Shown here one piece after another: positions 1-64,000 of a DNA stretch of 64,000 nt. Origin of the DNA: Incurvaria masculella. Taxonomy: Eukaryota > Arthropoda > Insecta > Lepidoptera > Incurvariidae. Position 1 is the first letter of the stretch; each line of letters starts with the position of its first letter. Under the pieces are notes generated by a model. It was not told the origin of the DNA. It was given only the letters and a program-made list of their open reading frames with translations, and did not search any database. Where the stretch lies: NCBI GenBank assembly GCA_946894095.1, contig OX335645.2, positions 14,035,001-14,099,000 on the forward strand. Direction: 5' to 3'. The translations under genes were made by a program, and so were the position numbers.

Positions 1-450
1 AGTAAAAGTATCAACAGCATCAGTTGGTTTTATTGGAGGAATTGTGGACAGTGAATTCCCTTAGTTGTTCTAACTAAACTTCTTTCTAACCAAACAGTGG
101 TATAGCATTATGCAGCTCCGAACTACGTAGTACGGACAATTAATATAGTTATTATAGTCTTGATACACTAGCAGCTTAAAGCTGATGCGTTTTTTTAATT
201 CATGTAAAAAGTCCAAAGTTTGCGATTTTTTGTAAAAGAGTCAAGTCTGTTTTTGAAGCTGCACTGAAGCGGCACTAATTTCTTCCTCTGGGAGTTTGTT
301 CCACGACCCAACAAACAAAGAACAATACCCTACATTCCTTCAGAGTTGCAGGGACTCCAAATTCTGGAATTCTTCAGGGTCGCCGATGAGACATACGTCA
401 CTGCACTGTATTAAATGCAAGGAGCTAAGTAGGTGCTTAGCATTAGATGC
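1..450 (-). repeat. nested LINE fragments
   Basis: Positions 100-120 and 312-450 match the LINE family at 49.5-49.7 kb (tatgcagctccga; ccttcagagttgcagg). Between them, 121-311, is the reversed 3' end of the CR1-like LINE (minus strand: ggaagaaattagtgccgctt, then cagcttcaaaaacagacttg). One LINE inserted into the other. Confidence 0.6.
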
Positions 451-527
451 TGTGTGTGTTTTATTAACTTATGAGATTTCATCACGGCTAAATGAAGTAT
501 TCATACAGTCTAATAACTTAAACGGAC

Positions 528-1071
528 TTAAGGTGGCCCAACCCAGGGGGACTTACTCATTCGCAGGCACAGTACAAAACCGTGCTATTGCGCTCTGGGA
601 CCTTCATTGTTTCAAAGAAAAAGACAGGCTCCGTGATGAGGAGGATGCAACATGTCCACAAATCAGATAATGTGCATAGTGATTTGGTAAGATTTACGAA
701 AATTTTAATTACAAAACGACTTATAGCTAAAAGTAAACCATGACTGCTATAGTCAAAAATCTAACAGAAACCAAATTGATTATAAATCTTGATGAAACAA
801 GCTATGTCTGATGACTAATCTTTTTAAGATGTTCTTACTTTATCGTTGAGTAATCCACCTTCAGTGATTGTATAAAACGACCGAAAAACTCGAACTTTCA
901 GACCTTATGACTTAGAAACCAAACACAATTTTACAATGCCAACGGTCATCAGACATCTAGTTCGATCAAATAAAGCAATTTTGAGCAACATTCATGATCT
1001 CTGACAAGAAATATGAGCATGATCTTCTTTCCACGTTTGTATGTGGAGTCGAGCGGGATAGCCCACCTTAA
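528..1071 (-). mobile_element. MITE family A, copy 1 (TTAA-flanked)
   Basis: 544 bases between TTAA (528-531) and TTAA (1068-1071). Ends GGTGGCCCAACCC and GGGATAGCCCACC. Inverted relative to the copies at 48.96 and 52.76 kb. Confidence 0.88.
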
Positions 1072-1566
1072 ATGGGTTGATTGGTTCCGTTCTGGAAATA
1101 ACAAGAACGAGCCTTGGGGATGATGGAAGATTAAGTTGTTAGTGATGAATTCAACCAATGGTGGAAGCAGATTTATCTCAAACCACATCAGCATGCACCA
1201 AAGAACACACAATCTACCTCTAGACAAATGGTGACTGCGGACACCTATGTACCGAACAATTTTTGATATTGGAAAAGGTAATGTTGTAAAAAGTATGTGT
1301 ATTATCAATTTGAAAAATATATTTAAATTACTTACTTTGCTAATTAACGTGCAATGCCTATGATATGGTGCATTTTTGTGATATTTTGTCATAACGCTGC
1401 TTAGTAGCCACTCAGGTGCAGTCATTCTCACCTACTGTCATGGTATTATCATCAAGAGTGAAGAGACTTCACCTTGGCGGGCTAGTCTGGATGGTATATT
1501 TTATGCTTTTGTATAACTATTGGTGATTTTATACACCATATCCCGACAGGTGTCTGTGGCTTCTTC

Positions 1567-3484
1567 TTAAGGTGGCCCAACCCGGCGGGACTAACTCATT
1601 CGCGGGCACGGTGCAAAATCGTGCTATTCTTAGACAGCACAAAATTCTTTGCCAACCCCACGATCTGTCACCAAGAAGTACAAGATAACCTCAATCGCAT
1701 TGTCCAATGGACAAAGGACTGGCTCTTGACACTTAACGCCGGGAAGTGCTCCGTCTTGCATGTGGGTCCTAGAAATCCTCAACTTCATTATGTCGTAGCC
1801 GGAACACCAGTGAATCCAGTGACCTCACAAAAGGATCTCGGTATTATTTTGACCAGCAACCTAAAATGGGAAACACATCTGATTGAAATTGTTAAAAGGG
1901 CGAACTCTCTCTTATACATAATAAGGAAGGCCTTTTCCTTTATCACTGCAAATTTATTTCTCAAGTTATACAAAACCTATGTTCGCCCAGTCCTGGAATA
2001 TGGCTACCAAATCTGGAGCCCCTACTTCCAAAAAGATATTGGTCTACTGGAAAGAGTGCAGAGGCAGGCAACAAAGATGGTGGCCTCCATAAGAAATAAA
2101 TCGTATGAGAGCCGTCTAGAGGCCTTGGGCCTCACCACGCTGGAGGAACGAAGATGTAGAGGCGATCTCATTGAAACATTTAAAATCTTATCAAAACTCT
2201 ATGATGTGGCAGATCTTAAACTGATGTACACAATAAATACCAATGATCACCTACGTGGACACTCACTAAAACTGAACCGAACCTCAAGCAATTCAAACCC
2301 GAGGAAACACTTTATAACCAATCGTGTGGTTGAGTCGTGGAACAGGCTACCGGAGGAAGTAATTAGTGCCGCTTCAGTGAACAGCTTCAAAAACCGACTT
2401 GACACTTATACAAAAAATCATAAACTTTAGACTTTTTACAGGAATAAAAAAAAAAACAAGTGCACCCCCAGTTACCAACTCAGATGTACACGCATCAGCT
2501 TTAAGGCGCTAGGACTAGCCAACTACTCGCGCCATACAAATGCACTTTTTAACAAATGTAATAATATGTAGTGAAACGCTTCAGCAAATCCAAATAGAAC
2601 TCCAGACTGATAATGGATTGTTAATATTTTTTTATTCCATCATTTATTTAAATAATAATAAAAATAAAAAAAGTTGATTTTTCTCATTAGAAATCTGAAA
2701 GTCATTCGATTTCTAGATATAAGCAAAAACAGCATATATGCATAAACAAAAAATTCCATTTGCTTTTAGATTTCTACATTTAGTCAAAAAAGTTCGGAAA
2801 TGGACACCGTTTCCGCAATGTATTTTGTATAGAAAAAGGAAACATACATTAACGAAAATCATTCGATTCCTAGACAAGGAATCATATATTGTAAGGATGA
2901 CACTTATAATCGTCAGACTTAGTTAGTTTACTTGGGGTGCCTCGTCTAACTTTGCGATTTGGCTAGTACCAGGCCCTTAAGCTGCTAGTGTATCGAGACA
3001 ATAACAATAATTGCGCTCTGGGACCTTCACTGTTTCAAAGAAAAATACAGGCTCCGTTATGAGGAAGATGCAACATGTCCCCAAAGCAGACAATGTGCAT
3101 AGTGTATGATTTGGTAAGATATACAAACATTTTAATTACAAAACGACTTATAGCTAAAAGTAAACCACGACCGCTGTAGTCAAAAATCTAACAAAAACCA
3201 AATAGATTATAAATCTTGATTAAAACTAATCTTTTTAAGATATTCTTACTTTGTCATTGCGTAATCCACCTCCAAAGTTATTGTATAAAACGCGCGAAAA
3301 ATTCGAACTTTCGGACCTTATAACTTAGAAACCAAACACAATTGTGCAATGCCAACGGTCATCAGACATCTAGTTCGATCAAATAAAGCTATTTTGAGCA
3401 AAATTTTGGATCTCTGACAAGAAATATGGGCGTGATCTTCTTTTCCCGTTTGTATAGGGAGTTGAGCGGGTTGGGCCACCTTAA
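1567..3484 (-). mobile_element. MITE family A, copy 2, split by a LINE
   Basis: Starts TTAAGGTGGCCCAACCCGGC at 1567 and ends GGGTTGGGCCACCTTAA at 3484. The element breaks after gtgctatt (about 1628) and resumes at ttgcgctctggg (about 3012). Confidence 0.88.
1629..3012 (+). mobile_element. CR1-like LINE 3' fragment inserted in MITE A
   Basis: An open frame of about 265 residues (to 2430) carries the C-terminal reverse-transcriptase region: NAGKCSVLHVGPRNPQL, KDLGIILTSNLKWETHL, RPVLEYGYQIWSPYFQKDIG, LLERVQRQATKMV. A poly(A)-like run follows at 2446, then AT-rich sequence to the junction. The N-terminal RT and endonuclease parts are missing (5' truncation). Confidence 0.85.
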
Positions 3485-3870
3485 GATGTCTGAAGCAAGC
3501 CAGTCCAGTCCATCATTACTCACCCGTCACCGTCCGTTTCGTTAGTTTAAAACTTTATTTTAAAGTAAAGGAGCACAACTTCTGAGACCCTAGTCCCAGC
3601 AGTCACCTAAATTGGCGTTTACGGCAAACAGATCAACTGGCGTTTTCAAATGCATGGAGAAATTTAAGAGCCCACTGCGCGTGGGCGTTAAGCGAACTAA
3701 CATTTACGAGTCTGAATTTGATTTGCCAGCTCACCATTGCCGTAAATATATTTCATTCATATTATATTCATACAAATCAGAATTCCGAGTTTGACTTTGA
3801 CTGCTTGAAGAAGTAAAACCACAGTATATCTAGTAAAAACTTGTATAAAGTTTGACGAATATGCTGGCCG
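3485..3870. other. ERGIC3 intron, no feature seen
   Basis: Unique-looking AT-rich sequence between MITE A copy 2 and ERGIC3 exon 6. Confidence 0.5.
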
Positions 3871-3899
3871 TCAAGGGGAGAGAAAAGTTGTGCTGATAC

Positions 3900-4089
3900 C
3901 TTCCGTTGCAATGCCATTGACGCCGTCTAGGGGACTGGTGTTGCCACTCTTGATATCCGTGCCGAATGAGAGGTGCCGCACCGTGTGCGTCGTGTTGAAG
4001 GAGGAGGAGGAGAAGGGCTGCACGTCGTGTACGTGAACGTGATTAATGGAGAAGCTCTGCCCGGGTGCAATGTGGAAGCTGCCGCCCAC
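3900..4089 (-). CDS. ERGIC3: ERGIC3 exon 6 (last exon in window)
   Basis: It begins VGGSFHIAPGQSFSINHVHV, includes a possible N-glycosylation site (NTT) and HLSFGTDI, and ends in phase 1 at a GTATCA donor. The following exon is not in the window. Confidence 0.9.
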
Positions 4090-7000
4090 CTGATGATAAA
4101 ATAGCTAGAATCTTTATACAATTTATATTGAAATGTAATAAAGTCTAATAAATAAATATCATTTATTTCAATGTTCCCTTGCTTTACAAGTAGTTGTACT
4201 GAGCAGTGATTCAGATATCTATGAAAATTGGTGAGACAGTAAACACATTTTCTTAGACCAGTCTCTCTTTCATTAACACAATTAATTAAATGTTAACAAC
4301 ATACCCGGTTGACCTCCATATAACCATAGATTTGGCATCCCTCATGGAAGGCACGGGCGCTGTTGCCATCAGACTTGTCATCTTTGCATTGTTCAATGGT
4401 GTTTAAGTGAGGCATGGCCCAACGCCGCAGACGGTATGCTTCACGCACTTCATCGCACGTGTTACAGCACCTGTGTTATTCCACATTGATGGGATGTGTT
4501 TGAATTGCAAAAGGTATTACTTTGGCTGTCCAGCCGTCTCAGAACGTACTAATTAAAACTTATATAAAAAAATAAAACAGAACCTTGAACCTGTGCGTCA
4601 CCTCTAGCGACCTATTTAATCTATTTTTGGGTTACGTCGAGGTTAAGAAATTATTTGCACAGAGGGGAGTTGCCCTATCAGGGTGGAGTTTTAAATATAT
4701 TTTATTACATCCCCATTTTATTGCGCCTACTTTTTTGTTTTTTCTATATTATATAAGGTAGGCTGGTAGATATTGACTTAGGCATTAAGTTCTACCTATT
4801 GTACAATTTTTATCATGCAATAAATGATACATTATTATATACCTGCAACTGCACCTACATACTAGCATACTTACAAAAATATTTTATTACTAAGGTTTCT
4901 ATAATATGTGAGGTAGCCAACACAAGTAGCCTTACAATCGGATTTTATGAAACCAAATGTGGCGACCTAGTTCCGTCTACAAAGTGCTGATAGATTTACA
5001 TGCCAGCAAATGCAACAATACAGATGCATAGAAGTTAGGTAGTTAGCATGGCGCTACAAACTACAATGTGAAAAAGTTCAAAAACAAGAAGTCCATATCG
5101 TACTAACGAAGTTTCCCAATGAGTTAACATATATACAAAATTCAAATCATGACTAGGGGAGAGCAGCTGCGCAGCCATGGGTCTCAAGACCAGCCCACTT
5201 TTTCATCTCACCACATAATACAACATTTTTTTTGCCACTTTTTTTATTGTTGTATTTATAATTTGATTGAGATTATTATGGCATTGTACAAATTGATAAA
5301 AAAAATAGCACATAGTTCCTTATTAGGGCGGACCTGAATGGTGTAAAATTTTACATAATTCTTATATTTTTAAAATACGCACTGTGAATCATTAAGGGCA
5401 GCTCCGTAGCAACTACCACAAGTGATCTTCGCCACTTCTGTCAAGTTTTGTTGTGAAACCTGCAAGAATTAGACAAAAAATGGTCACAAAAGGAAATGTA
5501 TGGTGTATTTTCAACACAGCAATGCATCTTTTTGTTTTCTTTGTATATACAGGGTTTACAAATCAACAAAAGTAATCGAGTCAGATATTCTGTTCCTCAT
5601 TCCAAAAATACCAAGGTAGAGTCTGTCTCATATTTCAAAAGAAAGCACTAAGTATGCAACTAAGAAAACTGTATTGGCTAATGGCTCGCAATTCAAAACT
5701 ATCTATGGACAACAAACTTCTCATCTACAAGTGTGTACTTAAACCTGTGTGGTCCTACGGGATAGAGTTGTTTGGAACTGCAGCTAATTCAAATCTGGAA
5801 ATACTCCAACGGTTCCAATCCAAGATGCTGCGTATGATCACAAACGCGCCGTGGTATATGACCAACTCTCAACTTCATCGCGACCTAAAGATACCATCGG
5901 TTAAGGAGGAAATAACGAATAAACTTAAATCCTATGCAAAACGCATACAGAAGCATCCCAACCAACTGGCCTGCAAATTGATGGATAATTCCACCCCCAC
6001 CTTCTGCAGAATTAAAAGAATAGCTCCCCAAGACCTTATATAGATCTGAACATTCATATAAGACCACAGAAACATATGGATTAGCCACTGGGCTAATACC
6101 ATGCAAGACCGAAAGACAATTTATAAACTCTAGCTAAATGCCTGCATAGGCAGATCGCCAGATTAAAGGGAGATAAAAAAAAATTTCAAAAGCATCCCAT
6201 TTGTGAAAAATTGTATTCACATGCCCCTTTTGAGCTAAGATTATATTGACAAATCAATAAATTAGAATTTCTTAGAAACAAGCAAATAGGAAATAAGTAA
6301 ATTGGTCAGATCCATAGGAGCAGGGTTTGGAAGTGGTTCACACTTCATCAAGGTTTCTTTGTCATGTTCCCCTTACAATACAAAACTAAATAGCTTGTTA
6401 ATGTTAGGACGCCACTTGTGGGAAAATATTGAAGACAGGGAATTTTACTCTAAGGAAACATTCCTTTATTTTTTTTTAAATTTTTTGCCTAGGAAAGGAA
6501 TCTCAACAAATTTTTAAAATATTCAAGTTGTAATGTTATGGCATCAATAATAGGGATTAATCATAATGAATATGTGTAAGTAAAATTGCTGCTTACATTT
6601 TAGAAAGACCATGAAATCTAATCACTATATGGTGTCAGTAATAAAGTTGCATTATATTGTTATGATTCAAGTAAGAAAAAACATTTTTCACACTTATACT
6701 TATCAGTACCCTTGCCCTTATCTCTAAATATAATAATCAATTGCGATGCGTTATTCTCGCTAAAACTCCAAAACGGCTCAACCGATTTGAATCAGTTTTA
6801 TTTTGTTATTCGCCTCAGGTGGTTTAGAGAGAAAAATAAAATCCTCTGTACGTGTGTTTGTCACCTAACTGGACCGGTTTGGAGATTTTTTGCCCTGCAG
6901 GTGGCGTCCTAAATTTCCACTCTGGATACATATGCATCACTGGGATCGACCGACGGATTCCCGGGCCTCTAATCAACACACGTACCATTAAAGTAATCAT

Positions 7001-8987
7001 TTTGCTATATAAATTTCGTGTTCTAGATATTTCATTACCTACACTGGTTTTATTACAGTGCACAATAATTGCAGTAGCAGTACCTATATTTTACAGTTGG
7101 TACTAAAACTTAGACTTCATTATAATCAGAAACCAATCATTTCATAAATAAGTACATTGATACAACAGCTACAGTTCAATGTGGCCGTGCTTATAAAAGA
7201 AATGTCCTTTGGTAAATGAGGTGTGTTAGGCTATTATGACGTTAGGTGTGGTATTAAATGTCTAAGTAGATGTAGATAAGTAGTGTCATATGACAGTGCG
7301 TACTTGCATGGGTGGAAGAAGGTTAATGTCTTAACGATATGATATATCACGACTGAAATACGACACAAATATATGTCATATTCCTATATTGCGTCTGCCA
7401 CTCTCCGAAGTTTTGAGATTTAATAAGGTTTACAGGCAGCCATCGATGGACCATGTCTCGTATTGCGTAGGCCTGTGTGTCGTTGTTTTCCGGAATGTGT
7501 TAATGTATAATATTTCATATAGTTTATGTATAGCCATTCGAAAAAATCTTTTAGAGTTAAAGCATAGATTTTGAGCAAGCCAGTCAATGAAAACTAAAAT
7601 TATTAGACTGTGACTAAAAATGATAAGGATATGGTGGAAGAATGATTTTGCAGTTTATAGTTGGGAGGAGTGACTAGATTTATTAAATGTAAAGAGCGGC
7701 GTATTGTGTACGCCAGTCCCTTACCCAAGAGCTGCTCTAAAACAGCCATGGACTATAGAACTTTTATGAGTTTCATGAGCATTCGAAGATGCTGTAAAAT
7801 ATGTAGTTAACAAAGGAAGAGTTTTTTTCAAAATTAGTTTAAACTTATATAAAATAGTGGTACGTGGGGAGTTTGTTGACAAATATAATAAGAACAGCCA
7901 ATGTAATTTTTTTTTCCTAAAACTTTGTACAATGCACAACATTCAGACTTGTAATTTGGTTAAATTATACTCCATGTACTTTTCGTCATGGCTATGAGAT
8001 CTTACCTTAGCTACCGTGGTAGTCATAATCTCTTCCTTTTTTGGTTCCTCAATAGGCCGCCCCTCCAGGTCCAATCGACGCTTGTATATATTGTGGTCAA
8101 TCTGAAGGTGCTGCTCTCCTGACGAATCCATCGCATCTAACACAAGATCTGCAACTCAAAATTAAATTCATTGTCCTTGTGAGTGGAATAACAAACTTGC
8201 AGGCACCTAATGTTAAAAAATACTTTTTTGTATGTATTTAATAGTTAGATCAAGAGTAGTTCATATATGGTTACATTAACTTTTTCTCAATATTTTGTGG
8301 TTAAAAAGCGTTATCAATACAGTAAACCATTGACATCAGATTCTGAACATAATCAGATAAATTTTTTGTAATTTCTAGACTGAAGAAGGATTTGATCCTT
8401 TGAACCTATTAAAAAGATTAACCATTTCAAGTGAATTTGCATCACCAATTACTCACAGCTACACGAAATTGATGGAACGACAATATCGAGATTTATCCTG
8501 AGTTTGGGGCCACGTGATGTATCCACAAACAATTCCTCTGATACGTTGGGCGACAAGTAAGCGTTGAACTCTGAGAGAAAAAGCAGAAGCATTGTTGCAA
8601 CGCCTACGACCGTTACTGAAAAACAAATCCACAATATTATTCTCATCTCATACATAGCACACAATATAACGGTACAGATTAGGAGTGTGGTTTCCATTAG
8701 TAATTAAAAAATAGATCTATAAAACATGTTTAGACCGACATCTGCTTCATTATGAACAGTCAATGAAAAGAACTGGGCCGAATAGGTATTTTGGATAGAA
8801 AACCTCATAAAGGGCATGCATTTTTATTTACATTGAGATTTTAATAGATTTGATAATAAAAATATGAGATCCTAGAGTAGAGAGGTTACTTACTAGCGGC
8901 GCCAGATATGGTCTTCACACGAAAATCTTCCAAGGTCTTGGCGTAAGCATCGAATTGTTTAAATTTCTCAATAATAGGAGAAGCCAT
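3900..8987 (-). CDS. ERGIC3: ERGIC3, ER-Golgi intermediate compartment protein 3 (5' six exons; 3' end outside window)
   Basis: Six exons on the minus strand join in phase to give 276 residues plus one base: 8894-8987, 8457-8615, 8006-8148, 5383-5459, 4305-4470, 3900-4089. The product matches the ERGIC3/Erv46 family: a short cytosolic N-terminus (MASPIIEKFKQFDAYAKTL), a first membrane segment (VVGVATMLLLFLSEF, about residues 34-48), then a lumenal domain with FVDTSRGPKL, LDAMDSSGEQ, CGSCYGA, CCNTCDEVREAYR, EGCQIYGYMEVN and HVHVHD. In the family this is a cycling cargo receptor working with the Erv41 homologue in early secretory membranes. Family proteins are about 380-390 residues, so roughly 100 residues including the second membrane segment should be coded left of position 1; I found no such exon between 1 and 3899. 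The intron at 5460-8005 carries a Jockey-type LINE fragment. Identification is firm; exon ends were chosen from GT/AG sites that keep phase. Confidence 0.93.
4305..4470 (-). CDS. ERGIC3: ERGIC3 exon 5
   Basis: Acceptor AACACAG, donor GTATGT. It codes CCNTCDEVREAYRLRRWAM through EGCQIYGYMEVNR, the cysteine-rich lumenal core typical of ERGIC3. Confidence 0.92.
5383..5459 (-). CDS. ERGIC3: ERGIC3 exon 4 (short)
   Basis: A 77-base exon found by phase bridging between exons 3 and 5. Acceptor TTCTTGCAG, donor GTGCGT. It codes VSQQNLTEVAKITCGSCYGA then ALNDS plus two bases that join the next exon as Gln. The CGSCYGA motif matches the CESCYGA motif of the family. Confidence 0.88.
5636..6184 (+). mobile_element. 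Jockey-type LINE, 5'-truncated
   Basis: The frame reads LRKLYWLMARNSKLSMDNKL, LIYKCVLKPVWSYGIELFG, EILQRFQSKMLRMITNAPWY and DLKIPSVKEEI, the C-terminus of Jockey-clade RT proteins. The 3' end is marked by gggagataaaaaaaaa at 6170-6184. Lies in an ERGIC3 intron. Confidence 0.85.
6700..6960 (+). repeat. LINE/SINE 3'-tail-like repeat
   Basis: aaactccaaaacggctcaac then cgatttgaatcagtttta is a phrase found in 3' regions of insect RTE-like elements. Boundaries unclear. Confidence 0.35.
8006..8148 (-). CDS. ERGIC3: ERGIC3 exon 3
   Basis: Acceptor TTGCAG, donor GTAAGA. It codes YLVLDAMDSSGEQHLQIDHN and on to MTTTVAK and ends in phase 0. It aligns with the family motif DAMD-SGEQ. Confidence 0.92.
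8457..8615 (-). CDS. ERGIC3: ERGIC3 exon 2 (first membrane segment)
   Basis: The acceptor TTTTTCAG and donor GTGAGT give phase 1 to phase 1. The exon encodes the hydrophobic segment VVGVATMLLLFLSEF and the ELFVDTSRGPKLRINLD stretch conserved in ERGIC3. Confidence 0.92.
8894..8987 (-). CDS. ERGIC3: ERGIC3 exon 1 (start codon)
   Basis: ATG at 8987-8985 in the context ACCATGG. It codes 31 residues, MASPIIEK to KTISGAA, and ends with one extra base before a GTAAGT donor. A long T tract ending in TAG lies about 17 bases upstream of the ATG and could be the acceptor of a 5' UTR intron. Confidence 0.9.
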
Positions 8988-9040
8988 GGTAAGTAAGATT
9001 ATCGTCTACAAAAAAAAAAAACAATCCAGAGAAGAAATCC

Positions 9041-9046
9041 ACTGAG
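9041..9046 (-). promoter_or_regulatory. possible ERGIC3 initiator
   Basis: A TCAGT initiator-like pentamer on the minus strand about 56 bases upstream of the ERGIC3 ATG. No TATA box is seen. This is weak evidence, and it competes with the possibility of a 5' UTR intron ending near 9005. Confidence 0.25.
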
Positions 9047-9563
9047 AAATTACTTCACAATCTGCCTTTGCATCATGTTTGCAATAAAATGGAGTAAACT
9101 ACAATAGATGAACACTTTTTTCTTAGAATATACAGACGGTACCTTTTTATTGAGTAAAGTTAACGAAAAAGGCACCGGCACCGGCCAGGCAAAGTATATG
9201 TGCCGCCCAATTATTTTTTTTACTTATTTTCTATGGTGGTGGTACGCAGTAATATTATATTATCTATGGTGGTGGTGGTTCCGCAGTCAAACGACTAATC
9301 TGTGCCACAGAACGCAACGTCTCTTAAAACAGTCAAAATATATGCCCTGTATTTCTGTACTTGGAATTAGCGTCGCAATGGCTCCATATTCTATTTCCGT
9401 CTACAATAATTACGTCTTCATTATTATCAATAAACCACATTTCAGTTTCCGTACGTGTAGGTGTGTTCGTATCACAGAACTAGCATGAACACGCTCTCAT
9501 ATCTACTCAGTCAATCTACGGATGAGATTCTTATGATGATGATGAGTGGCCGGTGAGTCAATG

Positions 9564-9654
9564 GTGACTCTCAGATTTTTTTTGTGGCTGTCATTTCATG
9601 AGTATGAAAGTCTTGTGAAATGTTAGTACTTACGAAATGACAGCCACGAGTCAC
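9564..9654. repeat. short foldback element
   Basis: Inverted arms: GTGGCTGTCATTTC near 9584-9597 pairs with GAAATGACAGCCAC at 9634-9647. The outer GTGACT/AGTCAC bases also pair. Confidence 0.65.
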
Positions 9655-9767
9655 CCTAGTGTTGTCACTTTCTAATTATTCTAATTACAGTGCGACGACA
9701 CTAACATTACATTTGATGTTTGAAGACTTCAGGCGAGAACGTCTCACTTTCATCTGTGACTAAATCG

Positions 9768-9823
9768 TTTTCGCTTTTCTGAGTAGATATCCTGGGATCT
9801 ACTCATGAAAGCCCAAGCGAAAA
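9768..9823. repeat. short imperfect inverted repeat
   Basis: TTTTCGCTT and GAGTAGAT on the left are mirrored by ATCTACTC and AAGCGAAAA on the right around a loop of a few bases. Confidence 0.55.
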
Positions 9824-11529
9824 GTTCTCATGTTGCTTGTTAAATTTTAAAAATAAAATTTAAGTTTTGAAGAGAATTTTATAAAGAAAATTAACAGAAC
9901 ACCATCTCAACAAACTCACCATCTAGTTGAAGACTTGGAACCATGGAGGTGAAGAAATAACCTCCATGCTTGGAACCATTAAAAATAATCACTCTAAGAC
10001 ATTTCTGGTTCTTCCGGTAGATGGATTAGCAAAAAGGTTCTCTGACCCCACCATGAAATAATGTTTTTCCCTCCGCTTACCCCCGCAGCCGTACAGAAAC
10101 ACCTTTATACAATTACGCGGTTTTATCAGGGCATTGAGCAGTGATAATATTGCTTTTATCTTTCAAGACCACACATGGATTCGAACGCGGTTTTGATAAT
10201 AGTTTCATTCCTAAGGTTACACCAAATGCTACTAAACATCAGATTGAATTATTAATTTCCCCTGTTCAGCCGCCCAGTTAGTTTATCATGGTAACCCCAC
10301 AGGAAATACAAGTTACCTATATTTCTTAAACAATATGAGAGGTTATTTTGTATGTTTGAACGGTTACAACATAAAAGTTTACACATTAATTTGGGGTTGA
10401 GCAGCGACATCTACATCGATTCATTCCAGTAGTTTAGTGTATATTATTTACTCGCTGGTATTGTGCCTTGCTAAACGTGTTTTTTCAAGGTGAGGTGTTT
10501 GGCTTTTCTGAGCACCTTTGGTCCTCAGCACAGCCGCCCATACTGGCTTTTCATAATAAAACGAGTAGCGGACATATAGGTAATCCGATGGTAGCTGTTT
10601 TTAGTCCGCCGCTTTAGAAAAATCCCACAAAAATGTTATTCAAGCTCGGAAAAGCCACAGGATACAGATTAGACATAGATAATTCCACACGAACATATAG
10701 CAGCTAGCTACCCTGTAAATTCATATCCATATATGGAGGATGGAAAAAGTACGAATTGTAGGTACGTACATATATACAGTCTGTAGGCAAATTAAGTTCT
10801 AGGGGTGCTCCTGCCCCTCCCTGCTCCCCCTGGCGACGCCCCTGTCTATTGCTATCATCTTTCATAAAATTACTACTCTACTATGACTTTTGTTAAATGT
10901 GTTATCCTTGGGAACATTTATTTATTTGCTTTGATTAAATTTATCAATATTTTAAGCCAAAAGTTGGAACTCTACGTTCTCGTTTCATACTTGCTCTTAA
11001 AAGTACGGTATATTAGTGAAGGGCCTTATTCTGTGCAAAATAAATAAAACTGACAATAATTTGTATATTTTCTATTATAAAATTAAAAATTAGGTAGAAG
11101 TCTAACCTAACATTTTGTACCTAAACATGCTAAAATAAAGCACCTGTTCAAAATTGTCCGATGTCTGTTTGCAGGTGTACATATTATAAAGTTGAGTGTA
11201 TTAATTTCGAGTTGATAATAACATATTGTTGCGATTATTTAGTAAGTTCGCCTTCAATTCAAACATAAGATAATGGAATCAGAACAATCAAACCTCAAGC
11301 AAGTTCATTTTCCTACAATGTGTACCTACTTATTTTGACCAACATCAGACTTTAGCCTCGGCTAATACAAATACAAACGTAGAATGGACGGAAAGCACAT
11401 TTATCAGAGCAATGAGCTTACAGGACTAGGCGCCGGTTTCCTCGTCTGTTTGTAAGTATTTGCGGTGCTCTATAGGCTAGGTACCGAGTATTTACAAACT
11501 GTACAGTCTTTCAAGATTGTGGCGAACAA

Positions 11530-12689
11530 TCACTTCTTGGCATTGAATCCTTCGCCGGTGGGGTCCAGGATCCAAGGATAGTTGTTAGGGCACTCCATGC
11601 AGGTGAAGAGACGTAGCGTCTCCCCGGGGAGCTCCCGCGTGGTCAGCGGACACGCATTTGGCAGCGAGCAGAAGGGCTGGCCCTTTACATCACACTTCTC
11701 CTGCTTCCACTCCTGAAAGTCACGCAGCGACGTGAGCTCGGTCGGGTTCTGCATCCACTGGATAACCTGCAGCATTGTCGTGAAGTAAACTTCGTTTTTC
11801 TGCAGCATTTCTTCGATGAACTTGATAAGTTCGTCGCGGAATTCCTTCTTGGACTTGAGCCACGCCGCGTGGAAATGTAGTCCGAGAGGTGCGCGGTTCG
11901 TGCTGAAATGGCGGTTGAAGTTGTGTCGCAGGAGGCGTCCGAACTGTTCACCGGTCTGAATATTGGAGCAGGAGTCCACCACGTGACAACCGGGCAGCGA
12001 CTCGTCGAAGGTCGGGTCGTCTCGTCGGTCCAACTCGTTCATCACCATCTCCCACACGGGGTGGCTCCGCGAGGGGCAGTTGTGCGCATTGCCGTTGCAC
12101 TTGTGAGGCATCCGGAAGTAGAGAGTGTAGGGCCAGATAGGCACACGACTCAGAGGCGCCGTGATCGAGGCGTCATAAACGAAGAACTGATCGGACATCA
12201 TCTCGAACTGCTTGTTACCACCGACGCGGAGGTATGGTGCTCGGATTCCGATGATAGAGCCATCGCTGATATTGGCGAAGCGTTCTGTGATGAGGCGTGC
12301 GCCGGCCATCTCGGCCAGCCAGTCGTCATAGGAGCCAGCGGACCAGTACTGCGGGTCGTCCTTGTGCGTAAGGGAGAAAACTGCGATCTCATTTCCTTTA
12401 CGGTGCAGCTCCTGGAGTGCCGCGTAGTTGGTGTACTTGTGCGAGACAAAGAAGGTTCCGCGAATGGCGCAGCCGTTGGGATTGTGGCGATTACCGTTGA
12501 AGATCTGCTCGTAGAGGTCAATATTGTCGACGTTCACGGCTCCGTTGAAGGTGATGGTGATCATCTGAGGCACCTGGTTGGGCTCCAAGCCGGCTGGGAT
12601 GCGGGTGCCGTCCGCCGAGCAGAAACAGTCGGGCAGAGAACACTGGTTAGTGTCACAGTCGGGCGCTCGATTCGGGTCCAACTCGACGG
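11530..12689 (-). CDS. CDA2: CDA2 exon 5, CE4 deacetylase-like domain and C-terminus
   Basis: A single large exon (385 residues and a TGA stop). It contains MITITFNGAVN, NEIAVFSLTHKDD, RAPYLRVGGN, DASITAPLSRVPIWPY and LGLHFHAAW. The CE4 motifs RxPY and the late LxxH-like histidine are kept, but the metal-binding Asp and first His are replaced (Gly and Phe). CDA1 codes the same region in two exons, so an intron was lost here or gained there. Confidence 0.95.
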
Positions 12690-15600
12690 CTGTAAGAAAT
12701 TTTATTATGTCATTTTCTTCATTATCTTGTTTAGCAAGTATATTTAAATAAAATGGCATTTATTATCGATAAAAAAATATTTATAGGTTTTTAACATACA
12801 TTTTAAACAAGCTCCGAAGAGAACCACCCCCAATAAGTATACGTTCCGACAAAAAATAAGAGCTAGAACGAACAATATGTACCTTTTGTATGCAATCTGA
12901 CATGGATGGCTAATACCACACAACTACCGTTATGATACTAGCCCAAAACACCACATTCCCGAGGGAAAACACGGACGATTTTAGTTGCCGCTTCGACAAT
13001 CGTAATTTAATGCGATGAAACTAACCCGGTCGAGATCAATCCTTCCGCCTAGTAAGTAAGAAATGGGACCACAAATCCCTTAGTTAGGCTTTGTTTACTA
13101 GATGAAATTAAGGTTATAATAACCCTTTAACATCCTGGGTAAATAAATATTTTAACTGCCTATTTTAGTTCTCAAACATCATTGTTTGAGAACACATATA
13201 CATAGTGCTAGGTTTTGGGGATATCCCTGTAACCAAGGCCGTCTGAAACTAGGCTGGGCTACTAACTAGGCTAGTGCCCTTGGGCACACAAGAATTTGGG
13301 GCCCTTTTGGAAAGTAAAAAAGCGACATGACAATGCTTCAGAAATATTTATTTTACCATTAATAGCATCAGCGCGTGCAGACCATCTTGTTTCCGAAAGA
13401 GACTTCAGGACTCTATTTGCACCTAAATGCTCTGTCAAAATTTTCCATCGTTTTGTCGAAGTTGAGAAAAAAATTGAACTATTTTTGTACAATTTGAAAG
13501 AATGTTACTGCTTCAGTTACACACTCAACAGCCTGAACACCCACCAAATTTAGCGAATGTGCCGCGAAAAAAGGGTAATGTGCCCGACAAAAATGTTTTG
13601 AGAATAAATGTTTGAAAGAAATTGTCGGTCCTACGGGGCCCCCTGAGAATGGGTGCCCTGGGCACGGGCCCCGTGTGCCCTCATGGTAAAGACGGTATTG
13701 CCTGTAAGAACACGATAATTTAAGTAGATACTTACTGCAGGCATTCTCATCGGACTCATCTTTGCAGTCCGGCTTTCCGTTGCAGAACAAATCTTTCTCA
13801 ATACAGTCTCCGCTTCCACAGGCGAGCTTGCCCTCGGGACAAATTGGCTCATCCGTTTTCAGTCGAGGCATTACTTTGTGGGGCTCTGAAAAATAGAGAT
13901 TTCATAAAAAACGGGCTCTGACGAAGTCGACACAGGTGTGTCTGTAGTGTGCCTGAGTGTGCCTTGGTGAAGTTTAATCTGAGAGAAGAAGAGAGAAGGT
14001 TACACAGCTATATAGAGAGGCAGGAAAGGGATCCATGGTGATGCAAAGAAATGTTATTCACATGTTGAGAAGTCGGTACGAGAAGAACAATTACAACAAA
14101 CAACACAGATTAACGTTTGGATGGACCGTGAAAAATTAATATTGTCATTACAGGCGATTTCAGGAAATAGAAGAAGACTGGAATGGAAAGCTAGTTACTA
14201 CTCTTTTGAATGAGACATTGGGCAAATCTTATATAATTTACATAGAAAATTAAACCACACACCATCATATGACATGATAAGTTAGATACTATACTTGCCT
14301 ATGTATGATTCAAACGATGGAGAGGTATAAGTCGTACGAATATTTCAAGATCAAGAAAATTATAATATCCTTAGGAAAATTAGAAATTTTCGGGATTCGC
14401 TCACAATCAGCACATTTTTTTTTTAAAGTTAATGATTAATTAATGATTGATAATATTTCGGTTTCTTAAAATCTTCCGAAGAATTTTTTTGTGATCTTGA
14501 AATGTTTTTAGCGACTTTTGAAGACCATTCTCAATATAGATGAGTCACACTTACGCCATTGGTAAGTTTTTGTTAGAAATATCCCATACACATGCAAATA
14601 GATTAGCTTTAAGCCCAGGGCTCGATAAGGGTTAGGTAGTGAACAAAGAAAGAGCTTAAACAGGCGAGCAGTCCACAATGAAGCTGATAACGAATAGTGT
14701 TACGCAACCCAGAGGTGAGGGGATATGTTAGTTAAATCAGATTAGGAAACGAAGGAGAAAGTGTTATGTTATGTGTTGTGTCGTGAGGGCATAGGTATTT
14801 ACACTGCGCCGCGTGTGCGCTGGATGCGGGTGTGGGTGTGGGTGTGGGAGTTGGGTCTGGGCCGCGGCCCGCGAGCGCCGCACGGGTCTCCGCCGACCTA
14901 GCCAACTACTGGTCGCATGCAACAAGGATTACACTACATAGTGCGCCGACTAATCCCAGGCCCGTGAACACAGCTACGCGCAGTCAGCGGTAGGTAATGT
15001 CGGCACTTACTCTCGAGGCGGTCACAGTTGGTCACTTTGCCCTTCCAGTCGCACGTCTGTTTATCGACGTCGAAAGCCAAGCCGGACGGGCAAGTGATCT
15101 GTTTAAGACCTGATCTAGTACACCTGTGTTGACAAGAAATAGGAAAGGTCAGTATTGCGGTAGAGAAGCGAGGAATGGCGAGTCGGAAGGGCGATTTGTC
15201 GGCGGCGAACTCCAAACAAGCGGTTCGCTCGGCGCACGGCTCGCACCGCTCCTTCCGTCTCGCCACTCCTCCCGTTGCGACACTTACTTTCGATCTTATC
15301 GCAATTTTTAACATTAGTTTTCCAGTCGCAGGTCTGACGATCGATATCGAAGGCCAGCCCACCGGGACAGCGCACGGAGGCGAGCCTCGTGGCACCGTTC
15401 TCAGCACCCTTGTCGCACCTGCGGCACACAACACACGCGTCATGTTCTCGCCTGGGGCGCCGGGCGCGGTGCGAGTAGCGCCTCACCGCGGTGTGAGGCC
15501 CGCCGTCGCGCCGCGCCCCTCGCGCGGGGTCAGCTCAGCGGGAGGAAAATGTTTGCCACCGCAATACATTTTTTATTAATTCCTTGCCTTTTTTTATCTT

Positions 15601-18248
15601 GGACTAAAATAATTTGGAAACTAGTTTGCTTTTCTTAATACAGCAAATTAGAGCATAAACGAGGGCGATGCCAGGATTGTGAGGTGGTCGTACCTGACTA
15701 CGTCGCGGCAGTCGCCGTCGGTGGAGAGGCGGAAGTACTCATCACCGGGTCGGTCATTGCAGAGCTCTTCGGGAGTCTGGTCGGCACCTTCCGAGTCCTC
15801 ATCCTGCCGCTTGACGCGCGTCTCTCCGCAAACTGCCGCAAGCCATAAAAACAACGGTCACCGTCTGCAGTAAGGCAGTAAGGAAGTGCGCCGTCACCGT
15901 CAGCTGCCGGGGTCCGGTCTGCGCCCTCCGTGTCCCCTCCTACAGTTGACGCGCGCCTCTCGACACGCTGCCACTCGTCATGCATAAACGACTATCACCG
16001 CGGGACACGAGCCAAGGTCGCCGGCTTAGATCCGCCCGCGGCGAGTTTCGTCACATACAGCTAACTTTTAGAAGCAGCTGGGGTATCTAGTCTAAAAGGC
16101 TCTACTAGTTAATCGTTAAGCTCGCCAGTATCGCGAGCGAGAGGAATGCAGTCATGAAATTATCGAATTGCGGCAAATGCAAGCCAATAACTTATAAGAA
16201 AACACGTTATTGCAACGTGATCTATCGGAAATGCTAGTACTTGGAATGGGACAAGTAGGTACTTAACTAGTTACGTTTGCTAATGGGATGTGTTAATGGA
16301 CGAGTTTAATTTTAATAAGTTGCGAGAGTTTACAATGCAAGACACATATTACCTTGGGAATGGATTATTTTGGAAGCAAACCATGATTTTGTAACATCAA
16401 TCGATGCGTGATATTCCTAGAAAACTTCGAAAATTCGGAACGCACAATCGATAAGTGGGCACGCTCCACTGAAGTATATGTGTAACATACCAAAACAGCT
16501 CAACGCGTACCGCGCGCGGCTGTAGGCGGCAGCGACGGATTATTACCTCAGCCTTTCATAACTTGCCATGCAAGAACTGCCTAGCAGATATTAGATGGTG
16601 TAACCTATCGATGCAGTCGCCAGTGCGCGCGAATGAACTTTGAATGGCTTCTGTTGCTTCAAACTAAGACTTAGTAAATGTCAAACGTGAAACAGTATCT
16701 ATAGCTGTACGTTAAAACGATGATCATTGTTGGTTGGGTAAGATATCCTGCTGGAGCCGGCGCGAGTCTAGGCGACGTGACGGACCTCGGATTAAACGTT
16801 TAGAAGGCAACGATTAAAGCGTGAAGGCACACAGTAAAGATAATACTGCTAGCGGCATTGGGTTAAGTCGTGTAGCAATATGGAAAGAAATCGGGGTCAT
16901 GCGGCGTCTGAGCCGCCACGTCCGCGACGGCGGCGGAGGGACGGCGGCGGAGGGACGGCGGCGGAGGGACGGCGGCGGAGGGACGGCGGCGGAGGGACGG
17001 CGGCGGAGGGACGGCGGCGGAGGGACGGCGGCGGAGGGACGGCGGCGGCGCCTGCGGTGGCGGAGATGGAGGCAATACCTCCATTTCATATATCTTACAC
17101 CAATATGAACACCATTTCCCTGCTCCTAGGAATCCGAAGGCTCAATTGTGGTTCAAGAACTCGAAAAAATCCGGAATGGTTAAAATTTAACTCCGCAGTG
17201 ATTATAGTTTTAACTCAGAATGGTTAAACTTTATCTCCGCAATGGTTATACCGAAATGGACGGTACTCCGAGTTTCCGCATAAATCCGGATTCGTATCCT
17301 GTATTTTTTTCAGATTTTCAAATGAGCAAGGAACAGGTTTCCCCAAAAAGATTGGAAAAGTTCATAAATCAGTAAAAAAGGTCATGTGAAGTGGTCGGGA
17401 ACAATTGAAATAAGAAAAAAAGTATCGTTGGCTTCCGATCTGAAACGACTAATTATTACTTTGGAATGGATGTTTTATAAAATTTTGATAACTTTTAATG
17501 TGGAATGGAAATGGCGATAGGAGCAGGTAAGGTTAATGAGGACAGAAATCGTTGAATGCACCCGCCCGTCCGTTCATGTTGGCGTGCTACCAGTCATCAG
17601 GACGCGGCGGCAGTATCGGCACGCGCCCATACGCGACACCTCCGCAATGTTAAAACAATCACACGCTGTCGAACTCTAACTAACGGGACTCTACCGTAAC
17701 ATGGACACCAAATCATCGGCTCATGAAATCCAAACGAGCATTTTAAATTTTATAATAGAGCCCAAGGATCAATGGTAAAAAAATAGACACACATGTTCAG
17801 TTGTACAAACTACTATATGATGATTCTTTGAAGCCATTTCAACATCGCGAGAACGACCGAAGTGAAACCATTAAAATTAAATAACAGATAGGCGACATCG
17901 CTATAAATGACTTTCTAGAAATGGAAAGTGCGTTCCGGGAAGTAGGTTTCGACTCGTCAAACCGCTAGATGTAATGTTCTGAGCACGACTCTACGATCTT
18001 ATCCAACTCAGTTTTATATGGTTGCATTTGTCCTTGCATCGAATATCGATTAAAGATAATATACGTCTTAGAGTACAACGAGAAACAAAATACATTAAAG
18101 ATCATACAAATGAATGCTAACAATTGAGCGGGATAAAAGAAGGGGTGGGTGTTCAAATAAGGGTGGGTAAGGCAGAAGGCAGCTTGTACTCACCAGCGGA
18201 GGCTATCAGAAGAGCGCACAGGGCGAGGCGCGCTTGGCGAGGTGTCAT
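11530..18248 (-). CDS. CDA2: chitin deacetylase 2 (vermiform type), complete, with alternative exons 3a/3b
   Basis: Exons on the minus strand: 18194-18248, 15694-15832, then 15288-15418 (3a) or 15011-15123 (3b), 13736-13885 and 11530-12689. All junctions are GT-AG and phase-consistent, giving 544 residues with 3a or 538 with 3b. Domain order: signal peptide (about 1-19), peritrophin-A type chitin-binding domain with six cysteines (about 43-100), LDL-receptor class A repeat (CPEGKLACGSGDCIEKDLFC and on to DESDENAC), then a CE4 polysaccharide deacetylase domain and a conserved C-terminal tail ending FNAKK. Group I insect chitin deacetylases are secreted and modify chitin in cuticle and tracheal tubes. 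The sequence is of vermiform/CDA2 type (ELDPNRAPDCD, SADGTRIP). The canonical metal motifs TFDD and HSxTH read TFNG and FSLTH here, so catalysis is doubtful; I believe TFNG is usual for CDA2 orthologues, but that is from memory. The next gene upstream is CDA1 in the same orientation. Confidence 0.95.
12893..13075 (-). repeat. SINE fragment (tail part)
   Basis: The shared stretch beginning gacatggatggctaatacca, followed by accacattcccgag and a decayed gcgatgaaactaacccgg. It belongs to the family seen at 18.7, 34.7, 38, 39.6, 44, 48.6 and 60.4 kb. Confidence 0.65.
13250..13690 (-). pseudogene. hAT-superfamily (ZMYM1-like) transposase remnant
   Basis: Two overlapping frames on the minus strand give AAHSLNLVGVQAVECVTEAV and then FFSTSTKRWKILTEHLG and LSETRWSARADAI. 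HSLNLVG followed by FF-S-T and LSETRW is typical of domesticated or mobile hAT-like proteins annotated as zinc finger MYM-type 1-like. A frameshift near 13480-13492 and missing ends show it is dead. Confidence 0.7.
13736..13885 (-). CDS. CDA2: CDA2 exon 4, LDLa domain
   Basis: It codes KPHKVMPRLKTDEPICPEGK through DESDENAC: the six cysteines and the calcium-binding acidic box DCKDESDE of an LDL-receptor class A repeat. Donor GTAAGT, phase 1. Confidence 0.93.
13886..15010 (-). other. CDA2 intron 3 (between exon 3b and LDLa exon)
   Basis: About 1.1 kb with no gene. It contains the C/A-rich (transcript strand) tract at 14820-14850 and a GC-rich patch at 14860-14890. Confidence 0.7.
14815..14866. 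repeat. GTGGGT-type G-rich tract
   Basis: Repeats of GGGTGT on the plus strand, read as CCCACA repeats in the CDA2 transcript, 145-196 bases downstream of exon 3b. Confidence 0.7.
15011..15123 (-). CDS. CDA2: CDA2 alternative exon 3b, second half of chitin-binding domain
   Basis: 113 bases, acceptor CAACACAG, donor GTAAGT. It codes 37 residues, CTRSGLKQITCPSGLAFDVD to TNCDRLE. It shares 19 of 30 aligned residues with 3a. Alternative CBD exons giving CDA2a/CDA2b are known from other insects such as Tribolium, as I recall. Confidence 0.9.
15288..15418 (-). CDS. CDA2: CDA2 alternative exon 3a, second half of chitin-binding domain
   Basis: 131 bases, acceptor GCCGCAG, donor GTAAGT, same in/out phase as 3b. 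It codes 43 residues, CDKGAENGATRLASVRCPGG to KNCDKIE, with the remaining cysteines and the TCDW aromatic motif. It is six residues longer than 3b before the shared CP motif. Using 3a and 3b together would supply surplus domain halves, so they are most likely mutually exclusive. Confidence 0.9.
15694..15832 (-). CDS. CDA2: CDA2 exon 2, first half of chitin-binding domain
   Basis: It codes CGETRVKRQDEDSEGADQTP then EELCNDRPGDEYFRLSTDGD and CRDVV, ending with two bases of an Arg codon before a GTACGA donor. It includes the first two cysteines of the peritrophin-A fold. Confidence 0.93.
15880..15985 (-). pseudogene. decayed duplicate of CDA2 exon 2
   Basis: Minus-strand sequence after a CAG-type acceptor (cgtgtcgagaggcgcgcgtc and onward) aligns with the start of exon 2 (tttgcggagagacgcgcgtc), with further matches through the DSEGADQTP region. 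In the required phase it hits TGA (AGC TGA) after frame-shifting, so it cannot replace exon 2. Confidence 0.7.
16926..17049. repeat. 14-bp minisatellite, about 9 units
   Basis: The unit GACGGCGGCGGAGG repeats from 16926 at exact 14-base spacing to about 17049, lying inside CDA2 intron 1. Open frames across it are translations of the repeat. Confidence 0.95.
18194..18248 (-). CDS. CDA2: CDA2 exon 1, signal peptide
   Basis: ATG at 18248-18246. It codes MTPRQARLALCALLIASA (18 codons) plus one base, then a GTGAGT donor. A hydrophobic core follows a basic N-terminus, typical of a secretion signal. It has the same length and phase as CDA1 exon 1. Confidence 0.9.
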
Positions 18249-18324
18249 GGCGGAGGCGGCGCGGGCAGGCTCGGGCGCTGCTGCCGGACTACTGAGCCGG
18301 AGACAGAGAGCGCGCCACCAAGAA

Positions 18325-18362
18325 GTGACTGCCGCCCCTCTTACAAAATTATTTATATAACT
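18325..18362 (-). promoter_or_regulatory. CDA2 core promoter: TATA box and initiator
   Basis: TATATAAA (18352-18359) lies 29 bases upstream of a CAGTCA initiator whose A is at 18330, which is 82 bases before the CDA2 ATG. Spacing and motifs are those of an arthropod TATA/Inr promoter. Confidence 0.75.
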
Positions 18363-18659
18363 CGAGGCTGCGCGCGCGCACGACCGCTCCGTCGGCTCGC
18401 AGGGCTCGCTCGTAATTGACTGTATTGTGTTTTCGCGCTGTCCGATCGGCGTGCCGCCGGTCCTCCTGGCTGCACCCGCTCTATCGGTAGTCCATGCCCG
18501 AGAAAATCCTTATGTTTCCACTTTCAGTGAGAATATCAATCACTATCAAGTTTTGTAAAATCTATTTATCGCGAAGGAATGAGCTCGAAGGCTTTTACGA
18601 CTCTCTGTGGTATATTAATAATTTAGTTGCAAACACAGACCCTTTATTTGACTTACAAG

Positions 18660-19065
18660 ATTTGGACATGACGATTCAATGTTTTTTGCTGGACATGGGT
18701 GGCTAACCACATCCGTACCCACCGTCATGACATTAACCCAACACACCGCATTCCCGAAGGAATAAGGTGCCATGCCAGTGAACTTCCCTTTATGATCATG
18801 CTGGCATTGAACAGGATGGAAAACGCGGACATTTTTTTTATTGCAGCTCTGCGTTTATTAACGCTACCACCTAGGAGATAAAGGAGGCCTACAGTTTTAC
18901 GTGGATCCCGAACCATGGAACAGCATTTTGTAACGAAATGCACTTATTCAAGTCAGGAAGATAAATAAATTGGTGCATGAACGGGGCAGAGATTTGAACC
19001 CATGACCTCTGGCATAGAAGGCAAGTCCACGCGCCCCTGAGCCACGAGCTGATCAGCCTAATAAT
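18660..19065 (-). mobile_element. tRNA-derived SINE, near full length
   Basis: On the minus strand the head (about 19050-18975) reads with a tRNA-like A box (GTGGCTCAGGGGCGCG) and B box (GGGTTCAAATCT), followed by a body that ends at the ctggacatgg tail near 18660-18690. Confidence 0.75.
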
Positions 19066-19654
19066 CTATTGAGTAAGGAGGAGGTGGAGGGTTAATTAAA
19101 AAAATTACCGGCCTCACCCGAACACCATGTTCATCCGTCCCGGGGGGTTAACATCTTAACCACGTCCCGGGATGTGTTATTAAATCGGTAATCTAGTTGC
19201 ATTTCGTGCCGTGCTAACTGTTGAATGACGTTGATTTTCAACCAAATGAATTGAAATTTACCAGTCGCGCAGGGAAAAGACTTCAACGCCGAGGAAGCTG
19301 GCAAGGCTTAGAAGTGCGACTCTCGCTGCTGCGCAGCGATGAAATGGAATATGTATTTCACTTATGTTTATATCTTAGGGAATTCCGTGATTCCAGTATG
19401 TTTGACTGTGGCTTTTTAAAAGCAGACCAACCAAAAAAATAAAAAAAGAACCTTCTTCCGAGAAAAAAAAACGGTGTTATTTCCCCGTGGCACGTACAAT
19501 ATGTGCAATGGATTAAATTTACTTTAATTCAATACATTTATTTCTTTGAATTGTCTAATTGTAGGATCCTTAATTATATGTTTGAAGATGAAAGAATAAT
19601 AATCAATTCACTCTTTAAATACATCTAAATTACTAACGCACTTAAAACATCGAA

Positions 19655-19865
19655 ATGAAAAACCATTATGGTACCTACCACCTAATAGGGGGACCAACAG
19701 TTTCACATGGATTCCGAACTATGGAACAGCTCACATTCCTGACGAAATACACGTATCCAACTCATAAAGAGAAAAAAGCATGAATGGGGCGAGGATTTGA
19801 ACCTAGACCTCTGGTATGCTAGGTAAGCCCTCGCGCCACTAGGCTACGAGGCGCTCATACTTATT
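19655..19865 (-). mobile_element. tRNA-derived SINE, 5' part
   Basis: Minus-strand head with TAGCCTAGTGGCGCGAGGG (A-box-like) and GGTTCAAATCC (B-box), then the conserved body around attccgaactatggaacagc. The 3' tail is missing. Confidence 0.75.
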
Positions 19866-20574
19866 CTATGTTAATTAAATTAAGTAACCTAAATATTGTA
19901 TAAATTTCTAATGTATTACGTGCATCTAAACGAACCATTTCATCACAATGTTACTTGAAGGATGAATGCAACAAAAGAGGAGGCTGTCAAGACGTTTCTA
20001 GAAAACAATAGGCTGTGGGCGGGAGGCAGCGGCGCGCCGCGAGGGCGGCGGGCGGGGGACCAGTGATTCAGTCAGCTGAATTATATGAAACTATTACTTG
20101 TGGCATCACATCGCATCACCTTGGCATGATTACCCTAGAGGGAGGGATCGAAACATTTCGGCGCAATTCTGGAATCGTCCTTGAATCGTAAAACTTTTCA
20201 AGTAATTATTGAATTGAAAATGTCCCTCGTGATAATTTTAGAATTAGGTTAGGTTAACCTAATTCTTGCCAAGAGAGTTTATCAAAATAGCTCGGTAACT
20301 ATTATATTTCCGTCGACAGTCACGTCACGGTGCTAAACAGAGCAACGGTTACCATTTGAATGAACATAAAAATTAAATTAAATTTAACCAATATTTTGCT
20401 TCATGTGTTCATATCCTTCATACATAGTATAAATAAATATACAGAGCGTCCTAATGTTAAATTTGGGAAATGATTATTGGGATGGAAAAAAAAGAACTTA
20501 CAAATAAGAAATTATACTTTCCATATAAAATAATTCACATAACTTAGTGTTAAAATAAAGTAGGAACGATAAAT

Positions 20575-20672
20575 GTAACTGGGCTGTACATCTACTCTCA
20601 TGTTAGCCTGACACGCCACGTGGGATCTAGGTTCCATGCCAAGACCTTCTTCATGCACGACTACAACATCGC
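20575..20672 (-). repeat. SINE fragment
   Basis: The body stretch catgttagcctgacacgcca and gttccatgccaagacctt matches the other SINE copies. Head and tail are absent. Confidence 0.5.
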
Positions 20673-21984
20673 CTCAAAGTACAATGGGCGAAAAAAATAT
20701 TTCAAAAATTAATATCTCGGTAATTAGATACTTACGAGATTTTTTATTTTTTTGGTCTCGGAAAACATAAGGATTATGCTAACGAAATTAATATACAGAC
20801 CGTTGTATATAGGTACGCTTGACCTACGTTGGCGACATTAACTGGAAAGATTGAAAATGAATGAATTCATTGTTTTAGCCTCCTTTCTAATATATATAGA
20901 TAAATCGCTTAAATTAATTTATCTATAAAGATTAATTTATTATGAATTGGTTGTTTTTCAAAATAAAGTATGTAAATTTTCTTAAAAACTACAATAAATA
21001 ATAGATTCTTTCTTTAGTTAATATTTTCATGTTTTACAGACGTTTCTACACGTACATACCTACATATAATGGTCTTTACGTATGCATCTAATAAGCGCAT
21101 ACATAAGATCTCCCCGTAAGGAAGGAATAGGTAATCATATTTTAATATCCGTGCATCCAATTTGAGTAAGTGTATAATTAATGTGATGTTTGCGAAAGAC
21201 CAACTAAATCACAATACCTTCGATACCAGTTTGTCATGATAATAAATAACGAAGACCCACGCAAGTGAATGATGGTCGCGATTGGCTGGCAAAACGAAGT
21301 GCGCAGTTTTCTTGAATCTTTCTAAACTCATCCCAAGTTCAATGTCATTGGTTCGACGACATGTGAGCACACTTGACCATCGCAGTCGTCGAACTAAGAG
21401 CCGTGGAGTGGAAGTAAAAAGAAGAAAATATTTTCGTAACGGCTACGGTGGAGTTAATGGAGTTATACTATACCGGCTTTAACGTTTTGAACCAAAAAAT
21501 CGGAACTGTTTATCCGTTGCTTAAAACGTGTTCTTGCTATCTAATGTGATTTAGTTTTATTACGTGTTATTATTTTTAGCCATGTTGTCTGTGCCCAATG
21601 CTATGGTCATAAATATATGTTTTATGGAATATACCGTACTTTCTGTCATGATACTTGTCAACACAACACATGGGAACTAAACAGGTGCCATGTCAAGGCT
21701 ATCTGTTTTACAGAATGAAGAACAGACGATTCTCAATGTCTTCATTCGATCATTTTCTATTCAATGGGATGTTACTGACCCAGGCGGGATTAGGCTTACA
21801 TACCACCTTTCAAGTAGAGATGAGACTTACAGTTTTACGTAGGATCAACTTGAATTGAAATGAACAATCGAACGAATCCGACGACACCTTTTATAACCCG
21901 AGGACTCGAGCCAAATTGACGCTAATAAAATATGTAAAATCTATTTCTATTTTATTTTATTCTAAATCTAGTTCAGCTAATATG

Positions 21985-22205
21985 TAATAAAATATCCGGC
22001 TCCGCTCGGGTCAATGTCGTTTTGGACTGATGCTGAATATTTTCCTGGATACTAAATGAGTTCTCCATACAAACTTTCATCCCCTATTTCATCCCCTTCT
22101 AGTGTAAGTGTGGTCAAGGTCCAGACTATTTTTAAGCCGAAATTCATCAAAATAGGTTCAGCGGTTTATGCGTGAAAATGCAACAGACAAAGTATGTATG
22201 GATAC
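21985..22205 (+). repeat. LINE 3' tail-like fragment (RTE-type)
   Basis: Contains atatccggctccgctcgg and attcatcaaaataggttcag with cggtttatgcgtgaaa, a phrase common in 3' regions of insect RTE-like LINEs. A related fragment is at 59245-59465. Confidence 0.5.
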
Positions 22206-23304
22206 AATATGGTTTCCTGACGTTTCTTCAAGAATAAATTCACATTTTATTTAACAAATTTTGCGACCACTCAAAAGAACAATTTGCAATAACAAAGCCA
22301 TGCTATTTTTTTTTTGTTTTAACATTCGTCTTATATGAATCAATGAAATATTTTTACTTCGGTTTGGGCAAGAATAATTAAATATTATTTCATAAAGTGT
22401 TTGGTGTAGATTCGTACCGTTTGTCAAAAATTTATTTTATATTTCTTTCGAACTGTCTTCCCATAGCGACGTCCCAATGTGGTTGGAGTGCACCATCCCG
22501 ATAGTTATATATTATAGGTATGGTAAATGGTATAGAACTATCGTTCTTCTTCTTCAGTCGAAAATGTTCAAATTTTCAAATTATCACTAACCAAAATAAT
22601 CACTCCACCACAAATCCGAACTTTTATCAACATCGAACGTAAAGTTTCTCATGCAAGCATTTTTTTAAATAATACCGTTTGCATTTATTTCATTGTAACG
22701 CTACCGTGCAAGAATTCTATCGAACAGCCTTGGAAAATGCGGCAGAGAAGAGGTGTGGCCAATCAGCTTGATAATATGGTAACAGAAGATACACGATTTC
22801 GACATAGCCTCGTACCCTTAACCAGATATGTTAACCACGATAACGCTTATGCAATAGGTTTATTGTTTCGTTTTTGACGCCAGATAAAATTTAATTGATA
22901 CCATAAATTATAACACACAAACGTAAGCAACACATTTTTTTCTTACCACCCAACTCTTTCGGTTGTAAAAAAACCGGGCAACTCTATGCACCACCACCAT
23001 CACATACCTACCATGCGCGCGCAACAGCCTATTTCTTTGACCACCATGGCGTGCGACTTATGTGGCGCTATGTACAAAAAAGATGTTTGTTTATAAAAGC
23101 ATTATTGTCCAATTTGATCTTTTTTTTTATTTATTAGAAGGAAAATTAAATTGTTTTGTCACATTTTAAACACAAAAAAAAACACTTTTATAGATACAAG
23201 TAAGTTCAAACATTTTAAGTGATTTCTAAAATATTTACATTGTATTAAAAATAACTGTACCAACATCAATACGTATGTCTTCCCCTAGCTTCCCTATTAA
23301 CTTA

Positions 23305-23641
23305 TCTTAAAAATATAAATATAAATTAAAGTAATTTGCATTAAAATACGTAAACAATTGAACATATTAACTAAATGCTCATAAGATATATAATCAAATA
23401 AACAAAATTTACGAAAATATGAAAATATAAATATAAATTAAAGTAATTTGCATTAAAATACGTAAACAATTGAACATATTAATTAAATGCTCATAAGATA
23501 TATAATCAAATAAACAAAATTTACGAAAATATAAAAATATAAAAAAAATTAAAGTAATTTGCATTAAAATACGTAAACAATTGAACATATTAACTAAATG
23601 CTCATAAGATATATAATCAAATAAACAAAATTTACGAAAAT
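23305..23641. repeat. 111-bp tandem repeat, three units
   Basis: The landmark gtaatttgcattaaaatacg starts at 23331, 23443 and 23554 (spacing 112 and 111). Units are nearly identical, very AT-rich, and have no coding potential. Confidence 0.95.
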
Positions 23642-24719
23642 TATTTGATTTATATCACTGAGAAAAACTTATCAAGCCACAGCCTGAAAATCGGGTAAAA
23701 AAAGGGAAATCTCAAGAGTCCGGCACCAGTAACTTATACATTTAAAATTAACATTTTGTGATAAATTCAACTAAATCAGGTACATAGTGCCAAATGCTAT
23801 ATTAATTCAAATTACTAGACTAGTATTTTTGTAGCTTAAGTAACCTTTCTTTATCTTTAAATTAAACTTAACGCCAGCTATATCTACAGAACACACTTTC
23901 AGTTCCGGGATCCGTTGTCCGACACGGGATCATGTTAGGACCTAACCTAACCTTTGATAACAATGAGATATAATTATAAGATATTTACAAGATAAATTTA
24001 ACAAAAATATAGATGACGTCTTTTTTTCTCAGTGAGCATATGTAGTTAGTGGAAGGCCATAACAAAATGACGGTCGCTTAGGGACCGAGGCGGCTCGTGG
24101 CGTCGCCGCCGCTGTCCCCCGAACTCTGCCCCCTCAGCTTGCAGCTCAATCTTCAACAATTTTGCAATTTTTCGCTTTCACATCGCTTGAAATTTGAAAG
24201 CAATTGTGATTCAATCATTTCTAAATGCTAGTAGGTGACACGGCAGACGCCGCGGATGCAGGAGGCATCACTCGCGGCTGAACTTTCGTAGATGAAACTT
24301 TTCGCTATATGCTAATTATGCAATATTTATGCATAATATTGCACCATGATGCATATTTTCGTATGTTAGGGAAACCAATAGGAACCGGTTTGAGGAGACT
24401 TTTATGTGAGTTTTTTTAATAAAATATTGCATTCATTATAAATGAACAAGGTTGCATTCCGAAACTGTACTTGGTGTTTCGTATTAATTTACATTTTTGG
24501 CTCATGCATGTTAGTTACAACATAATAGACTTATTTTAATATTTTTTCATGGTTATATTATTTAAGCTGCAGTAGCTAATACTAAATGTAGAGTTCAGAC
24601 AAATAGTTCTATTGTGATATTTGTGCATGTAATGTTATACAATTGAGCTACACCATTTTTACAACGTAATTAAAGTAAGTAAATTAAAATTAAAAATAAT
24701 ATTTTTTCTCCTCCAAGCT

Positions 24720-25130
24720 CCTCCTTTCTAGGCTTTGCTGAAAAGTGCCCAGAAGGCTCCATGCATTGTCACGCTGAATAACTAGTGCTATACGTTGTCA
24801 ACCTCAGGTATTTGGAGCAAGCAGCTAATTTGGAGGCTGCGTCGACCATCCGAGAATTGGTGGAAACATGAGCGGAAGCCAATGTATTCGCACATGTGGC
24901 GTCCCACACGCCTTACATTACGAGCATGGAATGAGCCTTTTCTCGTCATCAACCCCAAAGGTTCGAGTATAGAAGGAATGTGGGCGCTCTTTTAATGATG
25001 TAGATCTCAGAATAACGAGAGAACCTACCGGCACATTTACGACCGCATAGACCATGAAGCCCTTTGGCATCGTCTTGGAATTTACAAATACATGGGTGGG
25101 GTTGACACATCTAACAACCTAGGCGGAGCG
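24720..25130 (+). repeat. probable LINE relic
   Basis: Disrupted frames include DRIDHEALWHRLG, reminiscent of reverse transcriptase from degraded LINEs. Too decayed to classify. Confidence 0.3.
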
Positions 25131-27195
25131 TAATAGCGATTCGTATACTGTTATTTTCCACACGTGTACCGGTATGGGGTGAATGAAGGGATATATAGCG
25201 TGGAGACAGCGGACTCTGGATTGGAGACGGCTTTAATAGGTATTTGCCTAGTCGCTGAAGCCAAAAACGCATCGTACATTAAACCTTCACTATCCTTAAT
25301 CCAAGTTAGCGTCGCTCTCATTATCCACACGGCTCAAATATAGTTAAATTTATTAATTTAAATTAATTTAATTCAATTTTCAAAATGATGAAACGTGGGC
25401 CTCGATTTTCTCACCACAGTTTCAGTAATTCGGAAAATTGTGAGCGTGCCTTTAAAAATGTTTCACAGTGTTTTTACGGGTAACTTAACTTGTTTCAAGA
25501 TTCATGGAACACAGTGAGCCCGAATTATCACGGATGTAATTTCTGGCTCCTACTCGAGTTTTTTTTTTGTAATTTATCTCTGAAACAAAAGCTGATTTAA
25601 AAGACAAGTTTGTGTAAACATCGGCCAAACGCGGTAAACTGATAATAAAAAACCGAGCGAGTGCAGCAAGAAAGTGCGTTCGTTGAACTTTCTATTAGTC
25701 AGGCTCAAGTGCTAAATACATAGCAGCCGTTCCTGGCGGCCGTCTTTTGAGATTCACGGGGCGTCGCGTCAGGCCGCCTCCCCGCACCGCCCCCGCTGCT
25801 ACCGCGGCTGGCTAGATACGAGGTGCTACAAGGCACTCACATATCTGCAGTGTGATGTACACGCGTTAATTTCGAGTATTTATTTGTTTATTAAGGGGAG
25901 CTCACAGTGCATTTACATAACAGTAGAACAATAAAATAAATGAAAGTAACACCAATAGCCGAGCTCACACAGCTGGAAGAAACATTAAATTAAAATTTAA
26001 ACAAAAAAGAACATGTTTGGTTAGTCAGCAAAAATAAGTATCAAACAGTTCAGACAAAATGTCGTTATTATTATTATTATTAAGCCATATTATTTTACGT
26101 TTACGGATAAACAGTGTTCAGCTTACTTACTTAGCTCGACGTTTCTTCCATCACGCTGTGGACATCATAAGGATTCGCGACGCGACCTGGAGGACCTCTG
26201 ACGCTTCGTCCAGTCACATGTCAACTGCAGGTCGTCGGAAGCACAGATTGTAGCTGTGGGTAGGTTCAGCCGCATATGAGGGTAGTGACGAAGAATTCCG
26301 TTTGGCAATGAAGTCATCCGTTCAAACTATGCTAACGGTGTCACTTTGCATCAGGGCTGAACTCTTGTATTGCCATATTTCGCCAGTAACGGAGACCAAG
26401 ACGCTGACAGTTTCATACTATCGAGGGCGGAGGTTCGACGACACCTATAGAAAAACAATACATGCCACGCTTGGTTCGAGAATCGATAGAAATTACAAGG
26501 CATCCCAACTTTAACTGAGCAGCTTGCAATCAATACCAGTACAAGATAATCAGCACTTTAAAAATATAGGGCCTTTAAGTGGTCGATTTAATTAAATGAG
26601 CACTTGGTGAGACCAGGCAAATAATTTGAGTTATTAAATTTCTTCATATTAAGGTTAAGTGCTGATGCAATTGCAATAAGCCTAATTAAAGATTTTCTCA
26701 CACTGCGAATATATAATTTCTTTGACCGTGGCTATATTCGCGAGGAGGTCCGGAAACTACCTCTTACTACACACTTCGTACTTCACAGTTACAATAAAAC
26801 GGATGCCCATCCGTAAGTTCTCTGCAAAGTACCTCCGCTGTGCACCAAGCAGCCATGCCGCTCAGCCTTCATCTTACCGCGCCAACGAATCACGCCGCGT
26901 GCCGTATTCCACACCACACCCAACCGAGCCGACGACGAGGTTTAGTGAAGCGGCGCGGCCACAGACTTGAGAATTGGGTAGATATGGCTGTCTTCTCTTC
27001 ATAAGGGCACCTTTGTCCCAAGTCATACTTCTGGGCAACGTTACTAATTTGTCTTGAAGTTTCTACTTCTATTTTTGCAACAAGACTATGTTGCCATTTT
27101 GACAAAATTTTCCCGATCTGCATGCACTCGATAGAAGCATAGCTCGATTCGTGCTTCCGAAATGGAAGTTGAATGCAATACGGCGACGAGTGCGC

Positions 27196-27382
27196 CAGTG
27201 GCGTAGCATAGGTCACTTGCACCCGGTGCGGATCCAAAATTTGCCGCCCTCTTATTTTGTGATTAATAATAAAATATGCCTTTTTACCCACATTTTTTTT
27301 CGGCCACCTGTGAAATGCCGCCTCCATCAAAGTGCCGCCCGGTGCGGACTGCACCCTCCGCCCCCCCCATGCTACGCCACTG
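27196..27382. mobile_element. hAT-type MITE with CAGTGGCGTAGC ends
   Basis: Terminal inverted repeats CAGTGGCGTAGCAT at 27196 and ATGCTACGCCACTG ending at 27382. Flanking 8-mers gagtgcgc and aagcgcgc match at 6 of 8 positions, fitting an aged 8-bp target duplication. Confidence 0.85.
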
Positions 27383-27892
27383 AAGCGCGCGCTAGTAAAG
27401 CGAGAGGACAGGAATTTCCCGCTGCTGATGCGTCGCCGCCGCCGCTACAGCCGCTGCCGGTAACGTAACACCGCGATGAGTCGACTATGGTTTTTTGTGA
27501 AACAACAGATCATTTTCTTGTGCCGACGTAGAATGAGAGATCGGAGAAATCTACGTAATAACAATAGAATTTATGAACAAGAAGTTTCGCTTCTATCGCG
27601 CCTGGCAACCACGCATTTTTTTTCATTAATTCCAGGTGAAAAAGTTACGTAATAATTGTGGAAAATTTGATTTTAATAATAATTTGCCACTTCTTCTCAT
27701 GCTCAAAGTAAGGAAAGTTTTAAGCCTAAATAAATGTACATGACAACAAAATCATAGGTTATATAGTCTGCTCGTACCTATAATTTGATTGCGACCATTA
27801 GTAGTACTTTTAGTAATATATTCTGAACTTTTAAAAATCGAGTCGTGATGCATTGATCACGGAGCGACATAGGTATTACACTTACACAGCAC

Positions 27893-28026
27893 AGCAGGCC
27901 TATTCCTGAAATTTCCGCAATCAGGAATCCTGAGTCTAGAAAACCGCTTTAAAAACCGCTATACAAACGGTTTTCTAGACTAAGGATTCCTGATTCCTGA
28001 TTACGGAATTCTAGGAATAGGCCTTC
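27893..28026. mobile_element. foldback MITE family B, copy 1
   Basis: Arms CAGCAGGCCTATTCCTG and AATCAGGAATCCTGAGTCTA, then AAAACCGCT, are mirrored on the right, ending ggaataggcc ttcagc. Family B also occurs at 28412, 29105, 57124 and 59911. Confidence 0.85.
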
Positions 28027-28320
28027 AGCACGGAATGGCGCGGGGGAGGCGGCGACAAAGGCGCCGCCGTCAAAACGAGGCAACGACTGCTTATGAACAA
28101 AGAAACGTATGGGCGCGCCGGGGCGGTGGTGGCGGCGGCGGCGGCGCGCGGCGACAGACGACGGAGGCTCATATTAACAATGCTACAGCTCTCCGTATTA
28201 CCAGTATTAGATTTCTTTTAAAAATGTGTACTCCTGCGTATCTAGCTTGACAAATGAATATTGTAGAAGTCTCTGCATAATACCATTGATGTTACATAAG
28301 ATTATAAAATCTATGATAGC

Positions 28321-28690
28321 ATAACGGTCCAAAGACAATTCAATATAGCCGAGCAATATAAGGAAGGTCCTGGCATGGCACCTAGTTCCCATGTGGTGTG
28401 TTAGGCTAATATCAGCAGGTCTATTCCTGGCATTCAGTAATCAGGAACCAGATATCCTGAGTCTAGAAAACAGCTTTTATAGCGATTTTCAAAGTGAGTT
28501 TTTCGACGGAAAACTTTGATTAATTAAAAAACTATGCTCCCGAATATTTTCGTCATCATCATAGAAAATCGCTTTTGTAGCGGTTTTCTAGACTCAGGAT
28601 TCCTGATTCCTGACTACTGAATGCCAGCAATAGTCCTGCTGACGGTCGGCTTGGTATTAGCCATCAATTTCCAGTCACACAAAATAAAGA
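28321..28690 (+). mobile_element. SINE interrupted by a family B foldback MITE
   Basis: SINE sequence (ataaggaaggtcctggcatg to ttaggctaatatca) stops at 28413 and resumes at 28638 (tgacggtcggcttggtatta, then gccatc and ccagtcaca). A family B element lies between, so it inserted after the SINE. Confidence 0.8.
28412..28642. mobile_element. foldback MITE family B, copy 2
   Basis: GCAGGTCTATTCCTGG at the left and a mirrored aatagtcctgc at the right. The inner arms (gagtctagaaaacagctttt / gcggttttctagactc) also pair. Confidence 0.85.
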
Positions 28691-29104
28691 CGTGTAGTGG
28701 TCAAATTCGTCGCAAAACCAGGAAACTGGATATAAAACATTATAGTGTGGAGGAGAGAGAAGCGGACGGTAGCGGCGCGAGGCGGTGCGGCGAGACGGCG
28801 CGGGTCGGCGGAGGTGGGGGGGGGGGAGACGTTGCGGTCGCTCGACGCCACGAGGTCGCCGCTCGCAAAACATATTTTTTATTAACCTTTTTAAATACAT
28901 TATCCTTCTTTCTGAGAATCTGTTGAATGGAACCTACTACTCGTACGCGTAATACTTAAAAGCAATACATTAAGGTGGAATCCTGTTATTACAAATCAGG
29001 CTCAAAAATCAATGACTGTCGAGAAACGATGTGACAGTCTTACTACTCCACTAAGCTCTCAATGTGTTTTTCTGCATAATATCCTAAACGTCACATCAGT
29101 AAGC

Positions 29105-29285
29105 ATTATAACGTGTTCAGCAATCAGGAATCAAAGCGATTTTCCGACGGAAAGATTCCGGAGCGCGTTATTTCAAATTTAATGATTCAATGTTTTCGAT
29201 CGAGAAAATAGCTTCGAAAACCGCTATAAAACGGTTTTACAGACTCAAAGATTCTTGATTGTACCAAATTCCAAGAAGGGGCCTA
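29105..29285. mobile_element. foldback MITE family B, decayed copy
   Basis: Retains aatcaggaatc, cgattttccgacgg and aaaccgctataaaacggttt, with ends eroded. Confidence 0.5.
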
Positions 29286-29814
29286 CAGATGAATGAAATT
29301 TCTGTTACCTTAAATAAACAGGAATGCCATAAAATATTGTTGTTTTGCGCTATTACTAAACCCGGAAACCATTAGAGTTCCATTAACATAACATTTGTAG
29401 GTCCATTTGACAGAGACGATTACATTATATTTAATTAGATTAGCTGAATATATTGGCATTAGTGGTTCACCTACTCACCCGACGAGTGTAGGGTATAGCG
29501 CCTCTCACGAATGATAATATTACCATATAGAAGTTCAAGGCGTTCTGGGTCATTACTTTTATGTGTATCTTATATGGGTTTGGCAAATGTGTCACGTATT
29601 ACGTGAAAGCAGCTCGAGTATTGTAATCAGCACATTCAGAGAAGCAACTTTTAATTTATAATATTTTTACGAAACATAAGGTAAATTAAGAAGGTCTTGA
29701 AAAGCAAAGCCTTTAGTCGACTTCTGAGAAAGCATCGGATACGCAGAACTGTGAGGGGTGATTATGTGCACGAAATTGAACATGTTATAATTTACAACGA
29801 CAAAATTGCATATA

Positions 29815-29845
29815 ACAATATATAAATATAGAGAGAGAGAGAGAA
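29815..29845. repeat. (GA)n microsatellite
   Basis: A short run of agagagagagag near 29829-29843. Confidence 0.8.
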
Positions 29846-29949
29846 TAAAATGTTTTGAGAGAAGATAGGCAATTTTGTGCATAACTTTGATGAATTAAGC
29901 AAGCAGGAAATAGTTTCTTGATGGTTTTTCCAGAACCTCGTTGAGTTTA

Positions 29950-30470
29950 AAGCGAGCGTGCGTATTCAGTGGGAAGCGGACTTCGTGTAGTGCGTCTTTG
30001 ACCTTCCAGGGTACAACTCAGAAAATTGGCAATCACTTTTTGATGTCGACTTGACGCATGAGTTGAACTTCGGACTACATATCAAGGATAAAGCCAAGCT
30101 CGCCTCGGTGAAGCTGGGAGTCCTCAATACGTTGCGTCAGTATATCACGGACCAAAAACTCCTCCTCTATAAGGTCCTGTATAAGGCGCATTAGTTGGAT
30201 GGCTCAGCTTTGTACCTGCTCGGCTCACTGGGCTCTATACAGCGTCGTGGTGAGCGTCTCTTTGATGACCTCGAGGTATGCTTGCGTTTAGAAACCCTGT
30301 AACTCTAAGGGATCTCTCTGAGTTCTATCGTCTCTACCTTGGAGAATGCTCGTCGGAGCTGCATAACGCTATGCCTCCGACCCTTTTCTACGATCGCTCA
30401 ATATGGAACGGGGAGGGAATGCACACATTCACCGTCGAAACTCCCAAATTAAGAACCAGTTGATCCTTTA
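29950..30470 (+). pseudogene. non-LTR retrotransposon RT C-terminal relic
   Basis: The plus strand reads HELNFGLHIKDKAKLASVKL, VLNTLRQYITDQKLLLYKVL and YRLYLGECSSELHNAMPPTL across frameshifts and stops. The same YRLYHEECSSELHNAVPPSP phrase occurs inverted at 49.6 kb, so both belong to one LINE family. Confidence 0.65.
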
Positions 30471-31959
30471 TATACTTTTCCTATGGGGTCGTAAACTATG
30501 TAGGTATTTACCCAAAGTTACAACCTGAACCTGGGAAACCGGCATATTTTTCGCAGCCCCCGTGAAAGTTCGAAAGACCATTGGCGTTTTCGGGCACCTA
30601 TTATTGAAGCGTACGTCATATGCCGCACTTATCATTAAAATAATAATTTAAGGAAGATAGGAACCTCTACCTCCATCCTCCGTGATAGGAACACATAGGA
30701 AGGATTCATGAAATGGAGAATTTTATCTGAAGTATCGCACCATGAACCGGTCACATTGCCAAAGGGTTACGAGACCGGTGCCTAAGGAAACGAAAAAAAA
30801 ACAAGGATCCATCCATATGTATGTAATGTTGACACGGGAATTTTATAAAAAACTTACCTACATACTCGCACTAGTAATAATTTTTGATCGAATTACATTT
30901 ATATATCTACTACAGCATTGTTTAAATAAACAGGTTTTGTGTGAGCTTCTACGGAACGTGTTACTCTTTTATGGGACAGATCTAACCTATCATTCAAGTA
31001 AATTGAATCAAATTAATATAAAATCAGTTGTTATACCAAGCAAAGAAGAAGCCATAACCTTAAATATGTTACGAAAAAGGTTTTTATGTCTATGTTAATT
31101 ATATGTCTACGGGTTATTTATCATTGTTCTAAAATGATGAACGGCGTTTTTAGACTTATTAGCTGCACTACGACACGTCAATGGTACATATAAAAAAAGA
31201 TACAATAAGGTTACCGAGGATTGTAATTAACTTGAAAGGGGTTGACCTACAGCTCGGCAAATGTTGATCTCCTTTATGCTCTGACAGGCTGGGCGGGTCG
31301 GGGCGGGGCGGGCTCACTCTACAAGGAAGTAACGGAAGAGCACTGGTCTCGCTTCCTGTACACGAGAGTAAGTTGATTTCCGATTTATGTGACAGTGCAC
31401 GAATGTGTTCAGTAATATTTTGCGAAAACTTAACAGCTAAATTCAATCGCGGACATGCAAGGCTCGACTTTCACTTCCGGTTGTAAGGAATAAATGAATA
31501 ATCAAAAATATTATTTTTGGATACAAATGTAAGGTTGTACAAATGTAAATACAAGGCGTAATTTTTTTATTCAAGCCGGAAGTACGTGCTTTTACTGTCC
31601 CTCCCCGAATATCCATACTCGCTGTTTGACAGTTACGATTAGCATGGTATAAAATGCAACTGAACGCAAAATATAATCACTCACTTGAACCCGTCGATTT
31701 AATTTACCAAATTAAGCCCCAGAAATGGCAGCAATATAATCAAATAAAATGTTCCATATCTGCCTAAAGGATTTTTATTGCTTCGTGGTTAAATGTAAGC
31801 GAATATCGATTCGATAAAATGTCCGAGGTAAACTAGCTACGCATGTTTGGATGCATATTTGAAGCTGTTCCTGATATATTCACCACACCGACTTACCGTA
31901 TAATTGATTCAGGTAGAGTCACATTTAAATGCATGGTTATGAGGCACGCCGGCTAGGTG

Positions 31960-32190
31960 ACGCTAAAACGCTTAAGTTGCGAGCTCGGGCCGAGTGAAGA
32001 GCCGGCCGACTTGACCGCCAAGCGCCAAGAATCCTTCGAGACAGTTCCTTTCCCCGTCACCTCAGACAAGGTCGACCGGACTCGTCCCGTCGCGTCGCCG
32101 CGTCGGCGGCAGCGGCGGCATGGAGTCGTCTGTCGCCTCCAGCAAGTAAAGAAAGGACGGCAGCGTAGCCACGAATTAGCGTAAATGCAA
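31960..32190. other. GC-rich islet 1.2 kb beyond the CDA1 distal 3' end
   Basis: gcgtcgccgcgtcggcggca and an end of ggacggcagcgtagccacga. No protein signature in any frame. Confidence 0.55.
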
Positions 32191-32719
32191 TTACCAGTTA
32201 TTTCGCTTAAGAATTCGGGAAGCGTAACTTCGTACGTTCGTTGCACTAAATAGCCACCTATAAGATTTTAGCTCGTTAGGTTAGGTCGTTGGAACTCCAG
32301 AACATCAGTAGTAGGCAATTTCGTCTGCGCTGGCGCTACGGCCAATGTTTATGTATTTTGACTAAAATATGGTTACGCTGCCGCCATAAGAATTAGTTTA
32401 GATTGAATTATGACTTGTGCACACAATATTTTTTTTTAAGAGTATTTTGATTAGGATTCGATTAGACATTATTGGAAACTTTGTTTGGATGTCCGAATCC
32501 GAATCCGGATTCAAGTGCTCCTACTGATACAGCCCATCTGCTCCGTGGATAAGATGTAAGGAACACTCAACTCTTTTCTGAACCTGAGATCTACTGAGAT
32601 CAAACCCAAGCCTAAGCCCAACTTTCTAAAGAAATAATCGGCTTAACCGATCTTCCCTTCTCGGTATTCGGTTCAGAAATAAACGGTTCTCTTTATTTCT
32701 GTAACTTATCCTGAAATTT

Positions 32720-33085
32720 TTTTTTTTAATGTAAAGCGTACGGCAGATCCTCACCTAAAGCATCCTAAGAGGTGTCTGACAACGACGCTCCATGGGCTTT
32801 CGAAGTTATACGGGGGCTGCGAAAACCATGCCAGCCGGCGAGGTGCCACCATGTTTGAAAGACCCAGTTTATACTTTGGGGGAAATACCTCGACAGGAGT
32901 GCAATTCCATAAGACCATAAAACTCAGAAAGAGACCCTACATCTAAACGTATGTAGACCTAAGACAAGTTCTGGGATACGAAAGGGTCACCCGAGATGGA
33001 CTACAAGACAGTTATGTACGAGACCAACGGCTCGGTGCTGTATCGAGCCCAAGGAGCTAAGCAGATATGGCAGTGTTTGTAGCGT
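32720..33085 (-). repeat. LINE relic just beyond distal CDA1 3' end
   Basis: Shares gcgtacggcag...tgggctttcgaa and gctgtatcgagcccaaggag with the LINE at 48.9-49.9 kb. Heavily decayed. Confidence 0.5.
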
Positions 33086-33114
33086 AGGATTATTTTGGTG
33101 TATTTTTATCTTAT

Positions 33115-33359
33115 TTGGCATTTATTTATCTATTCAATTGAAAAGAAAAAATATAAATTACCTCAGTTTTATGGGAATTTATTTATCAAAACTGACTTAG
33201 TTCACAAATCACATAAAGTTTTAAATATATCTATTAAACATTCGTATGGATATTATATATTTTATATATTACATAGGTACTCTGAATACTAGCGGGATTT
33301 TAACCAGCGTACATAATTATTTATATATTAGGGCTGCGCGGTACGGCGGCTAAGAGAGA
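33115..33359 (-). terminator. distal CDA1 3' UTR with poly(A) signals
   Basis: AATAAA on the minus strand at 33178-33183 and 33121-33126. Long blocks align with the proximal 3' UTR, e.g. gggaatttatttatcaaaac and acataggtactc. Confidence 0.6.
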
Positions 33360-34188
33360 TCATTTCAAGCCATCTCCGGTGTGATCATTGAGCCAGGGGT
33401 AATTGGCAGGGCAACGCACGCAGGTCTGCAGGTTGATGGTCTCGCCAGGCACCTCCTTGGAGGTTAGCTTGCACGAGTGCGGTACCCAGCAAGCGGGGAT
33501 ACCCTCCACCGAGCACTTGTCCCTCCACGGCTCGAAGTTCCTCGTCTCAGCGGTCGTTTGGGGCTTCTGGATCCATTGAATGACTTGCGTCATCGTAACG
33601 AAGTAGACGTCGTTGTGGTTGGAGAGCACCTCATCGATCCAGTAGAGGAAGGCTTCAAGGAACTCGGGATTGTTGCGCAGCCAGGCGGCGTGGAAGTACA
33701 GACCGAGCGGCGCACGGTTCTGGTCGTAGTGTCGGTCGAAGTTGTGGTTGAGAAAGTTGTAGAACTGATCGCCGGTTAGAATGTTGGAGCACGAGTCCAC
33801 AATCGTGCAGCCAGTAAAAGACTCGTCATCGCTGGGGTCTTCGCTCCTGTCCAGCTCGTTCATGACCATCTCCCAGACGGCGTGACTTCGCGTGGGGCAG
33901 CTCTGCAGGTTTCCGTGGCAGCGGTGCGGCATGCGGAAGTACATGGTGTAGGGCCATAGGGGTGGGTTGGACAGCGGCGCCGTGATTGTGCTGTCGTAGA
34001 GGAAGCCCTGTTCCTCCATCATGGTGAACTGATTGTTGCCGCCGACGCGCAGGTACGGAGCACGCACACCTACCACGCTCTCGTCCGTGATGTTAGCGTA
34101 CTTCTCGATGATGGTGCGCATGCCGGCCATCTCCTTGCCCCAGTCGTCCACACTCGCGTTGCTCCAAAAGCGCTCGTCGTCGTTGAGC
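33360..34188 (-). CDS. CDA1: CDA1 distal exon 5 (metal His changed to Leu), stop codon
   Basis: 829 bases, identical in length to the proximal exon. The first full codon is CTC (Leu) where the proximal has CAC (His), so HSITH becomes HSITL. I count 14 differences over about 275 residues, six of them clustered in EDPSDDESFTGCTIV. No stops or frameshifts; it ends GDGLK and TGA. Confidence 0.9.
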
Positions 34189-37100
34189 CTGATACAAACA
34201 CATATATCAACTGTCTTATGCACAAAATCGTTATAAAACTGTAAGTTTTATGGGAAATTATAATAATATATAATATAAAATATATATGGGAAATTAATAC
34301 AGGAGGCAAAGCTTACGTGATAGAGTGGACTGCGATTTCATGGCCCTTACGGTGTGTCTCTTGCACGGCGGAGTAGTTGGTGTACTTGTGCGAAACGAAA
34401 AATGTGGCTTTGATGTCGCAACCGTTAGGGTTTTTGCGCTTTCCATTGAATATCTCCTTGTAGAGTTCGATGTTGTTGTTGTTGATGGCGGAATCGAAGG
34501 TGATGGTGATCATCTGCGGTACGTCCTTGGAAGGAAGGTCGCCGGGGATGGTGGTGCCATCCTCAGAGCAGAAGCAGTCGGGCAACGTGCACTGCGACGT
34601 GTCGCACGGCGGAGCTCGGTTTGGGTCATTGTCGTTATCTGTAACAATACAAACATATTAATCTCGATACTATTATGGTTTTATTTTTCTACATTCTATT
34701 TTATTTGATAGTGAAACTTTTTTATCTAACTGGACATGGATGGCTAATACCATACCCACCTTAATGATCTTAGCCCATTAGGCCATACATAAAAGAGGAA
34801 GGTATATATAGCAAACGTCATGCAACGTACAAAACTCGCCGAAAACTGTTTACATTCGCTGGTACTATGTGTAACCGTCATTCGACTTAGCTTAATTCCA
34901 AAATTGTCCAAATATTCTGGGAGGCCACGACATTTTTAGGAATGATAACGTAAATGGCTGAAACTGGGTTCACAGGTTAGGGACCGACCCCCCGATGCGA
35001 AATATGCCGGTCTGCCTGCCTCAAGTGGTTGCGTTAGCTATATGGCACCTGAAAATCTCGTTATCATGACCAGAAAAAAATCATAATGTAAATGGCTGAA
35101 AACAGTATGGAACGCAAGTACTAGTTGTACTCATGTGAATTACGCAAAAACTGAACAAAAATTTGGTTGCGTTATGGAGCAATGCCCATTCAAAGATGCT
35201 TTATCGTGACCGAAAAAAAATCATAATGTAAATGGCTGAAACCAGTATGGAAGGCAAGTACTAGTTGTACTCATATGAATTACGCAAAAATTGAACATAT
35301 CTTTGGTTGCATTTCCTAGCAATATGCGAATGAAGTTACATATATCACTTTAATTACATTCAAGTTTTTAATAAAATCATACCTACAGGTTATTTTTTCA
35401 TGATTAATAGGTAAGAATATTTCCAGACAAACATTTTATTCATCATTAGGTACATACCAACATAATTTTAGCATCTGTTTTAAAAGTTGAAGTACTAGAC
35501 TAAAGCTAGATTAGAGCCAAACACATTTAATTATACATTTAAAATGTATTAATAATGTCACCACGAGAACATACTTTTTTGGAGATATTTAACACATACA
35601 TAGTGCGAAATCCCAAAATGTCAGAGTTAGGCAGGCGGGGAGCGTTTGATTTGGTCCGCGCTCGAGCTAACTCTGCGCGTCGCGTCCCCTCCAGTAGATA
35701 AAATACATACAATGCGATTCGAATAAGAATAGTACAGGGCATGTTTTCTTGGCATTCCGTCATTGCGGATTCAGTAGAGTTAACAGAAGAAGAATTTACT
35801 TTGACATTACTTTGGCATTCTAGAAACCGATCGCAGCGCTACACGGAATGAGTGGCCACGGAATTAAACGTTTACCTATGTAATAATTGTTATTTGTATG
35901 GACCATGAAAACTTTGGCATTCTGGGAAGATTTTGACAGCTGCGTTAACTGATTCATTCGTGGAATAATTTCGTACTTGTTTCCGCAGCTGCAATGACAA
36001 AGGTTGCCAGGCATTCGGCTTTAGCCAGTTATGTTTGGGATTTTAGGAAACATTTTTGGAAACCATTTGCGGGTCTGGCCTGTCCGGCATTTGTTAGGCT
36101 TTTCATCGTTCGTGGTGTAACTCGTCACACGCCTGCTGGTTAAGCGGGCGAAGAAATGCAGAATGACGTCGACACGCCGACCCCAGAAAGAAGCGGCGAC
36201 TTCCTCCCCGTCCCTCCGCGGTGTCGCTACGCATTTATAAACATTACGCTATAATATTTTGGCAAACGAAACTAGACCTGTCGAAGCGGACCAAATTGGC
36301 ATGATAAGTTATGATAATTCTTAAGTCGCAGATTTTTTTACAGGCGATGTAGTTTCCTTATGGAAGGTTGGGTGCAAAAGATTAGAAAATTCTGATTGGT
36401 GCGTTTGAAATTATTTAGGTATTTTCAATAATTCGAACTAAAAGATTGAATATAATATTTAAGTCAAATTTTATGATTGTATATTGCTTAAAACTTTATT
36501 TCCATGTGTTTAGAAAAAGTTTAGAAAAATTCCGTTTTGGGAACATAGCAAAACAAAAAATCGCTCATTATAATTACAATAAAATATTGAAGTCTCTAAA
36601 TTATTGTTATGTAAACATTAGAACCTCTTATAAAAAGGTTATATAAATATTTCTAATCTTTTGTATGCCGATACAGTGTTTCGATATGGTCATGTTGCCG
36701 CCGACTCTAATAACTTAAATATTTTATTGATTGAATTAATGATAAAAACATAAATAACTTTGAAAGCCAACTACATAGATTTCTAAACTTTTTATAGGAG
36801 GTTATAATGTTCATTCCTAATATGGAAAATAATAATTTAGAGACTTAAATATTTTATTGTAATTATAATGAGCGATTTTTTGTTTTGCTATGTTCCCAAA
36901 AAGGAATTTTTCTAAACTTTTTCTTACGACATGGAAATAAAGTTTTAAGCAATATACAATCATAAAATTTGACTTAAATATTTTATTCAATCTTTTAGAT
37001 AGAATTATTGAAAATACCTAAATAATTTCAAACGCACCAATCAGAATTTTCTAATCTTTTGCACCCAACCTTCCATAAGGATACTACATCGCCTGTAAAA

Positions 37101-40100
37101 AAATCTGCGACTTTAGAATTATCGAACCCTTTATTGCTCTAGCTGCTGGGCTAAACGTTAGAATAAGAAGATGTTAATAGTTCATAATATATCCTCACGG
37201 CCACTGTTCCGTTAGTTACTTACTTTTAGAATTGAAACTTCAGTGAGGTTCACCATAAGCAGTAAACAAACACAGAATAAGCTAAAATACAAATCTTCGA
37301 TGAGTCGAATCTCCGAGTCGTGTTTGTTTTCGTGCGCTACCATTCGTCAGCAGCTTAGAGCGAGCACTTCTATTACTGAAAAACAGAAAGAGATAGCATA
37401 TTCGTTTCCGTATGCGATTCAGTAAATGCCGCAGGAATAGGTCGGAAGTAATTAACTGATTCAGCTATGATTCAGTAAAGTGTTTACATAAGTTTGGCTA
37501 GAATGCACCACCAGGGCTCGTGACTAACTTCACTCGAATTTGCTCGCAAAAGTACGATCGGCACGTCCAGACGCTTCAATATCAAAGGAACCCTGACGAT
37601 TTTTTTCATGCAACAGAATCGAGGTGTGATCCGAGTATGTGCATGTACATGCGTTTTCGTTTTTTTATTGTGTAGCGTTTCTGCCTGGCCGTGACAGCGA
37701 CACTAGACAAAACACAAATCGTAGTGTAGGATGACATTGAGTGCCATTCACAGAATATGCAGTTAAATAAGTGGGCTGTACTTTGGATTTTCGGTTATTA
37801 CTTAGTTACATATTTGTTATATAAGTTAACTTAAGTTGCCGGTAAACTTAGCATATATTTTCCAAGAAGTTTTTAGGCGTTAGCTGGTTCGATCGTAAAA
37901 TAATATGTATCATAAAACTGTAGGTCCCCTTCCTTACTTACTAGGTGGTAGGGTTAATCACACCCGGGTTGGTACCATCGCATTGAATGAACGATGGTAG
38001 AAGCGGCAATGAAAATTGTCCGTGTTATCCATCCAGTTCAATGTAGCTGAGCAATATAAGGAAGGTCCTGGCATGGCACCTCGTTACCATGTGGTGTGTA
38101 AGGATAATGTCTGACGGTCAGTCAGCCATCCATGTCCAGTTACATAAAAAATTGCCAAGTGCGAGTCGGGCTCGCACACGAAGGGTTCCGTACCATCGTA
38201 CAAGATGTAACACAAAAAATAACGTGTTTTGTATGGCATCCCCCTTTGATTATTATTATATTTTTATTTAACCTATTTGTTGTTATAGCGGCAAAATAAA
38301 TACACACTCTGTGAAAATTTCAGCTGCCTACCTATTACGGTTCATGAGATAGAGCCCTGCGACAGACGGCCGGACGGACGGACGGACGGACGGACGGACG
38401 GACGGACAGCGGAGGCTTAGTAATAGGGTTCCGTTTTCACCCTTTGGTTACGGAACCCTAAAAACGATCGAATGCTCTCTTCCATCTCATCAGAACAAGA
38501 ACAAAGGCTAGTCAACGGAACCCCATATACCGCATGTGTAAAATTTACAATGAAGGGAAAGAAAATATGACATTTTTAACGACTCCAATGCTAAATTTAT
38601 GAAATTTGTTAAAGCCAAATATAAAAGTTAAGTAACTTATTGGTTCGCCAATAATTGCATTTATCTCCTGTGGGTATATGTGTACTGTATTTGGTTCTTG
38701 TTTTGTTTGGTTTATTGATCACATATATTTTAGTGAGAAATATTAAGGAAATAGGCTTTTATTATAGTTGCTTATATTTTACTTTTTCATTTTGCCTATT
38801 CCGGTTTTTTCTCCAAAATAAAAAAAAATAACACTGACCCGTCGGGACCCTATGTTAGTAAAATAATACATAAATCATATTAACTTATAACCGATGCATA
38901 ATTAATTACACACGGTTTTATAGCCTTCACCACGAATACTCGTATGGTGTGTTACTTCGTCGGTGTTTAGAGTTGTATAACCCCTTGCTTGCTGCGTTAT
39001 GCTCTTAGATCAATCGATTTATTGTTATCATATGTATCATCATCGGATCATTTGGCTCATATTAAAATCTGCAAACGCGTCATGAGCAGAGGTACGTTAA
39101 AATGAAGCCATAACCACAGAATGTATATAGGATTACATCCAGTAGCTCAACTCCATACAAAGTCCCGATGTTGTGCACCTATACAGGCACATTATAAACA
39201 AGGCTCTAAGCTAGTTTCGCGGTGCTGAACTGTCGCGAATGGTCCTTCGAAGTCATCTTTTTAAAGGTAACAGATCCAGCAGTGCTCCGCAAATATTTAA
39301 GTGACAACCCCGAGACTCGATGGAGGGAAGGTATTTATCTCAAAAATCGCCTGAGTTGAGCTACTGCTGTAGCCACAGTCACACAGCTATATATTTACTG
39401 TGCCATAACGGCTCAGTCACGTATCAACTGGCCAAGTGGCATTATTTATAAGGTAATGATAAAATATGACAAATCCGAGTGCAGTGTGCTGCCTATAGAT
39501 AATGAATAAACATAAAAGGCTGCCCGTAATTCGAATTCAACGTAAAACTGTAGGTCCCCACTCACTGGGTACCACGGTCAATAATGCCCGGTTGGGCTAC
39601 GCAACAAATCGATTGGTCAAAACGGCAGTAAAAATTGTGTGTAATTTTCCACGAATTAAAAAGGTATTTTCCATCCAGTTCGCTGCGCTGTGCAATATAA
39701 GGAAGGTCTTGGCATGACCCCTAGTTCCCATGAGGTCACATATGATGACGGTAGGTGTGGCATAAACCATCATTCAGAAACGTATCGCACCGTAAGATTA
39801 TAACTTTTTAGCACAATCGAAGGCGGTGGCGAATGGCGACAGCGTGTGGGTAGAGTGTAGAGAAGAGAGTGAAAGCAGTGAAAGCAGTATACAGCGGCAG
39901 CCGCCTCCGCGCCGCCGCCGCCTCCGCCGCCGCCAGCGGCACCGGCGGCGGCGCGACGACCGCGGCGCCGCAGTGCCGCGTCGACGCCGCCGATGCCGCC
40001 GATGCCGCCTCCGCCGCGCCAACATCACGAGCGGTTCACGGGCCGAGCCTCGCACTCAAACGCCGCTTATTTGCGTTGCATTCCACCGCCGTTCCATAAT

Positions 40101-43100
40101 ATTATAAGTGAAGTCTACAGTTTCGATAATACATTTAAAACCACTTTGCCGAATAGACGTTTGTATCTAATATCGTTTAATCAATATCTGTGTCTACACG
40201 TTTTTGTTTCGTATATTTTGTGGTTGGGCAAAGTGACGAAAGGTCTTAAGGGCCTACATTTTGATATAGAAACACCCATTATTTACCTACAAAGAGTCGC
40301 GCAGCTTTCCTCAGGAGAAATTAGTTTTCTACATGAAAATATGTCCGGTTTAATAAAAAAATGCCTAATATTTATTTTATATTTCCTTTGAGATAAAGTT
40401 TTTCTCTTAAATGACTGAGTTAAAATCAGCTTGATTTTTCATTTTAATTTAAGGGCGTCATAACACCTTATTGCAATTTTGTTCTATAAGGGCGTTAGTG
40501 AAAGCATATTTTATTATTTTTAATAATAACTGCTACTTATTTTGAAAATCAAAAGAAGATGAAAAATGCATTGATGGTCTAGCTCTATTTGAAACCTATA
40601 ACGGTAAATATTGGCCGCTCATATGCTGTGTTCAACATTTTTTTTATGAAAATGTATAAACATTTGCCAAAAAGCACCAGCAACCTACAGTTTTATATTT
40701 AAATTATACCTAGAATATTTATTTACATGTTCACTTTTTGGATTATCGAAATTGGTTGTGGTTATTTTAATAATAATTAAATTATGTTTTTCTTGCGTCG
40801 TTAGCAAACTGAACGCCATCGGCTCTTAACAGGCCCTTAAACATTTAATTTTACAGTAAGTAAAAAACTTTGATAACATTTAAAAACATAGACGACTACG
40901 TAATAGACTAGGAGGTCGCGACAAAAATGGTAACATGTGAACCCAGATTCAGCCATTTACCTTATCGTGACCAAAAATGTCGTGACCTCCCGGAATATAA
41001 TGGTTAAATTAAGTTGTTGCCATAATATACACTAAATATGTTTATAAAATGGAGGAGGAAATAAGTTTCCCTTTTTGTATAGGCCGGTACGTAAAGTGTA
41101 CCCTCTTAACAAAGGAGAATTTTGTGACATATGAATCTCATCGATCATTAGCAGACAACACTTTATTGAAGACATTTTATTGCGGGGAGCGGCGCAGGCG
41201 CAGAACACGATTCAAAAGCTTGCGCAAAAGCGCGGGGAGTATTGTAAATGTCGCAGAGCCGACATTTTGTCTTAGGCCGTCGCAATCAAGTTGCACAAAT
41301 ACATTTATTGATGACGACGCAACTGTCGAGAGGCACCGTGTTGCAAAGTGCGCGGGAGTTTCGGCCCTGTGGCGTGTACTATCTGTGGTCCGACTCGAAA
41401 GGGTTGAGAAATTATTCAATTCTCGCAGACGAAATGAACATTTCGAATTCTTGGTCATTGTGTAATAGTACCTCTATATTAGTAAGCTGATATATATGTT
41501 ACTCAGAATAAAGAAACGATTATCGGATTACGGACTACATTATAATAAGAACACGGACACTACACCATTGCGTTTGAATAATTTCACCAAAATGTTCAGT
41601 GACTGTTTCAATGTATTCCGTTGGTTCGATATCAAAGACTCCGATTTCGGTGGTAATATCATCCTTATGGCAACGGTAGGTCGATCTTGGCTCGAAAAAC
41701 GAAAAATATAAACAACGAAAAAAGGGAGTAAAAATGTCAAAGAAGTGTGCTGTGAAGCTCGAATGTCCCTTTATTATTATATATCTCCCGAATGGAAGAA
41801 ACGTGATAATATGCACCTAATATATACCATACCTATATATATATAATATATAATATATACCTACTTAGAAGATTAAATGCAGCCATCTCGACATTGTCCA
41901 TTCACCGTGTACTTGCAATGGCATCGATGCAATAGGAATGCATTTAAAGTATTTATTAGCTTCTTAGAGTTAGTTACACTCATTACCTACTAATTGACTA
42001 TTGTAAAGTAACCACACACCTACGCACATTCTAAGTGGTTTCTATAAAGCAGTAATTCATTAAATCATCGTAGCCTTGTATAAATGAACAGTAAGTGAGC
42101 AGTGGATGCTTGATATATTGCGTGCGTATGACCGAGTGTATTATGCACGCAGTTCATTTAAGATGCAGTTCTCACTGGTGCAAACCCAGAAGAGGAATGG
42201 AAAAGCGAGCCTTGGCAGAACTCGTTATTCGGGTCGAGTATCATACCACAGAGGCTTTACGGATGTATCGAAGCAAAATTATGTTATTGAATAGCTCTTA
42301 TTGTAGCGTACCGAGTGTGTAAATAAATTCGATGTATTTTTATCTTTTTTGGCATTTTGCTTTTTTTATTTGCTGGTTTTAAGGAAAAGTCATGATATCA
42401 GTTTTTTGGGAATTTATTTATCAAAACAGACTTAGTTCATTAAATCACATAAAGTATTGAATAGACCTATTAAGCTTTTATGTGTGTCTATATTACATAG
42501 GTACTTAGACTACTAGCGGGATTGTGACCCGTTACATAATTATTTATAAATTAGGGCTGAGCGGCCCGCCGGCGGAGGGAGATCATTTGAAGCCATCGCC
42601 AGTGTGATCGTTGAGCCAGGGGTAATTGGCAGGGCAACGCACGCAGGTCTGTAGGTTGATGGTCTCGCCGGGCACCTCCTTGGAGGTCAGCTTGCACGAG
42701 TGCGGCACCCAACACGCGGGAATACCCTCCACCGAGCACTTGTCCCTCCATGGCTCGAAGTTCCTCGTCTCGGCGATCGTGCGGGGTTTCTGGATCCATT
42801 GGATGACTTGCGTCATGGTAACGAAGTAGACATCGTTGTGGTTGGAGAGCACCTCATCGATCCAGTAGAGGAAGGCGTCAAGGAACTCGGGGTTGTTGCG
42901 CAGCCAGGCTGCGTGGAAGTAAAGACCGAGCGGCGCGCGGTTTTGGTCGTAGTGCCGGTCGAAGTTATGGTTGAGGAAGTTGTAGAACTGGTCGCCGGTT
43001 AGAATGTTGGAGCACGAGTCGACCATCGCGCAGCCGGGAATCGACTCATCGTTCGTAGGGTCCTCGCGCCTGTCCAGCTCGTTCATGACCATCTCCCAGA

Positions 43101-46100
43101 CGGCGTGGCTGCGAGTAGGGCAGCTCTGCAGGTTTCCGTGGCAGCGGTGCGGCATGCGGAAGTACATGGTGTAGGGCCACAGCGGTGGGTTGGACAGTGG
43201 CGCCGTGATAGTGCTGTCGTAGAGGAAGCCCTGTTCCTCCATCATGGTGAACTGATTGTTGCCGCCGACACGCAGGTACGGAGCACGCACACCTACCACG
43301 CTCTCGTCCGTGACGTTGGCGTATTTCTCGATGATGGTGCGCATGCCGGCCATCTCCTTGCCCCAGTCGTCAACGGTCGCGTTGCTCCAGAAGCGCTCGT
43401 CGTCGTTGTGCCTGAAACAAACACATATATCAACTCTCTTATGCACAAAATCGTTATTAAATGTTTGCTTTCAAGAATAGGGCAAGCATGAATAGCTGAA
43501 AAAATTCGGGTAGTTAAACGGGAGGCAAAGGCTTACGTGATCGAGTGGACTGCGATCTCGTGTCCTTTGCGGTGCGTTTCTTGCACCGCGGAGTAGTTGG
43601 TGTACTTGTGCGAAACGAAATATGTGGCTTTGATGTCGCAACCGTTAGGGTTTTTGCGCTTCCCATTGAATATCTCTTTATAGAGTTCGATGTTGTTATT
43701 GTTGATGGCGTCATCGAAGGTGATGGTGATCATCTGCGGCACGTCCTTGGAAGGAAGGTCGCCGGGGATGGTGGTGCCGTCCTCGGAGCAGAAGCAGTCG
43801 GGCAACGTGCACTGCGACGTGTCGCACGGCGGAGCTCGGTTAGGGTCATTGTCGATATCTGAAACAATACAAGCATCTTTATCTTGATACTATTTTGCTA
43901 TATTTTTTCAAGATTCTTTTTTATTTCTAATGAATATCATTGGCTGTGAGAGTATTTAAATATAACTGGACATGGATGGCTAATACCACACCCACCGTCA
44001 TGATATTAGCCCAACGCACCGTATTTCTGAATGAACTGTCAGGACCATTACTTTATGATGATACTTTAGATGAAAGTGAATTGGATGGAAAATACGAACA
44101 ATTGCCGCTTCGACCATCTAAAATTTAATGCGTTGGTACCAACCCGGGTGGGCTTAACCCTATTACCTAGTAGGGAAAGGGAACCTAAAGTTTTAGATGA
44201 ATTCCGAACCATGGAGCAGCTCGTATTGGTGGCAATAAAAAAAAACATGGACCGGACGATCCATGGACGAGGTGGGGATCGAAACCCATATCCTTCACAT
44301 GGAAAGCAAGTGCCCACGCCCCAGATCAACGAAAAACAAAAATTTTGCGAACCTATCCGAAACCGGGTCTAACCCAGGATGAGTGATTTCAAAATAACCG
44401 AGTGTGTGCTTACAGAGTCAAGTTAGTGCAAGATCAAGTTCCGGCAGCGGCTGAAGGTCGAGCGATTGAAAGTGAGAGCCGGACGCTCACTCACTACTTT
44501 CGCCGTCAGCTGAGCGCCGAAAATGTAGCTACAACCATCGCACCGCCCCCGCACCACACTGCCGGCCCGCCGCCTCCACCCCGACGCGCCCGCGCACCCG
44601 GCGCGACGTGCCGATCATTCCTCGACGCAATTTCACTTTGGGCCTAGGCGACACACGGTGTGCCGGCTGGTATGCTAATCATTAAAGGCAATCGATCACT
44701 GTAAGCTTAACCTTCTAGGTTAGAACGATTCTTTGTCGGAATTCGACGGCAATAAATGTAGAAAACCGAGCTCGGTCGCCGCCACCGACTTCACCGGTTC
44801 ACGTGAAACTTGAAAATCCACAGTTGCCAAATTCAAGAACGGACGTCGAGTTATTAGTTTAATTAACAACTAACGAACTAGCGCAGCGATGTCGTCACGC
44901 TAGAAAAGATTGGGCATTTTTTAATGCTCGTATCTGTTATTATTCGAAGTTAGCGTTGGACAAACGTGCCCTAGTGGATGTCCAGTTACAAGCATATGTA
45001 TGATGCATTTAGGTATGTAAGTGGACATGAACGTGAACTATTGCTGACGATAGGAACGAGACACACAATATTGATCTAGTTCTTCCTGTCGAATCAGTCA
45101 CTTGTATTTGTGAAGCAGATCGGCTTAGCGTTGCGACACATCGACGCTCTACCACTTAACAACCTGTCCATTGGAATCAGCATTGTGATAATTGATGGAA
45201 CCTATTTAAGTTGCTCCATTAAGTTGCTCAACATACGTATATTTAAATGTTCCTTCAACTACGAAGTTGCTTAAGTTTACTTGCTAGCTTTTTCAGACAT
45301 CGTTCTTGTTATGGTAAACAATGCAATTAAAAGTCATGTCAGTGTAAATGTGCAGCTGTGAATATCTGAGAATGTTCTCGGCGGATGCGGAGGTTTCGGT
45401 GGAAAGGTTGGCGCGGGGGTGAGCGGGGGCCGCTGACGCCCGCAGCATGCATAACTTCTTCACGACACAATAACGCATTCCATTGCACACATGCAATCAT
45501 TTTCAAAGCTTGTAGCTTTCAACATAACTTTAAGGAAATTCTTCATGAATTCATCATAAGTTATTGGATATTTTTAAAACTTCCCTAAAGCTGTCAGTTA
45601 ACTTAAATTGGTCTTATAGTAGTGATGTAATTTCAGATTCTAAGCCCAAGAGCTCAAAACGATGACCAGATATATGTATATGATTATGTAAGAGGACAGA
45701 TGCATTGTTGAATCTGTGCTTGACCATGTGCATGTGTCCGGGTTGGATGTATAGACTAGTAGTTAGTAACTTTTAGCTTGGACAAAAAGTCGGAAAGGAA
45801 ATATTCTCACACAGTCGGAACTAGCAGTATGTAGCCGCGAGCGAACCCGCACAGCACGCAACACACTTGCGTGACGAGATGCCCACGTAACCACGTGTAA
45901 TGCTTGATATAACTTAAATAATTCTTAACACAATTGTTTCTTAGTGAGAAATATTGATAAAATACATTGGGTATATTCAGTAAGATACAAGTAAGCTGTA
46001 ATGCAGATACTTAGTATCAATAAATACTCATGCCATTGTTCGGGTTGCCGAGGTCTTAACTAGGTGGTAGCGTTTATCCCGCCCAGGTTAGTATCATTGC

Positions 46101-49100
46101 ATTGAACGAATCATCTTTAGTTTAATTTTTTCGTTCAATTTTCGTAAAATTTCTCGTTTTTTCGTTTAAGAGTCAATGGGTGGGTGCCAGCACATAAAAA
46201 TATGTGTACAATTATTTCACTGCATTTCCGCTCGTTAATGTCGTAAGAGGCGACCAAAGGATTTGTCGTTAGTGGTTCAGATTCCACATGAAACTGCAGG
46301 TCTGCTTGCAATAGGAGGTATGGGGTTGAAACCATTGGATTGAATGCAAGAAGCTCAAAGCGCTAATGAAAATTTTCAGCGTTTTTCATTAAGATTAATT
46401 CAGCCGTTCGGAATAAGCAAGGCCCTACCTAGCATTTTACCCCGTGGATAGTAAGTAGGTATGCTACAAGCCATCAATGTCTAATGTCATAAAATATAAA
46501 TCAATTTAGTCAGGTAGAGAGAGGTATTACTTGTGAAATAGCCAAGTAAGCTAATATACAATATTTTCTTCCTTGCACAACATTCTGGATAATAGGTGAA
46601 AATTTACGGATATTACAGCATTATGGGGCAGGCAGGTGCATGCGTTTCACGGAAAACTGGAACGGTCGCTTCGCTTGCCAAACATCTTAAGGAACGAATC
46701 GATGGATATGCAGCGTGACATCACGCGAGCGACTTCGAAACCGAAGTCGGCGGGTCAAGGCGAGCGGTGCGCGGGCGCAGAACTAACTTGACATCGCGCT
46801 TTCGTGATGGATTCGGTCGCCCGGTGCACACGAGAGGCGTTGCATATTCTGCATTACGTGCGTGGCTGCGCGGGGGAATGGGCCGTGTGTCATGCGCGTG
46901 CGCAGCGGGGGCTGCGTGGTTGCGCAACAGTTGAGCTGTGAAGCTCGACGCCCGCCAGATAGATAGGCATTGTGTAATGTGGGCCGATCGATTACACGCG
47001 TGCATCTGGAAGGCTCGAGATGCTAATGTACAGTGTACCAATTTTGAAAATTCCGAGTCAATGAATCAGGAGTGTTCTCAGGAGAGGAATTAACCCTGAC
47101 ATTACTTTGGTATTCTGGTAATCGATTGGAGCGCCACACGGAATGAGTGGAATGAAATGAAACATTTCCAAGTTTTCCAAGTTCAGAGCTAACGAAAAAT
47201 TACATACCGGCTGCCATAAGATATCCGTATATGCACCAGAATCGGTCTGGAAGTCAATTCTTGCGGTAATTAGTTTAAACACGAAATACAAACTTCTTTA
47301 TCCTCACTGATAAGGTAAACATTTTCCGATCTATTCAGGTGCATTTACGGATCGATTATGGAATTGGATATGTATTTTATTCGTTAGCGCTGAATTCGGA
47401 ACCAATGGAAATGTTTTGTTTCGTGACACTCATTTCGCGTGGCGCTGCGATCGATTACCCGAGAACCAAAGTAATATCAAAGTTAATTACTCTCCTGAGA
47501 ACTAGTCAACACTCATCGGCTCGGAATTCGCAGAATTCAGTGAGGATTCAGGTGTGTGTATTGGGTATGTAACAAGAATTGGCTTCCAGAAGACAAATGG
47601 TCTTGAATTTTTAGATGAGTTAAAACTAACTGACCCCATTCATGAGATTACATCGCGGCTCCGCTACTCGCGAGGAAGATCCGGTTGTGGACATGACATT
47701 TGAGAGGAATTCCTCGTCATCGATGAGGCAATTCAAGTTATGTAAATACACAGTCATGAAGAACTCTGGTCCCTCCAGTTGTATTGTAAAATAGACTGTG
47801 GTAATCGGGTACTTGATATTTTAACAAAGATTAAAACCCGACTTATTATGCCTGTAGAAATAAAATGGTAATTTAGAAAGTTTAAACTGTCCCAAAATAT
47901 ATCAATCGCCAAGAGATTTGTCAGGATCTACGTCATTAATGGGCGGATGAAATCGGTATTTTGTTCGATGAATAAATTAGAATCGATATTTTAATATACT
48001 AATAATTATTATCATTATAAATTCAAAGTAAACAAAAACTTGTGTGTAAACGAATTTAAAATCACGTTTGGTCCTGTTCGTTTATATCTGGCTATCGAGA
48101 TATTAATATGTATTATTCCGGAAGCCAAATTTTACTTCCAACCATTTAGGAGTCCTTGATTTAATGCATGACTAGATCCGTTGAAACATCGTAGGGGACG
48201 GAGCGGTGACAATGAAATCTCGAAGCAAGCGACATAACTGGTCCACACTTTTGTTCGGCTTCCATATTGCGCCATTGAAGTTTTAATATATGCAACGAAT
48301 TGCAATATGGAGTCGCCGAGCCTGATCTGCCTAAGACGCGTTGTGTAAAATGAGCACGAGTTGTTTTTTTGGGGCAGGCGATTGACAGGTGGAGCGCGTG
48401 TCTGCGGCTGCGTGTACGCACCCAACTACTTGTAGTGCACGCACCTGACGAAAGTTTTTATCGATTCACAGCTGCGGCCGGACTTGAGGTCCACTTTTGG
48501 GTCCACAATTGATTTTTTTTATTTGACTGGACATTGCACATGGGAACTAGGTGCCATGCCAGGACCTTCCTTATATTGCACGGCTACATTGAACTGGGCG
48601 GAAAACACGGACAATTTTCATTGCCGCTTCGACGATCGTTCATCCAATGCGATGGTACCAACCCGGGCGGGATTTACCCTACCACCTAGTAAGTAACCCT
48701 ACAGTTTAACGTGGAATCCGAACCACGGCCAGCCTCTCTCAACGGTCGAATGGTCACCCATCCAAGATCAGACCGGACCCAGCGTTGCTTAACTTCGGAG
48801 AGCGATCGCCTAAGTGTCGCGCCACTGGGCCATTGAGGCTGTCAAAATTGATGAATTGAGTAAAGCTTTTAACTGTTTTTTTTATGTTAATCGCGGCATA
48901 TGGCGTACGCCAGGGCCTCTTAAGGTGCCCGACGGCACCCATGAGCTTTCGAACTTTTAAGGTGGCCCATCCCGCTCATCTCCCCATACAAAAGGGAAAG
49001 AAGATCACGCCCATATTTCTAGCCAGAGATCCAAAATTTTGCTCAATATAGCTTTATTTGATCAAACTAGATGTCTGATGACCATTGGCATTGTAAAATT

Positions 49101-52100
49101 GTGTTTGGTTTCTAAGTTATAAGATCCGAAAGTTCGCATTTTTCGCGCGTTTTATACAATAACTTTGGAGGTGGATTAGGCAATGATAAAGTAAGAACAT
49201 CTTAAAAAGGTTAGTCATCAGACATAGCTTATTTAATCTAGATTTATAATCTATTTGGTTTTTGTTTGATTTTTTAATACAGCGGTCGTGGTTGACTTTT
49301 AGCTATAAGTCGTTTTGAAATTAAAATTTTCGTAAATCTTACCAAATCATACACTATGCACATTGTCTTTTTTGTGGACATATTGCATCTTCCTCATCAC
49401 GGAGCCTGTCTTATTCTTTGAAACAGAGAAGGTTCCAGAGCGCAACAGCACGGTTTTGTACCGTGCCCGCGAATGAGCTAGGCCCGCCGGGTTAGGCCAC
49501 CTTAAGGGGGCCGCGTAGAAAGGGGACGGAGGGACAGCGTTATGCAGCTCCGATGAACATTCTTCATGGTAAAGACGGTAGAACACAGAGAGAGACTCCT
49601 TCGGAGTTGGAGGGTCTCTAAATTCATAGACACCTTGGGGTCGTCGACGAGACGCACGGCCCGACGCTGTATCGAGTCCAGGGAGCCACGCAGGTGCTAA
49701 GCTGAGCCGTCTCACAAATGCGAACAGTACTCCACGCAAGACCTTATCTGCGCCTTGCAAAGGAGCAATTTTTGGTCAGGCGTGTAATACTGACGCACTC
49801 TGTTGAGAACTCCCAGCTTTTTCAAGGCTAACTTTGATTTATCCTCGATATGGCGTCCGAAATTAAGGTCAGGTGGACACCAAGAATGCCTAAATGCTCG
49901 TCAAGATAGAAGTATAGAGCAAGAGAGATAATCTGTCATAGAATCGTATAAAATTACTTCTGTACTATTCCTTCTTTACACACGAATATATTTTCCAGTT
50001 TCAGTTCAACCGGCAGTTAAGAAAAAAACATCAACCAAAAAATTTTTTTATTTTACTTTTTAATAAAGAGTGCAATCGAGAGGGCAAACCACTGCTGAGC
50101 CACTGCTGTATATAAATCAGTCCTAATCCACCCACGATAATCAATTTAAATTTCTAGAATTGCGTTGAGAGCTATTGGTTGAAATTATTGATGGTTTATG
50201 TGGTTAATATTAAAGTTTTATTTGTTTAATTAACGGTAATACATAATATTCGTTGCAAAAAGCTACGTTCTTTCTTAGTAAAAACAATGCATCTATATTT
50301 AGTTTTTGAAAACAAATACATTCGCAGAGGAGCTAACCAACCGCCTGTAAGTCAGGAAGGGGACTTACAGTTTACGTGGAAGCCGAACCTAGAACAAAGA
50401 ATTTCTTAGTCCTCTCTTATAAAATGCGCGGGAACGTCGGTACAGTAACAGGTAAAGTACAAATCAGTCAAACTAACACGACAACTGGCTCGGAACTCGA
50501 TCCCCCTCCCGCTGCCTCGCGCGGAGCCCCGAAGTCGTCAGCCAGTAACGATAGCATCACGGTTACCGTTGCACGTGTCTTTGCGTTTTACAATTTCCGA
50601 GCTTCCAGCTTCGAGCTTTGTTTTCCAGGTGTCATGTTAACTCGCCGTATTTGTAGGAAAGAGTGGAGCACTGACCGCAGGAGTTCTCGTCGGATCCGTC
50701 CGTGCAGTCCTTCTCGCCGTTGCAGAACAGGCCCCGCTCGACGCAGCTGGTATCCCCGCAGGCCAGGAAGCCCTCCTGGCAGATGGGCTCGTCCGTGTAC
50801 AGCAGGGGCTTCACCTTTCGCTCCTTGTTCTTTAGCTTGCAGTTCTTCACGGCGTCCTTCCAGTCGCACGTCTGCTTCTCTATGTCGAAGAACAGGCCGG
50901 CCGGGCAGCGGATCGCTTGGATGCCCTGACGACATTACAAAACATTATTGCTATGAAACTGGCAACAAGCGGTGTTCATTTAATTTGTTGACATAGTTAA
51001 AATACTATTTCAAGCAAAATATCGCTTTATTTACATTACTTGAACAATATTTACATAATTACATATTTATTAGTAGAGCACGAAAGGGTTCGAAAATTAA
51101 AGAGAACTTTTTAACTTTTCACCCATACAGAGCAAACAAAAGACATTAGACGAGATGTGATTTTCAAAAATTGATGTCTTTAGTTTCCCGTCATCAGGAA
51201 AACTGAAATATATTAATTATGATATGGAAAAATATGTAGAAACAAACTACGTTTGTTTCATAGAGGAACGTTCAAGTTGACACCGCTTTTTACCCATACA
51301 AGAATGGATATACTCCTTTTGCCCACTTTTTTATTCGTTCGTTTTGTTTGACTTCGCTAAACACGAAATTGCCAAAATTGATAAAACATATTTGTTATAT
51401 CACGAGTACGTTATTTGTTTGATGAAAAAGCAACCGAACCTAGTGTATAGGATTTTTACGATTTCTCTAATAAAGATTAATCTAGTTATTAGAATATGGT
51501 CGTTGGGAGCGATTATTGAACAGGGTTTCAGGATAACTATAAAACTGTAACATTAGCCACAGTCAGAGATGAAAATGCATGGTAAAACGTGGAAACTAGG
51601 AAACAACTAGCTCTGGTACCCGACTCCGTCGATGTCGGATTGAGTTTCTCAACAATAAAAAGTATACCATGTATTAATCGACGATATTATCTATCGACAC
51701 ACATACATACATTCAAACATAAGTTTTTCCCAATTTAAAGACAATATTAGTGAGATGTGGGATGCATTCAGCCTGCGTACCGGTTCAAAACTGAACTTCA
51801 TTGATCTGGCTGCGAGCATAATAGATGGGTTATTAAAACCATAATATATTGATTGATTATTTCATTTTACGGTAAGGACATGATCTCACTTTGGTTTAAC
51901 AAAACTTTGGTCACACAAAGTTTATAGAGATATTCTGGATAGAATAACCAATTATTTACGATTTGCAACATTCCAACCGGCTGCGGTGCGGAGACACCTT
52001 ACGACACTGCTCGGCTGCGCCGCGCCACCGTTTCCGCGTCAGCTAGCTAAAGCTTGGTGTCGTGTCGAGTAGAAGCGAGCCGTAACGAGTCGAGTCGAGC

Positions 52101-55100
52101 CGCGTTACCACAAACAATTTTTGGCGCGCAATGCGATGCCAAATATTATTTGGTGCGGCTAAATAAATCATCTTACTTACTCGTAAATTGAAACAGTGGT
52201 TTTAAAATGATTTGTATGTTTGTATGGTTAGCTTAATTTTATGATGCTTGCTTATGGCCCCTACCTTAAGAACGGCCCGTAAGCTATGCTCCCCATACAA
52301 ACGTTGTTTACTTATCATTTCAAAACCGCTGTTCTAATTAAATTGATATTTAATATGTAAAATCAGGGAACCAATATCTGTGTCTGCATGCTTTTGTTTT
52401 TTTGAAAAATCCAAACCGAATCAGATGAAAGCAAAAACAAAATCTTCATACTAATTTTGTTTTCTCTGTGGTTTGACTCAGTATACATTTATCGAAAAAG
52501 CAAAGGCATGCAGACACAGATATTTGTTGCCAGATTTGTGATACCAAATATCACGTAAATTGCTAGAGTGTTTTTTTATTAGTGTGCGATTATAGATGAA
52601 TCGCACTGTGATTTATACGTGTATTTGATCAGGTGGATGTCCGTGGGATGGGAAAAGGCTCGGTTCCCGGAACAGGAAGTTCTTTACGATACTATTGTGA
52701 ATTAGTTAGTGAAAAAAGAAATTAGTTTGATCCCATTTTAGAATTGAAAGGATCTGTTCTTAAGGTGGCCCATCCCGCTCATCTCCCCATACAAAAGGGG
52801 AAAGAAGATGACGCCCATATTTCATGTCAGAGATCCAAAATTTTGCTCAAAATAGCTTTATTTGATTGAACTAGATGTCTGATGACCCTTGGCATTGTAA
52901 AATTGTGTTTGGTTTCTAAGTTATAAGGTCCGAAAGTTCGCATTTTTCGCGCGTTTTATACAATAAGGTGGATTACGCAATGATAAAGTAAGAACATCTT
53001 AAAAAGATTAGTCATCAGACATAGCTTATTTAACCAAGATTTATAATCTATTAGGTTTTTGTTCGATTTATTACTACAGCGGTGGTGGTTTACTTTTAGC
53101 TATAAGTCGTTTTTAAATTAAAATTTTCGTAAATCTTACCAAATTATACACTATGCACATTGTCTTTTTTGTGGACATGTTGCATCTTCCTCATCACGGA
53201 GCCTGTCTTATTCTTTGATACAGAGAAGGTCCCAGAGCGCAACAGCACGGTTTTGTACCTTGCCCGCGAATGAGTTAGGCCCGCTGGGTTGGGCCACCTT
53301 AATCCGGAGTCTCACTTTGTGGTTTGGTAAAAAATACCCGTGTGATATCATATTCCTTGTTAATATTGAAAACGAAATTGATATCGAACGGGTATTTTTT
53401 AACGAATCGTTGAAACGATCAACGAAACGACAAAGTGAGATCGCGGCTTTACCTTGTAGAGTTCAAAAAGATTAAGCAAATTTGGAAAATAATGAGAAAC
53501 ACTTTCGCAACAAACACAGAATTATGTAAACTAGTTATAATTAAGTATCACAAGGATTTAGCAATTTTACGCTAGATTGTTAGCTAATGAGTCTTCACTT
53601 CTTTTGGTAAAGTAACGATGACGGCCCTAAGTAGATCGTTAGTTCAATACAAGTTTGACAAGATTAATACATTCTTAAACTCTTGAGAGGCTCGTGCGCG
53701 GCGCTCCTCGCGCGTCACGTGCACTCTACAAAGTTGAACCTACGAAGGCTACATCCACATTCCCAGCTATGAGCCTTGCCAAGAATACGGAAACAGTTAG
53801 AGAACAATCCACGCAACAACACCAACCGGCCGGCGTTTCCTGGCGTGTGAATTAGCAATTTGACTGCTAAATGGAAAAAAATGTGTTCTCAACAAAATGA
53901 TCGTTCTCGAGAAAAGCAAAGGGAAGTGACATATGGTCGTTATCGCGGCTTTGCAATGTGGACAAAGTGTCCATATAATCGTACACGAAGCCAGCCGCGC
54001 GTCGTAAGTAAGGCACACAGTCCAAACATCGTTACAGCGCCACGCGTCTAGAAATGCGTAAGTCGGTTCCTACCCATACGCAAACCCTTCAATACGTCTG
54101 CGACTAAGCTTGTGTGTGGCATTTACGTTTAAGGCTCCACTTGACGCTTACATCCAATATTTTGGGTTTATTTTTTTTTATCTTAGCGTCGGTAAAGCAT
54201 CAACACCTGTAAAAAAATCGAAATACTAAAGTTTAGACTATTATCTAGTGTATCACCGTAAAACGTTTTTAATAAGTTGCTTGTATTCTTTAAAAAAACC
54301 GACCAAGTGTTAGTTGGACTCGCAGACGAAGGGTTCCGTACCATAGTACAAGATTTAACACAAAAAATGACGTTTTTCGTATGGGGGGTCCCTTTACTTT
54401 TTATAATTTTTTTATTTTACCTATTTATTGTTATAGCGGCAAAATCAATACACACTCTGTGAAAATTTCAGCTGCCTACCTATTACGGTTCATGAGATAC
54501 AGCCCTGTGACAGACGGACGGACGGACGAACGGACGGACAGCGGAGGCTTAGTAATAGGGTTCCGTTTTCACCCTTTGGGTACGGAACCCTAAAAAATTG
54601 GTTTGTAAACACCTATTGACAAGTTTTTAATAGGTTTTCAAGCAGGCGCTTCGAAACTATAAACGATTTAGATCATTTTATTTTGTGTGGTACAAGATCA
54701 CATATTTATCTAGTGAATAACCGTGAAACATATATTAATTCACTTCAGAAAGTAGACTTTACCGGTCAAAAACCTAAATTTGACGCGCATACAACAATGA
54801 ACCCTGACAAAAAATCTCAGTGCTTCCGAAAATCGCCATTATCGTTTGTTTTTTGATCGCTGGACCTTAGAAGAGCCTTAAGTTAACTTGTTAGTTTTAG
54901 AAAATCGGAGACAGCGGGTCTCATAGTCGGCGCGCTAGATGATGGATAGCATATCTCCTTCCTTTTTGAACTAAGGTCTCAACCAAGATGACATAGAGTG
55001 GATGCAGAGTGTGTTGAAATTGTGGAACTGATTGACATCACTTTCATACTTAAATATTTATATTTACAGTTTGAAAATGATATAATACACAACAATTTCA

Positions 55101-58100
55101 TTAACAACCATACAGGTTATCTAACACCGTAAATTAATATTTCTTTGTTGAATTTTAAGACAATCTGCAGGTTTGTACATAGATTATAAATGCTTACATA
55201 ATTATCTATACAAAACATATGCATGCGTTTTCTAGCCTCGTTAGTATTGGAAGGTCTTAAAATTTTGGTATTCCTCGGCAACAAGATGCACGGCACTATA
55301 CATAGAAACTAAGGAGGCAGGGTCATATTTAAACGAACAAAGTTTTTTTTTGACTTTGTGCAGTGCACGGTTTGATATCATGGGAGCAGTGTTGCCTGAG
55401 ATGAATTAAATAATGTATCCTTGTCCTGGTACAATGTTCCCTCAGATCAAAGGAGAAGATGTAAACTAAGGATGTACATATATAGCGCGCCTACTATGAG
55501 AGCCGTTGCCTCCAATTTTCTTAAACTACCTTATCCCAACTTAAACGAACATGCCGCACGCAGACATAGTCGCAGACATATTGAAGAGTTTATGTGCGTT
55601 AACTGACTTAGCTTACTTAGCATTTCGGGAGCATAATCACGGAAGTTGGCGATGTTTTGACAAAGTAGCATAATACACGGGACGACTTCCTATACATGGC
55701 GGAGCCACAAGTAACGACGGCATTTCACTTCTTTTTGCTCTTCTGACCCTGTCCCAGAATCTCTTCTCGTGAACTTATTTATCTAATTAGATAACGTGTT
55801 TTACCAACTTTCGTTTCAATTCATTTATTTATTCAACTTCTGGCAGTCAAACTACTGTCACAATTTGATTGATCCGCGGATTCGATCAATTTAGTGAAGA
55901 AGAACCCGCAAAGAAACTTCACTGGTCTATACGTTATGTTTTTTTTTCGTTCACATTAATGATATAAGACAATTATGTTTTCATACCTAAATTATACTCC
56001 CAAACTTACATTGGTAGAACCGTCTAAAGCAAAGAACTAAGAATTACGAGAAAACAATAACCCTCAATGTGAAAAGTCTTAAATTATAAATTACTTAAAC
56101 CTAATAACTACAGCAACTGCAGTTGCCTCAATTGTCTGCGATGAACGGAACAATTCACCTGCATCCTCGCCCTTGAGCAGCCTGCTTCAAAATATGTCTC
56201 TCTCTCTCTCGTGTAGCTTTTGATGCAATTTGAGGAAGTGTTCAACTCACGGATGCGGTGCACTGGATGACGTCACGGCAGTTGTCCCCGTCGCCCGCGA
56301 TGAGCCGGAACCACTCTCCCGCGTCTTTGTCCTTGCACAGCTCCTGCTCCAAGCTCTCTTCCTTCTTGGGCGCTTCCTCAGCCTGCCGCCTATACCTGTG
56401 TGCCTCCGCTGAAACAATAACATTCGAAACATTATTTACCGAAAATAAAAGGAGTTTAAGCCAACGACATGTTTTTAATACCATTTTTCTTAGTGGCTGC
56501 GTACCATTATAATTTTGTTTATAAAAAACGGGAAACTTCAATGGTGACCTGACAATTAGAATAAGCGAGTTCTTTAGATAAGATACAATTTACTTATATT
56601 AAAGATGATGTTCGACTTAGTAAAGTGTGTTGTTTTAATTGAATTGATTTGATTAATTTAATAAGGAAAGAAGCAGGCATAGAAACATCAACTATGACAT
56701 TTTAATCGATGCAGAGAAAGTTATTATAATGCAAATTCTGCCAAGTTAGGCTGACGTGAGGAGACGTAAAAATGTGATTTTGCGCCACCACGTGATGTAA
56801 ACGTGAAGCAACGAATAAACTAAATGTCAAAGGTAAACAAAATGGAACCAAGCTGTGTGCATGATCTCCCGACCTCCGTGCCACGCCGAACATCAAATGC
56901 CAAGCATACATTAAATGGCAAACTGCTATCTAAATGAAGACCTTGAATTTACATTTTTGTAGCATAGAAGCAATTTATAATAGTCATTTTAAATAAAGAA
57001 AGCTATGTGTGACATATTACGAAGATAAATGATCAATTTGCTTTATGCACATACGTTGGTAGATATATCAATCCGTACGTTTAGGTACATAAGCCCATTT
57101 TGCCTACAAGAATAAGGCTTGTTCAGTAGGCCTATTCTTTAAAATCCGTGCTCAGGTATCAACAATATTTAAGTCAAGAAAACAGCTTTTATAGCGGTTG
57201 TCAAAGAGATTTTATCGACGGAAAGTTTCCGGAGCACGGTATTTCAATGATTCATGGATAAATCGCTTTCAAAAAAGGGATTTATCGACTGAACGATTCC
57301 TAATTCCTGAGCACAGAATTCCAAGAGCATGTCCATAAGCTAGTGACCTAGTTTGTAGATATGCTCTAGGTCGCAAATGAGGGCGTGATAGCACTTGATT
57401 GCATTCAGTTTCATAACGGCGTAAATAAAACTATATTTTATTATTTTTAAAAATAACTACTACCTATTGTGTAGTAAAAAGACGACAGATGCATTGCAGA
57501 CTTACAGTTTTAGCTTAAAATTTAAGCTAAGATGATATTTACTTCTTGGATTATTGAAATTCATTGTTGTTATATGTAAATATCATTAAATGTCATTTTC
57601 CTTACATCCTTATGAAATTTAGCGCAATCGGCTCTCATCACGCTCTTAAGGAAAATACCTTCCGAACGGTTTTGAGGAGTACTAGATCGGGTCCAACCAC
57701 TGAAGAGAAAGTTACAACAATATAGCACGGATATAACAAGATTAATTTATTTATACAAGCGATCATGTGGTACTGAGACCTATCAAACAAAATAAGAAAG
57801 TGCTTTCGTACTATTACCTAAGCCATGCAAAAATATGGTTATAATAAATGATTTCATAGCTACTGAGCTCAAAAAGCGACGAATCCTAATGATATTGAGC
57901 AGTCATTAAATGAAAATTAATTGATTAAGGAAAGTATAGATTCATAGCAATAAAATGTATTGTTTGCATACAAATAACATTCCCTTAACGACAATATTTA
58001 ACCAAGTGGTTGGCATGGTTAAGAGGTAACTATTTTGGAATTAATCATTGCTCATTACTTGGAAATAATGGCTATAAAACCTATGCACAACACTCACATG

Positions 58101-61100
58101 ACAGTACTTATAATGGGAGAGCCGTAATGATTTGGAACGTGGTACGTACATCAGTGTAAGATATTTTTTTTATTGGGTACAATAATTAAATATGTGATGA
58201 AGACACGATGCAGCCATGAGAATATTTCTATTGCAACATGCCTCACGCCAGCACACCCGAACAATAGTAATTGGATGGCACTTATTAATCCGTGTAGTTG
58301 GTTATTTTTTAAACATTATGAAAATAGTACATAACAATAACATCTTTTACCAGAAAGGTAAAAATAATTTTAGTAACGGAACCCCCCCTCTATCGCTTAG
58401 TTTTTTTTCACAAAAGTATGTTAACTTGATGTAGGTATATCAGAATAGAGATGGCAAAGGTGTCACACAGGTTCAATGCCCTTGCAGAGTTGTACTTCTG
58501 AATATAAATGTATTAACCTAATTACTATTCTGAATGAGTAGAGTTTTCTTTGTCCTTTGAGTTCTACGTAGGAACGGTACATGCAGGTACACGTCCGTAT
58601 ACGCTTACTCGCATACGTATAATGCATAAAGTCGATGGAATAGGTACATTGAATAGTATAATATATACAGAGTCTTAAAACGGCCAGAACATTAATTTAG
58701 TTATCGTAATCCTCATGTTTTTAAAAAAAGTGGCTAGTTACCGAGATATTATTGTTTTGTTTTATGTTTACGTCTAGTGTGTTTGTCTAATTTGACGCGA
58801 TGTTGTAACCGTGCATAAGGAAAGTCTAGGCATGGATCCCACGTAGCGTGTCAGGCTCATGTCATGAAAGTAGGTGTGACATTAGTCATCCATTCCCTGT
58901 TACATAGAACGGGGTTCTTACGGAGTATTAGATTCCTTTTACACTAAATTAATTAAATAATTGGTATCGAAAGTGTAACTTTTTATTAAGAGGATATTCA
59001 GAACAAGTTATTCAATTTCTTTGTTTATTTTCATGCCCAATTATCATATCCCAAATTTAATGTTACGAAAAACTGTAGATTAAGAAAAGTATTTAAAAAA
59101 AACATATAGTCGAACATAGAACCTCCTCCTATTGTAAAGTCGGTTAAAAATATTAGATATTACCTTTTACTATGTGTAATAAGGCAAGTAAGTAGACATT
59201 TGGATTTCAAGAATATTAAATTTTAAAGCCTTGCCAGATATTCAATATATTACTAGCCAAAGTGCCCGGCTTCACTCGGCCCGATTTAATTTTGGACATT
59301 CACCCGAACGGAGCCCGGTAAAATATGGTTTCACCTTCGCGGGCGCGTTTCTCAAACGGTTAGTTCAAAAATCTAGATCTCGACAACTGCGCCACCTACC
59401 GGTTCCAATGATGTATAGGTAGGTGAGAGCCTTCCTCGGACTTTAATAAATGATCAGAAAAAAAAATGATCTAGCCGTTCTCGAGTTTTGAGTTCAGCAA
59501 CACATTTAGTCATTCATTTTTATTTATTTAATATACTATTACTGTTTTTATTTCAATTTTGATTTGTTAGATGTATTTCATTGACTTAGCCTGATTTTCA
59601 TCAAGTGTTGATTTATTTTAATCGACACTTAAAGGGCCTTTATTACTAAAGTGCTGAATAACTTGTCTTGGTATTGATTGCAAGGTGCTTAGAGTTTATA
59701 TTAATATGACTATAAACTCTATGTAGACCAAGGACATAACAGTAATGTTTTCGTTCAATCCATTATCATTAATAGCGCTTGCAGAAATGTTCAAATATAT
59801 GAGGCTGTTGAAAATTTAGAAAAAAAATCAAAAATGCCTCGACCAAAAATCTATTTAATTACCGAACCTGCTCACAACATTTCACGAGAATCGGTTGAGA
59901 AATGCGACCAGCAGGCTTATTCCTGGAATTCCGTAATCGGTAATCCTGAGTCTAGAAAATAGTTTTGAAACGGTTTTCGAAGCGATTTTTTCGACGGAAA
60001 ACAATAAATAATTAAAAAATAAAACTATCTAACTATCTCTATCTATTTTCTCCGAGAAAATCGATTTTCGAGATTCAAGATTCCTGATGGCTGATTACGG
60101 CCTTCTAGGAATAGGCCTGCTGTAGATGATAAGAGCCGGGCATACGAATGTATTCTTGCCTAATCTGAAATGGAGACGCAACGCTGGAGATTTGCTCTTC
60201 GCTTCGTCAACTACACATATTGGTTGCATGCAAATCGGCCCACTGTATTTATTCGTATCTATTCAATGTTCGTATCTTTATCGTAAGAGCCGACTAAGGG
60301 ATTCAACATTCGTGGTTCGGATTCAAAGTTAAACTGTAGGCAAGGAGGCTTACAGTTTAACGTAAAATTTACTAACTTGATGGTAGGATTAATCCTGCCC
60401 GGGTTGGTACCCACGCATTGAATGAAAGATGGTCGAAGGTGAAAATGAAATTCGTCCATGTTTTCCATCCAATAAAAGATAGCCGTGCATTATAAGGAAG
60501 GTCCTATCATATCTAGATCCCATGGAGTGTGTGTTATGACATACATTATGGTAATAGCCATCTAGGTCCAGTCACATAGAAAAAAACTTGATTAGACGTT
60601 TCTAGAGTGAACCGTTTTCAATAATGTCACAATATGTCTAGTTCGAAACGTTAAACCTACGCAGTTGACTGTGTAAAGATCGCAGTTAAATCTATTATTA
60701 GAGTTATCAGAGTGAGCTGTCCGGCGGCGGCGGCGTGTCGTCCGGCGCGACGGCAGCACTCGGCCCGTGTCGCCAAGGACGGAAAGTGAAACGTCAATTC
60801 TTTCCACAACTCTACTACGTTGTGCCACGGTGCAGGCGCGGCGACACCCAGACACATCGCGGGAGGCCCCGTCGTCGGTGAACTGTCATAGTGCTGGCCA
60901 GCGAGCATCGAAGGACGGGAGTAGCGGTTAAAACACATTCGTAGGGCGGCAGCATAGTCACGAGTTAGTGGAGAACATCTAAGGCCCGATTTATGTACGC
61001 CCCTGCTTATCCATGTCTTAGTAAGTCCATAGTTTAATTAAGAAAGAGTGAGGTAGATAATTGTATATATAACTCTGCGTTCAATACTATCTGCACTAAG

Positions 61101-63740
61101 AAAATGGACCGTTAGCAAAACGCGATTTTCACTCTGCAAATGGCAAAGCGGTTATTTCATACCGACTACTCGTTTAACATAACCAAAAAATCTCTGCTAT
61201 GAATAACCGAGTCACGGTTGCTATTAGCAGATTATACTATAAGCTGTATCGTAACCAATTTATTCGTTTGTCAATAACAACTATACGGTTGCATTTAACG
61301 GTTGCGTTTTCTCAGTGTGTTTTATGACTTGCGAAAATTTGTACTATCGGACAGTTGAGTTCACATACGACGTTCTTACGCGTCGTTGCTACCCAAGAAA
61401 ATGCGTTAAATCTAACTCTCTCGCCGGCCCTGCCGATTTTGTGTAGAGTGGCGCCCTCATACAAACGAGTTTCGGTCGCTACTATCGTCCTACCATGCTC
61501 GTTAGTACTAGCCGACTATCAGGATATTGGGATGGATTTTATTCTCAAAGGAAGCGGTACGGTTAGGGAATCCATCCTAGATAATTTGTGCGCATCCATT
61601 TGCCTCACGAATAAACGGAAATTAAAGCAAAAAGTATTCAAACGCGCCTTTAGTATGGTATTGGCCCAAGGTACTAATCTTAGAATAATAACGCATTATT
61701 TTAATAAATGCCTAGGCTTATGCCTAAGCTACTAATTTAATTGATTAGGCGTTATTAATTTAAGCTACTAATATTATAATGGATAAGTGTGTTTGTTGGC
61801 TTGCCTCAACGGAATAGAGATAATAGTTTATAGGCCGACGAGTGACATAGACTACATTAAAAAAAACCTGCTAAGTGCGAGTCACACTCGCACACAAAGG
61901 GTTCCCTACCATCGTACAAGATTTAACAGAAAAAATGACGTTTTTTGTATGCCCCTCCTTTAATTTTTTTTATTGCACCTATTTGATGTTATAGCGGCAA
62001 AATAAATACACTCTCTGTGAAAATTTCAGCTACCTACCTATTACGTTTCATGAGATACAGTCCTGTGACGGGTGGAAGGATGGACGGATGGACGGACGGA
62101 CAGCGGTGGCTTAGTAATAAGGTTCCGTTTTGTACCTTTTGGGTACGGAGCCCTTAAAAAACTTTACTGAGCAGCGCCAGTTAGGGTAGTAAGTACAGAA
62201 TAAATTCAATATTTCGCTAGTTTCTCATTCACCTTTAACTGCAACTATGATACCATATATGATGGGAGTAATTTATAATTGTTTACTAAATGAATAATGC
62301 GGCAACTGTTTTAATAAATCCAGAACCGTTAAATTAAAACATTATTACTATTTTGTTTAATTTGGCTTTAGATTTTTTTCCAATGGTATTTCTTGCCCAT
62401 TGATAAATGAAACATTAATAAAAATGAATACTTAATTCACATGTACATTCTAATGAGTCAAGCTCTCTTAATCCATTAGTATAGGTAATGAGTATCTCTT
62501 CATTATTAAACTTGTAGAGTATAAAGAGTATGTGTACGTATAGAGCATGTGATGGTAGAGCCTGATTAACTTTTTCTGATAAGTTTCAAAAATTAGATAT
62601 AAATGCTTCAATGTAGATGTCGCTGTATGACTTCAAATGAATGAGATAACGGTAATATCGTATGCATTTAATACTTAAGAAAATAAAAATAATTGATTAA
62701 AAAAGGCTTCTTGCAATATTATGCAGATGAACTGGTGAAAGTCATCTGATTCCGGTGCATCCAGCTTTTCGTATATGTATATAGGTAGATTTAATTATGA
62801 TTGAATATATATGGACACAAAATAATTATTAGACGTACTATATAATATTAAACCCAGTAAAAATACAAGTAAATAAAGGATAGAAGGGCAATCAAGGTTA
62901 TATATACACAATTATCAAAATAATGAATGGGTCTCTGACAAAAAAATTGGTTAATTTTTTTTAAAAGTCATAACAATTATATCAAAGGTCAAATTGATCG
63001 TAAAGGTATGACAGGTACGTAATATTGTTATGTAAATATGTCAATGATATTGATTACATACGTACACCAAAATGTGAAAGTATCGGTAGGTATGTAAGTG
63101 TCAAACGGTTAGCATGTTCCGTGGTGAGAGGAGGCTGCGTGTTGTGCTATACTATTAACACATCTGTTGCTAACTAATAGTTCCGTATAAAGACGAATAA
63201 AATTAACAATACACATTTGTACTTTTCTATTATCGACTAGACCCCAAGATGAATTTGCAATAAAAATGAAAGAAATGATTTTATCAAAAAGGTTTTCTTG
63301 TTGACAATGCGTTGATGTCTTTTTGCAGAGGGCTCTCGCGGAGGTGGATGCGGCGGCGTCTGCGCATGCGACAGGCGGGGCGGGCGGTAGAGGGGAGAGG
63401 AGGTATCAATGCACGTGGAATAACAATGATTTCTAAAATAATCGACTAGTCACTAGTCTGTAAGATCAGGAATGCTGTCAACTAGGCGGCGCCGGGTACA
63501 CTTAAAATACAAGCACTCATCTCGAATGACGCCGCGACGCCTCGCGCCAAACGAAACAACTTCACTGTAATCACTCGATGGCGACACTTTCTCGTCGGGT
63601 GAAGTGCGCGGGCGGGGGGCGAGGGGCGAGGGGCGAGGGGCTCGAGGTGCGCTGCGTGAGGGTCGTTAAGAGGGATGGGACTCACCGGTGGCGAACAAGA
63701 GGCACGCGGCCAGCGTGGCGACGCGGGCGTAGCGCACCAT
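33360..63740 (-). CDS. CDA1: chitin deacetylase 1 (serpentine type) with two alternative terminal exon pairs
   Basis: Shared exons 63686-63740, 56251-56408 and 50676-50925 join either the proximal pair 43537-43858 + 42583-43411 or the distal pair 34317-34638 + 33360-34188. Both routes give exactly 537 residues with every junction in phase. Order: signal peptide (1-19), chitin-binding peritrophin-A domain (43-100), LDLa (120-154), CE4 deacetylase (about 195-390) and conserved C-terminus. Signature phrases CKDKDAGEWFRLIAGDGDNC, CDWKDAVKNC and NDPNRAPPCDTSQC identify CDA1/serpentine, a secreted chitin N-deacetylase of cuticle and trachea. The proximal route has metal ligands D204, H259 and H263 (TFDD, HSITH). 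The distal route has S204 and L263. Each pair has its own homologous 3' UTR with AATAAA-type signals, so the choice looks like alternative last exons. CDA2 follows downstream in the same orientation. The gene identity is certain; use of the distal pair is inferred. Confidence 0.95.
34317..34638 (-). CDS. CDA1: CDA1 distal exon 4 (metal Asp changed to Ser)
   Basis: 322 bases, the same length and phase as the proximal exon, with acceptor TGTTACAG and donor GTAAGC intact. From the DCFC region onward only two residues differ over 90: TFDD becomes TFDS (GAC to TCC, two base changes) and TYFV becomes TFFV. Confidence 0.9.
34725..34790 (-). repeat. SINE tail next to distal CDA1 exon 4
   Basis: aactggacatggatggctaa and taccatacccacc, about 90 bases from the exon 4 acceptor. 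The equivalent place by the proximal exon has a fuller copy. Confidence 0.7.
34915..35330. repeat. about 140-bp tandem repeat, two good units and one decayed
   Basis: tcataatgtaaatggctgaa starts at 35081 and 35221 (spacing 140). A third, older unit starts near 34945 (gataacgtaaatggctgaaa). Confidence 0.85.
36313..37124. repeat. 812-bp imperfect palindrome (foldback)
   Basis: Left arm from ataattcttaagtcgcagat (36313) is mirrored by the right arm ending gcgactttagaattat (37124). Arms are about 320 bases and similar throughout, with a loop of about 150 bases near 36650-36790. Open frames inside are incidental. Confidence 0.92.
37905..38145 (+). mobile_element. SINE fragment
   Basis: Plus-strand body: actgtaggtcccc, acccgggttggtaccatcgc, aaggaaggtcctggcatggc, catccatgtccagtt tail. 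The tRNA head is missing. Confidence 0.75.
38146..38462 (+). mobile_element. lepidopteran GACG-containing repeat, copy 1
   Basis: Runs from agtgcgagtcgggctcgcac through a (GACG)n run (about 38370-38407) to ttacggaaccctaaaa. Same layout as the copies at 54.3 and 61.9 kb. Confidence 0.85.
38370..38408. repeat. (GACG)n microsatellite
   Basis: About nine tandem GGAC units inside the repeat above. Confidence 0.95.
39540..39775 (+). mobile_element. SINE fragment
   Basis: Contains cgtaaaactgtaggtcccca, aaggaaggtcttggcatgac and atgatgacggtaggtgtggc. Head absent. Confidence 0.7.
39885..40025. repeat. GCC/CCG trinucleotide-rich islet
   Basis: Dense imperfect gccgcc, ctccgcc and gccgat repeats in AT-rich CDA1 intron 3 downstream of the proximal pair. 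Open frames here are low-complexity. Confidence 0.8.
40911..40990. repeat. 80-bp terminal-inverted-repeat element
   Basis: ggaggtcgcgac at the left and gtcgtgacctcc at the right. The interior (aacccagattcagccattta) matches the 34.95 kb repeat in reverse. Confidence 0.65.
42361..42582 (-). terminator. proximal CDA1 3' UTR with poly(A) signals
   Basis: AATAAA on the minus strand appears at 42413-42418 and 42365-42370, 165-218 bases past the stop. The sequence is homologous to the distal 3' UTR. Confidence 0.6.
42583..43411 (-). CDS. CDA1: CDA1 proximal exon 5 (catalytic-competent), stop codon
   Basis: The first full codon is His (CAC), completing HSITH. It then has RAPYLRVGGNNQF, DSTITAPLSNPPLWPYTMYF, LGLYFHAAW and a C-terminus ending HTGDGFK and TGA. 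All CE4 motifs are present. Confidence 0.95.
43537..43858 (-). CDS. CDA1: CDA1 proximal exon 4 (catalytic-competent)
   Basis: It codes DIDNDPNRAPPCDTSQC, CFCSEDGTTIPGD, QMITITFDDAINNNN and HEIAVHSIT. It contains the general base and metal Asp of CE4 motif 1 and the first His of motif 2. Acceptor TTTCAG, donor GTAAGC. Confidence 0.95.
43965..44330 (-). mobile_element. tRNA-derived SINE, near full length
   Basis: Tail aactggacatggatggctaa near 43965. The head near 44260-44330 has a B-box-like GGTTTCGATCCCC on the minus strand. Confidence 0.75.
44440..44640. other. GC-rich islet in CDA1 intron
   Basis: CpG-dense stretch (gaccgctca type, ccgcccccgc and ccgacgcgcccgcgcacccg) about 0.6 kb upstream of the proximal exon 4. 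No coding signature. Confidence 0.55.
44650..46040. other. CDA1 intron 3, no gene seen
   Basis: AT-rich intron with a small GC islet at about 45380-45450. Confidence 0.5.
46040..46500 (+). mobile_element. SINE-related repeat
   Basis: gtaagaggcgaccaaaggat, then gtggttcagattccac and a decayed body ending acaagccatcaatgtcta. Similar to 60240-60585. Confidence 0.6.
47046..47533. repeat. 488-bp foldback element
   Basis: Left arm attccgagtcaatg... ttctcaggagaggaattaac... tggtaatcgattggagcgcc is mirrored by the right arm ending ggctcggaattcg. Arms are about 140 bases around a loop of about 200. Confidence 0.85.
48525..48840 (-). mobile_element. SINE with 5S rRNA-like head
   Basis: The body and tail match the tRNA-SINE family. 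The minus-strand head includes CCGAAGTTAAGCAACGCTGG and CTTGGATGGGTGACC, resembling the internal promoter of 5S rRNA. Confidence 0.75.
48860..49930 (-). mobile_element. LINE relic interrupted by MITE A copy 3
   Basis: Left part 48880-48956 (gcgtacgccagggcctctta, atgagctttcgaac) continues at 49506 (gggggccgcgtagaaagggg). The minus strand codes YRLYHEECSSELHNAVPPSP and other LINE RT C-terminal phrases. Confidence 0.75.
48957..49505 (+). mobile_element. MITE family A, copy 3
   Basis: 549 bases bounded by TTAA. Ends GGTGGCCCATCCCGC and GGGTTAGGCCACC. Confidence 0.9.
50330..50400. repeat. SINE fragment
   Basis: ggggacttacagtttacgtg then gaagccgaacctag, the SINE body phrase, about 280 bases past CDA1 exon 3. 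Confidence 0.5.
50676..50925 (-). CDS. CDA1: CDA1 exon 3, second half of chitin-binding domain and LDLa
   Basis: It codes GIQAIRCPAGLFFDIEKQTC, DWKDAVKNC and then CQEGFLACGDTSCVERGLFC to GSDENSC, ending TGC G before a GTCAGT donor. A single CBD half here contrasts with the 3a/3b pair of CDA2. The last base needs AT from the next exon to make Asp, and both downstream pairs supply it. Confidence 0.95.
50930..52370. other. CDA1 intron 2, left part
   Basis: No gene seen. GC-rich islet at 51970-52110 (gctgcgccgcgccaccg, cgagtcgagtcgagcc). Confidence 0.5.
52373..52525. repeat. foldback element
   Basis: AATATCTGTGTCTGCATGC at the left pairs with GCATGCAGACACAGATATT at the right. A single-arm relative is near 40180. 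Confidence 0.85.
52760..53303 (+). mobile_element. MITE family A, copy 4
   Basis: 544 bases, TTAA on both sides, with ends GGTGGCCCATCCCGC and GGGTTGGGCCACC. Confidence 0.9.
53309..53442. repeat. foldback element
   Basis: tctcactttgt and gtaaaaaatacccgt at the left pair with acgggtattttttaac and acaaagtgaga at the right, around gatatca/tgatatc. Confidence 0.85.
54285..54597 (+). mobile_element. lepidopteran GACG-containing repeat, copy 2
   Basis: gacgaagggttccgtaccat, a short GACG run near 54515-54540, and ttgggtacggaaccctaaaa. Confidence 0.85.
56196..56215. repeat. (TC)n microsatellite near CDA1 exon 2 donor
   Basis: tctctctctctctc, read as GA repeats in the transcript about 35-55 bases after the exon 2 donor. 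Confidence 0.85.
56251..56408 (-). CDS. CDA1: CDA1 exon 2, linker and first half of chitin-binding domain
   Basis: It codes EAHRYRRQAEEAPKKEESLE, then QELCKDKDAGEWFRLIAGDG and DNCRDVIQCTAS, phase 1 to 0. The acceptor is TTGTTTCAG, the donor GTGAGT. A (TC)n run lies about 35 bases past the donor. Confidence 0.95.
57124..57334. mobile_element. foldback MITE family B, decayed copy
   Basis: cagtaggcctattct at the left, gaaaacagcttttatagcgg inside, and cctgagcacagaattcc at the right. Confidence 0.65.
58805..58905 (+). repeat. SINE fragment
   Basis: gtgcataaggaaagtctagg, tcatgtcatgaaagtaggtg and attagtcatccattcc. Confidence 0.6.
59245..59465 (+). repeat. RTE-like LINE tail fragment
   Basis: ctagccaaagtgcccggctt and cactcggcccgattta, a phrase shared with the fragment at 22.0 kb and with RTE-like tails. 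Confidence 0.5.
59911..60120. mobile_element. foldback MITE family B, copy
   Basis: GCAGGCTTATTCCTGGAATT at the left and a mirrored aggaataggcctgc at the right. Confidence 0.85.
60240..60585 (+). mobile_element. SINE fragment
   Basis: cgtaagagccgactaaggga, gtggttcggattcaaag, tgcccgggttggtacccacg, tataaggaaggtcc and a ccatctaggtccagtcaca tail. Confidence 0.7.
60700..60980. other. GC-rich islet in CDA1 intron 1
   Basis: CpG-dense stretch ending ggcggcagcatagtcacgag. Its end resembles that of the islet at 31.96-32.19 kb. Confidence 0.55.
61858..62158 (+). mobile_element. lepidopteran GACG-containing repeat, copy 3
   Basis: aagtgcgagtcacactcgca to ttttgggtacggagccctta, with a degenerate GACG run near 62080-62100. 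Confidence 0.82.
63686..63740 (-). CDS. CDA1: CDA1 exon 1, signal peptide
   Basis: ATG at 63740-63738. It codes MVRYARVATLAACLLFAT plus one base, then a GTGAGT donor. Classic signal peptide; the first codon of exon 2 completes Ala. Same 18-codon plus one design as CDA2. Confidence 0.9.
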
Positions 63741-63751
63741 GTTGGGATCAC

Positions 63752-63790
63752 GACAGGTCCATGCGCCGCTCGTCGCGCCGCTTATATAGT
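63752..63790 (-). promoter_or_regulatory. CDA1 TATA-box promoter
   Basis: TATATAAG on the minus strand (63781-63788), 41 bases before the ATG, implies transcription starting near 63755-63762 and a very short 5' UTR. Upstream 63790-63960 is strongly GC-rich. No clear initiator seen. Confidence 0.55.
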
Positions 63791-64000
63791 GGCCTCAATC
63801 GGCCGGCGGCTCCGCCCCGCCGCTCGCCGCGCCGCCCCGCCGCCGCCGTCGTCGCCGCCGCGCGCCTACCGCGGGGCTGCTTCCGCGGTGTGGGCGCCGC
63901 CGCCGCCGCTGCTGCTGCTGCCATGCCGCCTAGCGCAGGGCGGCGGCGGCAACGCGAAGGCGACCGATGGCGATGCGTCAATCTGATCAACAATAATTTT

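Follow-up and report, generated by a model that had tools for sequence, protein, structure and literature searches.

Within the window analysed here, that is, the whole stretch of 64,000 nucleotides from the moth Incurvaria masculella, we found two neighbouring group I chitin deacetylase genes on the minus strand, CDA1 upstream and CDA2 downstream, and a second copy of the terminal exons 4 and 5 of CDA1 with replacements at two of the three zinc ligands. This distal copy lies about 8 kb beyond the proximal pair and has its own stop codon and AATAAA signal. The reading that we consider best, with a probability of roughly 0.62, is that the distal exons would form an alternative 3'-terminal exon pair through which a zinc-less CDA1 variant is kept. 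The new element is that the zinc site is lost within CDA1 itself, in a duplicate terminal exon pair; no description of a zinc-less alternative CDA1 was met in the titles, opening lines of abstracts and passages surveyed in open PubMed Central.

Structure of CDA1 and its two terminal exon pairs

CDA1 (serpentine) has five exons, which run from 63740 to 42583 on the minus strand. Exon 1 (63686..63740), located by a signal-exon scan and by a tblastn search with the N-terminal part of P0001 from Parnassius, encodes the signal peptide (MVRYARVATLAACLLFAT) and has the donor GTGAG; exon 2 (56251..56408), recognised by homology and delimited by its splice sites, begins the chitin-binding domain; and exon 3 (50676..50925), also recognised by homology, encodes the rest of the CBM14 domain and the LDLa domain and ends with TGC G in phase 1, at the donor that both terminal pairs would share. 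Proximal exon 4 (4P, 43537..43858, 322 bases) contains TFDD, and proximal exon 5 (5P, 42583..43411, 829 bases) completes HSITH, ends with GDGFK and a stop and is followed by AATAAA at 42418. On the same minus strand, distal exon 4 (4D, 34317..34638, 322 bases) contains TFDS, and distal exon 5 (5D, 33360..34188, 829 bases) contains HSITL, has TIVDS in motif 4, ends with GDGLK and a stop and is followed by AATAAA at 33183. Both copies of exon 4 were defined by reading the sequence and comparing the copies. Exon lengths and phases are equal in the two pairs, and 4P and 4D both accept the phase 1 in which exon 3 ends. The group I domain set (signal peptide, CBM14, LDLa, CE4) is present by homology in CDA1 exons 1 to 5, and the distal form has this full set only if exon 3 joins 4D.

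The proximal copy matched the Bombyx mori BmCDA1 structures 5zns/5znt along the catalytic domain (E 8.9e-260), which is nearly identical to the solved one. Bombyx mori was the best match in the structure search, and Parnassius mnemosyne (93%) was the best among the matches listed for the proximal catalytic domain; for the full distal isoform the best outside match among those listed was P0001 of Parnassius (90%). When the proximal exon 5 domain was searched as a protein query against the 552-Mb assembly (31 contigs), 19 matches were obtained, of which the strong ones were the proximal copy (100%), the distal copy (96%) and the CDA2 of the window (60%); only these three exceeded 82 bits, and the fourth-best match reached 81 bits.

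Changes in the zinc site and catalytic motifs

In BmCDA1 the zinc is held by D206, H261 and H265, the catalytic base is D205, supported by R306, and motif 4 reads AMVDS (passages of PMC6463723), which agrees with the assignment of the metal ligands to the second Asp of TFDD and the two His of HxxxH in the first-pass annotation. The triad D206/H261/H265 is D, H, H in the proximal copy and S, H, L in the distal copy. Direct reading of the codons bore out the contrast between TFDD/HSITH and TFDS/HSITL: the distal copy has TCC (Ser) at 34490..34492 in place of GAC (43712-43710 in the proximal copy), which took two base changes, and CTC (Leu) at 34185..34187 in place of CAC (43410-43408), which took one. 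As had been noted, the second change opens exon 5, since base 34188 completes the preceding Thr codon and the Leu codon occupies 34187-34185; the interval given earlier, 34188..34500, leaves this codon three bases outside.

All five published motifs are intact in the proximal copy. The distal copy retains D205, H261, R306 and the cleft residue Y242, and its motif 4 is TIVDS versus AMVDS (A392T and M393I, both distal-derived). In BmCDA1 numbering, the 17 replacement differences between the copies are I158N, D206S, Y236F, H265L, T276S, V297I, R379S, T383S, N384D, I388F, P389T, A392T, M393I, D442E, R474Q, I476T and F538L, and seven of them fall within the 15 residues 379-393, which adjoin or lie in motif 4. 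With polarity taken from the 14 first-listed homologues and BmCDA1, 12 were assigned to the distal branch (less surely for I158N, I476T and F538L), two to the proximal branch (V297I, D442E) and three to neither (Y236F, T383S, I388F). Exon 4 has 17 silent codon differences, one replacement before the DCFC motif (I158N) and two after it (D206S, Y236F), the latter exactly as claimed in the earlier annotation. Both copies score above the cut-off (23.1 bits) of the CE4 profile PF01522 of Pfam, the distal copy with 31.3 bits and the proximal copy with 36.3 bits, and no match to this profile was found in the CDA2 of the window up to E 0.1.

Because CE4 catalysis is metal-assisted (PMC6463723, passages), we predict that the distal form is non-catalytic. 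The earlier proposal of a non-catalytic isoform stands as regards the ligand losses and an open, in-phase and constrained copy; the inactivity itself is a prediction from sequence. A distal product that is still an enzyme, through another metal site or another activity, would fit with the retention of the catalytic base D205 and of R306 and H261, and is very improbable in our estimation, because motif 4 is altered as well and, in the CE4 geometry as known, Ser and Leu would not be expected to take over zinc binding from Asp and His.

The loss of both ligands is hard to ascribe to chance, as had been supposed. With changes placed at random over the 383 residues, 12 to 17 of them would include two of the three zinc ligands with P 0.003 to 0.005, a value that is post hoc because the sites had been picked by the earlier reader. 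The five published motifs comprise 22 residues, and 4/12 distal-derived changes lay within these (P 0.003), or 4/17 when all differences were counted (P 0.012). Moreover, four of 103 invariant positions were changed (D206, H265, R379, M393), that is 3/12 in motifs versus 1/91 outside (Fisher P 0.005), a weak and partly circular test because the 108 homologues behind it were chosen for D205, D206, H261 and H265, a choice that by itself makes two of the four changed positions invariant; among the unselected 14 first-listed homologues, D206 was retained in 13 and H265 in 14. Judged from these comparisons, it looks as though the active site was relieved of constraint while the remainder of the fold stayed under it.

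Constraint on the distal copy

Over 383 codons (1151 coding bases, equal lengths), the two copies have 60 silent and 17 replacement differences, and no frameshift, indel or internal stop was found in the distal coding exons. Between the copies, dN and dS were 0.021 and 0.329 by NG86, 0.019 and 0.302 by LWL85, and 0.019 and 0.503 by YN00, and 36/155 fourfold sites differed. We ran 60 neutral simulations to 30 silent codons (half of the 60), which assumes that the silent changes are split evenly between the branches. At this point a mean of 113 replacements (minimum 48) had accumulated, stops averaged 5.6 per run and 0/60 runs were free of them, compared with about 12 replacements observed on the distal branch. 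Since the distal copy has so few replacements, no stop and no indel against this simulation, selection must have maintained its protein through most of the period after the duplication, and on this sequence comparison it is not a simple pseudogene.

Two sequences do not reveal whether this strong constraint acted before or after the ligand loss, so that a recent release from selection is compatible with these values. The main rival explanation, which we regard as unlikely, supposes that the distal module was long active (as an alternative or separate copy) and was released only recently, and that it is now an early pseudogene whose ligand losses are the first signs of decay. The excess of about 12 distal replacements versus two proximal ones (three unassigned) would be expected under such decay, and a brief neutral spell late on that branch would suffice to produce them, as 10 silent codons were accompanied in the simulation by a mean of 33 replacements (minimum 8). 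Against this, random loss would rarely strike two of three zinc ligands in 12 changes (a post hoc P of 0.003), two bases changed in the D206 codon, stops and frameshifts are absent, and the intron end and the poly(A) region are still alike in the two copies.

The duplicated block

The distal duplicated block (33099..34777, minus strand) is 87% identical over 1701 columns to 42333-44013 in the alignment of the copies and takes in the exon 4 acceptor, both exons, the intron, the 3' region and the poly(A) signal; the 3' regions with their AATAAA signals are still alignable. When 40000-48000 was compared with 28000-38500 on the same strand, one 1.7-kb block and three matches of 52 to 106 columns were common to both. 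An assembly artefact or false duplication was considered and judged unlikely, because the copies differ at 83/1151 coding bases, lie about 8 kb apart and share just this block and the three short matches. Gene conversion was also considered; the longest identical coding run is 62 bases, which is ordinary (P 0.57), and the run-length test gave no sign of it.

In its middle part the intron can scarcely be aligned between the copies, yet its end before exon 5 is nearly identical: 34189..34234 (minus strand) matches 43412-43457 at 44 of 46 bases, and these two differences correspond to P 0.0006 against the fourfold rate, for a segment picked post hoc. It is possible that this conserved intron end is a splicing element. 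At the upstream edges of the block, a 25-base sequence is present at 34727-34751 and 43963-43987 (minus strand), with a third near match at 28653-28677 (plus strand), where GGTATTAGCCATCCATGTCCAGTTA is matched partially, with 3 mismatches. This third near match within the window points to a dispersed repeat as the probable origin of the block's upstream edge.

Proposed alternative terminal exon pair

The phases fit, and no first exon of the kind sought was found between the copies, so that we take an alternative terminal exon pair as the simplest reading. We propose that exon 3 would join 4P and then 5P to give the ordinary zinc enzyme, or would skip the 1.3-kb proximal module and join 4D and then 5D to give a zinc-less form of the same length, which would keep the signal peptide, the chitin-binding domain, the LDLa domain and the CE4 fold. 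We infer that the distal pair is transcribed and spliced and that its product is secreted and inactive. Both distal acceptors carry A for T near the CAG (TTACAG and TATCAG, versus TTTCAG twice in the proximal pair) and may be weaker for that reason.

A first exon for the distal copy was sought on the minus strand of 34700-42330 as an ATG followed by a hydrophobic stretch and a phase-1 donor of at least 7/9, and 0 candidates were found (mean 0.16 in shuffled sequences), a scan that other kinds of first exon, for example non-coding ones, would escape. In a control scan of 56300-64000 with a donor score of at least 6, the one candidate was CDA1 exon 1, whose donor score of 8 passes both thresholds. 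These results bear on the explanation that the distal exons are part of an independent transcript, which would have a promoter and a first exon to itself and would lack a chitin-binding domain, as group V CDAs do. Silkworm CDAs with the CDA domain only are described in passages of PMC6480692, and the roughly 8 kb between the copies leaves room for a promoter. Nevertheless, we hold such a transcript to be improbable, since the signal-peptide exon scan, in which one kind of first exon was covered, gave no candidate and the retained phase-1 acceptor of 4D suits exon 3.

The joining of 4P to 5D is in frame with a terminal stop alone, and the joining of 4P to 4D is out of frame. The real distal product could accordingly be a mixed 4P-5D form (TFDD with HSITL) that has lost one ligand and leaves 4D unused. 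To this we give hardly any weight, because 4D is as well preserved as 5D (dN between copies 0.016 versus 0.023, NG86), which would be unexpected for an unused exon.

Under the preferred reading of a complete 4D-5D pair, the zinc-less form would bind chitin and the partners of CDA1, such as CPAP3-A1, without deacetylating, and could act as a scaffold or a competitor. According to passages of PMC6463723, BmCDA1 alone has no detectable activity and is activated by moulting fluid or by CPAP3-A1, which also pulls it down. The zinc-less form thus has a potential partner, because BmCDA1 is both activated and pulled down by CPAP3-A1. More tentatively, the two pairs may constitute a splicing switch, in which one set of 5' exons would yield the enzyme or, in its place, a zinc-less form of full length that occupies chitin and CPAP3-A1/Obst-A, and the ratio of the two would set the extent of deacetylation.

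Zinc-site states among homologues

We examined 139 representative proteins, which were the best listed of 640 and 1158 matches in a collection clustered at 90% identity. The residues D205/D206/H261/H265 were present in 108/139 and N, G, F, H in 15/139, and the other states were NGHH (4), DSNH (3), NGFQ (3), DGHH, DDQK, SGFN and SGFS (1 each) and gaps (2). Given these several distinct states and the TFNG/FSLTH of CDA2, the group shows more than one kind of zinc-site loss. Both D206 and H265 were replaced in 5/139, which are 55 to 64% identical and bear crustacean names where named; these five are not near relatives of moth CDA1, in a collection whose clustering at 90% hides near members. Lepidopteran CDA1 appears there as one representative, P0001, with 170 members. 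A representative of a lepidopteran distal form was found neither among the best 120 of 640 matches (proximal catalytic domain as query) nor among the best 120 of 1158 (full distal isoform as query), and scans of prokaryote and viral contigs yielded no relative. P0081, P0082 and P0083, which are group I CDA-like and about 71-72% identical to the proximal copy, have SFDS and NSITH; they share the Asp to Ser change and represent another lost-ligand combination.

Comparison with CDA2 and other known systems

CDA2 (vermiform) adjoins CDA1 at 11531-15848 on the minus strand and reads TFNG instead of TFDD and FSLTH instead of HSxxH, a state that is also found in matches named Glossina, Schistocerca, Dendroctonus and Bactrocera. 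It resembles the distal form in being a group I CDA with a broken zinc site, and its chitin-binding and LDLa exons are present in the window. The two differ in the residues concerned: of D205, D206, H261 and H265, only H265 remains in the CDA2 of the window, whereas D205 and H261 remain in distal CDA1 and D206 and H265 are gone. Further, CDA2 is a gene of its own with 60% identity in the exon 5 domain, whereas the distal module is 96% identical to CDA1 and would share its 5' exons. Two candidate alternative chitin-binding exons of CDA2, which resemble the CDA2a/CDA2b arrangement, were also observed at 15459-15289 and 15125-14985 (minus strand, coordinates of the tblastn matches).

Alternative splicing has been described for other CDAs. 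In passages of PMC9632012, the known isoforms are those of CDA2 and CDA5 and a psyllid CDA1 variant with a 24-base exon, and CDA2a/CDA2b arise from an alternative exon 3 in a group I CDA; passages of PMC6480692 give two spliced forms each for BmCDA2 and BmCDA3 and none for BmCDA1. In CDA2a/CDA2b one exon is alternative, and the candidate CDA2 pair in the window encodes the chitin-binding region, in contrast to the CDA1 pair, which encodes the catalytic domain and is terminal with its own stop. In PxCDA3/CHBE of Podosphaera xanthii, splicing yields a chitin-binding form without most of the deacetylase activity domain (PMC9605236). The proposed distal form would resemble it as a chitin-binding form obtained from a CDA gene by splicing; PxCDA3/CHBE is fungal and truncated, whereas distal CDA1 keeps the whole domain with the zinc site and motif 4 changed. 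BmCDA1 (5ZNS, 5ZNT) corresponds in gene, domain order and fold, and differs from the distal copy in having D206, H265 and AMVDS, in place of which the distal copy has TIVDS and lacks both ligands.

Biological meaning

Whether a group I CDA acts through deacetylation or as a chitin-organising matrix protein is hard to test, because removal of the gene abolishes both. If the preferred reading of an alternative terminal exon pair is true, nearly identical catalytic and zinc-less forms chosen by terminal exons would be a natural experiment in which each form is separately removable, and one cuticle-modifying enzyme gene would also yield a form that binds chitin and is unable to change it. If the more tentative splicing switch is true as well, a non-catalytic group I CDA would have evolved inside the CDA1 gene, adjoining a CDA2 that itself looks non-catalytic.
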